33,551 bases of DNA from Bacillota bacterium (GCA_012839845.1 DUMM01000130.1:1-33551); one strand, 5' to 3'. Numbered from the stretch's first letter, positions 1 through 33,551 are shown. Translations and numbers: made by a program. Notes: generated by a model from the sequence alone, not told the origin.

Positions 1-78
1 GACATGACGGAATACCATGAATGGAAAAAACAACAGCAACAAGCAAAAAAAGTAAGTAAGGTTACCCCAATACGCTGA
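1..78 (+). CDS. 3' end of an unidentified protein
   Basis: The first frame is open from the window edge to a TGA at 76-78 and encodes 25 residues of a Lys/Gln-rich, hydrophilic C-terminal tail (WKKQQQQAKK followed by VSKVTPIR). Nothing in it identifies a family. It is listed because it lies upstream of, and in the same direction as, the following genes and has the composition of a charged protein tail. It could also be chance reading of intergenic DNA. Confidence 0.35.
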   Translation, partial: DMTEYHEWKKQQQQAKKVSKVTPIR

Positions 79-275
79 GTTCATCTAACCGAGGGATTTT
101 ACACACACTTATGGACTTGATCGGAGTATTATCGGCTGAGGAGGAACATTGTCTCCCAACTGGAGCTGTCGGCGCACAATATGGTGAGGGAGGCTGTTGC
201 AGATTTATCCAAGGGAGAGCTTGAGTCGGATAGAGTAGTGCGTCCCCGGGGGTTTTTTTGAAAGGAAGGCAAACT

Positions 276-464
276 ATGAGCGATCCTGCTCGCAGTTACG
301 AACGGCGGCTCCAAAGTTTGCTGGTGGCTATGGACAGCCTTCGGAAAGAGCTGCACGACGCATTAGATGACGCTGACGGCCGGATTCAGGACCCAAAGGT
401 ACAGAAGGTGTCGGAAAGGTTCGACGCGTTGGTCAACGAGTACATGCGGCTGAAGGGCAATTGA
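276..464 (+). CDS. Spo0E-like sporulation regulatory protein (aspartyl-phosphate phosphatase)
   Basis: This 62-residue protein resembles the small Spo0E/YnzD/YisI phosphatases, which dephosphorylate Spo0A~P and delay sporulation. The family is a two-helix hairpin with an SQELD motif in the second helix. Here residues 46-50 read SERFD, followed by ALVNEYMR, as in the family (LI.EY..). The first helix is visible as LLVAMDSLRKELHDAL. ATG at 276 is chosen because AAGGAAGG at 262-269 sits 6 bases upstream; an in-frame TTG at 258 lies before that site and is unlikely. The variant motif (Glu for Gln, Phe for Leu) keeps the essential acidic and Ser positions, but activity is not proven. The gene is small but the match is good. 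Confidence 0.75.
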   Translation: MSDPARSYERRLQSLLVAMDSLRKELHDALDDADGRIQDPKVQKVSERFDALVNEYMRLKGN

Positions 465-538
465 GTGATGTTCCCCGTATGGACCCCAAACTGACGGCAC
501 ATGCTAACTCTAGATGATGGGTCTGGAGTTGGTATGGA

Positions 539-1312
539 GTGTCTGAGGTTGTTGTAGTCATCTTCAGAGGGCTGCTTTCCTTCCTATCGCTGCTTGTCTT
601 GACACACTTGATGGGGAAAAAACAGGTATCCCAACTGACTTTCTTTGAATACGTCACTGGCATCACCATCGGCAGCATTGCATCAAGCTTAACCGTTGAC
701 CTGGACCTGCAGCTAATTCCTGTGTGGACAGGTCTTTTGATTTGGACGTTGGGGACAGTCGTGCTCGGTATCATCAGTACCCACAGCAGGAAACTAGCGA
801 AGATAATCGACGGTGAGCCTACAGTAGTGATCCATAACGGACAAATCTTGGAAAAAAACATGCAGGAAATGAACTATACGTTGGACAATCTGATGATGCA
901 GCTCCGCCAGGCCAACGTATTTAACATCGCGGATGTTGAATTTGCAGTACTTGAACCAAATGGAATGCTGTCTGTGCTGGCAAAATCCCAAGCGCAGCCC
1001 GTTACACCCGCTGACCTCAAGATACCAACAGAATATGAGGGCTTGGCAACAGAACTGATTGTCGATGGTAAGATTGTGGAACCCAATCTCAGTCAGCTCA
1101 ATCTGAGCCGGGAATGGCTTCTGGAAGAGCTGGCTAAGAGAAACCATAGGCTTGAAGACGTGTACTACGCCGAGCTCGATACCCAGGGCAATCTATACGT
1201 AGATCTTAGGGACGATCTAGACGGATTGCCTCAAGAACAAGACATCAGCGAGACCAAGGTTACCAGGCAAAAGCCCATGAAGAAACCCCCTGATAAGGGG
1301 GGCAAGCCGTGA
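539..1312 (+). CDS. DUF421 (YetF-like) membrane protein
   Basis: A 257-residue protein of the YetF/YrbG/YdfS family (DUF421), common in Bacillota and of unknown biochemical role. About 80 N-terminal residues form three hydrophobic helices, including the family stretch LTFFEYVTGITIGSIAS. The cytoplasmic part that follows has the family pattern G.....NM......LDNLMMQLRQ.....I.DVEFAVLE.NG.LSV. The tail is long, charged and probably disordered. The start is GTG at 539 with TGGAG at 524-528. The stop overlaps the next gene by 4 bases, so the two are translationally coupled; a DUF4363 gene directly after DUF421 is a recurrent pair. Function is not known beyond membrane location. Confidence 0.88.
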   Translation: MSEVVVVIFRGLLSFLSLLVLTHLMGKKQVSQLTFFEYVTGITIGSIASSLTVDLDLQLIPVWTGLLIWTLGTVVLGIISTHSRKLAKIIDGEPTVVIHNGQILEKNMQEMNYTLDNLMMQLRQANVFNIADVEFAVLEPNGMLSVLAKSQAQPVTPADLKIPTEYEGLATELIVDGKIVEPNLSQLNLSREWLLEELAKRNHRLEDVYYAELDTQGNLYVDLRDDLDGLPQEQDISETKVTRQKPMKKPPDKGGKP

Positions 1313-1656
1313 GAACAAACATCTTAATCGCTTTGGGGATTATCGCAGCGCTGGCAGCGGCATATCTGCTTCACAATGTCTTTCCAGTTGATTCACCTAT
1401 GGATGAGTACCTGACAGAAGTAGAACGGGCTATTCTAGCTGAGGAGTGGTCCAAGGCAGCAGAGGCCATCGAGAAGATAGACCGGGAATGGAAGCGGAGC
1501 AGGCTCTTAATCTCCATCAATAACAGTCGGTCGGACCTGCAGGAATTTATCCGAACCCTCGCTGTTCTCCAGGCCTATGTGGAAGTTCAGGATAGAGCGG
1601 GTGCCTATGCCGAAGCAGCCCACCTGAGGGAAAGATGGTGGAGGTTCGCAGAGTAG
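1309..1656 (+). CDS. DUF4363-family membrane-anchored protein
   Basis: A 115-residue protein with one N-terminal hydrophobic helix (residues 4-22) and a soluble helical domain rich in Trp, Glu and Arg (EEWSKAAEAIEKIDREW and RERWWRFAE). This is the layout of DUF4363 proteins, which are usually encoded next to DUF421 genes, as here. It starts at GTG 1309 inside the stop of the DUF421 gene. It is probably anchored on the outer face of the membrane and may act with its partner, but no activity is known. A hairpin starts 2 bases after the stop codon. Confidence 0.75.
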   Translation: MRTNILIALGIIAALAAAYLLHNVFPVDSPMDEYLTEVERAILAEEWSKAAEAIEKIDREWKRSRLLISINNSRSDLQEFIRTLAVLQAYVEVQDRAGAYAEAAHLRERWWRFAE

Positions 1657-1658
1657 GA

Positions 1659-1694
1659 GAAGACCCCTCCTCGATATGCCGAGAAGGGGTCTTC
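1659..1694. terminator. Hairpin between convergent genes
   Basis: GAAGACCCCT at 1659-1668 pairs with AGGGGTCTTC at 1685-1694, and the inner CTCG/CGAG extends the stem across a one-base mismatch. No good T-run follows on either strand, so it is a weak intrinsic terminator at best. Its position between convergent genes suggests it acts in both directions. Confidence 0.6.
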
Positions 1695-1740
1695 CGATTG
1701 GTATCAAGGCCCTCACATCCGTGGAGGTGCGAGTACTCCC

Positions 1741-3246
1741 TTAACCTAGAAGCTCCCAGATGGGCTGAAGCCGCTCTTTGCCCTTGGGTCCCAAGACCAC
1801 GGGCTTAATGCCGGCGATTTCGCAGTAGTAAACCAGGGCATCTACCTTATCGCCTTCTACACCCAAAATGTGGTTGCTGGGGAAGATATTGAGGAATTCC
1901 TCAAAGCTGCCTTGGATCCGAGCATGGACATGCGGCCAGGTTGGATCGGTCTGGGCATTGAGGGCTTTCCTCTCTTCCTCAGGCAGATCCAAGGATTCGC
2001 CCTTCATGATGACCATATAGAGCTGGTCGTTGTTCCACAGCCCCATCCGGGCAAGGGTCAGCTCGCCTGGTGCTGCGTTGAATTCCACCGATGCTCCGCC
2101 GGCTTTGAAGTAGAATTCCATGGCGGGGTGGAAAGTGATATGCTTGAAGTTCTCCTTGGGATCCATGCTGCGAGCCGCATAGTAGCTGGAGTGGTTTCCG
2201 GAGTTGCACCAATCCCAGAGGTCCTTATCTGGATGGTACAGCCTTACGTCCATGAACAGGGTGGGTAAACCGCCGCTGATGTACTTGAGGATCTGCATGG
2301 TCACGGCAGCATAGGCGTCAGCTTCGGTAGCGCACACCGTAGGCTCCTTGGGTCCATTCCAGTCGTAGGGGTCGTTCATCAGCATCTCGGCGACGTCTCC
2401 CAGGCAGACGTACTCGGTGAACTCCCGCTGACCTTTCAAGCCGCAGAAGTCAAATCCCAGCTCCTCATTGACCATGCGCATGGCAAGGTACAGCCGGATC
2501 TGATTCTTAAGGGTTTCCTCGGTGAGCATCTTGCCGTCAAAGAGCAGACGTGGTCCCAGCAGGTCCTTGAACCACTGCAGTCCCTTTTCTACTTCGGCCT
2601 CGTCTACTTCTTGCTCCATTTTCTTAAGCAGGAGCAGCTGATCCACTTGATACCCCGTTGTGCCCAACTGCTTGATGGTCGGGGTGAGGTGGAAGTATCC
2701 GGTCTCCATACCCATGGAGTGGCCGCCGTAGATCCCGTAGACTTCATTCTGCATCGTCGTATATGCTTGACTGGCCCTCAGCCAGTTGAGCACTTTAGCC
2801 TGGGTCTTGGGATCATCTATCTCACCGACAATTCGATGGGTCCGCAGGCCTACTTGACGCAGGGCACCGTCGGTTGCCAAAAGACCCACATTGCCTGGGA
2901 ACTTCCCGTTATTGTTGGACAGGCTCAGTATCGGGATGTTTCGGCCTATAGAGTTGAGTAAGGGCCATGCCAAGTAGGGGAAATTCCAGACGTTGTAGCA
3001 CATGATGAGCTGCTTGACATTGGCCCGGGCCAGTTCTTCTCCCACTTTTTGAGCCACTCTCACGCTGCTGATTGGTTCTGAACCGGTTACAACCTCAGGC
3101 GCAGAGCCATCGACATTCTTGAAATTCTTACGGATAAAGTCAGCCCACTGATTGAGCACCCGCATGTTGGTTTCCCTGTTTAGTGAGTGCACATGCGGAC
3201 GCTCATCGTCCATCAACACTAATCCGATAGGCGTGGAACGCATCAT
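1741..3246 (-). CDS. L-fucose isomerase-family protein
   Basis: A 501-residue protein related to FucI, which converts L-fucose (or D-arabinose) to the ketose with a divalent metal. The central block GLKGQREFTEY, then NDPYDWNGPKEPTVCATEAD, then GGLPTLFMDVRLY matches the FucI active-site region. Candidate metal ligands are Glu308 (CATEAD), Asp333 (FMDVR) and His459 (SNHILG), corresponding to E. coli Glu337, Asp361 and His528. It is shorter than E. coli FucI (about 590 residues). The start is ATG 3246 or the adjacent ATG 3243, both after AGGGAGGT; the frame continues upstream, but only into DNA that encodes the end of the cca gene. It is the last gene of a leftward cluster. It could supply the sugar route to the BMC aldolase 16 kb away, but no fuculokinase is present here and the exact substrate is uncertain. 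Confidence 0.8.
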   Translation of the reverse strand: MMRSTPIGLVLMDDERPHVHSLNRETNMRVLNQWADFIRKNFKNVDGSAPEVVTGSEPISSVRVAQKVGEELARANVKQLIMCYNVWNFPYLAWPLLNSIGRNIPILSLSNNNGKFPGNVGLLATDGALRQVGLRTHRIVGEIDDPKTQAKVLNWLRASQAYTTMQNEVYGIYGGHSMGMETGYFHLTPTIKQLGTTGYQVDQLLLLKKMEQEVDEAEVEKGLQWFKDLLGPRLLFDGKMLTEETLKNQIRLYLAMRMVNEELGFDFCGLKGQREFTEYVCLGDVAEMLMNDPYDWNGPKEPTVCATEADAYAAVTMQILKYISGGLPTLFMDVRLYHPDKDLWDWCNSGNHSSYYAARSMDPKENFKHITFHPAMEFYFKAGGASVEFNAAPGELTLARMGLWNNDQLYMVIMKGESLDLPEEERKALNAQTDPTWPHVHARIQGSFEEFLNIFPSNHILGVEGDKVDALVYYCEIAGIKPVVLGPKGKERLQPIWELLG

Positions 3247-3280
3247 CTTACCTCCCTGTGCCGTATTGGGAAACACCCTA

Positions 3281-4684
3281 TTAACGTTTTCGTTGCAACC
3301 CTGTGTTTTCCTGTCGATTATGGAACAAAGAGGGATTTTCGTACGATTGCAGCAAAGAAAGCAGCGTTTCCGGTTCATTGAGAGACGGGTTATCCAGGAC
3401 CTTTTCCAAGAGCCACTCCAACACGGCTCCCACTTCAGGCCCGGGCTTGAGGTTGAGAGCATTCATCACCTCATGACCGCCTATAGCCAGGTCAGCAGTG
3501 GTAATGGTGGCGTCGCTGTCCAGGATTTCCTTCAGACGGTTCCGCAGTACCCGCCAGTTCTCCCACGCATTGCAGGTCACTTGTTTGCCTAAGGCCAGAA
3601 TATCCGCTCGGCGAAGTTCCATCAAGTCCATGACATTCTCTTTGCCTACCCTACGAATAAACCGTTTGAGGGCCTTATCCGTAGACCCCGCATGAACGGA
3701 AAACATGTGCCAGCGCACCAGGACGGCCACCTTTTCGACAAACTTCTTGCTGTAGCGAAGGCGGGTGAGAATATCCCTGGCCATCTGTTCACCTTCCACA
3801 TCGTGCTTGTAGAAGTGAATGCCATCTTCATCTTCAGTGCGCAGCTTGGGCTTGGCAACGTCGTGGAGCAGAGCGGCCCAGCGCAGTTCCAGCTGGGGCA
3901 GGGAGTAATCTACGGCAGCAAGGGAATGATGCAGTACATCAAAGCGGTGAAAGCTTCCCTGGGTAACTCCATCGCCCGCGGCAACCTCCGGCAAAATCTC
4001 ACGCAAGAGCCCCACTTTGTGCATGGAAAGGAGAGTGGAGCCGGGAGCCTTGGCCAAAAGCAGTCTGCTCATCTCATCCCGGATCCTCTCTTTGCTGATC
4101 TTCCGTATAAGCGTGGGGTCAATGGCCGCAAGGCTCTTTTGGCAGGGCTTGAACTCCAGGGTTGCAAGGAAGCGGAAAAACCGCAGCATCCGCAGGGCAT
4201 CTTCAGAAAAGCGTTCATGGGGATCGCCTACCGCCCGCAGGATCCGCCGCTTCAGGTCGCGGCGGCCTCCGTAAGGGTCGACGAATTTCCCGGCAAAGGG
4301 GTCATAGGCAATAGCATTGATGGTGAAATCCCGCCGCTTCAGGTCTTCTTCGATGCTGTCAGAGAAAGTCACATCTTCAGGACGCCGGGCATCACGATAT
4401 GTCCCATCTGACCGAAAGGTAGTCACCTCTACGGAGATGTCTTTGACTACCGTTACAGTGCCGAATTCGATGCCGGTGGGTATAGTCTTGGGAAAGAGAG
4501 ACATCACCTGCTCGGGATGGGCATCGGTGGCCACATCCCAGTCACCGGGCTCTTTGCCGAGCAGGCTGTCCCGCACCGCTCCGCCTACAACATACGCTTG
4601 GTAACCGTTCTCCCTCAAGGTAGTGCAGATATCCAGGACAGCTGAAGGTATGTGACTTTGAATGTGCGCTGTACGGCGAAACAT
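3281..4684 (-). CDS. cca: CCA tRNA nucleotidyltransferase with HD domain
   Basis: A 467-residue class II nucleotidyltransferase that adds or repairs the CCA end of tRNA. The catalytic domain has GGAVRDSLLG followed by GDWDVATDA with Asp48 and Asp50. The RRDFTINAIAYD and ALRMLRFFRF motifs for nucleotide recognition follow, and then the tRNA-binding helical body. An HD phosphohydrolase domain is present with His274-Asp275 (LLHDVAKP) and a later RWHMFS. Some Bacillota split CCA- and A-adding activities between two proteins, so an A-adding or poly(A) polymerase role is possible. The ATG at 4684 lies 3 bases after the stop of the upstream secreted-protein gene, so the two are probably co-transcribed. 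Confidence 0.92.
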   Translation of the reverse strand: MFRRTAHIQSHIPSAVLDICTTLRENGYQAYVVGGAVRDSLLGKEPGDWDVATDAHPEQVMSLFPKTIPTGIEFGTVTVVKDISVEVTTFRSDGTYRDARRPEDVTFSDSIEEDLKRRDFTINAIAYDPFAGKFVDPYGGRRDLKRRILRAVGDPHERFSEDALRMLRFFRFLATLEFKPCQKSLAAIDPTLIRKISKERIRDEMSRLLLAKAPGSTLLSMHKVGLLREILPEVAAGDGVTQGSFHRFDVLHHSLAAVDYSLPQLELRWAALLHDVAKPKLRTEDEDGIHFYKHDVEGEQMARDILTRLRYSKKFVEKVAVLVRWHMFSVHAGSTDKALKRFIRRVGKENVMDLMELRRADILALGKQVTCNAWENWRVLRNRLKEILDSDATITTADLAIGGHEVMNALNLKPGPEVGAVLEWLLEKVLDNPSLNEPETLLSLLQSYENPSLFHNRQENTGLQRKR

Positions 4685-4687
4685 TAC

Positions 4688-5485
4688 CTACTTCTCCACG
4701 ATAGTGATATCCGGGCCGCAGACGAGGATCGGCGGCGCACTTAAGCCGTGCCTTGCCGTACCTTCCGGCGTTGAGATAAACTGCTCAATGGCAAAGTCCA
4801 GCCGCTCAACACCCTTCAGCTTTGGAGTTGGAGCTGTGATCCTCAGGCCCCGCCAGCCGTAGGAGTAATTGTGGTAGTCCTGGGGCCTTTCTCCTTCACT
4901 GAAAGGCGGGTTAGCCGCCGTTTTTAGCTCCCCATCATAGACCCTGTCTATCTTCAGTTTACCCGTATAATGCCCCAAGGTGAAGGTTTTTCCAATACTA
5001 ATGTAGACCCTTGTGTCGATTCCCAGTTCCGGATCAGGAGTCTTGAGGTACACAACAGCCTCCTGGCCAGCTCTCACTATGCAGCTGTCGACGGCGTAGT
5101 GCTGGGTTGCCGGATGAAGGCCTATGATCTGAACGGCTGCGGACCCATCTCCGTCCGCCGCGGTGATGAAAACCATATCAGCGGCGCGATATCCAGATTG
5201 AGCGTCGCTCCGCACCATATGATAGGTAGTCACCAAAATGCTCTTGCCGGGTACCTCGACGGCAACCTCCTCCAGGATTCTTGGCCCCATGAGGTAATAA
5301 CCAAACCCAGCCAAGAACATTTGAGCTTCAGATGATGTGTTGCCAATGGCAAGCTTGATCCTGCCTTGCTGCTCCCAGGCGAGGGCGTGGAGGGTTTGCG
5401 GACTTGCACTTGAGACATACCCAGCGACGAAAAACACCACTAAGGCTGGGAGTAGAATGTTCAACGTCATTTTTCTCGATAACAT
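4688..5485 (-). CDS. Secreted protein of unknown function
   Basis: The 265-residue product starts MLSRKMTLNILLPALVVFF, a typical Sec signal peptide with a likely cleavage after VSSASP or close to it. The rest has no family I recognise. It is predicted to be mostly beta strand, with many Val/Ile/Thr runs, two Cys (CIVRAGQE and LVCGPD) that could form a disulfide, and a Tyr/Trp-rich patch (DYHNYSYGWRGL). The start is ATG 5485 with GGTGAG upstream; ATG 5470 is an alternative that keeps the signal peptide. It lies 15 bases after the caspase-like gene and may act with that protein outside the cell. Confidence 0.7.
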   Translation of the reverse strand: MLSRKMTLNILLPALVVFFVAGYVSSASPQTLHALAWEQQGRIKLAIGNTSSEAQMFLAGFGYYLMGPRILEEVAVEVPGKSILVTTYHMVRSDAQSGYRAADMVFITAADGDGSAAVQIIGLHPATQHYAVDSCIVRAGQEAVVYLKTPDPELGIDTRVYISIGKTFTLGHYTGKLKIDRVYDGELKTAANPPFSEGERPQDYHNYSYGWRGLRITAPTPKLKGVERLDFAIEQFISTPEGTARHGLSAPPILVCGPDITIVEK

Positions 5486-5500
5486 ACACTCACCGACTTT

Positions 5501-6559
5501 CTAAATATCATAATAGCGGAAGAGCACAGGGTCACCTTTTCCTTGCCATAGATAGACATTCTGGGGAACCCCATATCGATTTCCTTTTAGACGTTCTGCA
5601 TCTGAGTACACGCGGGGTTGAACGTACCGATAGAGTTCAGAAGCGGTAATGGCACCGTCTCGGTTATAATCCGCGTTACCTCTTACCAGTGCTCTCTCTA
5701 CATGGTGAGTAAACAAGCTGTTCCAAGTGCCGTCAGGGAATTGTAATTCCCACGATTCCTCGTTGGGGCGCGAAGATGTGATCACAGTGTAAGGGTATTT
5801 TCTGAAGGCCTTGGTACGGATTATAGGAGCACTAGGAATACCATCGGCAAATGACCCACTGTGGCAAGCATCAATAATTATCGTTATGTCCTCTAACCAA
5901 AGACCTGTGGTACGTAAAGCATCCTCTATCATATCTTTCAGTTCGTAGTCAGCGAGTAGGTCATTATAGAGCACTACAGCATCATATTGCATCTGGTTAT
6001 CTCCACCGATCCCATGCCCTGAAAAATAGACTACTAGGTAATCGTCTTCAGTCATTTGGCTAATCAATGAACGTAGCTTTCTCTCAACGTTTTCCTTGGA
6101 CGCCCATTTATCTACCAAAGAGATCACCGAACCCGTCTTTAGCTGATTGTCATAGAGTATGGCCCTTTCCATAATTCCTACATCCTCTGAAGGAGCGAGC
6201 AAAGGGGTAGGGTAGGGGCTAAAGCCTGGCAAGTTTATCCCGTAATCTCTCATGTCCAGTTGGGGATCGAAGTTACCGACTCCGATCAGGAGATAATAAC
6301 CTTTGCCTGCAAGAGTGGTTCTGTCTCTGGGTATGAGTCGGATAGTGTCTGCTATGATGTCCATCTCTATAGACCGGGGCTTATACAGAGGATGGTTGAT
6401 TGTTATCGTCCTTCTGCCTACAGGAATGCCTGTCAGAACAAACCGCCCAGAGCTGTTTGTTTCCGCGGTATTTCTGGTACCTTCGGCGCTTACTATGGCG
6501 CCCTCCAATGGAGCGTAATCGTCGTTGTAAATCAGGTCTTTGGTACCGCTGACGATCAA
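5501..6559 (-). CDS. Caspase-like (C14) peptidase with carboxypeptidase-regulatory-like and EF-hand-like segments; main frame of a frameshifted gene
   Basis: This 352-residue frame starts formally at TTG 6559. Residues 15-75 form the rest of a carboxypeptidase-regulatory-like beta fold (LEGAIVSAEG, then NSSGRFVLTGIPVG). A C14 caspase domain follows with the catalytic dyad His182 (VYFSGHG) and Cys232 (IIIDACHSGS). Near the C-terminus DYNRDGAITASEL is a canonical EF-hand/dockerin-type calcium loop. The first strand of the beta domain and a lipoprotein signal peptide lie just upstream in another frame (6560-6725), so the true product is probably a surface lipoprotein of about 400 residues. Metacaspase-like bacterial C14 proteins cleave after Arg/Lys, often with calcium. 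The target is unknown. The secreted-protein gene begins 15 bases downstream. Confidence 0.82.
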   Translation of the reverse strand: MIVSGTKDLIYNDDYAPLEGAIVSAEGTRNTAETNSSGRFVLTGIPVGRRTITINHPLYKPRSIEMDIIADTIRLIPRDRTTLAGKGYYLLIGVGNFDPQLDMRDYGINLPGFSPYPTPLLAPSEDVGIMERAILYDNQLKTGSVISLVDKWASKENVERKLRSLISQMTEDDYLVVYFSGHGIGGDNQMQYDAVVLYNDLLADYELKDMIEDALRTTGLWLEDITIIIDACHSGSFADGIPSAPIIRTKAFRKYPYTVITSSRPNEESWELQFPDGTWNSLFTHHVERALVRGNADYNRDGAITASELYRYVQPRVYSDAERLKGNRYGVPQNVYLWQGKGDPVLFRYYDI

Positions 6560-6725
6560 GTCCCCCCTTTGCGCCGTCTTGCAAGTCCTCCTTTAGGGCG
6601 TACACAAACCCCTCGACACCACCCGTTGCATATCGTCCCCCGAAGCATCCGGTTATTGCCACCATGATTCCTAGCAGCACAGCGAGAAGAGCTCTTTTTC
6701 TCACCTGCAAAGCCCTCGCCTCCAT
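6560..6725 (-). CDS. 5' part of the caspase-lipoprotein gene (signal peptide and first beta strand), out of frame
   Basis: From ATG 6725 the frame encodes MEARALQVRKRALLAVLLG, then IMVAITGC, a lipoprotein signal with the lipobox ITGC, then GGVEGFVYALKEDLQDGAKG. The GVEGFVYA stretch is the expected first strand of the carboxypeptidase-regulatory-like domain that continues in the other frame. The two frames meet at six consecutive C on the plus strand (6562-6567). Removing one base there would join them as ...DGAKGDLIVSG.... In its own frame this ORF runs on to 6381 with a low-quality Arg-rich sequence, which I do not believe. An in-frame TTG at 6749 is an alternative start. No strong ribosome site is visible for either. 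Confidence 0.6.
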
Positions 6726-6819
6726 TCTTTGTGAGGGATGACTATCCAAGACTCTGCCTTTCCTGTTGGTTCACCGCGGTTTGAGGATTTCCCTGGTTTG
6801 TCCCAGTGTGGAATAAGAC

Positions 6820-6848
6820 TTGCTAAAGCAAGCGCCCGGTGATAAAAA
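6820..6848 (+). promoter_or_regulatory. Candidate sigma-A promoter for the yhaO/yhaN-like pair
   Basis: TTGCTA at 6820-6825, a 17-base spacer and TAAAAA at 6843-6848, with TGA directly before the -10 box (extended -10). The -35 match is modest. It overlaps the small palindrome CTTGCTAAAGCAAG and lies about 80 bases before the start codon of the first gene. Confidence 0.4.
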
Positions 6849-6930
6849 AGACCTGGAAAGCCCCTCAGCGGCTCCTGGGTAGGATTTGGCTAGAGGGAGA
6901 AGAAGTTATGTGGATAAAGAGGGTGGTAGT

Positions 6931-8274
6931 ATGCCTGATTCAGTGAGATTTCTTCATACCGCCGACCTGCACCTCGGGATCCCTGTCCAGGGATTTTCCG
7001 GTGCGTCAAAAGCGCTGGAGAAGCGCTTAATGGAGGCCAGTTTTGAGGCCTTTAAGAGTATCTGCGATGCAGCGTTGGCGTATGATGTAGATTTTGTCTT
7101 GATTGCCGGCGATCTGTATCACCAGGAAGCGCGATCGGTAAGGGCAGCCCGGTGTCTGCAGGAGGGACTCCGCCGTTTGGATGCGGCCGGCATACGTGTC
7201 ATTGCTGTGTACGGCAACCACGATCCATTAGGAAGCGGGCGGGAACTCTTGGACATGCCGGCTAATTTCCATGCCTGCTCGGCGGATGAAGTGGAGTGCG
7301 TTGAAATCGAGCAGGAAGGTGTCACCGTAGCTAGGGTGCTGGGGATTTCATATAAGTCCCGCCGGGAGAGTCGGCCGCTTTACAGCATGCTCAACCCCCC
7401 GGATGATGCAGCTGCCAACATCGCACTGCTGCACACCGCCCTCGATCCTAAGGAACGCAACTATGTTCCATGCAGCGTTCAGGATCTGTTGAACCAGGAA
7501 AAGATTCATTATTGGGCTCTGGGGCATGTCCATCAGCCCAGAATTGTCCGCTGCGGTTGTCCGACCATCGCTTATCCCGGTACTCCCCAGGGACGCCATC
7601 CCGGTGAAAGTGGAGTAGGCGGCTGCCTTTTGGTGGAGCTGTCCCCGGGCAAGGCGGCAGAGATACAGTTTGTGCCGATTTCCCCATATGTATGGGCCGA
7701 AATAGAGGTACCTATTGATGAGTCTTCAGACGATGAACCTGTGGTAAATCTGTCCGATCTTGAGCAGCTCCTTAAGAGAAAAGCGGAGGAGCTGCTGCAG
7801 GAAGGGGTTAGACTGCCGGATATGCCGGCTGCCCGTAAAGACTGGCAGCCGGAAGGGTATCTTGTCCGGTGGGTCTTGACGGGGCGTGGACCGGTACATG
7901 AGCTCCTGTCAGGGGCAGAAGAAGAGAGGGAAGAACTGCTTTACGGCCTGCGGGAGCTTCAGGGCTGGCAGCCCTTCCTCTGGACTGAGTCTATCCAAGT
8001 CCGAACTGGTCCCAGTCTGCCCGAGTGGGATGAAATGTTGGACTCCTGGCCTTTAGCTCGGCAGCTGCAGCAGATTGCGGAGCGGTGCCTGAGTGATCCA
8101 AAGATGAGAAAGCAGTTGGACAGCGTACTGGGCCAGATCTGGGAAACAGACTACGATCCAGAGCATCCCAACGAAACCAAGCTTGCCGCAACCCCTGAAG
8201 TTGTTGCTGCGATCGTAGAACAGGCGAGAGAGCTGGCCTATGAAAAGCTGCTGGAGGGGGTTGAGATGCCGTGA
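6931..8274 (+). CDS. SbcD/YhaO-type DNA repair metallophosphoesterase
   Basis: The protein is 447 residues. Calcineurin-like phosphoesterase motifs are in order: HTADLHLG near the N-terminus, LIAGDLYH, YGNHD, LLHTALD and a late ALGHVHQPRIV. These give the two-metal site of Mre11/SbcD nucleases. The C-terminal third is the extended region seen in B. subtilis YhaO. It is thought to work with the neighbouring ATPase in processing DNA ends, as SbcD does with SbcC. ATG 6931 is preferred: GAGGGTGG at 6920-6927 precedes it and the conserved domain begins 5 residues in. The frame is open upstream to 6886. The stop overlaps the next gene by 4 bases, so the pair is translationally coupled. Confidence 0.88.
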   Translation: MPDSVRFLHTADLHLGIPVQGFSGASKALEKRLMEASFEAFKSICDAALAYDVDFVLIAGDLYHQEARSVRAARCLQEGLRRLDAAGIRVIAVYGNHDPLGSGRELLDMPANFHACSADEVECVEIEQEGVTVARVLGISYKSRRESRPLYSMLNPPDDAAANIALLHTALDPKERNYVPCSVQDLLNQEKIHYWALGHVHQPRIVRCGCPTIAYPGTPQGRHPGESGVGGCLLVELSPGKAAEIQFVPISPYVWAEIEVPIDESSDDEPVVNLSDLEQLLKRKAEELLQEGVRLPDMPAARKDWQPEGYLVRWVLTGRGPVHELLSGAEEEREELLYGLRELQGWQPFLWTESIQVRTGPSLPEWDEMLDSWPLARQLQQIAERCLSDPKMRKQLDSVLGQIWETDYDPEHPNETKLAATPEVVAAIVEQARELAYEKLLEGVEMP

Positions 8275-11138
8275 GAATCCAGCGGCTGTACATAGGGGAT
8301 TTTGGCATATTTCGCAATCAAGCGTTGGATGAGTTGGCACCTGGATTGGTTGTAATCGGCGGGCCCAATCGGTCTGGCAAGACCACCTTCATGCAGATTC
8401 TGAGATATCTTGGTTACGGTTTTCCGCAAGGAGCCAATCTGCCTCCACCCACCCACGAGTACCACGTGGAAGCGGTGGTGGAAGCCGGAAATGAGCTGTG
8501 GAATATTCGCGTAAACGGGTACGGCAAGCCCCGAGTATCTGGACCTCAAGGCCAGACCGGCAGCATAGAGCGGCTGTTTGGCGGGCTGGATGTGTTTACC
8601 TATCATCAGCTGTTTACCATCAGTTTAGATGAACTGCGGCTACTGCCGGAAGGGTTGGATAAATCGGAGAAGGCGAAGCTGCAGTCAGTTCTGTTGGGGG
8701 CAGGACTGGCCCACGCAGCAAGGCTTCCCAAGCTGAGAGATGAGCTGGAAGCCGAAGCGGAGAAGATCGGGGGAAAACTGGGCAATCCGAGCGTCAAGAT
8801 GTTCAAACCCTATTATAACCAACTCGCGCTGGGAATTAAACAGCGGGATAATGCTCTGGCGGAAATGGATGGATATCGGGCGAGGGTGGAAAGATTGGCG
8901 GATATCGAAGCTCGGATTGAGGAATTGAAGGAGAAGCAGTATGCTGCTGCCCAGCGTGCGGTTGCTGTGGACATCCTGCTTCGGAACTTCGAAGACTATT
9001 CCAGGTGGGTGGAACTGGGCGCAGTCTTGTCTGACCCCAAGGTGCAGCGGCTGCTCAGCAGCTATCCAGATGGGCTGTTGGAAAAGGCAAGGATTCTGCA
9101 AGAAAACTATGAGACTGCCGCGGGTGAATATGAGGCGAAGCTTTCCGCCTTTTCGCAGCGGGCAAGGGGAAAAGATGCGGAAGCTTGGATGAGAACCCTG
9201 CTTGACAGGGCGGAGTGGATTGAAAGGGCCTCTCGGAATCTGTCAGGCATTGCGGCCCGCATCAGTGCTTATGAAAAACGGCGGGAAGCGCACAAGGCCG
9301 AAGAACAGGGGCTGGAGATAGATGTTCGGACAGCTGACTCTACCTGGCGAGGGGGTTTCGAACGCCTCGAAAGGATAGTTGTCCAGGTAGATGAGGATGA
9401 GCTGCGGCAAACGGCGGATGACTATCAGCGTTTGAAAGAAGCAGATGGGATTATCCAGCGGCTGCGGCAGTTAGATGCAGCAGACTTTGGAAAGCAGTTT
9501 AGAGGCTATGCCTTTGGTGCAGCTTTAGTTGTCTTGTTGGGTACTCTCATCGGACTGGTGCTGCCCGCGGCGGGAATCGGCCTTGCGGTTGCAGGGGTTG
9601 TGGGCCTCGGCATCCTCTATATGTACCGCACCATGGCCGGTAATGTGCTGGAAGGCCAACGGCGCAGTATGATGGACAAGCTGCAGGAAATTGCAGCTTC
9701 GCTTGAGCCCCCTCTGAAGGCTGTAGATGGCGACGGATTCCAGAAGTTTGAGCTGCGCCGGCAGCAGGCAGAAACTCGACTTGGGCTTTACCGGGATATT
9801 CTCGGCCTTACCGCTGCTGCGGATGGTCAGCGCTGTCTGGCGCGCTTGGCCGAGTTCAAACAGCTGTGGCAGAGGTACAAGGCCTTGGAGCGGCAGAGAG
9901 AAGCGCTGGATGAAGAACTGCAGGCTATTCTGCCGGGGCTCGATGAGATGTCCCAGCTGGCCGGCGAGCTGGGAGATTGGAATGGAGCTGTTGAGCCGAC
10001 AGCTGCTTCCTTCAACTGCTTGGCCACAGCCATAGAGAAAGCTTACGAGGATCTGCAGGCGGCTAGGGAGGCACAAGCTGCCGAGAACAAACTGGCAGAG
10101 GTGACAGACCGAATTGCCGCACTGGTTCAGGAGTGTCCCTACCTTGAGCAAGATGCTGAGAGTTCGAGAGATCCTTCCCTGCAGCTTGCGGCACTTATCC
10201 GGGCGGGAGAAGAGCGGGTGAAGTATCAGAAGTATGCTGAAGAGAGGGCGGCCATTGCCCAGAGGATTCAGCATTCCCTCGGCCGCCGGGAGGACGAGGC
10301 TTTGAAGACAGCTTTGGCCGAGGCGGCAGCCGCTCGGGATGATGACGGGAAGATGCCAGAAGGGGATGGTCTTGAAGTTCTGGGTTACCTCTATCGGGAA
10401 TATCGTACTCCCAAGGAGTTGGAGGAGTGCTTAAGACAGGCCGATGAAGATTCCCAGAGGATCGATTTGGAAATCAAACAGCTGGAGGAAGAAAGGGCTG
10501 AGCTGAAACGCACCATAGCTGCTTTGGATACTGACCAAACCTTGGCTGAGGCTCAGAGGGCCATCGATGAGGCTAGGGCACAGCTGGAACCCTTGGCCAG
10601 GAAATTCGCAGTTCAGAGGGTAGCGGCCTTCTTCCTGGACACTTTGTATCGGGAGTTTCTGGCTGAGGCCAGGGGTTCTCTTCTTTCGCGGGCCAGCGAG
10701 ATATTCCGGGAGCTTACCCAGGGTGATTATGAACAAATACTACCTATGGATGACTTAACCGAGGCAGGTTTCCAAGTAACCGCGCAGGGTGGAAGGGAGT
10801 TTTTGCCCCATGCCCTTAGCCGGGGGACTAGTGAGCAGCTGTTCCTAGCCGTGCGTTTGGGGAGGATTCTGGAAATCGAACCGCCTCTGCCGGTGATTTT
10901 CGATGACAGCTTGGTGAACTTCGACCGGCGCCATGCTTATCAGGCGGTGCGGGCCCTTGAGCGCCTCGCCCGACGCCATCAGGTGTTTGTGCTCACCTGT
11001 CATCCGGAACTTATTGAAATGGTTGCGGATGTTCAAGAAGAGCAGCCGGTGCAGTACTGGCAGCTGGATAGAGGCGTGTTTTCTCTGGTCGACGGAGAAA
11101 GCCTTGTGAGGTTCCTGGCGGCCCGGGCAACTGCGTAG
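8271..11138 (+). CDS. YhaN-type AAA ATPase (SMC/SbcC-like)
   Basis: This 955-residue protein starts at GTG 8271 and resembles B. subtilis YhaN. The ATPase head is split. Walker A GPNRSGKTT is at residues 31-39, and the C-terminal half has an SR.TSEQLFLAVRLG signature, a Walker B (PVIFDDSLVNFD) and FVLTCHPEL near the end. Long coiled coils (many Glu/Arg/Leu heptads) occupy residues 170-400 and 470-800. Between them, residues 413-455 form two hydrophobic helices, a known oddity of YhaN-type proteins that suggests membrane contact. It presumably powers or gates the YhaO-like nuclease encoded just upstream. The role in repair is inferred from family. Confidence 0.88.
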   Translation: MRIQRLYIGDFGIFRNQALDELAPGLVVIGGPNRSGKTTFMQILRYLGYGFPQGANLPPPTHEYHVEAVVEAGNELWNIRVNGYGKPRVSGPQGQTGSIERLFGGLDVFTYHQLFTISLDELRLLPEGLDKSEKAKLQSVLLGAGLAHAARLPKLRDELEAEAEKIGGKLGNPSVKMFKPYYNQLALGIKQRDNALAEMDGYRARVERLADIEARIEELKEKQYAAAQRAVAVDILLRNFEDYSRWVELGAVLSDPKVQRLLSSYPDGLLEKARILQENYETAAGEYEAKLSAFSQRARGKDAEAWMRTLLDRAEWIERASRNLSGIAARISAYEKRREAHKAEEQGLEIDVRTADSTWRGGFERLERIVVQVDEDELRQTADDYQRLKEADGIIQRLRQLDAADFGKQFRGYAFGAALVVLLGTLIGLVLPAAGIGLAVAGVVGLGILYMYRTMAGNVLEGQRRSMMDKLQEIAASLEPPLKAVDGDGFQKFELRRQQAETRLGLYRDILGLTAAADGQRCLARLAEFKQLWQRYKALERQREALDEELQAILPGLDEMSQLAGELGDWNGAVEPTAASFNCLATAIEKAYEDLQAAREAQAAENKLAEVTDRIAALVQECPYLEQDAESSRDPSLQLAALIRAGEERVKYQKYAEERAAIAQRIQHSLGRREDEALKTALAEAAAARDDDGKMPEGDGLEVLGYLYREYRTPKELEECLRQADEDSQRIDLEIKQLEEERAELKRTIAALDTDQTLAEAQRAIDEARAQLEPLARKFAVQRVAAFFLDTLYREFLAEARGSLLSRASEIFRELTQGDYEQILPMDDLTEAGFQVTAQGGREFLPHALSRGTSEQLFLAVRLGRILEIEPPLPVIFDDSLVNFDRRHAYQAVRALERLARRHQVFVLTCHPELIEMVADVQEEQPVQYWQLDRGVFSLVDGESLVRFLAARATA

Positions 11139-11289
11139 GGACCCAATGGGTTGGCCCTTATGGGCCCCTTGACTATTCCTTGGCTGCAGCTGAGCAATCC
11201 ACCTGAATGACAAGCGGGTGTCCTAAATCCAGAAGCAGTTGTTTGGGCATACTATGGACCAATGAATGCGTCAATGAGAAAAATGAGAA
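11139..11289 (+). other. Intergenic region after the YhaN-like gene
   Basis: The region has a small palindrome ACCCAATGGGT (11141-11151) and a GGCCC/GGGCC hairpin (11153-11166) with no T-run behind it. These may end or stabilise the upstream transcript. I see no gene here. Confidence 0.4.
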
Positions 11290-11318
11290 TTGAAAACCAG
11301 CCGGCACTTGAGTATAAT
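11290..11318 (+). promoter_or_regulatory. Sigma-A promoter of the cation transporter gene
   Basis: TTGAAA at 11290-11295, a 17-base spacer and a perfect TATAAT at 11313-11318. Transcription would begin near 11325, leaving a leader of about 150 bases before the start codon of the cation diffusion facilitator. Confidence 0.75.
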
Positions 11319-11394
11319 GAACGCAAGCCCCGCAATGGTGTCAGGCGACTTTCCGCCCCGAATGGGCAGAAGGCGCTGGGCTGGTTTTCAGCAG

Positions 11395-11451
11395 CAGGTA
11401 CAGATCTTCAACCTGTGGGACTCAATGGCTAATTGGGAACCACAGGTTTTT
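11395..11451 (+). promoter_or_regulatory. Leader attenuator: intrinsic terminator with a competing hairpin
   Basis: AACCTGTGG (11410-11418) pairs with CCACAGGTT (11440-11448). Inside this, after a GA/AA internal loop, CTCAAT pairs with ATTGGG. The stem runs into TTTTT at 11447-11451, so it is a good rho-independent terminator. It lies 22 bases before the ATG and 9 bases before the GAGGAGG site. CAGGT at 11395-11399 can instead pair with ACCTG at 11411-11415, which would break the terminator. The 70 bases between the promoter and this element contain small stems (GGCG/CGCC and GCTG/CAGC) and could be a metal-sensing aptamer. I cannot assign it to a known riboswitch class. Confidence 0.6.
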
Positions 11452-11473
11452 GTCCTTAATGAGGAGGGGCAGT

Positions 11474-12376
11474 ATGGATGAAAACACCCGGTACAAGATG
11501 GGAAGGCGCGTTTCTTGGCTGACAATCATCGGGAACCTGATGCTGGCGACGGGTAAGGCAGCAGCGGGACTGCTCTATGGGAGCTCGGTGTTAATGGCAG
11601 ATGCCGTGCATTCCTTATCTGATGTTGCAACAACGGTGGTGGTACTTTTCGCCATGCGGATCTCCAAGGAGCCGCCGGATGCTGAGCATCCTTACGGTCA
11701 CGGCCGCGCGGAAAGCATAGCTGCCAAAGTCCTGGCAGTAACGCTGGTTCTCATGGGCCTCAGCATAGCAGGCACCGCTGTACAACAGATGTTTACTGCT
11801 AGCTTCGCAGTTCCCGGTCAGTTGGCCCTTTGGGTTGTTGTGGTTTCCATTGCAGCTAAAGAAGCCATGTACCGATACTCCATCGCGGTGGGGAAAAGGA
11901 TCAACAGCTCAGTCCTGATAGCCGATGCCATGGAGCACCGTTCCGATGCCTTGTCATCTGTTGCGGCGCTTATCGGTATTGTCGGTGCTAGAGTAGGGTA
12001 TCCCATTTGCGATCCTTTGGCAGCAGTGGTGGTGTCGATTTTCATCATCAAGATGGGGGTCGGGATATTCTTGGAATCCTCCAATGAACTGATGGATGCC
12101 CAGGTTCACGGCGAGCTGGCAGCAGAAGTTGAGAAGTGTGCAAGCAGCGTACCGGGAGTTGAACATGTTGACGAAGTTCGGATCCGAAAATACGGTCAGT
12201 ATCACTTCGTAGATATGAAGCTCAGTGTGGATAAGGATTTGACGGTGTGGGAGGGCCATGACATCGCCTCCCAGGTAAAGACCAAAGTGCAAAGCGCGGT
12301 TCCTTCCGTGGGTGATGTATTCGTACACGTCGACCCATATCCCGACGGCCGCGATTTGGCCGATTCGGACAGTTAA
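11474..12376 (+). CDS. Cation diffusion facilitator (CDF) family transporter
   Basis: A 300-residue secondary transporter that exports divalent metal (Zn, Mn, Fe, Co or Ni) against protons. Six membrane helices occupy roughly residues 12-200. The transport site is visible as His46/Asp50 in helix 2 (DAVHSLSD) and as the His/Asp pair of EHRSDALSS in helix 5. The family HPYGHGRAE loop lies between helices 2 and 3. The C-terminal 85 residues form the cytoplasmic ferredoxin-like dimer domain (VDEVRIRKYG...FVDMKL.VD). ATG 11474 is chosen because GAGGAGG at 11461-11467 precedes it; upstream in-frame starts fall before that site. It is a single-gene unit with its own promoter, leader and terminator. 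The metal cannot be told from sequence. Confidence 0.92.
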   Translation: MDENTRYKMGRRVSWLTIIGNLMLATGKAAAGLLYGSSVLMADAVHSLSDVATTVVVLFAMRISKEPPDAEHPYGHGRAESIAAKVLAVTLVLMGLSIAGTAVQQMFTASFAVPGQLALWVVVVSIAAKEAMYRYSIAVGKRINSSVLIADAMEHRSDALSSVAALIGIVGARVGYPICDPLAAVVVSIFIIKMGVGIFLESSNELMDAQVHGELAAEVEKCASSVPGVEHVDEVRIRKYGQYHFVDMKLSVDKDLTVWEGHDIASQVKTKVQSAVPSVGDVFVHVDPYPDGRDLADSDS

Positions 12377-12436
12377 TATGTGCTGTATGTAACCCTCATT
12401 GGTCGGGTGCTGCAGTCAGCGGGAAGGACAGGGTAG

Positions 12437-12464
12437 AAAGGGGTGGACTAAATCCACCCCTTTT
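12437..12464. terminator. Strong intrinsic terminator between convergent genes
   Basis: AAAGGGGTGGA (12437-12447) pairs with TCCACCCCTTT (12453-12463) around a 5-base loop, followed by TTTTGGTTTT on the plus strand. It ends the transporter transcript. On the minus strand it can also serve the DUF1667 operon, which stops 12 bases away. Confidence 0.88.
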
Positions 12465-12475
12465 GGTTTTATCAC

Positions 12476-12880
12476 TTAAGCTGCACCGTCAATCCTTTTC
12501 ATATCCCGGCTGGCGATGACATCAACGCCTGTATCGAGGAGATTGGCTAAAATCGCGTCGCCGGTCTTAACGGGAGCGGTTACCTCTACCTGGGCTAGGA
12601 CCCGCATGGCTTCAGCCAAGAGTTCCTTGGGAATAGCGTCTGAGGTTCTCACGGGCAGCAGGGGCAGGCTGGCGTTGCGAATTCTGACGGTGGTGGTCAA
12701 AACCCTCTTCGGGTTCAGCACTTCGTTTTCAGCATACATCTCTCCCCGCCGGCACTGAAACCCCGTGATGGACAGCTTTCCGTCGGCATCTTTCCTTACC
12801 TCCAGCAGGCAGCCGGTGGGGCAGACGATGCAGGTCATCCTCCGATAAAACCCCTGATCAGTTTGAGTGTCGATAGCCAT
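12476..12880 (-). CDS. DUF1667 protein, small Cys-rich partner of a glycerol-3-phosphate-type oxidoreductase
   Basis: The 134-residue protein has a Cys cluster near the N-terminus (CIVCPTGC and later FQCRRG), then RVLTTTVRI and PVRTSDAIPKELL, the usual DUF1667 pattern. Such genes usually follow a GlpA-like dehydrogenase and a small FAD oxidoreductase, as here. It may carry Fe-S for electron transfer, in place of GlpC. ATG 12880 has GGAGG 9 bases upstream. It is the last gene of the three-gene leftward operon and lies 26 bases after the gene before it. Confidence 0.85.
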   Translation of the reverse strand: MAIDTQTDQGFYRRMTCIVCPTGCLLEVRKDADGKLSITGFQCRRGEMYAENEVLNPKRVLTTTVRIRNASLPLLPVRTSDAIPKELLAEAMRVLAQVEVTAPVKTGDAILANLLDTGVDVIASRDMKRIDGAA

Positions 12881-12906
12881 CTGGGTTTTCCTCCCTCCGA
12901 GAGTAC

Positions 12907-14199
12907 TTACGCGCTTGGTTCTGCCGCAACAAGCAGCTCTTGTCCTGGGGCTTTTCCTGCCTGGAAAAGGCTCTCCCAGTGCTGGGCTTTGAGCCTAATT
13001 TTCAGCATTTCGCTCGGTCGCACCTGGCGCTTCTTTGCCAAGGTCACTCCACTGAGGGTCAAAGTGACGGCATCCATGGGATGCGACACCCGCATGTATA
13101 GGTCCACCTCTGCGCCCGCAGTGATCCGCTGCGGCAGTACGTATCTGAGGTTGCTTCCGGGTTTGAGGGCAAGCTGCTGCCCGCCGTCCCGGCCGCTGCC
13201 AGCTTCGTCAGCTGTCTCCCTCAGCGCATGGCGGGCTGCCTCTTCACCGGCGATTTCCGCTTCTTCACTGACATAGTCCACCAGGTCATGGACATGAAGG
13301 ACATTGCCGCAGGCAAAGATTCCGGAAACCAGAGTTTCCCGCTTCTCATCGACAACAGGTCCGCCGGTCCTCGGGTCCAAAGGCACGCCTGCCGTTTGGG
13401 AAAGCTCATTTTCAGGGATTAGGCCCACCGAAAGGAGGAGGGTATCGCAGGGGATATACCTCTCGGTGCCGGCAATTGGACACCAGTTGTCATCGACTTG
13501 GCTGACGGTTACCCCTTCGACCCGGTCTTTGCCGTGGATCATGGTTACAGTGGAACTGAGGTAAAGGGGGATATTGAAATCCTCCAGACACTGGGCGATA
13601 TTCCTAGCCAGCCCGGCCGGATACGGCATGATTTCCACCACTGCCTCCACTTTTGCCCCTTCCAGGGTAAAGCGTCTGGCCATAATCAATCCGATGTCTC
13701 CAGAGCCCAGGATGACAACCCGTTTGCCCGGCATGTAACCCTCCATATTGACAAACCGCTGGGCAGTGCCGGCAGTGTAGATGCCGGCAGGCCGGGTTCC
13801 GGGAATAGTCAAAGCTCCCCGGGTGCGCTCCCGGCACCCCATGGCCAGCACCACCGCCTTGGCCTTCAGCTTAACAAGTCCGTGGTCGGGATGAATAGCG
13901 GTTATTTCCTTGGTTGGCGTCAGGCTTAAGACCATGGTGTTGAGATACACATGGATATTGGGATCGGCTTCCACCTGGGGTATAAAGCGATAGGCGTACT
14001 CAGGCCCAGTCAGCTCTTCCTTGAACCTGTGAAGCCCGAAGCCGTTGTGGATGCACTGCTGCAAGATTCCGCCCAGCTCGTGATTCCGCTCCAGTATTGT
14101 CACATGTTCTGCTCCCGCCCTGCGGGCAGCAAGGGCTGCCGCCAGACCCGCCGGGCCGCCGCCGATAACAGCTACATCGGTATAACGGATGCTACGCAT
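12907..14199 (-). CDS. FAD/NAD-dependent oxidoreductase, GlpB-position partner
   Basis: A 430-residue pyridine-nucleotide-disulfide-type flavoprotein without a visible redox disulfide. FAD-binding GGGPAGLAAA is at the N-terminus, then GCRERTRGALTIPGTRPAG, a second Rossmann motif LGSGDIGLIMARR for NAD(P), and GIFACGNVLHVHDLVDYV near the C-terminal FAD contact. A beta domain of about 80 residues follows. In Thermotoga and many Clostridia this protein sits between a GlpA-like dehydrogenase and DUF1667, forming an electron-transferring dehydrogenase complex. ATG 14199 lies inside the end of the upstream gene (8-base overlap), which supports coupled translation. Confidence 0.87.
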   Translation of the reverse strand: MRSIRYTDVAVIGGGPAGLAAALAARRAGAEHVTILERNHELGGILQQCIHNGFGLHRFKEELTGPEYAYRFIPQVEADPNIHVYLNTMVLSLTPTKEITAIHPDHGLVKLKAKAVVLAMGCRERTRGALTIPGTRPAGIYTAGTAQRFVNMEGYMPGKRVVILGSGDIGLIMARRFTLEGAKVEAVVEIMPYPAGLARNIAQCLEDFNIPLYLSSTVTMIHGKDRVEGVTVSQVDDNWCPIAGTERYIPCDTLLLSVGLIPENELSQTAGVPLDPRTGGPVVDEKRETLVSGIFACGNVLHVHDLVDYVSEEAEIAGEEAARHALRETADEAGSGRDGGQQLALKPGSNLRYVLPQRITAGAEVDLYMRVSHPMDAVTLTLSGVTLAKKRQVRPSEMLKIRLKAQHWESLFQAGKAPGQELLVAAEPSA

Positions 14200-15670
14200 C
14201 GGCTTCTCCCCCTTTCAAGAAGGCTTTGGCTTCCGCAGCCAGAAGTTCAGTATTCCTGCCACGTTTCGTAATTTCCAGGGGAGAAACTCCCAACTCTCGG
14301 GCCAGGATCCTGACAACATACGGTGTACAAAAACCCCCTTGGCAGCGTCCCATCCCTGCCCGGGTGAGGAACTTGACTCCGTCCACCGTCCGGGCGCCTC
14401 TCCTTACGGCATCGACGATTTCGCCTTCGGTCACTGTCTCACAGCGGCAGACCACGTGGGCATAGAGGGGATCCCTCTTGATGACCTCCTCTTTCTCCTC
14501 ATCGGAAAGCTTCTTGAACCGGATGACTCTAGGCCGCCGGGGGTTGAAATCCGGCTTCGGCATGAGCTCAAGTCCTGCCTCGGCCAGCATCTCGGCGACA
14601 TGTTCCGCGATGGCAGGGGAAGCAGTCAAGCCCGGCGATTCTATGCCCAAAAGGTGAACAGCCCGGCCGCTGTGGGAGGTTTCAAAGATAAAGTCTCCAG
14701 TGGGCGAGCCTGCCCGGAGGCCGGCAAAAGCCGCGATGATATCCCGCCTCTGGATCTTGGGAACCAGTCTTTGTGTAAAGGCCAGGATTTCATCAAGGCC
14801 GGCTGCCGTGGTAGAAAGGTCATCCTTTCGCGGCATTTCCAGGGCGGTAGGCCCGATCATTATGTTGCCGCCGACGGTGGGGATTACCAGGATACCCTTT
14901 GACTTGGGCGTTGGAACGGGGAAGATGGTGTGTTTAACTAGATCCCCCACCCGCTGATCGAGAATGTACTCTTCGCCTTTGCGGGGAATCAGGGAGGGGA
15001 CATCTAAGCCGCACATCCTCGCCACATCGTCAGCAAAAAGGCCGGCGGCGTTGACTATATACTTCGCCTTCCACGTGCCGCCATCTTGAGAAGTAATGGT
15101 GAATCCGTCATCCCCGCAGGAGATGCCGGTTACTGCGACTTCAGTATAAACATCGGCGCCGTTGGCTGCGGCATTCTCTGCCTGAGCATGGGCAAGGGCA
15201 AAGGGGGCAACGATCCCTCCGGAAGCAGCCCGCAGCACCATGGTTATTTCCCCTGACAGGTTTGGCTCCAGGCGGCGGGCTGTATCGCCATCTAACAGCT
15301 CCATTCCGGGAACGCCGTTATCAAGTCCCTGTTGGTAAAAACGCCGCAGGATTTGCTCCTCCTCAGGGGTCCTGGCCACCATCATAAGGCCGTTGCGCTG
15401 GAAGGGGACGTCGAGCTCATCACAGAGCTGATCGTACATGCGGTTGCCGGCTACGCAGAGCCTTGCCATCCACGAACCAGGTTTATTGTGAAAACCTGCG
15501 TGGACTATGCCGCTGTTGGCCTTGGTGGCACCCCAGCCCACCTCAGCTTCCTTTTCCAGCAGTGCAGCCTTCAGCTGGTAGCGGGAGAGAGTTCGCAGCA
15601 CCGCAGTGCCCACAACTCCCCCGCCGATGACAACAACATCGTACTGGGTTCGTTCGCCCAATCGTGACAC
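14192..15670 (-). CDS. GlpA-like FAD-dependent dehydrogenase with C-terminal [2Fe-2S] domain
   Basis: The protein is 492 residues and related to anaerobic glycerol-3-phosphate dehydrogenase (GlpA) and to L-2-hydroxyglutarate-type DAO oxidases. The FAD motif GGGVVGTA is at the N-terminus, then GATKANSGIVHAGFH, NAAGLFAD and GLRAGSPTGDF. The C-terminal 100 residues are a BFD-like domain with four Cys (CRCETVTEGEI and GRCQGGFC) for a [2Fe-2S] cluster. The likely substrate is glycerol-3-phosphate, giving DHAP; a related hydroxy acid is possible. GTG 15670 is the probable start, with AGAGAGG very close upstream. It is the first gene of the operon and lies behind a promoter and an attenuator. DHAP also arises in the BMC aldolase step. 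Confidence 0.82.
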   Translation of the reverse strand: MSRLGERTQYDVVVIGGGVVGTAVLRTLSRYQLKAALLEKEAEVGWGATKANSGIVHAGFHNKPGSWMARLCVAGNRMYDQLCDELDVPFQRNGLMMVARTPEEEQILRRFYQQGLDNGVPGMELLDGDTARRLEPNLSGEITMVLRAASGGIVAPFALAHAQAENAAANGADVYTEVAVTGISCGDDGFTITSQDGGTWKAKYIVNAAGLFADDVARMCGLDVPSLIPRKGEEYILDQRVGDLVKHTIFPVPTPKSKGILVIPTVGGNIMIGPTALEMPRKDDLSTTAAGLDEILAFTQRLVPKIQRRDIIAAFAGLRAGSPTGDFIFETSHSGRAVHLLGIESPGLTASPAIAEHVAEMLAEAGLELMPKPDFNPRRPRVIRFKKLSDEEKEEVIKRDPLYAHVVCRCETVTEGEIVDAVRRGARTVDGVKFLTRAGMGRCQGGFCTPYVVRILARELGVSPLEITKRGRNTELLAAEAKAFLKGGEADA

Positions 15671-15700
15671 CTCTCTCTGATCTGGTTCAATTTAGCGGGC

Positions 15701-15788
15701 AAATAAAAAGATCCTGAGATCCAGGGTAACCGAAATTACCCCTGGTCTCTCAGGATCTTCTCCTTATCTCCTGTCCTGAACTACCAGG
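15701..15788 (-). promoter_or_regulatory. Leader attenuator of the GlpA-like operon (terminator with antiterminator)
   Basis: Read on the minus strand, AAGATCCTGAGAGACCAGG and the following bases pair with the segment ending TCTCAGGATCTT (15708-15759). This is a stem of about 20 pairs with few mismatches, running into TTTTTATTT at 15709-15701. It lies 30 bases before the start codon, where a terminator can only regulate the operon it precedes. Upstream leader segments CCTGGT (15788-15783) and CAGGA (15778-15774) are complementary to ACCAGG (15746-15741) and TCCTG (15755-15751) in the first terminator arm and can form a nested competing hairpin. B. subtilis glpD is controlled by such a leader terminator with the protein GlpP. 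Whether a protein or a ligand acts here is unknown. Confidence 0.75.
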
Positions 15789-15821
15789 TTCCATTTTCTG
15801 TGAGCCTTTTCTTTCATATCT

Positions 15822-15850
15822 ATTCTACTCTTCAACTCCCAACCTGACAA
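15822..15850 (-). promoter_or_regulatory. Sigma-A promoter of the GlpA-like operon
   Basis: On the minus strand TTGTCA (15850-15845), a 17-base spacer and TAGAAT (15827-15822). Both boxes match the consensus at five of six positions. The predicted start near 15815 gives a leader of about 145 bases that contains the attenuator. Confidence 0.75.
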
Positions 15851-16006
15851 GGGAAATCAGGCACAAAGCTCCAGATGCTGAGACAACTCTGCCGAGAGGA
15901 ACCTGCAGCCCCTGAACGGTCTGCCTCTTGGAGAGCCGGCGGCGGGGTAATGCATCCTAGTCCTTCAGCATATGTTTGGAAAAGAGCGGGGGAAGGGTTG
16001 ATCGAG

Positions 16007-16714
16007 TTGTACGTTTTAGTAATACGGCGGCGGGTCCTGGTGCCTATCCTCCTTGCCTGCACGTGGCTGGCGGTTTTCGGCTTGGTCTTGGCAGGTCTCC
16101 TGCCGGAACGCCGGGTAATCGTCATCGACCCCGGTCACGGCGGCATCGACGGCGGCACCAGCGCCAACGGTCTCTTGGAAAAGGACGTCAACCTGCGGAT
16201 GGGCCACATCCTGCGGCAGGTGCTGGAGGCCCATCAGTACCAAGTGGTGATGACCAGAACCGACGACAGCGACGTATCGCATTTTGTGCCCGAGGGGACC
16301 AGCCGCTACCGGCGGGACTTAAAGGGCAGAGTCAGATTGGTGGGGAGGGTGCGGCCCATCACTTTCATCAGCATCCACGTCAACTGGCACAAGGACAGCT
16401 GGCGCCGTGGTGCCATTGTCTATTACCAGGAAGGAGAAGAGGAAAGCCGCCTTCTGGCAGAGGCCGTCCAAAAGGAACTCAACCTCATCCAGGAAGTCAA
16501 GCGGCAGGTCAGGAGTGGAGACTTTTATGTCCTCCGCAATACCGATATTCCTGCCGTGCTGATTGAAATCGGCTTTATTTCCAATCCAGAGGACCGCAAA
16601 TTGATGCAGGATGAGGTCTATCTCACCAAGCAGGCGGAGGCCATTATGGCAGGGCTTGAGGCTTTCTTGCAGGAGGTTAGACCCACAGACCGCTCCCCTC
16701 GCGGTCGAAGATAA
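16007..16714 (+). CDS. cwlD: N-acetylmuramoyl-L-alanine amidase CwlD
   Basis: Spore-cortex amidase of the Amidase_3 fold, which removes peptide side chains so that muramic-delta-lactam can form, a need for germination. From TTG 16007 the product is 235 residues, close to B. subtilis CwlD (237). It has one N-terminal membrane helix (residues 10-32), DPGHGGIDGG with zinc ligand His44, LLEKDVNLRMG with the Glu ligand, SIHVNW with the second His, and LIEIGFISNPED at the end. GGGGGAAGGG at 15988-15997 supports this start; the frame is open from 15875 (another start ATG 15950), but that extension lacks family similarity. The gene directs the mature domain to the outside of the membrane. Confidence 0.9.
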   Translation: MYVLVIRRRVLVPILLACTWLAVFGLVLAGLLPERRVIVIDPGHGGIDGGTSANGLLEKDVNLRMGHILRQVLEAHQYQVVMTRTDDSDVSHFVPEGTSRYRRDLKGRVRLVGRVRPITFISIHVNWHKDSWRRGAIVYYQEGEEESRLLAEAVQKELNLIQEVKRQVRSGDFYVLRNTDIPAVLIEIGFISNPEDRKLMQDEVYLTKQAEAIMAGLEAFLQEVRPTDRSPRGRR

Positions 16715-16742
16715 AAAAAGCCCGGCTGCTCCTTTGCCGGGC
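16713..16742 (-). terminator. Intrinsic terminator, best read leftward
   Basis: GCCCGGC (16720-16726) pairs with GCCGGGC (16736-16742) over a 9-base loop. Seven A at 16713-16719 become a U-run after the stem on the minus strand. On the plus strand the stem follows the cwlD stop but is followed by CCCAACG, so it is weak for cwlD. No minus-strand gene is visible to its right. Confidence 0.65.
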
Positions 16743-17085
16743 CCCAACGTGTGGACTTGTTACCTTATCTGCACTTATATGTTTTTGGGGCAACATTTAC
16801 TGCAGGCAGTGCTGCCAGAGAGGCTACTCAGACATCCCCCCTTTCGTCGTCCCCTGGGGCAAGATAGGAATGGGAGCCAGGTACACAGGTTAGTGATACT
16901 GCGCCTGTTTGGGGACAGGAATCATTGTTGCTTACAGTATAACGCCCGGGTGTGATAAAATTGTGACAGGACCTTGAAGAAAGCAAGAATTCCCGCCAAA
17001 ACGAAAATCTGTTTCCATCGGGGTAAGTACAGGAGACTCGCCAGGAGGACTTTGCCGTGCCCAAAGGTAATAATTCAAGGTAGTC
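16743..17085 (-). other. Gene-free region upstream (leftward) of an intrinsic terminator; possible small RNA
   Basis: No convincing ORF is present on either strand. Read leftward the region holds several stems: CCTGT/ACAGG (16904-16919), CCCCAGGGG, GGCAG/CTGCC near 16800-16815 and GCCCCAA/TTGGGGC leading into the terminator. TATACT at 16941-16936 could be a -10 box, but no good -35 is found. A leftward RNA of about 200 bases is possible and not proven. The rightward promoter of the Lrp gene should also lie here, but I cannot locate it. Confidence 0.3.
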
Positions 17086-18108
17086 TTGCTCCTAGCTTCA
17101 CAGCTCGGGCGGCGAGAGGGGGTAGCATCGGTTTTGGGAAGCACCGAGAGACTGGATCATCTAGACTGCCAGATACTGATGCATTTGCAGAGGGATGGAC
17201 GCAGCTCGTATACTGCCCTGGCTGCACTTTGCGGGGTGTCCGAGGGAACAGTCCGCAAGCGGATGCAGCGGTTGGAGGAGCGCGGTGTTGTGAGGATCGT
17301 GGGAGTGACCAATCCAGCCAAGACTGGTATGGACACAGTGGCGGTGATTTGGCTGCGGGTGGAACGAGGACGGCTCTCGGAGGTGGTTTCCCAAATAAAT
17401 GCCCTGCCTCAGCCCCACTATGTGGCATACACCACAGGCGCTTCAGATATCGTAGCTATAGTCACTGTCGAGTCCCAGGAAGAACTGGTTAAGTTTCTAG
17501 CCAGGGATTTGAGTTCCATCGAAGGCCTTACTGAGACAGAGACGTCCATGCTGCTCCGAGTTTACAAGCAGGCCTACGATTGGTCGCCTTGGCCCCACCA
17601 GCCTCCCCAGTTTGCCGCCCAAGAAGATTCAGCCGTAGAAGCACTGGATGAGATTGACCTGCAGATTATCCGCTACCTGCAGCGAGACGGCCGGATGACG
17701 TTTGTCACCATCGCTGAGGAACTGGGCATCACCGAGAGTACGGTGCGGCGGCGGGTGACGTCTTTGCTGGAAAGGAACATCCTGAAGATCGCGGCGGTCA
17801 TCAATCCCGCTCAGGTAGGCCGCACCACTCTGGCCATGATCGGGATCAAGGTGGACAGGCAGCGCTTAGGAGATGTGGCACGTACTCTGGCCAGCATGAC
17901 GGATGTCCGCTATCTGGCCTTATCTACTGGAAAATACGATCTCATCATCGAAGTAGTCCAGGAGTCCAATGAGAAATTGCTGGATTTCTTGGTGGACACA
18001 CTAGAAGATATACCAGGCATCCTGCGCACAGACACCCATCTGCTTCTAAAGTTATCTAAGGAATCATATGATTGGGGAGTAGCCAAGGGGGTCTGTGCTG
18101 CCGGGTAA
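17086..18108 (+). CDS. Tandem Lrp/AsnC-family transcriptional regulator (two complete units fused)
   Basis: The 340-residue protein contains two full Lrp/AsnC modules. Unit 1 has a winged helix (LDCQILMHLQRDGRSSYTAL, then GVSEGTVRKRMQRLEERG) and a RAM ligand domain. Unit 2 repeats it (IDLQIIRYLQRDGRMTFVTI, then GITESTVRRRVTSLLERN) with a second RAM domain (YLALSTGKYDLIIEV). A normal Lrp protein is about 150 residues and dimerises, so this fusion would be an internal pseudo-dimer. The start is uncertain: TTG 17086 has AAGG 5 bases upstream, while TTG 17134 lies behind GAGAGGGGG and is closer to the domain. murB begins 13 bases downstream. The ligand, probably an amino acid, and the targets are unknown. 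Confidence 0.85.
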   Translation: MLLASQLGRREGVASVLGSTERLDHLDCQILMHLQRDGRSSYTALAALCGVSEGTVRKRMQRLEERGVVRIVGVTNPAKTGMDTVAVIWLRVERGRLSEVVSQINALPQPHYVAYTTGASDIVAIVTVESQEELVKFLARDLSSIEGLTETETSMLLRVYKQAYDWSPWPHQPPQFAAQEDSAVEALDEIDLQIIRYLQRDGRMTFVTIAEELGITESTVRRRVTSLLERNILKIAAVINPAQVGRTTLAMIGIKVDRQRLGDVARTLASMTDVRYLALSTGKYDLIIEVVQESNEKLLDFLVDTLEDIPGILRTDTHLLLKLSKESYDWGVAKGVCAAG

Positions 18109-18121
18109 CGGAGGGGTACGC

Positions 18122-19036
18122 TTGGACAAAGAACAACTGGCCGAGGATTTAAAGAGCGCTGTTCCAGGGCTGTGCCTCAGAATCGATGAGCCCATGTGCA
18201 ACCATACCTCTTTCCGCATCGGTGGACCGGCGGACATCATGGTCTGGCCCACCTCCATCGGGGAGGTACAGCAGGTTTTGCGGTTTATTAGAGGCCGGCG
18301 TGTACCGGTATACGTCATGGGAAACGGTTCTAACCTCTTGGTGAGGGATGGGGGGTATCGGGGAGTCATCATCAAATTGGCGGAGAATTTCAGCCAGATC
18401 ACGGTGGAAGGCACCAAACTCCGGGCCCAGGTGGGAGCTTCCCTGGCCAAGCTGGCCGGCAGGGCTTGTCTGGCAGGTCTTGGAGGACTTGAGTTTGCCT
18501 CCGGTATTCCTGGCACCCTAGGAGGAGCGATTGCCATGAATGCCGGAGCCTACGGCGGGGAGATGGCCGATGTCCTGAGGGAAGTTACCTGCTGCGACTT
18601 TGACGGCAATCTGTACCGCTTCAGCCGGGATGAGCTGGAACTCGGCTATAGGACCAGCCGGGTAAGGAGGGAAGGCTACATTGCCCTGGAAGCCCTGCTG
18701 GAGCTGATCCCGGAGAAGCCGACAGTCATCAGGGCCAAGATGAAGGAGTTGAACCGACGGCGGCGGGAAAAGCAGCCACTGCATCTTCCCAGCGCCGGAA
18801 GCACTTTTAAGCGGCCTCCAGGCCACTACGCCGGCAAACTGATTGATGATGCAGGGCTGAGGGGATACACCCACGGCCGGGCTCAAGTTTCAGAGCAGCA
18901 CTGCGGGTTTGTGGTCAACCTGGGGGGCGCAACGGCTAAAGAGGTCCTGGAGCTGATCGAGATTGTCCGCCAGCGGGTTTGGGAGAAATTCCGCGTGGGC
19001 TTGGAACTGGAGGTGCAGGTGATTGGCGAAGACTGA
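18122..19036 (+). CDS. murB: UDP-N-acetylenolpyruvoylglucosamine reductase MurB
   Basis: A 304-residue flavoenzyme that reduces UDP-GlcNAc-enolpyruvate to UDP-MurNAc in cytoplasmic peptidoglycan synthesis. FAD-domain motifs are MGNGSNLLVRDGG and GIPGTLGGAIAMNAGAYGG. Catalytic AGSTFKRP supplies the Ser proton donor, YRTSRVRREG lies in the middle, and the final Glu-containing stretch is short, as in type II MurB of Gram-positive bacteria. TTG 18122 is chosen because GGAGGGG (18110-18116) stands 5 bases before it; the in-frame GTG 18095 would overlap the Lrp gene. A terminator follows 12 bases after the stop. Confidence 0.94.
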   Translation: MDKEQLAEDLKSAVPGLCLRIDEPMCNHTSFRIGGPADIMVWPTSIGEVQQVLRFIRGRRVPVYVMGNGSNLLVRDGGYRGVIIKLAENFSQITVEGTKLRAQVGASLAKLAGRACLAGLGGLEFASGIPGTLGGAIAMNAGAYGGEMADVLREVTCCDFDGNLYRFSRDELELGYRTSRVRREGYIALEALLELIPEKPTVIRAKMKELNRRRREKQPLHLPSAGSTFKRPPGHYAGKLIDDAGLRGYTHGRAQVSEQHCGFVVNLGGATAKEVLELIEIVRQRVWEKFRVGLELEVQVIGED

Positions 19037-19047
19037 AGCAGACTGGA

Positions 19048-19076
19048 GGGTGCCGGAGAAGGCGCCTTTTATTTTT
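19048..19076 (+). terminator. Intrinsic terminator after murB
   Basis: GGTGCC (19049-19054) pairs with GGCGCC (19061-19066) with one G-U pair, a GGAGAA loop and then TTTTATTTTT. It ends the Lrp-murB transcript and separates it from the BMC locus. Confidence 0.85.
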
Positions 19077-19350
19077 GGCTGAAAAAGGGACAGGCCCATT
19101 GATTCCTCTCCTTGAGGCGGCATGTTGGCCGAAAGCGGCAGACAGCACATGGCAGCCCTCCCGCTCCTGGCTGCCGCAATCCAGCCTGGAGCGGCTCTGT
19201 ATGAGGTGGAGTCAGCTCGGGGGCATATTCCGTACATCCCTCGCAAAAATGTCCCAACTCCAACCCCATTCGGAATCCATGCAGGGTGCAGTAGTAGGTG
19301 AGGCTCTCATCCTGGTTCTTTTCTGCTTCTGCGTAACGGCAGATTTCCAT
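19069..19350 (-). CDS. Small Cys-rich protein, unrecognised (possible metal-binding)
   Basis: A 93-residue leftward frame in the 530-base gap between murB and the aldolase. It has eight Cys and several His, arranged as YYCTLHGF, HFCEGCTEY, LPCAVCRFRPTC and WACPFF, which look like paired metal-binding knuckles. ATG 19350 has AAAGGGG 9 bases upstream. The sequence recalls small zinc-ribbon or Fe-S proteins, but I do not recognise the family. Its stop codon lies in the T-run of the murB terminator, so the gene converges with murB. It may be real because the Cys pattern is orderly; it could also be chance. Confidence 0.45.
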   Translation of the reverse strand: MEICRYAEAEKNQDESLTYYCTLHGFRMGLELGHFCEGCTEYAPELTPPHTEPLQAGLRQPGAGGLPCAVCRFRPTCRLKERNQWACPFFSQK

Positions 19351-19569
19351 CCTGATTGGCCCCTTTGGAGACTGTTTTGCTTCACTTGCCTCTCCTATCA
19401 TTCTATGGAGTTGGGGTACTTTGCATACTTGTAAAAAGCAATGTTAACAGACGATTTTCTCTGCTGAGGCAGGAATGTGGTGGTAAGTAGACGAAAGTAT
19501 CAAGCAAACAAACTAGATCCCAAGAAACCACAGAATAAACCTGGGTGGATGCCGAAAGGGGCATGTAAA

Positions 19570-20349
19570 GTGGTGTCAGAGTTTCAGCTCAAGAAGGACA
19601 TTATTGAGGTGGGTCGTCGAATATACAATCGGGGTTATGTGGCCGCGAATGATGGGAATATAAGCATCCGTATCGATGAGAATCGGGTTCTCTGCACACC
19701 CACTGGGGTGAGCAAAGGCTTTATGACCCCGGACATGATCTGCACCGTGGATTTGGACGGCAAAGTGATCAGCGGTACATGGAAACCTTCATCGGAACTG
19801 AAGATGCACTTGGCAGTGTATAAAGCCAGGGAGGACGTCAAGGCAGTAGTGCATGCCCATCCTCCTTATGCCACTGCCTTTGCTGTTGCCGGCTATGCGC
19901 TGAAAGAAGCTATCATGCCGGAGGTAATCATCAGCCTCGGCTGGGTGCCCCTGACCAAGTACGGCACTCCTTCCACAGAGGAGATCCCAGAGGCGATTAT
20001 GCCTTATCTGCCGTGCCACGATGCCTTTCTCTTGGAGAATCACGGCGCCCTGACAGTGGGAACCGATGTCTACAACGCGCTTTTCAAGATGGAGACTTTG
20101 GAGATGGGTGCCCAGATCAGCCTCCTTGCTCGCCTGCTGGGCGGTGCTCGGGAGCTCAGTCCAGAGAATGTGGAAAGGCTGATGGAGGTCAGGAGAAGAC
20201 TGGGGGTGTCCGGCGGACATCCGGCCATGTGCAATCTGCCCGAGGGCAGTCAGGCGTCCCAGCCGGGAGCAGGCGTTGGAGATGAAGCAAGACTCAAGGC
20301 CACTATTTCCGAAGTAGTTAAGGAGGTGCTGGCGGAACAGCGCAGATAG
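19570..20349 (+). CDS. Class II aldolase (L-fuculose-phosphate aldolase family), BMC cargo
   Basis: A zinc-dependent aldolase/adducin-fold enzyme that should cleave a ketose-1-phosphate to DHAP and an aldehyde (lactaldehyde from fuculose- or rhamnulose-1-phosphate). Zinc ligands are His95, His97 (VVHAHPPY) and His158 (ENHGAL); the catalytic Glu76 is in PSSELKMHL. NDGNIS and TPTGVSKGFM complete the active site. After a Gly/Ser/Pro linker, the last 22 residues (EARLKATISEVVKEVLAEQ) form an amphipathic helix, a typical C-terminal encapsulation peptide. The frame opens at GTG 19477, but the first 31 codons are AT-rich and basic, unlike the rest. GTG 19570 has AAAGGGG 8 bases upstream and gives the usual family N-terminus. 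It is the first gene of the BMC operon. Confidence 0.88.
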   Translation: MVSEFQLKKDIIEVGRRIYNRGYVAANDGNISIRIDENRVLCTPTGVSKGFMTPDMICTVDLDGKVISGTWKPSSELKMHLAVYKAREDVKAVVHAHPPYATAFAVAGYALKEAIMPEVIISLGWVPLTKYGTPSTEEIPEAIMPYLPCHDAFLLENHGALTVGTDVYNALFKMETLEMGAQISLLARLLGGARELSPENVERLMEVRRRLGVSGGHPAMCNLPEGSQASQPGAGVGDEARLKATISEVVKEVLAEQRR

Positions 20350-20396
20350 ATTGCGAGAATAGACCTGTTGGTCTTGAAGGCGGGAGGAGATAGTCG

Positions 20397-20669
20397 GTGC
20401 GGGGAGATGCACTGGGATTGGTTGAAATTGTTGGTCTAGCCGCTGCTTGTGAAGCGGCTGATGTAGCGGTGAAGACCGCTAATGTAGAGCTGTTGGGATT
20501 TGAGCCGTCCGGGCGGGGGATGGTGACTGTCAAAATTGCTGGTGATGTGGCAGCAGTGACGGCGGCAGTGGATGCCGCCTGTGCAGCCGCAAACCGCCTG
20601 TCTAAAGTATATGCCAGCAGGGTTATTGCCCGGGCCGACTCAGCTGTAGTTGAAGAGTTTACACCATAA
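20397..20669 (+). CDS. BMC-H shell protein with an Arg-containing pore loop
   Basis: A 90-residue single-domain BMC protein that forms hexagonal shell tiles. The family core is clear: ALGLVE, then ACEAADVAVKTANVELLGFE and GDVAAVTAAVDAACAAA. The pore loop reads PSGRG, with Arg40 at the place of Ser40 in PduA (KIGSG). Six such Arg would make the central pore strongly positive. GTG 20397 has GGGAGGAGA 7 bases upstream. The next gene is a canonical BMC-H, so this one may be specialised for passage of an anionic substrate such as a sugar phosphate. Confidence 0.93.
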   Translation: MRGDALGLVEIVGLAAACEAADVAVKTANVELLGFEPSGRGMVTVKIAGDVAAVTAAVDAACAAANRLSKVYASRVIARADSAVVEEFTP

Positions 20670-20687
20670 GAGAAGGGAGCAGGAAAA

Positions 20688-20966
20688 ATGGGTGAAGCAT
20701 TGGGTTTGATCGAAACTAGAGGTTTGGTAGGTGCCATTGAAGCAGCCGATGCCATGGTCAAGGCTGCAAATGTTCAGCTGGTAGGGTATGAGAAAATCGG
20801 TTCTGGTCTGGTCACTGTTATGGTGAGGGGCGATGTGGGAGCCATCCGGGCTGCCGTAGACGCTGGAGCAGCCGCAGCCAGCAAGTTGGCGGAAGTTGTT
20901 GCAGCCCACGTCATTCCCCGTCCTCACAGCGATCTGGAGCGCGTTATCCTTCCCCACGCCGACTAA
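20688..20966 (+). CDS. Canonical BMC-H shell protein (PduA/EutM type)
   Basis: A 92-residue BMC-H with [19 protein letters not shown], then the standard pore loop EKIGSG and [13 protein letters not shown]. The tail [13 protein letters not shown] matches the PduA/PduJ C-terminus. It is probably the main facet-forming hexamer and gives a small polar pore for the aldehyde and small acids. ATG 20688 has GAAGGGAG upstream. It lies 18 bases after the first BMC-H. Confidence 0.95.
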
Positions 20967-21065
20967 GCAGCAGGCGGACTAGTCTAGCGGAAGGGGGGAG
21001 TTGAGTCCCTCGCAGTCCCATTCTCAGGTTCGTAAAGCAGCGGGGCGGAGGGGGACGGAGACCTT

Positions 21066-22463
21066 ATGCAGGTTGATGAACAGCGTATTGCGTTAATTGT
21101 AGAAGAGGTCCTGCGGCAGCTGAAGGGAGATTCTGCCTCGCCTGGCGGCGAGCAGGGCCAGGATGGGATCTTCACCTCTGTTGACGCAGCGGTCAAAGCA
21201 GCGGCAGCGGCGCAAAAAGAGCTGATGGCTATGCCGCTCAGTGCCCGGAAGAGAATCATCGATGCCATCCGGGAAGCGGGAGTAGCCAATGCCGAGCGCT
21301 TTGCCCGGATGACTGTGGATGAGACCGGACTTGGGCGCTACGAACATAAGGTGCAGAAGAACATCAACGCCGCCCGCCTTTCTCCCGGAGTTGAGGATCT
21401 AGAGACCGTGACTCAGGCTGGAGAATACGGGGTCACCTTGACTAAGAGGATACCTTACGGCGTGATTGTCTCCATTCTGCCCACCACCCATCCGACGCCC
21501 TTTGTCATTAATCATGCCATCATTATGCTGGCTGGCGGCAACACGGTCTTCTTCTGCCCGCATCCCCGGGCTCAGAACTGCACCCGGGAGGCAATCAGAG
21601 TTCTCAACCGGGCTATAGTCGCCGCAGGCGGACCTCGGAATACCCTGGTGGCGGTTAATGAGGCGACGCTGGATGCAGTCAACGCGGCTATTCAGCATCC
21701 CCTCACGGCTATGGTAACTGCTGCCGGCGGGCCGGGTGTGGTGAAGGCAGCCTTGAGCAGCGGCAAGAAAGCTGTGGCTGCCGGTGCAGCCAATCCGCCG
21801 GTATTAGTGGATGAAACGGCGGATATTCCCAAGGCCGCCCGGGACATCCTAAGGGGCTCTTGGTTTGACAACAACGTCTTGTGCATCGCCGAGAAGACGG
21901 TGTTTGCCGTGCGGTGCATCGCGGATCAGCTGATCGCTGAGATGCAGAAGAACGGAGCTTACCTCTTGAAAGGCCCGGAGGTAGACGCAGTTACCCGCCT
22001 GGTGGTCAAAGACGGCCATGTGGTGGGGGATTGGGTTGGCAAAGATGGTGCCGTGATCCTCAAGGCCGCGGGCATCAATCCGCCGCCGGGCACCGAAGGC
22101 GCGATTATGGTTGTTGGGTTTGACCATCCGTTGGTCAAGATCGAACAGATGCTGCCGGTGCTGCCCATTGTCATTGTGGAGAACTTCGAAGAAGGGCTGC
22201 GCTTGGCGGTAGAGGCAGAGCAGGGCTTCGGCCACACCGGCATTATCCACTCTCGGGATGTGGAGCGGATTGCCCGCTTCAGCCGAGAGCTGGCGACTAC
22301 CATTATTGTGGCCAATGCGCCGTCCTATGCCTCTTTGGGGATTGAAGGCAACAGCAACTTCGCCCACACCATCGCCAGTCCCACTGGGGAGGGCATCTGC
22401 ACCCCCAGAACCTTTACCCGCCAGCACAATGTAACCATCGGCGGCGGTTTAGGGCTGGCATAG
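21066..22463 (+). CDS. CoA-acylating aldehyde dehydrogenase (PduP/EutE family), BMC cargo
   Basis: The protein is 465 residues. It oxidises the pathway aldehyde with NAD+ and CoA to acyl-CoA and NADH. Residues 2-20 (QVDEQRIALIVEEVLRQLK) are an amphipathic N-terminal encapsulation helix, joined by a Gly/Ser/Pro linker to the enzyme. Family motifs are PTTHPTPFVINHAIIMLAGGN, FCPHPRA, and the catalytic Cys273 in WFDNNVLCIAEK. GFGHTGIIHS and the C-terminal TFTRQHNVTIGGG match PduP/EutE. Because the partner aldolase would give lactaldehyde or acetaldehyde, the product would be lactyl-CoA or acetyl-CoA. About 100 bases without a visible signal separate it from the BMC-H gene. Confidence 0.93.
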   Translation: MQVDEQRIALIVEEVLRQLKGDSASPGGEQGQDGIFTSVDAAVKAAAAAQKELMAMPLSARKRIIDAIREAGVANAERFARMTVDETGLGRYEHKVQKNINAARLSPGVEDLETVTQAGEYGVTLTKRIPYGVIVSILPTTHPTPFVINHAIIMLAGGNTVFFCPHPRAQNCTREAIRVLNRAIVAAGGPRNTLVAVNEATLDAVNAAIQHPLTAMVTAAGGPGVVKAALSSGKKAVAAGAANPPVLVDETADIPKAARDILRGSWFDNNVLCIAEKTVFAVRCIADQLIAEMQKNGAYLLKGPEVDAVTRLVVKDGHVVGDWVGKDGAVILKAAGINPPPGTEGAIMVVGFDHPLVKIEQMLPVLPIVIVENFEEGLRLAVEAEQGFGHTGIIHSRDVERIARFSRELATTIIVANAPSYASLGIEGNSNFAHTIASPTGEGICTPRTFTRQHNVTIGGGLGLA

Positions 22464-22474
22464 CCGGGCTGGAT

Positions 22475-22556
22475 GTTCTTAGTCTGGATCCAGAGAGAAC
22501 TTGTGCTTGGGGTTGACGTAAGCCGGCTGAACCAGGCAGTCCTGGTGCAGCCGGCT
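22475..22556 (+). repeat. Two inverted repeats between the dehydrogenase and PduS-like genes
   Basis: GTTCT/AGAAC (22475-22500) encloses the palindrome TCTGGATCCAGA. It is followed by a long hairpin: AGCCGGCTG (22521-22529) pairs with CAGCCGGCT (22548-22556), and inside it ACCAGG pairs with CCTGGT around a CAGT loop. No T-run follows, so it is not a plain terminator. It may protect or process the mRNA, giving different levels of shell and enzyme messages. Confidence 0.6.
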
Positions 22557-22597
22557 GGCCTCAACCGTCAGTTGGTTCGGAAAGCAAGGTGAGGGGA

Positions 22598-23935
22598 ATG
22601 GATCGGGAGGCCATCCTGGCAGCTGTTGAGGCCGCCGGAGTGGTGGGCGCAGGCGGCGCCGGTTTTCCCACCCACGTAAAACTCAAGACAGCCTGTGAAG
22701 TGCTGGTAGTCAACGGAGCCGAGTGTGAACCACTGCTCCAGGTGGACCATGAGCTTCTTTACCACCATCTGCCGGTGGTGCTGGAGGGCATTAACGCTGC
22801 CCGGAGGGCCACAGGGGCCAAGCGGGTTTACCTGGGTGTGAAAGGCAAACACCAAGCTTTGCTGCAAAAGCTCAAGAAGCGCTTAGCCTCTCGGTCTTGG
22901 CTGGAAATCGTCCCTCTGCCTGATGTTTACCCCATTGGGGATGAGCACGTGTTGGTCTACCAAGTGCTGGGGCGAAGAGTTCCGCCCAGGGGGATACCGC
23001 TGCAGGTTGGGGCAGTGGTTCTCAATGTGGAGACGCTGTACAACATCGCCAAGGCCCTGGCCGGGGAATGCGTCACCCACACCTATGTAACCGTCAACGG
23101 CGCCGTATCTCAGCCCGGTACTTGGTCAGTTCCCGTGGGAACGCCCATAGAAGAGGTGGTCAAAGCGGCTCAGCCGTTGCTGGAGCCTGGGACGTGGACG
23201 GTGGTCAGCGGCGGCCCCATGATGGGGGAAGTGGAGAATGATCTTTCCCAGCCGGTGACCAAGACCACCAAAGGCCTGATTGTCCTGCCGAGGGACCACG
23301 CAGTGGTGGCAAGACTCGCATCCAAGCAAACGCTGCTGCGGTGGGCTTACAGCGTCTGCTGCCAGTGCACCATGTGCACAGATCTATGTCCCAGGTATCT
23401 TTTGGGCCATCCCCTGCATCCCCACCGGCTTATGCGGGCTCTAGCTTCTGGCGGGCCGATGGAGGCGGAGACAGCGGCAGAGGCACTGCTTTGCAGTGAG
23501 TGCGGAGTCTGCGATCACTACGCCTGTTTTATGGGACTGTCGCCCCGCCGGGTGAACCAGATGCTGAAGGCTAAGCTGGCCTCTGGTCACAGCGCTGCCA
23601 GATTCTCGCTGGAAGAGGTAAGGCCGAGCTTTGCGGAAAGCCAAGTGCCTGCAGGGCGGCTTGTTGCCCATTTGAAACTGGCCAGGTGGAACCAGCCGGC
23701 GCCCTTACAGGGCATCCTGCCGGCCGGTGCGCGGGTAGCCGTTCCCCTTAAGCAGCATGTGGGAGCTCCTGCCGCCTGCCGGGTCAAGGTGGGAGATGAG
23801 GTCCAGGAAGGTACGCTCTTGGGCTGTATGAGCGAAGGCCAGCTGGGGGCTGCAGTCCACAGCAGCATCGCGGGCAGGGTGACGGCTGTTGCCGACGGAA
23901 TGGTGTTCATCGAGCGGGGTGGCAGCAATGGGTGA
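22598..23935 (+). CDS. PduS-like flavin/Fe-S electron-transfer protein (RnfC family), copy 1
   Basis: A 445-residue RnfC/PduS protein that oxidises NADH and passes electrons through FMN and Fe-S. The Gly-rich NADH-type motif GAGGAGFPTHVK is at residues 17-28, then NGAECEPLL, an SLBB-type region, and two [4Fe-4S] sets: CQCTMCTDLCP (about 253) and CSECGVCDHYAC (about 299). The C-terminal beta-barrel (KQHVGAP...GAAVHSSIAGRVTAV) is typical of RnfC proteins. ATG 22598 follows GGTGAGGGG. The BMC-T gene starts 8 bases before its stop, an arrangement that suggests the two act together, as PduS and PduT do. Confidence 0.93.
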   Translation: MDREAILAAVEAAGVVGAGGAGFPTHVKLKTACEVLVVNGAECEPLLQVDHELLYHHLPVVLEGINAARRATGAKRVYLGVKGKHQALLQKLKKRLASRSWLEIVPLPDVYPIGDEHVLVYQVLGRRVPPRGIPLQVGAVVLNVETLYNIAKALAGECVTHTYVTVNGAVSQPGTWSVPVGTPIEEVVKAAQPLLEPGTWTVVSGGPMMGEVENDLSQPVTKTTKGLIVLPRDHAVVARLASKQTLLRWAYSVCCQCTMCTDLCPRYLLGHPLHPHRLMRALASGGPMEAETAAEALLCSECGVCDHYACFMGLSPRRVNQMLKAKLASGHSAARFSLEEVRPSFAESQVPAGRLVAHLKLARWNQPAPLQGILPAGARVAVPLKQHVGAPAACRVKVGDEVQEGTLLGCMSEGQLGAAVHSSIAGRVTAVADGMVFIERGGSNG

Positions 23936-24482
23936 TAGACACGCCCTGGCAATGATGGAGTTTAAGAGCATCGGCCGCGGCTTGGAATGTGTCGATGGGG
24001 TGCTGAAAGGGTTTCCGGTAGAACTTATTCTCCTTAAGATCATCTGCCCCGGGAAGCTCCTTGCTGCCATCACCGGCGAGACAGCGGCAGTAAGGGGTGC
24101 CCTGCAGCTGGCAAGAAGCACCCATTCGGGGATGACCTATATAGACGACTTCTTCCTGGGAAATCCTGCCCCCGGCATTCTTGCCGCTTTGCGGGGTACT
24201 GTTCCAGTGCAGCGGCAGGGTGCGCTGGGGATTATTGAAACCTTTACCGCCAGCTCCGGCCTGGTGGCGGCCGACACGGCGGCCAAGGCTGCCAGCATCA
24301 CCCTGGTCACCATCCACTTGGCTCGGGGATTGGCGGGCAAAGCCCATATTTGCCTTGTGGGCAGCATAGGTGCTGTGGAGGTGGCCCTGGAAGCAGTGGA
24401 GAAAGGGCTGGAGCCGGGGCTTTTGGCTAGGACCCGCATCATTGCTGCTCCAGATGAAGCCGTTTGGTCGGCTATTTCGTGA
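23928..24482 (+). CDS. BMC-T (tandem-domain) shell protein, PduT-like, copy 1
   Basis: A 184-residue protein with two BMC domains: residues 5-85 (LAMMEFKSIGRGLECVDG) and 105-184 (GALGIIETFTASSGLVAAD). It forms a trimer that looks like a hexamer. Cys40 in KIICPGK corresponds to Cys38 in PduT, which holds one [4Fe-4S] cluster at the trimer axis. It is therefore a likely electron conduit. ATG 23928 lies inside the PduS-like gene (8-base overlap), so translation is coupled. Confidence 0.92.
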   Translation: MGDRHALAMMEFKSIGRGLECVDGVLKGFPVELILLKIICPGKLLAAITGETAAVRGALQLARSTHSGMTYIDDFFLGNPAPGILAALRGTVPVQRQGALGIIETFTASSGLVAADTAAKAASITLVTIHLARGLAGKAHICLVGSIGAVEVALEAVEKGLEPGLLARTRIIAAPDEAVWSAIS

Positions 24483-24496
24483 TCTGGGAGGACGCC

Positions 24497-25744
24497 ATGC
24501 TTATACTGGTACTCAACTGCGGAGGGTCATCAGTCAAATACCAGTTGGTGGAGATGCCGGATGAACGGGTATTGGCCCGGGGGAGCGTGGAGCGGATCGG
24601 CAAGGTGGACGGTGAGCTGAAACTGGAGACCTTTAGAGGGGCCCAGAAAGATGCCGGTTCAGGGACCGGCGGCTGGAAGCTGAGCCGTGTGCTGCCGGTT
24701 GCTGATCACGGAGCTGCCATCCTTCTGGCCTTAGAAGCCTTGGCTGATCCTGAACACGGAGTCATCGAGTCTTTTTCTGAAATTGACGCTGTTGGTCACC
24801 GGGTAGTGCACGGGGGAGAAAAATGCACCGGTTCCGTCTTGATTACCGACGAGGTGGTAGCGGTCCTCCGGGAATTTTTTGACCTCGCCCCTCTCCACAA
24901 TCCACCTAATGTGGAAGGAATCGAAGTTTGTCAGCGGCTTATGCCGGATACGCCCATGGTGGCTGTATTTGACAGCAGCCTCCATCAGACAGTGCCGCCG
25001 TACGCCTATACATACGCCATCCCTTACCGCTACTATGAGCAGTACCGGGTGCGGCGCTACGGCTTCCACGGGATCACCTTCCGGTACATGACTCAGCGGG
25101 CGGCAGAGTTTCTAGGAAGACCCTTAGAGGAGCTGAAGATCGTCAACTTGATGCTGGGAAGCGGTACCACCGCCTGCGCCTTCAAGGAGGGCAGGTCCAT
25201 CGATGTGAGTACCGGGCTTACGCCGACGGAGGGACTGGTCCAATCAACCCGCTGCGGGGATATCGATCCCTTGGTGGTTACCTACTTGATGCGGAAGGAA
25301 GGGATCGACCCGGATAGAATGGACCAAATTCTGAACAAGGAAAGCGGTTGGCTGGGTATTTCCGGTGTAAGCAATGACCTGCGGGAAGTCTTTGCGGCGG
25401 CCGAGGCCGGCAATGCTAGGGCGCAGCTGGCAATTGATACCTTTGTCTACCGGACTAAGAAATATGTAGGGGCATATGCGGCAGCCATGGGCGGCATCGA
25501 CGTTTTGGTTTTCTCCGGTGGGGTGGGGGAAAGGTCGCCCGTCATCAGAGAGAGAATCTGCGATGGCTTGGAGTTTCTGGGCATTTATCTAGACAAGACT
25601 GCCAACCAGTCACCTGAGCCCGAAAAGCGCATTTCCCGGGCTGATTCACCGGTGGAGGTGCTGGTCATACCTACCAATGAGGAGATCGTCATCGCCCGGG
25701 ACACTTACAGCATAGTCCGAGGACTGCAAGCAGGTGAGCGTTAA
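24497..25744 (+). CDS. Acetate-kinase-family protein with altered active-site residues
   Basis: A 415-residue ASKHA kinase that would convert acyl-phosphate and ADP to acid and ATP, the energy-conserving step of the locus. Conserved elements (Methanosarcina AckA numbering by eye) are Asn7, Arg91 (GHRVVHGGE), His123, Asp148 (VFDSSLHQT), His180 (GFHG), Arg241 and Glu384 (PTNEE). Changed positions are Ser10 to Gly (LNCGGSSVK), His184 to Phe (GFHGITF), the HLGNG loop to MLGSG (His208 to Met, Asn211 to Ser), and GIGEN to GVGER. A substrate other than acetate, such as lactate, is possible. ATG 24497 has GGGAGGA upstream. No encapsulation helix is seen, so it may act outside the shell. Confidence 0.85.
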   Translation: MLILVLNCGGSSVKYQLVEMPDERVLARGSVERIGKVDGELKLETFRGAQKDAGSGTGGWKLSRVLPVADHGAAILLALEALADPEHGVIESFSEIDAVGHRVVHGGEKCTGSVLITDEVVAVLREFFDLAPLHNPPNVEGIEVCQRLMPDTPMVAVFDSSLHQTVPPYAYTYAIPYRYYEQYRVRRYGFHGITFRYMTQRAAEFLGRPLEELKIVNLMLGSGTTACAFKEGRSIDVSTGLTPTEGLVQSTRCGDIDPLVVTYLMRKEGIDPDRMDQILNKESGWLGISGVSNDLREVFAAAEAGNARAQLAIDTFVYRTKKYVGAYAAAMGGIDVLVFSGGVGERSPVIRERICDGLEFLGIYLDKTANQSPEPEKRISRADSPVEVLVIPTNEEIVIARDTYSIVRGLQAGER

Positions 25745-25745
25745 G

Positions 25746-26291
25746 ATGGCTAAGGCAGTTGGGCTGTTGGAGATAGCCGGCATAGCTCCCGGTTACTTGG
25801 CCGCCAATGAGGTGAGCAAGCACACTGCCGTTGACCTTTGGCTGGCCAATCCCATTTGTCCTGGGTACTTTATCGTGGTGGTTGCCGGCGACGCCGCCAG
25901 CGTGAAGGCAGCCATGGATATAGCTGCTGCCTGGGGAGAGGGTGAAGTTATCTCCCAGGGTATGCTGGCCGATGTAGATGAAAAGGTACTGAAGGTGCTG
26001 CAAAATCCCCCTGGTATGAAGCCGGGCAAGGCCATGGGGATTGTCGAAACCTTTGGAGCTGCGGCGGCTGTGTTAGCTGCCGATGGAGCAGTGAAGACTG
26101 CCGCAGTGGAACTGGTGGAGCTCAGGATCGGCGGCGGCATGGGGGGCAAGGCTCTGGTGTGTTTTGCCGGTGATGTAGATGCAGTGGAGTCGGCTGCTGC
26201 CCATGTGCGGCAGTTGGTTGAGCCTGCACAGCTTGCTCATGTTGCGGTGCTGCCTGCACCCCATCCTGAGATTGTTGCCCATTGGCAGTAG
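25746..26291 (+). CDS. BMC-T shell protein, PduT-like, copy 2
   Basis: The protein is 181 residues with two BMC domains (AVGLLEIAGIAPGYLAANE and AMGIVETFGAAAAVLAADG). Cys38 in NPICPGYF stands at the place of the PduT cluster ligand, so it too may carry a pore [4Fe-4S]. ATG 25746 has AGGTGAG 8 bases upstream; it begins 1 base after the kinase stop. It differs clearly in sequence from copy 1, so the copies are old paralogues and could form different trimers. Confidence 0.92.
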   Translation: MAKAVGLLEIAGIAPGYLAANEVSKHTAVDLWLANPICPGYFIVVVAGDAASVKAAMDIAAAWGEGEVISQGMLADVDEKVLKVLQNPPGMKPGKAMGIVETFGAAAAVLAADGAVKTAAVELVELRIGGGMGGKALVCFAGDVDAVESAAAHVRQLVEPAQLAHVAVLPAPHPEIVAHWQ

Positions 26292-26313
26292 GTGAGTAGA
26301 AAGAGGGTTAACT

Positions 26314-26631
26314 ATGCAGATGGCAAGGGTTGCCGGAACAGTTGTGGCTACTCAGAAAGACCCCAAACTGGTGGGGCTGAAGCTTCAGCTGGTTCAGCCG
26401 CTGGACATTATCACCGGTAAGGAAAGCGGCAGGCCGCTGGTGGCGGTAGATACGGTGGGCGCCGGCGTCGGCGATGTGGTGATGATTGTCGGCGGCAGCT
26501 CCGCCCGGCAGACAGACAGGACGGCCTCTTCACCGGTGGACTTGGCTATAGTCAGCATCATCGATTTGGTTGAAGTTGACGGCAAGACGGTGTATGACCG
26601 CCGGGCCCGTTGCGGGGAGGGGAACCAGTGA
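26314..26631 (+). CDS. BMC-P (EutN/CcmL) shell vertex protein, copy 1
   Basis: A 105-residue pentamer-forming protein that closes the twelve shell vertices. It has the family start MARVAGTVVATQKDPKLVGLK, the LVQPLD turn, and VAVDTVGAGVGDVVMIVGGSSAR. The C-terminal extension is charged. ATG 26314 has AGAGGG upstream. Its stop overlaps the next BMC-P by 4 bases. Confidence 0.95.
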   Translation: MQMARVAGTVVATQKDPKLVGLKLQLVQPLDIITGKESGRPLVAVDTVGAGVGDVVMIVGGSSARQTDRTASSPVDLAIVSIIDLVEVDGKTVYDRRARCGEGNQ

Positions 26632-26918
26632 AATTCGGCAGAGTGATTGGCAGCGTGGTTTCCACCCAAAAAGACGCCAATTTGGTGGGGGTTAAGCTTT
26701 TGGTCATCCAGCCCCTGGACCGGGATCTAGTCCCGGAAGGGTCTGCGTACATCGCTGCCGACGCAACGGGTCAAGCCGGTTACGGTCAAATCGTGACTGT
26801 TGTCTTCAGCGCCGACGCCACCCAGGCCTTTCCTCTGCCGCAGATACCGGTGGATGCCAGTATAGTGGGGATAGTTGATGACTCTACCATTGACCGGTCG
26901 GCTGAAGGCAGAGGGTAG
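26628..26918 (+). CDS. BMC-P (EutN/CcmL) shell vertex protein, copy 2
   Basis: A 96-residue BMC-P starting KFGRVIGSVVSTQKDANLVG and continuing with LVIQPLD and a glycine-rich turn (ADATGQAGYGQIV). This turn replaces the usual GAGVGD, so the pentamer may differ at its axis. GTG 26628 follows GGGGAGGGG and overlaps the stop of copy 1 by 4 bases. Several BMC-P copies per locus are normal. Confidence 0.93.
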   Translation: MKFGRVIGSVVSTQKDANLVGVKLLVIQPLDRDLVPEGSAYIAADATGQAGYGQIVTVVFSADATQAFPLPQIPVDASIVGIVDDSTIDRSAEGRG

Positions 26919-26968
26919 CTGACCGCCTGGAGATGACTGAGCAGCAGCTTTTGTTGGGAGTGGGGCCC

Positions 26969-27211
26969 GTGTACTTGGCTAAGGTTATTGGTCCTGTAGT
27001 GTGCACAGTTAAGCATCCTGCCTATGAAGGCAGAACTATGCTGATCATCAGCCCCATTGACGACCCCGACGATTACGAGATCGCCGTGGATTACGTCGGG
27101 GCGGGCGTTGGGGATACGGTAATTGCCGGAGGAGCGCCGGGGGTTGCCAAGAGTGTGTTTAACCTTGACAAAGCCCCCATCAAGACATTGATCATGGGCA
27201 TCGTCGATTGA
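26969..27211 (+). CDS. BMC-P (EutN/CcmL) shell vertex protein, copy 3
   Basis: An 80-residue BMC-P with YLAKVIGPVVCTVKHPAYEG, LIISPIDD and VDYVGAGVGDTVIAGG. GTG 26969 is chosen because GGGAG at 26956-26960 lies 8 bases upstream and the product then has the usual family N-terminus; ATG 26933 would add 12 atypical residues. A Cys in the first strand (VVCT) is unusual. It is the shortest of the three copies. Confidence 0.92.
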   Translation: MYLAKVIGPVVCTVKHPAYEGRTMLIISPIDDPDDYEIAVDYVGAGVGDTVIAGGAPGVAKSVFNLDKAPIKTLIMGIVD

Positions 27212-27254
27212 GGGTATTCAGCCGGAGCAAATGACAGTAGATGGGGGGAGAGAA

Positions 27255-27914
27255 ATGGACGAGAGGAAATTGGTAGAAGAAATCACCCGCCGGGTTTTGG
27301 CTAGACTGCAGGAGCAGGGTGCTGCCCAAGATCCGGACTATCTGCCGGTGGGAGTTTCCGTGCGCCACGTACATGTTTCCCAAGCGGATTTGGAGGTCCT
27401 CTACGGACCGGGACATCAGCTTACCCCCCTGCGGGATCTGTACCAGGAGGGCGAATTCGCCGCTAAAGAAGTAGTGGCTTTAGTCGGCCCCAAGATGCGG
27501 GCCTTGGAGAATGTCCGAATTCTCGGCCCCGTACGCAAGCGCACCCAGGTGGAGGTGTCCAGGACTGATGCCATTTATCTAGGCATCAATCCACCGGTGC
27601 GGGCATCAGGGGATCTAGCTGGTTCTAGTCCCATTACGCTGGTGGGGCCCAAGGGAACGCTGGTCCTGTCTGAAGGGTGTATAGTTGCCAACCGCCATAT
27701 CCACATGAGCCCCAAGGATGCCGAAAGGTTCGGCCTGCAGGATAACGATCTGGTTCAAGTTGAGGTCTTGGGAGAGAAGGGCCTGATCTTCAACAACGTT
27801 CAGGTCAGGGTGAAGGACAATTTCCGCCTGGAGATGCACTTAGACACCGATGACGCCAATGCTTCCGGCATATCTACCGGTGCTGCAGCCAGGATCTTGG
27901 GTAAGCAGAAATAG
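27255..27914 (+). CDS. pduL: Phosphate acyltransferase PduL, BMC cargo
   Basis: A 219-residue PduL that exchanges CoA for phosphate (acyl-CoA to acyl-phosphate) and so recycles CoA in the compartment. Residues 1-20 (DERKLVEEITRRVLARLQEQ) are an amphipathic encapsulation helix, followed by a short linker. Two zinc-binding motifs are seen, VRHVHVSQAD and NRHIHMSPKDA. EGEFAAKEVVALVGPK and GPVRKRTQVEVSRTDA are standard PduL. ATG 27255 follows GGGGGAGAG; an upstream ATG 27231 is in frame but has no such site. It links the dehydrogenase and the kinase. Confidence 0.95.
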   Translation: MDERKLVEEITRRVLARLQEQGAAQDPDYLPVGVSVRHVHVSQADLEVLYGPGHQLTPLRDLYQEGEFAAKEVVALVGPKMRALENVRILGPVRKRTQVEVSRTDAIYLGINPPVRASGDLAGSSPITLVGPKGTLVLSEGCIVANRHIHMSPKDAERFGLQDNDLVQVEVLGEKGLIFNNVQVRVKDNFRLEMHLDTDDANASGISTGAAARILGKQK

Positions 27915-27941
27915 CAGGAGCTGGAAAGGGGCCTTCGGGCG

Positions 27942-29291
27942 GTGAATAGGGATAGGAAAACCCTCATTGCCAAAACGAAAGCAGCGGGTGTTGTGGGAGC
28001 TGGCGGAGCTGGCTTTCCTACCCACGTCAAGCTGGATGCCCAGGTGAAGACCGTCATAGTCAACGGCGCTGAGTGCGAGCCTTTGCTTTCCGTTGATGTC
28101 CAGCTCATGGAGAGGCGGGCAGATGAGCTGGTGGAGACCTTGGACTTTATAGTTGAGGCTCTGGGGGCTGAGGCGGGGGTAATCGGCATTAAGGGCAAAC
28201 ACCGTGCCGCGGTTGCCAAGCTCCAAGAAGCGGTGAGCGGTTGGGATAGGCTGCGGGTTGAACTGCTGGGCGACTACTACCCTGCCGGTGATGAGCATAT
28301 TCTGGTGTACGATGTCACCGGTCAAGCGGTACCTGAGGGGGGGATACCCCTGGCCGTCGGGGCGGTAGTCATCAATGTGGAGACTCTGCTTAACGTAGGT
28401 GCAGCCCTCAGGGATCAGCCGGTGATCACCACCTGGATTACTGTGGCAGGGGCTGTCAGGGAACCGGTGACCTTGGCGGTGCCGGTGGGTACTCCCGTGG
28501 CAGCGGCGGTAGACCTGGCTGGAGGACCGCTGACAGCAGATTTCCGGGTTATTGAGGGCGGTCCCATGACCGGAGTGCTTCTGTCTCAGGAAGAAGTAAA
28601 AACCGGCAGGGCGGTGTGCAAGAAGACCACAACGGGCTTGATCGTCTTGCCTGCCGACCACTGGCTGGTTCGGCAGTACAACGTGAAGCTAGGCAGGATT
28701 TTGCAGCGGGCCCAATCCGCCTGCTGTCAGTGCCGGCTGTGCACCGATCTTTGCCCCCGCTATTTACTGGGGCACGAGATCCATCCCCATCTGGTTCTTA
28801 ACGCTGTCAACCACGGGCACGCGGCCAACACTGCGGCCATCACCGAAGCTTTTCTCTGCTGTGACTGCGGAGTCTGCGAGCTGTACGCCTGTCCTGTGGA
28901 GCTATCTCCCAGACGGGTGTACCGGGCCCTCAAAGAAGAGCTGGGCAGGCGGGGGGCGGGAAATCCCCATCGGCGCCGGGTTGAACCGAGGCAGGCTCTA
29001 GGCGGGCGCCATATCCCAGTAGACCACCTTGTTACCCGTCTAGGTCTGGATGAGTACGTTGTCCGCGCACCTTGGTCGGAGGTGGAATTCTCTCCTCGCC
29101 GGGTAAGCATCCCCCTTAAGCAGCACGTCGGGGTGCCGGCGAAGCCCCTGGTGCAGGCCGGGCAGCGGGTAGAGAAGGGTCAGGTCATCGCTGTGCCGCC
29201 GCCGGATAAGCTGGGGGCAGCAGTCCACGCCAGCATTCCCGGGCGGGTGACAGAAGTGACCAAGACGGAAATTGTCATTGTGGGTGAATGA
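27942..29291 (+). CDS. PduS-like flavin/Fe-S electron-transfer protein (RnfC family), copy 2
   Basis: A 449-residue paralogue of the first PduS-like protein. It has VGAGGAGFPTHVKLD, NGAECEPLL, the cluster sets CQCRLCTDLCP and CCDCGVCELYAC, and the C-terminal barrel with KQHVGVPAKP and GAAVHASIPGRVTEV. The copies are clearly diverged, so both are likely to be retained for use. The GTG 27942 start is 27 bases after pduL. The next gene is again a BMC-T, repeating the PduS then BMC-T order. Confidence 0.93.
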   Translation: MNRDRKTLIAKTKAAGVVGAGGAGFPTHVKLDAQVKTVIVNGAECEPLLSVDVQLMERRADELVETLDFIVEALGAEAGVIGIKGKHRAAVAKLQEAVSGWDRLRVELLGDYYPAGDEHILVYDVTGQAVPEGGIPLAVGAVVINVETLLNVGAALRDQPVITTWITVAGAVREPVTLAVPVGTPVAAAVDLAGGPLTADFRVIEGGPMTGVLLSQEEVKTGRAVCKKTTTGLIVLPADHWLVRQYNVKLGRILQRAQSACCQCRLCTDLCPRYLLGHEIHPHLVLNAVNHGHAANTAAITEAFLCCDCGVCELYACPVELSPRRVYRALKEELGRRGAGNPHRRRVEPRQALGGRHIPVDHLVTRLGLDEYVVRAPWSEVEFSPRRVSIPLKQHVGVPAKPLVQAGQRVEKGQVIAVPPPDKLGAAVHASIPGRVTEVTKTEIVIVGE

Positions 29292-29317
29292 GGGGCTGGA
29301 AAGAGGTGAAATTCCGG

Positions 29318-29917
29318 ATGACGCTGGCACGGGTACCTGATGCTGTAGGTTTCTTGGAAATCAAAGGAGCTGCCGACGGAGCCGCTGCCGTAGACACCGC
29401 AGTGAAAGCTGCTGTAGTGGAGATTCTCCAAACGAGAGTGGTTTGTTCCGGGAAGTTCACCGTGCTGCTGGCCGGCCAGACAGCGGCGGTGGAGGCAGCA
29501 GCTGCCGCCGCCAGGAGAGAAGTAGGAGCCAGCATTTATGATTACTGCGTGATCGGAAGAGTTCATCCTTCCTTGTATTTGGCCTTATTCGATCAGTTTC
29601 TCGACTGCGGAGAGGAAAGGAAAAAGGCTTCGCCCCTGCCGGGTGGTGCTGTGGGCATAGTCGAGGCATTAAGTATTGCCGCCGGCCTGGAAGCCGCTGA
29701 TGCAGCCCTCAAGGTGGCGGAAGTTGACCTCTTTGAGCTGCGGCTGGGCTACGCCATGGGGGGAAGGAGCTATTTTGCCTTCACCGGTACCACCGGTGCC
29801 GTTAAAGCAGCCCTTGATAGGGCGGTACGATCAGCCGCTGACCGGGGTGCGCTGGGAAGCAGCTGCCTGATTCCCCAGTTTAATGCCGGGAAGTTCCCCT
29901 TCATGGTGATGGCCTGA
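29318..29917 (+). CDS. BMC-T shell protein, PduT-like, copy 3
   Basis: The protein is 199 residues with two BMC domains (AVGFLEIKGAADGAAAVDT and AVGIVEALSIAAGLEAAD) and a longer linker (FLDCGEERKKASP). Cys43 in TRVVCSGKFTV matches the PduT cluster position, though the Pro after Cys is replaced by Ser. ATG 29318 follows AAAGAGGTG; an ATG 29288 overlapping the PduS-like stop is possible. It is the last gene of the locus. Confidence 0.9.
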   Translation: MTLARVPDAVGFLEIKGAADGAAAVDTAVKAAVVEILQTRVVCSGKFTVLLAGQTAAVEAAAAAARREVGASIYDYCVIGRVHPSLYLALFDQFLDCGEERKKASPLPGGAVGIVEALSIAAGLEAADAALKVAEVDLFELRLGYAMGGRSYFAFTGTTGAVKAALDRAVRSAADRGALGSSCLIPQFNAGKFPFMVMA

Positions 29918-30240
29918 GCAGCCGCACTGCCTCCATGTTTCCCTGAGCTGGATTTTCTCGGACAGTCGGCACGTTTGCATCTACACCTCTTCGCGGCCGA
30001 GGTCTCCGTTTGTCAGATATCTGCATGGATTTGCTCAGCATCTGCGTCGTGTCTGCCTATTGTCTATCTCCGTCTCTGACGCTCCGCATTTTTCCCCAAA
30101 ATGAGTGCTAATTAAAGGCGAAACTGGTATACTATGAGCTAGTATGTCTTCTCTGCCATTGCCTTTACTTCTGGACATCCGCAAGATAGGTCCGCAGTGG
30201 TTCTTACATGTCGTTGTTACATACGGAGGAATTGCCCTGC
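29918..30240 (+). other. Gap between the BMC locus and the Rsm22 gene, with candidate promoter
   Basis: I see no gene here. TATACT at 30128-30133 is preceded by TGG (extended -10); the -35 at 30105-30110 (GTGCTA) is poor. It would drive the next gene. I find no clear terminator for the BMC transcript in this stretch. Confidence 0.45.
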
Positions 30241-31230
30241 ATGGAACTGCCCGCTGAACTTCGAAATGCCGTGAATCAGGAAGTGACGGGGCGGTCGGCT
30301 AAAGACCTGGCAAAAGTCGTGGAGGGTCTATCTGCTCGCTACCGCAGCAGCCTGCAGGAACCTGCCCACAGTCGGCTTGTGCAGACTCTTGACGATGCCG
30401 TCGCCTACGCGGCCTTTCGGCTGCCTGCCACTTATGGGGCAGTTTACGGAGCCTTGAGCTGCGTCAAGGCCCAGCTGCCCAGGTTTCACCCCCGCTCTCT
30501 CTTGGATGTGGGTGCAGGGCCGGGCACTGCCATGTGGGCAGCTCTCCACCCGAGCCTATGGCAGGATTGTCTGGCTGAGGTCGCCCTCCTGGAGCGGGAA
30601 GAGGCCATGATCGGCTTGGGAAAGCGATTGGCGGCCCACAGCTCCCTTGCCGCCATCCGGGAGGCCCAGTGGGTGGCAGCAGACATTACCGAAAAGTGGG
30701 AGGTGCCCTCCCATGAGCTGGTGGTAGCAGCCTATGTCCTGGGAGAGCTTCCAAGTGAGGCCAGGGAAGGGTTTATCCACCAGCTTTGGGACAAAACCCA
30801 AGGCGCCTTGGTGATCATAGAGCCCGGCACGCCGGCCGGCTTTGCCCGCATCCTGAAAGCCCGGGAGGTGCTGCTGAAAGCAGCAGGTAATTTGGTAGCT
30901 CCCTGCCCCCACCCAGGGCCCTGCCCCATGGGGAGTGACGACTGGTGTCACTTCAGCCAGCGAGTTCCCCGGTCCCGCCTCCACCGCCAGGTAAAGGCTG
31001 CCGAGCTGGGATATGAAGATGAGAAGTTCTCCTTTACGGCTTTCAGCAGGCAGCCGGGCGAGGCTGTCCAAGGGCGGGTAATCCGCCATCCGCAGATCCG
31101 CAAGGGCCATGTGCGGCTCAAAGTATGTACGGCCGGCGGATTAGCAGAGTGGGTGGTTTCCCGCAAGGACGGGGACCTTTACCGAGCTGCTCGCAATTTA
31201 GAGTGGGGAAGCCCGGTCAACCTGTCGTGA
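30241..31230 (+). CDS. Rsm22-family class I methyltransferase-like protein with Cys cluster
   Basis: This 329-residue protein is of the Rsm22/METTL17 family, which is linked to the small ribosomal subunit. SAM-binding motif LLDVGAGPGTAMWAA is near residue 88, VVAAYVLGELPS is motif IV, and ALVIIEPGTPAGF follows. The family Fe-S motif CPHPGPCP with a later WCHF is present, and the C-terminal 70 residues form a small beta domain. ATG 30241 has GGAGG at 30225-30229; an upstream ATG 30208 lies before this site. It is not obviously linked to the BMC pathway. A methyl-transfer activity is not certain for the family. Confidence 0.85.
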   Translation: MELPAELRNAVNQEVTGRSAKDLAKVVEGLSARYRSSLQEPAHSRLVQTLDDAVAYAAFRLPATYGAVYGALSCVKAQLPRFHPRSLLDVGAGPGTAMWAALHPSLWQDCLAEVALLEREEAMIGLGKRLAAHSSLAAIREAQWVAADITEKWEVPSHELVVAAYVLGELPSEAREGFIHQLWDKTQGALVIIEPGTPAGFARILKAREVLLKAAGNLVAPCPHPGPCPMGSDDWCHFSQRVPRSRLHRQVKAAELGYEDEKFSFTAFSRQPGEAVQGRVIRHPQIRKGHVRLKVCTAGGLAEWVVSRKDGDLYRAARNLEWGSPVNLS

Positions 31231-31392
31231 AGGGCAAGCATCGACGGCAAAGGGCAGTTCCTGAGTAAGCGCAGTTTCCAGGCAAAAGCAGGAGTCCCTC
31301 TGCAAGGGGCGAATAGGAGAGTTTGTGATTGTCGTAATTTAGTAGTGATTTGTCAATAGCGGCTTGGTTATCCAACAAAAGGAGGCGTGATC

Positions 31393-33147
31393 GTGTCCTA
31401 TCTGATCCGGCTCTTGTTTTATGCCCGTTCCCAGTGGTGGCGCTTGGGCGTGGGATTCTTGGGAGCCATTATAGAGATGGTCTTGGCCCTTGCTGTACCT
31501 ATGTACACAAGGCAGGTAGTTGACCGCCTAGCGCAGCCGGGCTTAAATGTGGAAACTGCATCTGCATTCTTGAATATAGTCGCTTTTACCCTGGTGGTCT
31601 TCGGCCTAATGAGGTCTATCTCCATCTTCATTCAAGTGTTTGTCGCAGAAAAGGCCGCTCAGGAGGTGGCTTACGCCCTCCGAAACGACCTGTACGACAA
31701 ACTTCAGCGGCAGTCTTTTGCCTTTTACGATAAGGCCGCTACAGGAGAGCTGATGTCCCGGCTGACCAGCGATGTAGAGATGTGCCGGGAAGCGGTGGGG
31801 TTCGGCATGAGTTCTTTTCTGGGCAACGGCGCGTGGCTCATCGGGGTAGCCGGGTATCTCTTCTATGTCGATTGGCGTTATACGTTAATTGCCCTTGCAA
31901 CTTTGCCTCTTTTGTTCCTGGTTGCTGTCTATTACACCCTGAAGGTGGAGCCCATGTACGCTGAAGTCCAGGAACAGCGGGCCCAGCTTACTGCAGTGGC
32001 CCAAGAGAACTTCTCCGGGGTGCGGGTGGTCAGGGCCTTCAGCCGCGAGGACGAGGAGATTCGGCGCTTTCATGTGGAAAACGAGAATCTCTGTGCCCGG
32101 GTTTTGAGGACGGCGAGGATCAGTTCCTTCTTCCAGCCAGGCATGGACTTCTTTGCCAACCTGGGGACTGTGCTGGTTCTCTGGTACGGCGGCCGGGAGG
32201 TCATCGGGGGGACCATGACCCTTGGGTCGGTGGTGGCCTTCCACGGGTCTTTGTGGATGCTGTTCTGGCCGGTCAGGGCCCTGGGGTACATCCTGGGAGT
32301 CATGCAGCGGGCAGCAGCCTCCGTCAAGCGGGTATTTGAACTGCTGGATGAAGAGTCGGTGACTAAAGAAAAACCCGGTGCCATTGAGCTTCCCAGGGTG
32401 GCTGGTGAAGTTCGTTTTGAAAATGTCAGCTTTTCTTACGCCGACGGAGTGCCGGTATTGAAGGATATTACCTTTGAAGCAAAGCCGGGGGAGGTTGTGG
32501 CCATTGTCGGCTCAACCGGCTCCGGCAAGAGCACTTTGGTTAACCTTATCCCCCGCTTCTACGACGTTACTGCAGGCAGGATCACCATCGACGGATACGA
32601 CATCCGGGATGTGACTTTGGCGTCGCTCCGGCGGCAGATCGGCATAGTGATGCAGGAGACTTTCCTTTTCTCAACCAGCATCAGGGAGAATATCGCCTAC
32701 GGACGGCCCGACGCCTCCCCGGCAGAAGTGGAGGCCGCAGCCAGAGCAGCGGCTGCCCATAAATTCATAATGGAACTGCCTGAGGGTTACGACACGGTGG
32801 TGGGTGAGCGGGGAGTTGGACTTTCCGGTGGACAAAGGCAGCGGGTGGCTATCGCTAGGGCATTGCTGGCCGATCCTCGGATCCTGATCCTGGATGACTC
32901 CACCTCCAGCGTCGATCTGGCCACAGAAAGGGAGATCCAAGAGGCTCTGCAGCGGCTGATGCAGGGAAGGACCACCTTCATCATCGCCCAGCGTCTGTCC
33001 ACAGTGCAGCGGGCAGACAAGATCCTGGTCCTAGACGGCGGCCGGATAGTCCAAGAGGGCACCCACGCGCAGCTGGTCAAGCAAGGAGGGGTCTATCAGC
33101 AGATTCTGGAATCCCAAATTCTGCCGGCAAGCTTTGCCGCCAGCTGA
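31393..33147 (+). CDS. ABC exporter subunit with degenerate ATPase site (heterodimer type)
   Basis: A 584-residue ABC exporter half: six membrane helices (residues 1-300) and an ATPase domain. Walker A GSTGSGKST is at about 372-380 and LSGGQRQR at about 477. The Walker B end is ILILDDSTSSVD with Asp for the catalytic Glu, and the H-loop reads IIAQRLST with Gln for His. This pair of changes is typical of the non-catalytic half of heterodimeric exporters (BmrC, TM287). It therefore needs a partner, and the next gene encodes the start of one. GTG 31393 has AAAGGAGG 7 bases upstream. Substrates are probably drugs or lipids, but this is not known. Confidence 0.92.
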   Translation: MSYLIRLLFYARSQWWRLGVGFLGAIIEMVLALAVPMYTRQVVDRLAQPGLNVETASAFLNIVAFTLVVFGLMRSISIFIQVFVAEKAAQEVAYALRNDLYDKLQRQSFAFYDKAATGELMSRLTSDVEMCREAVGFGMSSFLGNGAWLIGVAGYLFYVDWRYTLIALATLPLLFLVAVYYTLKVEPMYAEVQEQRAQLTAVAQENFSGVRVVRAFSREDEEIRRFHVENENLCARVLRTARISSFFQPGMDFFANLGTVLVLWYGGREVIGGTMTLGSVVAFHGSLWMLFWPVRALGYILGVMQRAAASVKRVFELLDEESVTKEKPGAIELPRVAGEVRFENVSFSYADGVPVLKDITFEAKPGEVVAIVGSTGSGKSTLVNLIPRFYDVTAGRITIDGYDIRDVTLASLRRQIGIVMQETFLFSTSIRENIAYGRPDASPAEVEAAARAAAAHKFIMELPEGYDTVVGERGVGLSGGQRQRVAIARALLADPRILILDDSTSSVDLATEREIQEALQRLMQGRTTFIIAQRLSTVQRADKILVLDGGRIVQEGTHAQLVKQGGVYQQILESQILPASFAAS

Positions 33148-33158
33148 CGGCATACCGG

Positions 33159-33183
33159 CCCCCCCTGGTCAGAGGGGTTTTCA
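33159..33183 (+). terminator. Weak intergenic hairpin
   Basis: CCCC near 33162-33165 can pair with GGGG at 33174-33177, followed by TTTT. It lies between the two exporter genes and may reduce read-through. Confidence 0.3.
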
Positions 33184-33208
33184 CCATGGAAAGAAAAGGG
33201 GCGATTAG

Positions 33209-33429
33209 ATGGCTTACGAGTCGGAATGGGAACATCAGACTGCGCCTATCAACCGCAGCCTGCTTAGGCGTCTGCTCAAGTATTTGAGTCCCCATAAAGG
33301 CAAAGCCGCCCTGGCGACCCTCTTGATGCTGGGAGTGTCGGGGGTGACCGTCGTTGGGCCATATCTAACCAAGATAGTCATCGATGACTATATAGCAGCT
33401 GGAGACCTTGCGGGGCTAAACCGCAAGTT
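33209..33429 (+). pseudogene. Partner ABC exporter subunit, interrupted after about 74 residues
   Basis: From ATG 33209 (AAAAGGGGCG upstream) the frame encodes an exporter N-terminus: a hydrophilic tail, INRSLLRRLLKYLSPHKGKA, helix 1 (ALATLLMLGVSGVTVVGPYL) and TKIVIDDYIAAGDLAGLNRK. Similarity to ABC exporters stops there. The frame then runs 12 codons through AT-richer DNA to a TGA at 33464-33466. The remaining 500 residues are not present, at least up to the window end. The break coincides with the start of an IS256-like end. The catalytic half of the exporter is therefore probably lost, unless the gene resumes beyond the element. Confidence 0.75.
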
Positions 33430-33551
33430 GAGTCCGTATAATTGTGTAAAATTGGTTTCCCCATGAAATAAAAGAAGCCATTTCTTGTGTCCCTCGGTTA
33501 GAATGAAATTGCAACCATAACATCCTAGAGAGGAGACATCAGAAATGGCTC
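33430..33551 (+). mobile_element. Left end of an insertion sequence (probably IS256 family)
   Basis: GAGTCCGTATAATTGTGTAAAA (split: GAGTCCGTATAATTG at 33430-33444, then TGTAAAA) resembles the IS256-family terminal repeat, which often holds a TAATTGTGTAAA core. About 100 bases of leader follow, then GAGAGGAGA and an ATG at 33545. It lies exactly where the exporter gene is broken. The other end and the target duplication are outside the window. Confidence 0.55.
33545..33551 (+). CDS. First codons of a putative transposase
   Basis: ATGGCTC at the window end follows GAGAGGAGA at a good distance. Met-Ala is a usual IS256 transposase start. Only two codons are visible, so this is based on context. 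Confidence 0.35.

Follow-up and report, generated by a model that had tools for sequence, protein, structure and literature searches.

The core of a classical bacterial microcompartment (BMC) metabolosome includes an alcohol dehydrogenase (ADH) encoded in the locus. PVM-like loci mostly lack this enzyme (AlcDH), and PVM-like and SPU-like aldolase loci without it were listed by Axen et al. 2014 (PMC4207490). The idea that PduS and PduT export electrons goes back to Parsons et al. 2010 (PMC2982820); Ferlez et al. 2019 (PMC6325248) took it further, and in 2021 it was invoked for the ADH-less BMC of Bilophila (PMC8667426), in which redox recycling was still termed elusive in 2025 (PMC12125255). 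In Listeria it has been invoked for a PduT-like shell protein (PMC8547011). PduS of C. freundii oxidises NADH via FMN to two [4Fe-4S] clusters, co-purifies with PduT and is a corrin reductase (PMC2982820), and binding of PduS to PduT is known from PDU (PMC2982820, PMC6325248). The role of PduS and PduT is confounded by B12 chemistry in PDU and by glycyl radical activation in the GRMs.

Several described systems resemble the locus reported here, which has no linked ADH. PVM and PVM-like BMCs (Planctomycetes/Verrucomicrobia, Firmicutes; PMC4207490, PMC8217296) share with it a class II aldolase as signature enzyme, an aldehyde dehydrogenase (AldDH) and PduL. Acetate kinase is common to PVM and this locus, fucose and rhamnose are PVM substrates, and most PVM-like loci lack AlcDH, as is the case here. 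PVM, however, has a lactate/malate-type dehydrogenase as a substitute for AlcDH, and no lactate/malate-dehydrogenase-like Pfam occurs among our locus genes. A DeoR regulator is present in most PVM-like members, but the locus genes tested include no DeoR-family regulator. Two PduS and three BMC-T shell proteins with a pore cysteine further distinguish our locus from PVM and PVM-like loci. SPU and SPU-like loci (Atribacteria, Latescibacteria; PMC4207490) share the aldolase, AldDH, PduL, in some cases PduS, and the lack of AlcDH; in SPU-like loci the aldolase is of class II and accompanied by acetate kinase, as here. They differ in their RpiB-type isomerase, in DeoC (in SPU) and in the single PduS described for them. 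Neither DeoC (PF01791) nor RpiB (PF02502) was found at our locus.

The GRM5 'fucosome' of the Clostridium phytofermentans type (PMC4207490, PMC6325248) likewise has a class II aldolase, AldDH, PduL and a PduS beside a PduT-type BMC-T, but it also contains a glycyl radical diol dehydratase and a Zn-type AlcDH, both missing here, and no second PduS has been described for it. The isethionate BMC of Bilophila wadsworthia (PMC8667426, PMC12125255) shares PduS, a PduT-type shell protein and the lack of a linked ADH; it differs in its glycyl radical isethionate lyase, its acetaldehyde substrate and its single PduS and PduT. The Eut BMC of Listeria monocytogenes, which is coupled to extracellular electron transfer (PMC8547011), shares a BMC-T of the pore [4Fe-4S] type and the proposed export of surplus electrons, but has the ADH EutG and a B12-dependent signature enzyme.

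We found no description of a locus that combines two PduS with three pore-Cys BMC-T and is conserved throughout a family; the type may already bear a name in the tables of Sutter 2021. The first-pass annotation had considered the layout undescribed. This holds for the combination of two PduS with three pore-Cys BMC-T, but lack of ADH is common and electron export had been proposed in 2010, 2019 and 2021. What is new is that PduS is doubled and the pore-Cys BMC-T tripled, and so is the setting, a fucose-isomerase-like gene together with rhamnulokinase-like, AraD and lactate-racemase genes placed there through synteny.

Gene content and conservation of the BMC locus

The window analysed here (33,551 nucleotides) comprises the whole of contig C123; the genome, that of an uncultured Bacillota bacterium, amounts to 2.06 Mb in 135 contigs. 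All eight PF00936 domains detected by a genome-wide family search fall on this contig, which therefore carries the sole BMC locus found in the genome; our other genome-wide statements rest on family searches of the same kind. The locus spans 19.5-29.9 kb, and each gene between 19516 and 29917 was assigned. The features are as follows.

1741-3240, - strand: L-fucose-isomerase-family protein (PF07881/PF07882/PF02952), candidate upstream sugar isomerase
19516-20349, + strand: class II aldolase (PF00596), signature enzyme
20397-20669, + strand: BMC-H shell protein 1 (BMC domain)
20688-20966, + strand: BMC-H shell protein 2 (BMC domain)
21066-22463, + strand: CoA-acylating aldehyde dehydrogenase (PduP/EutE type)
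22598-23935, + strand: PduS-like flavin/Fe-S NADH oxidoreductase 1 (PduS1), four PduS Pfam domains
23928-24482, + strand: BMC-T1, two PF00936 domains, pore Cys40 (KIICPGK)
24497-25744, + strand: acetate/propionate-family kinase (AckA family)
25746-26291, + strand: BMC-T2, two PF00936 domains, pore Cys38 (PICPGYF)
26314-26631, + strand: BMC-P (EutN/CcmL) 1
26628-26918, + strand: BMC-P 2
26933-27211, + strand: BMC-P 3
27231-27914, + strand: PduL phosphotransacylase (PF06130)
27942-29291, + strand: PduS-like flavin/Fe-S NADH oxidoreductase 2 (PduS2), four PduS Pfam domains
29318-29917, + strand: BMC-T3, two PF00936 domains, pore Cys43 (VVCSGKF); the frame may begin at 29288

The shell genes thus comprise 2 BMC-H, 3 BMC-P and three BMC-T, the make-up of BMC-H and BMC-P being a usual, though not an absolute, feature of such loci (PMC4207490). 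Helices resembling encapsulation peptides were seen in three enzymes: an amphipathic tail at the C-terminus of the aldolase (ISEVVKEVLAEQRR) and N-terminal helices of AldDH (QRIALIVEEVLRQL) and PduL (VEEITRRVLARLQE). By family assignment the locus genes include no B12-dependent diol dehydratase, ethanolamine lyase or adenosyltransferase, and no glycyl radical enzyme (GRE) or activase. The nearest regulator gene (17086-18108, + strand) encodes a 340-aa protein of two tandem Lrp/AsnC units, which keeps its place upstream of the BMC locus across the family and is a possible regulator.

The locus is present in 11 of 11 genomes of the family, a group of uncultured anaerobes, whole or as the part left uncut by contig ends; in two genomes (G005 and G006) it is cut in this way. 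PduS occurs in all 11 and in two copies in nine, one of the two copies in G001 being partial at a contig end. Wherever contigs are long enough the gene order is the same, running from CwlD and MurB to BMC-T3 and on to a downstream ABC transporter. Because the arrangement is syntenic in all 11 genomes and the pore cysteines are invariant, it is not due to chance. An artefact of the metagenome-assembled genome (MAG) was also rejected, as ten other genomes show the same synteny. Where computable, dN/dS of both PduS and all three BMC-T genes was 0.08-0.16.

Paired PduS and pore-cysteine shell proteins

Both PduS-like proteins carry PF01512, an SLBB domain (PF10531), Fer4_17 (PF13534) and RnfC_N (PF13375) together with two tetracysteine motifs, and both match RnfC of solved Rnf complexes; the annotation of two RnfC/PduS-type proteins was therefore correct. 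The SLBB domain of PduS1 scores 27.8 bits, slightly above the cut-off of 27. NADH/FMN-type motifs and all Fe-S ligands are retained in both. The eight Fe-S cysteines of each protein are invariant among the family orthologues, whereas most other cysteines vary. No encapsulation-peptide-like helix was seen on either protein, and PduS of PDU likewise has none. PduS1 and PduS2 are 46% identical and form two separate clades with an SH-aLRT support of 100 in a tree of 98 sequences, a quick tree whose deep branches are weak. The fully supported clades indicate that the two copies are older than the diversification of the family, and a recent duplication was rejected on the same grounds. Judged from these comparisons, PduS1 and PduS2 are old paralogues kept in parallel under purifying selection.

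Each PduS gene is trailed by a BMC-T gene. The ATG of BMC-T1 at 23928 does lie inside the PduS1 gene, which ends at 23935, but this is a mere 8-nt overlap, and in the second pair the overlap is 4 nt (29288/29291). Overlaps of 8 and 4 nt are ordinary operon spacing and were dismissed as a special feature. With the most likely starts, at 23928, 25746 and 29318, the numbering of Cys40, Cys38 and Cys43 is correct, and in the alignment these residues (ICPG, ICPG and VCSG) fall on the pore position of PduT. All three BMC-T show the tandem BMC domains with pore Cys that characterise the PduT type, and their nearest relatives in the PDB are PduT-type trimers. In the NCBIfam model TIGR02526 (PduT equivalog) they score 81-121 bits, all below the cut-off of 250.3, so that on their sequences they are to be classed as PduT-like and not as PduT proper. 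The pore Cys is invariant in 9 of 9, 10 of 10 and 10 of 10 orthologues of BMC-T1, BMC-T2 and BMC-T3, respectively, while invariant positions overall number 66 of 184, 45 of 182 and 54 of 199. The three proteins are thus predicted to bind a pore [4Fe-4S] cluster.

For comparison we used 80 PduS loci from GTDB species genomes. The only locus with two PduS among them, L016 (JAAZMR010000109.1), belongs to a separately deposited MAG of the same family; the other 79 have no second PduS. Searches of 151, 73 and 398 genomes, in overlapping sets, found no contig outside the family on which two PduS lie within 10 kb of each other. G200 was considered as a second case and rejected: its two PduS come from two near-identical EUT loci, each with a single PduS. 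These two loci (L175/L176 on contig C29) lie about 20 kb apart and reflect either a real duplication or an assembly artefact. The association with a pore Cys is more general, since 70 of 70 BMC-T proteins encoded beside a PduS in loci outside the family have one, which indicates that PduS and the pore Cys travel together. L019 (Desulfoluna) and L023 (Desulfobacterium) each have two pore-Cys BMC-T, one PduS and an Fe-ADH.

Reoxidation of NADH

An ADH inside the shell had been taken as the rule for BMCs. This does not agree with the comparison set, in which an ADH was detected near only 18 of the 80 PduS loci; 62 showed none nearby, many of the loci being cut by contig ends. Since a linked ADH is often missing, its lack is not diagnostic, and the layout cannot be called unique on this account. 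Aldolase loci that have one PduS and in which no ADH was detected are L062 (Nitrospinaceae), L060, an actinobacterial MAG locus cut by a contig end, and L017. The last of these (Firmicutes UBA5435, 5078-11977) encodes BMC-H, PduL, AldDH, PduS and BMC-T. Read by eye, it also has a DeoR-like regulator and a class II fructose-bisphosphate-type aldolase-like protein, and it is possibly another aldolase-type BMC.

For our locus the absence of an ADH was confirmed: neither ADH class is encoded in the window, and the locus contigs of ten relatives lack both as well. Elsewhere in the genome there are seven matches to the Fe-ADH family and five to the Zn-ADH family. An encapsulated enzyme among these had been proposed as a finding that would speak against electron export. 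ADH genes are indeed present, but none of the five Fe-ADH-family proteins that were read over their whole length has an encapsulation-like terminal extension, a feature used because a hydrophobic-moment scan for encapsulation peptides did not discriminate among the ADHs. The missing extensions refute neither view, as PduQ enters its compartment without an encapsulation peptide (PMC6325248). L011, an Fe-ADH-family protein whose best NCBIfam match (PRK15138, 300 of 645 bits) suggests a YqhD-like enzyme, has orthologues in seven of eight family genomes tested; with the same threshold, none turned up in four outgroup genomes. L009 (best NCBIfam score 219 of 523 bits) and L010 fall far under the lactaldehyde-reductase cut-offs, and two further Fe-ADH-family proteins are glycerol-dehydrogenase-like (GldA-type).

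The reading we prefer, with a probability of roughly 0.56, is an aldolase-type metabolosome in which NADH is reoxidised by the PduS pair and electrons leave through the BMC-T pores. In the cytosol a deoxy-sugar, most likely fucose or rhamnose, would be isomerised and then phosphorylated, and the encapsulated class II aldolase would cleave the ketose-1-phosphate to DHAP and L-lactaldehyde. AldDH would convert the aldehyde to acyl-CoA, with one NADH per aldehyde oxidised, and PduL and the kinase would turn acyl-CoA into the acid (lactate) and ATP. At the inner face of the shell the two PduS would pass electrons from NADH through FMN and two [4Fe-4S] clusters to the BMC-T pore clusters, from which they would reach a cytosolic acceptor and finally a hydrogenase or another sink. 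Because electrons would leave via the shell and no ADH would be involved, all of the aldehyde could become acid with gain of ATP. The most economical reading of the gene pairs is that PduS1/BMC-T1 and PduS2/BMC-T3 form two shell-crossing relays and that BMC-T2 supplies an extra pore cluster. It gives no reason for a need of two PduS and three BMC-T, which counts against it. The identity of the substrate, the docking of PduS to BMC-T, the direction of electron flow and the acceptor are what we infer from the gene content, domains, Fe-S ligand conservation and synteny observed. Electron export as first annotated thus draws support from the conserved PduS ligands, the pore cysteines and the lack of ADH, B12 and GRE genes at the locus; against it stand the unlinked ADHs and the sub-cut-off PduT scores of the BMC-T, and the idea itself was already published.

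The genome contains one RnfD gene and five matches to Fe-Fe hydrogenases, some of them cut short by a contig end. Both families occur in all family genomes tested and are possible electron sinks. The cluster of PduT in PDU has a potential of +99 mV (PMC2982820), far too high for H2 formation, so that potentials here would have to be lower or another acceptor used; an engineered BMC-T cluster lies at -370 mV (PMC6325248).

NAD+ might instead be regenerated by an ADH encoded elsewhere (the YqhD-like L011, the Fe-ADHs L009 or L010, or GldA). Such an enzyme could enter the lumen with no encapsulation peptide, as PduQ does, or act on leaked aldehyde, and the PduS and BMC-T pores would then be secondary. 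The number of unlinked ADHs and the distribution of L011 agree with this, and in Bilophila, too, an unlinked adh has been suspected (PMC12125255). We nevertheless regard it as unlikely: none of the family genomes has an ADH linked to the locus, the low NCBIfam scores and plain termini of the proteins give it no help, and the doubled, strictly conserved PduS/BMC-T would be left unexplained. Slightly less probable still is an exchange of NADH or NAD+ through shell pores, in which hydrogenases or Rnf would reoxidise NADH in the cytosol and PduS/BMC-T would carry electrons inward or tune the redox state instead of forming the main outlet. Rnf and some hydrogenases are NADH oxidisers, the host encodes RnfD along with several Fe-Fe hydrogenases, and many BMC loci lack an ADH. 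Yet the locus has no radical or corrinoid enzyme that would require inward electrons, and private cofactor pools have been reported for BMCs by Huseby and Roth 2013, as cited in PMC8667426.

It is very improbable that PduS1 and PduS2 are cobalamin reductases or GRE reductants for enzymes encoded elsewhere, roles proposed for PDU and GRM. Homology to PduS and the corrin reductase activity of the C. freundii protein would fit, but enzymes of either kind, their adenosyltransferase and activase included, are missing from the locus, no BMC domain of the genome was found outside it, and a query with E. coli PflB found no PFL-type GRE in the genome. Since neither confounder is present at the locus and the module is doubled and conserved in the family, it offers, with its small soluble proteins, a clean natural case in which to ask whether a protein shell conducts electrons. 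A bolder version, which we hold only tentatively and at somewhat less than even odds, is a vertically inherited, family-wide metabolosome in which shell conduction, through two dedicated PduS/BMC-T relays and a third trimer with a pore cluster, is the sole means of NAD+ recycling and would be the main, obligate redox outlet instead of an accessory one, lactaldehyde going wholly to lactate and ATP and the electrons to H2 or a respiratory sink.

Candidate sugar substrate and neighbouring genes

The L-fucose-isomerase-family protein is 25% identical to E. coli FucI, and its family orthologues are 80-92% identical. The BMC aldolase shares 31% identity with E. coli FucA and 54-56% with aldolases of Clostridia BMC loci (L084/L091/L094), and passed no curated equivalog cut-off. 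No rhamnose isomerase was found in the genome with the E. coli query. In two relatives (G001:C84 and G004:C212) the isomerase and the counterpart of the window gene at 539-1312 run into LarA (lactate racemase), AraD and a rhamnulokinase-like kinase; on G004:C212 these three genes stand in a row at 1373-5411 (L171). In the genome studied here they lie at the end of another contig, C64 (L174, G000:C64, 8429-12484), and from this synteny C64 probably joins C123 just upstream of the first genes of the window. LarA passes its NCBI equivalog cut-off (495 against 460 bits), AraD barely does so (389.4 against 389.1), and the kinase falls slightly short of the rhamnulokinase cut-off (507 against 528). 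Taken together, the isomerase, the synteny of LarA, AraD and kinase, and the aldolase identities point to a pathway from fucose or rhamnose to L-lactaldehyde and DHAP and on to lactate, in which LarA would handle L-lactate. AraD, the kinase and the isomerase could serve pentoses too.

Genes at 12476-15670 (- strand), which run divergently from the BMC locus and keep their synteny in several genomes of the family, encode a DUF1667 protein, a pyridine nucleotide-disulfide oxidoreductase and a glycerol-3-phosphate-oxidase-like FAD protein with a BFD [2Fe-2S] domain. These enzymes could process DHAP or glycerol-3-phosphate arising from the aldolase reaction. The window also encodes, at 5501-6559 (- strand), a Caspase-like peptidase (PF00656) with a CarboxypepD-regulatory domain.
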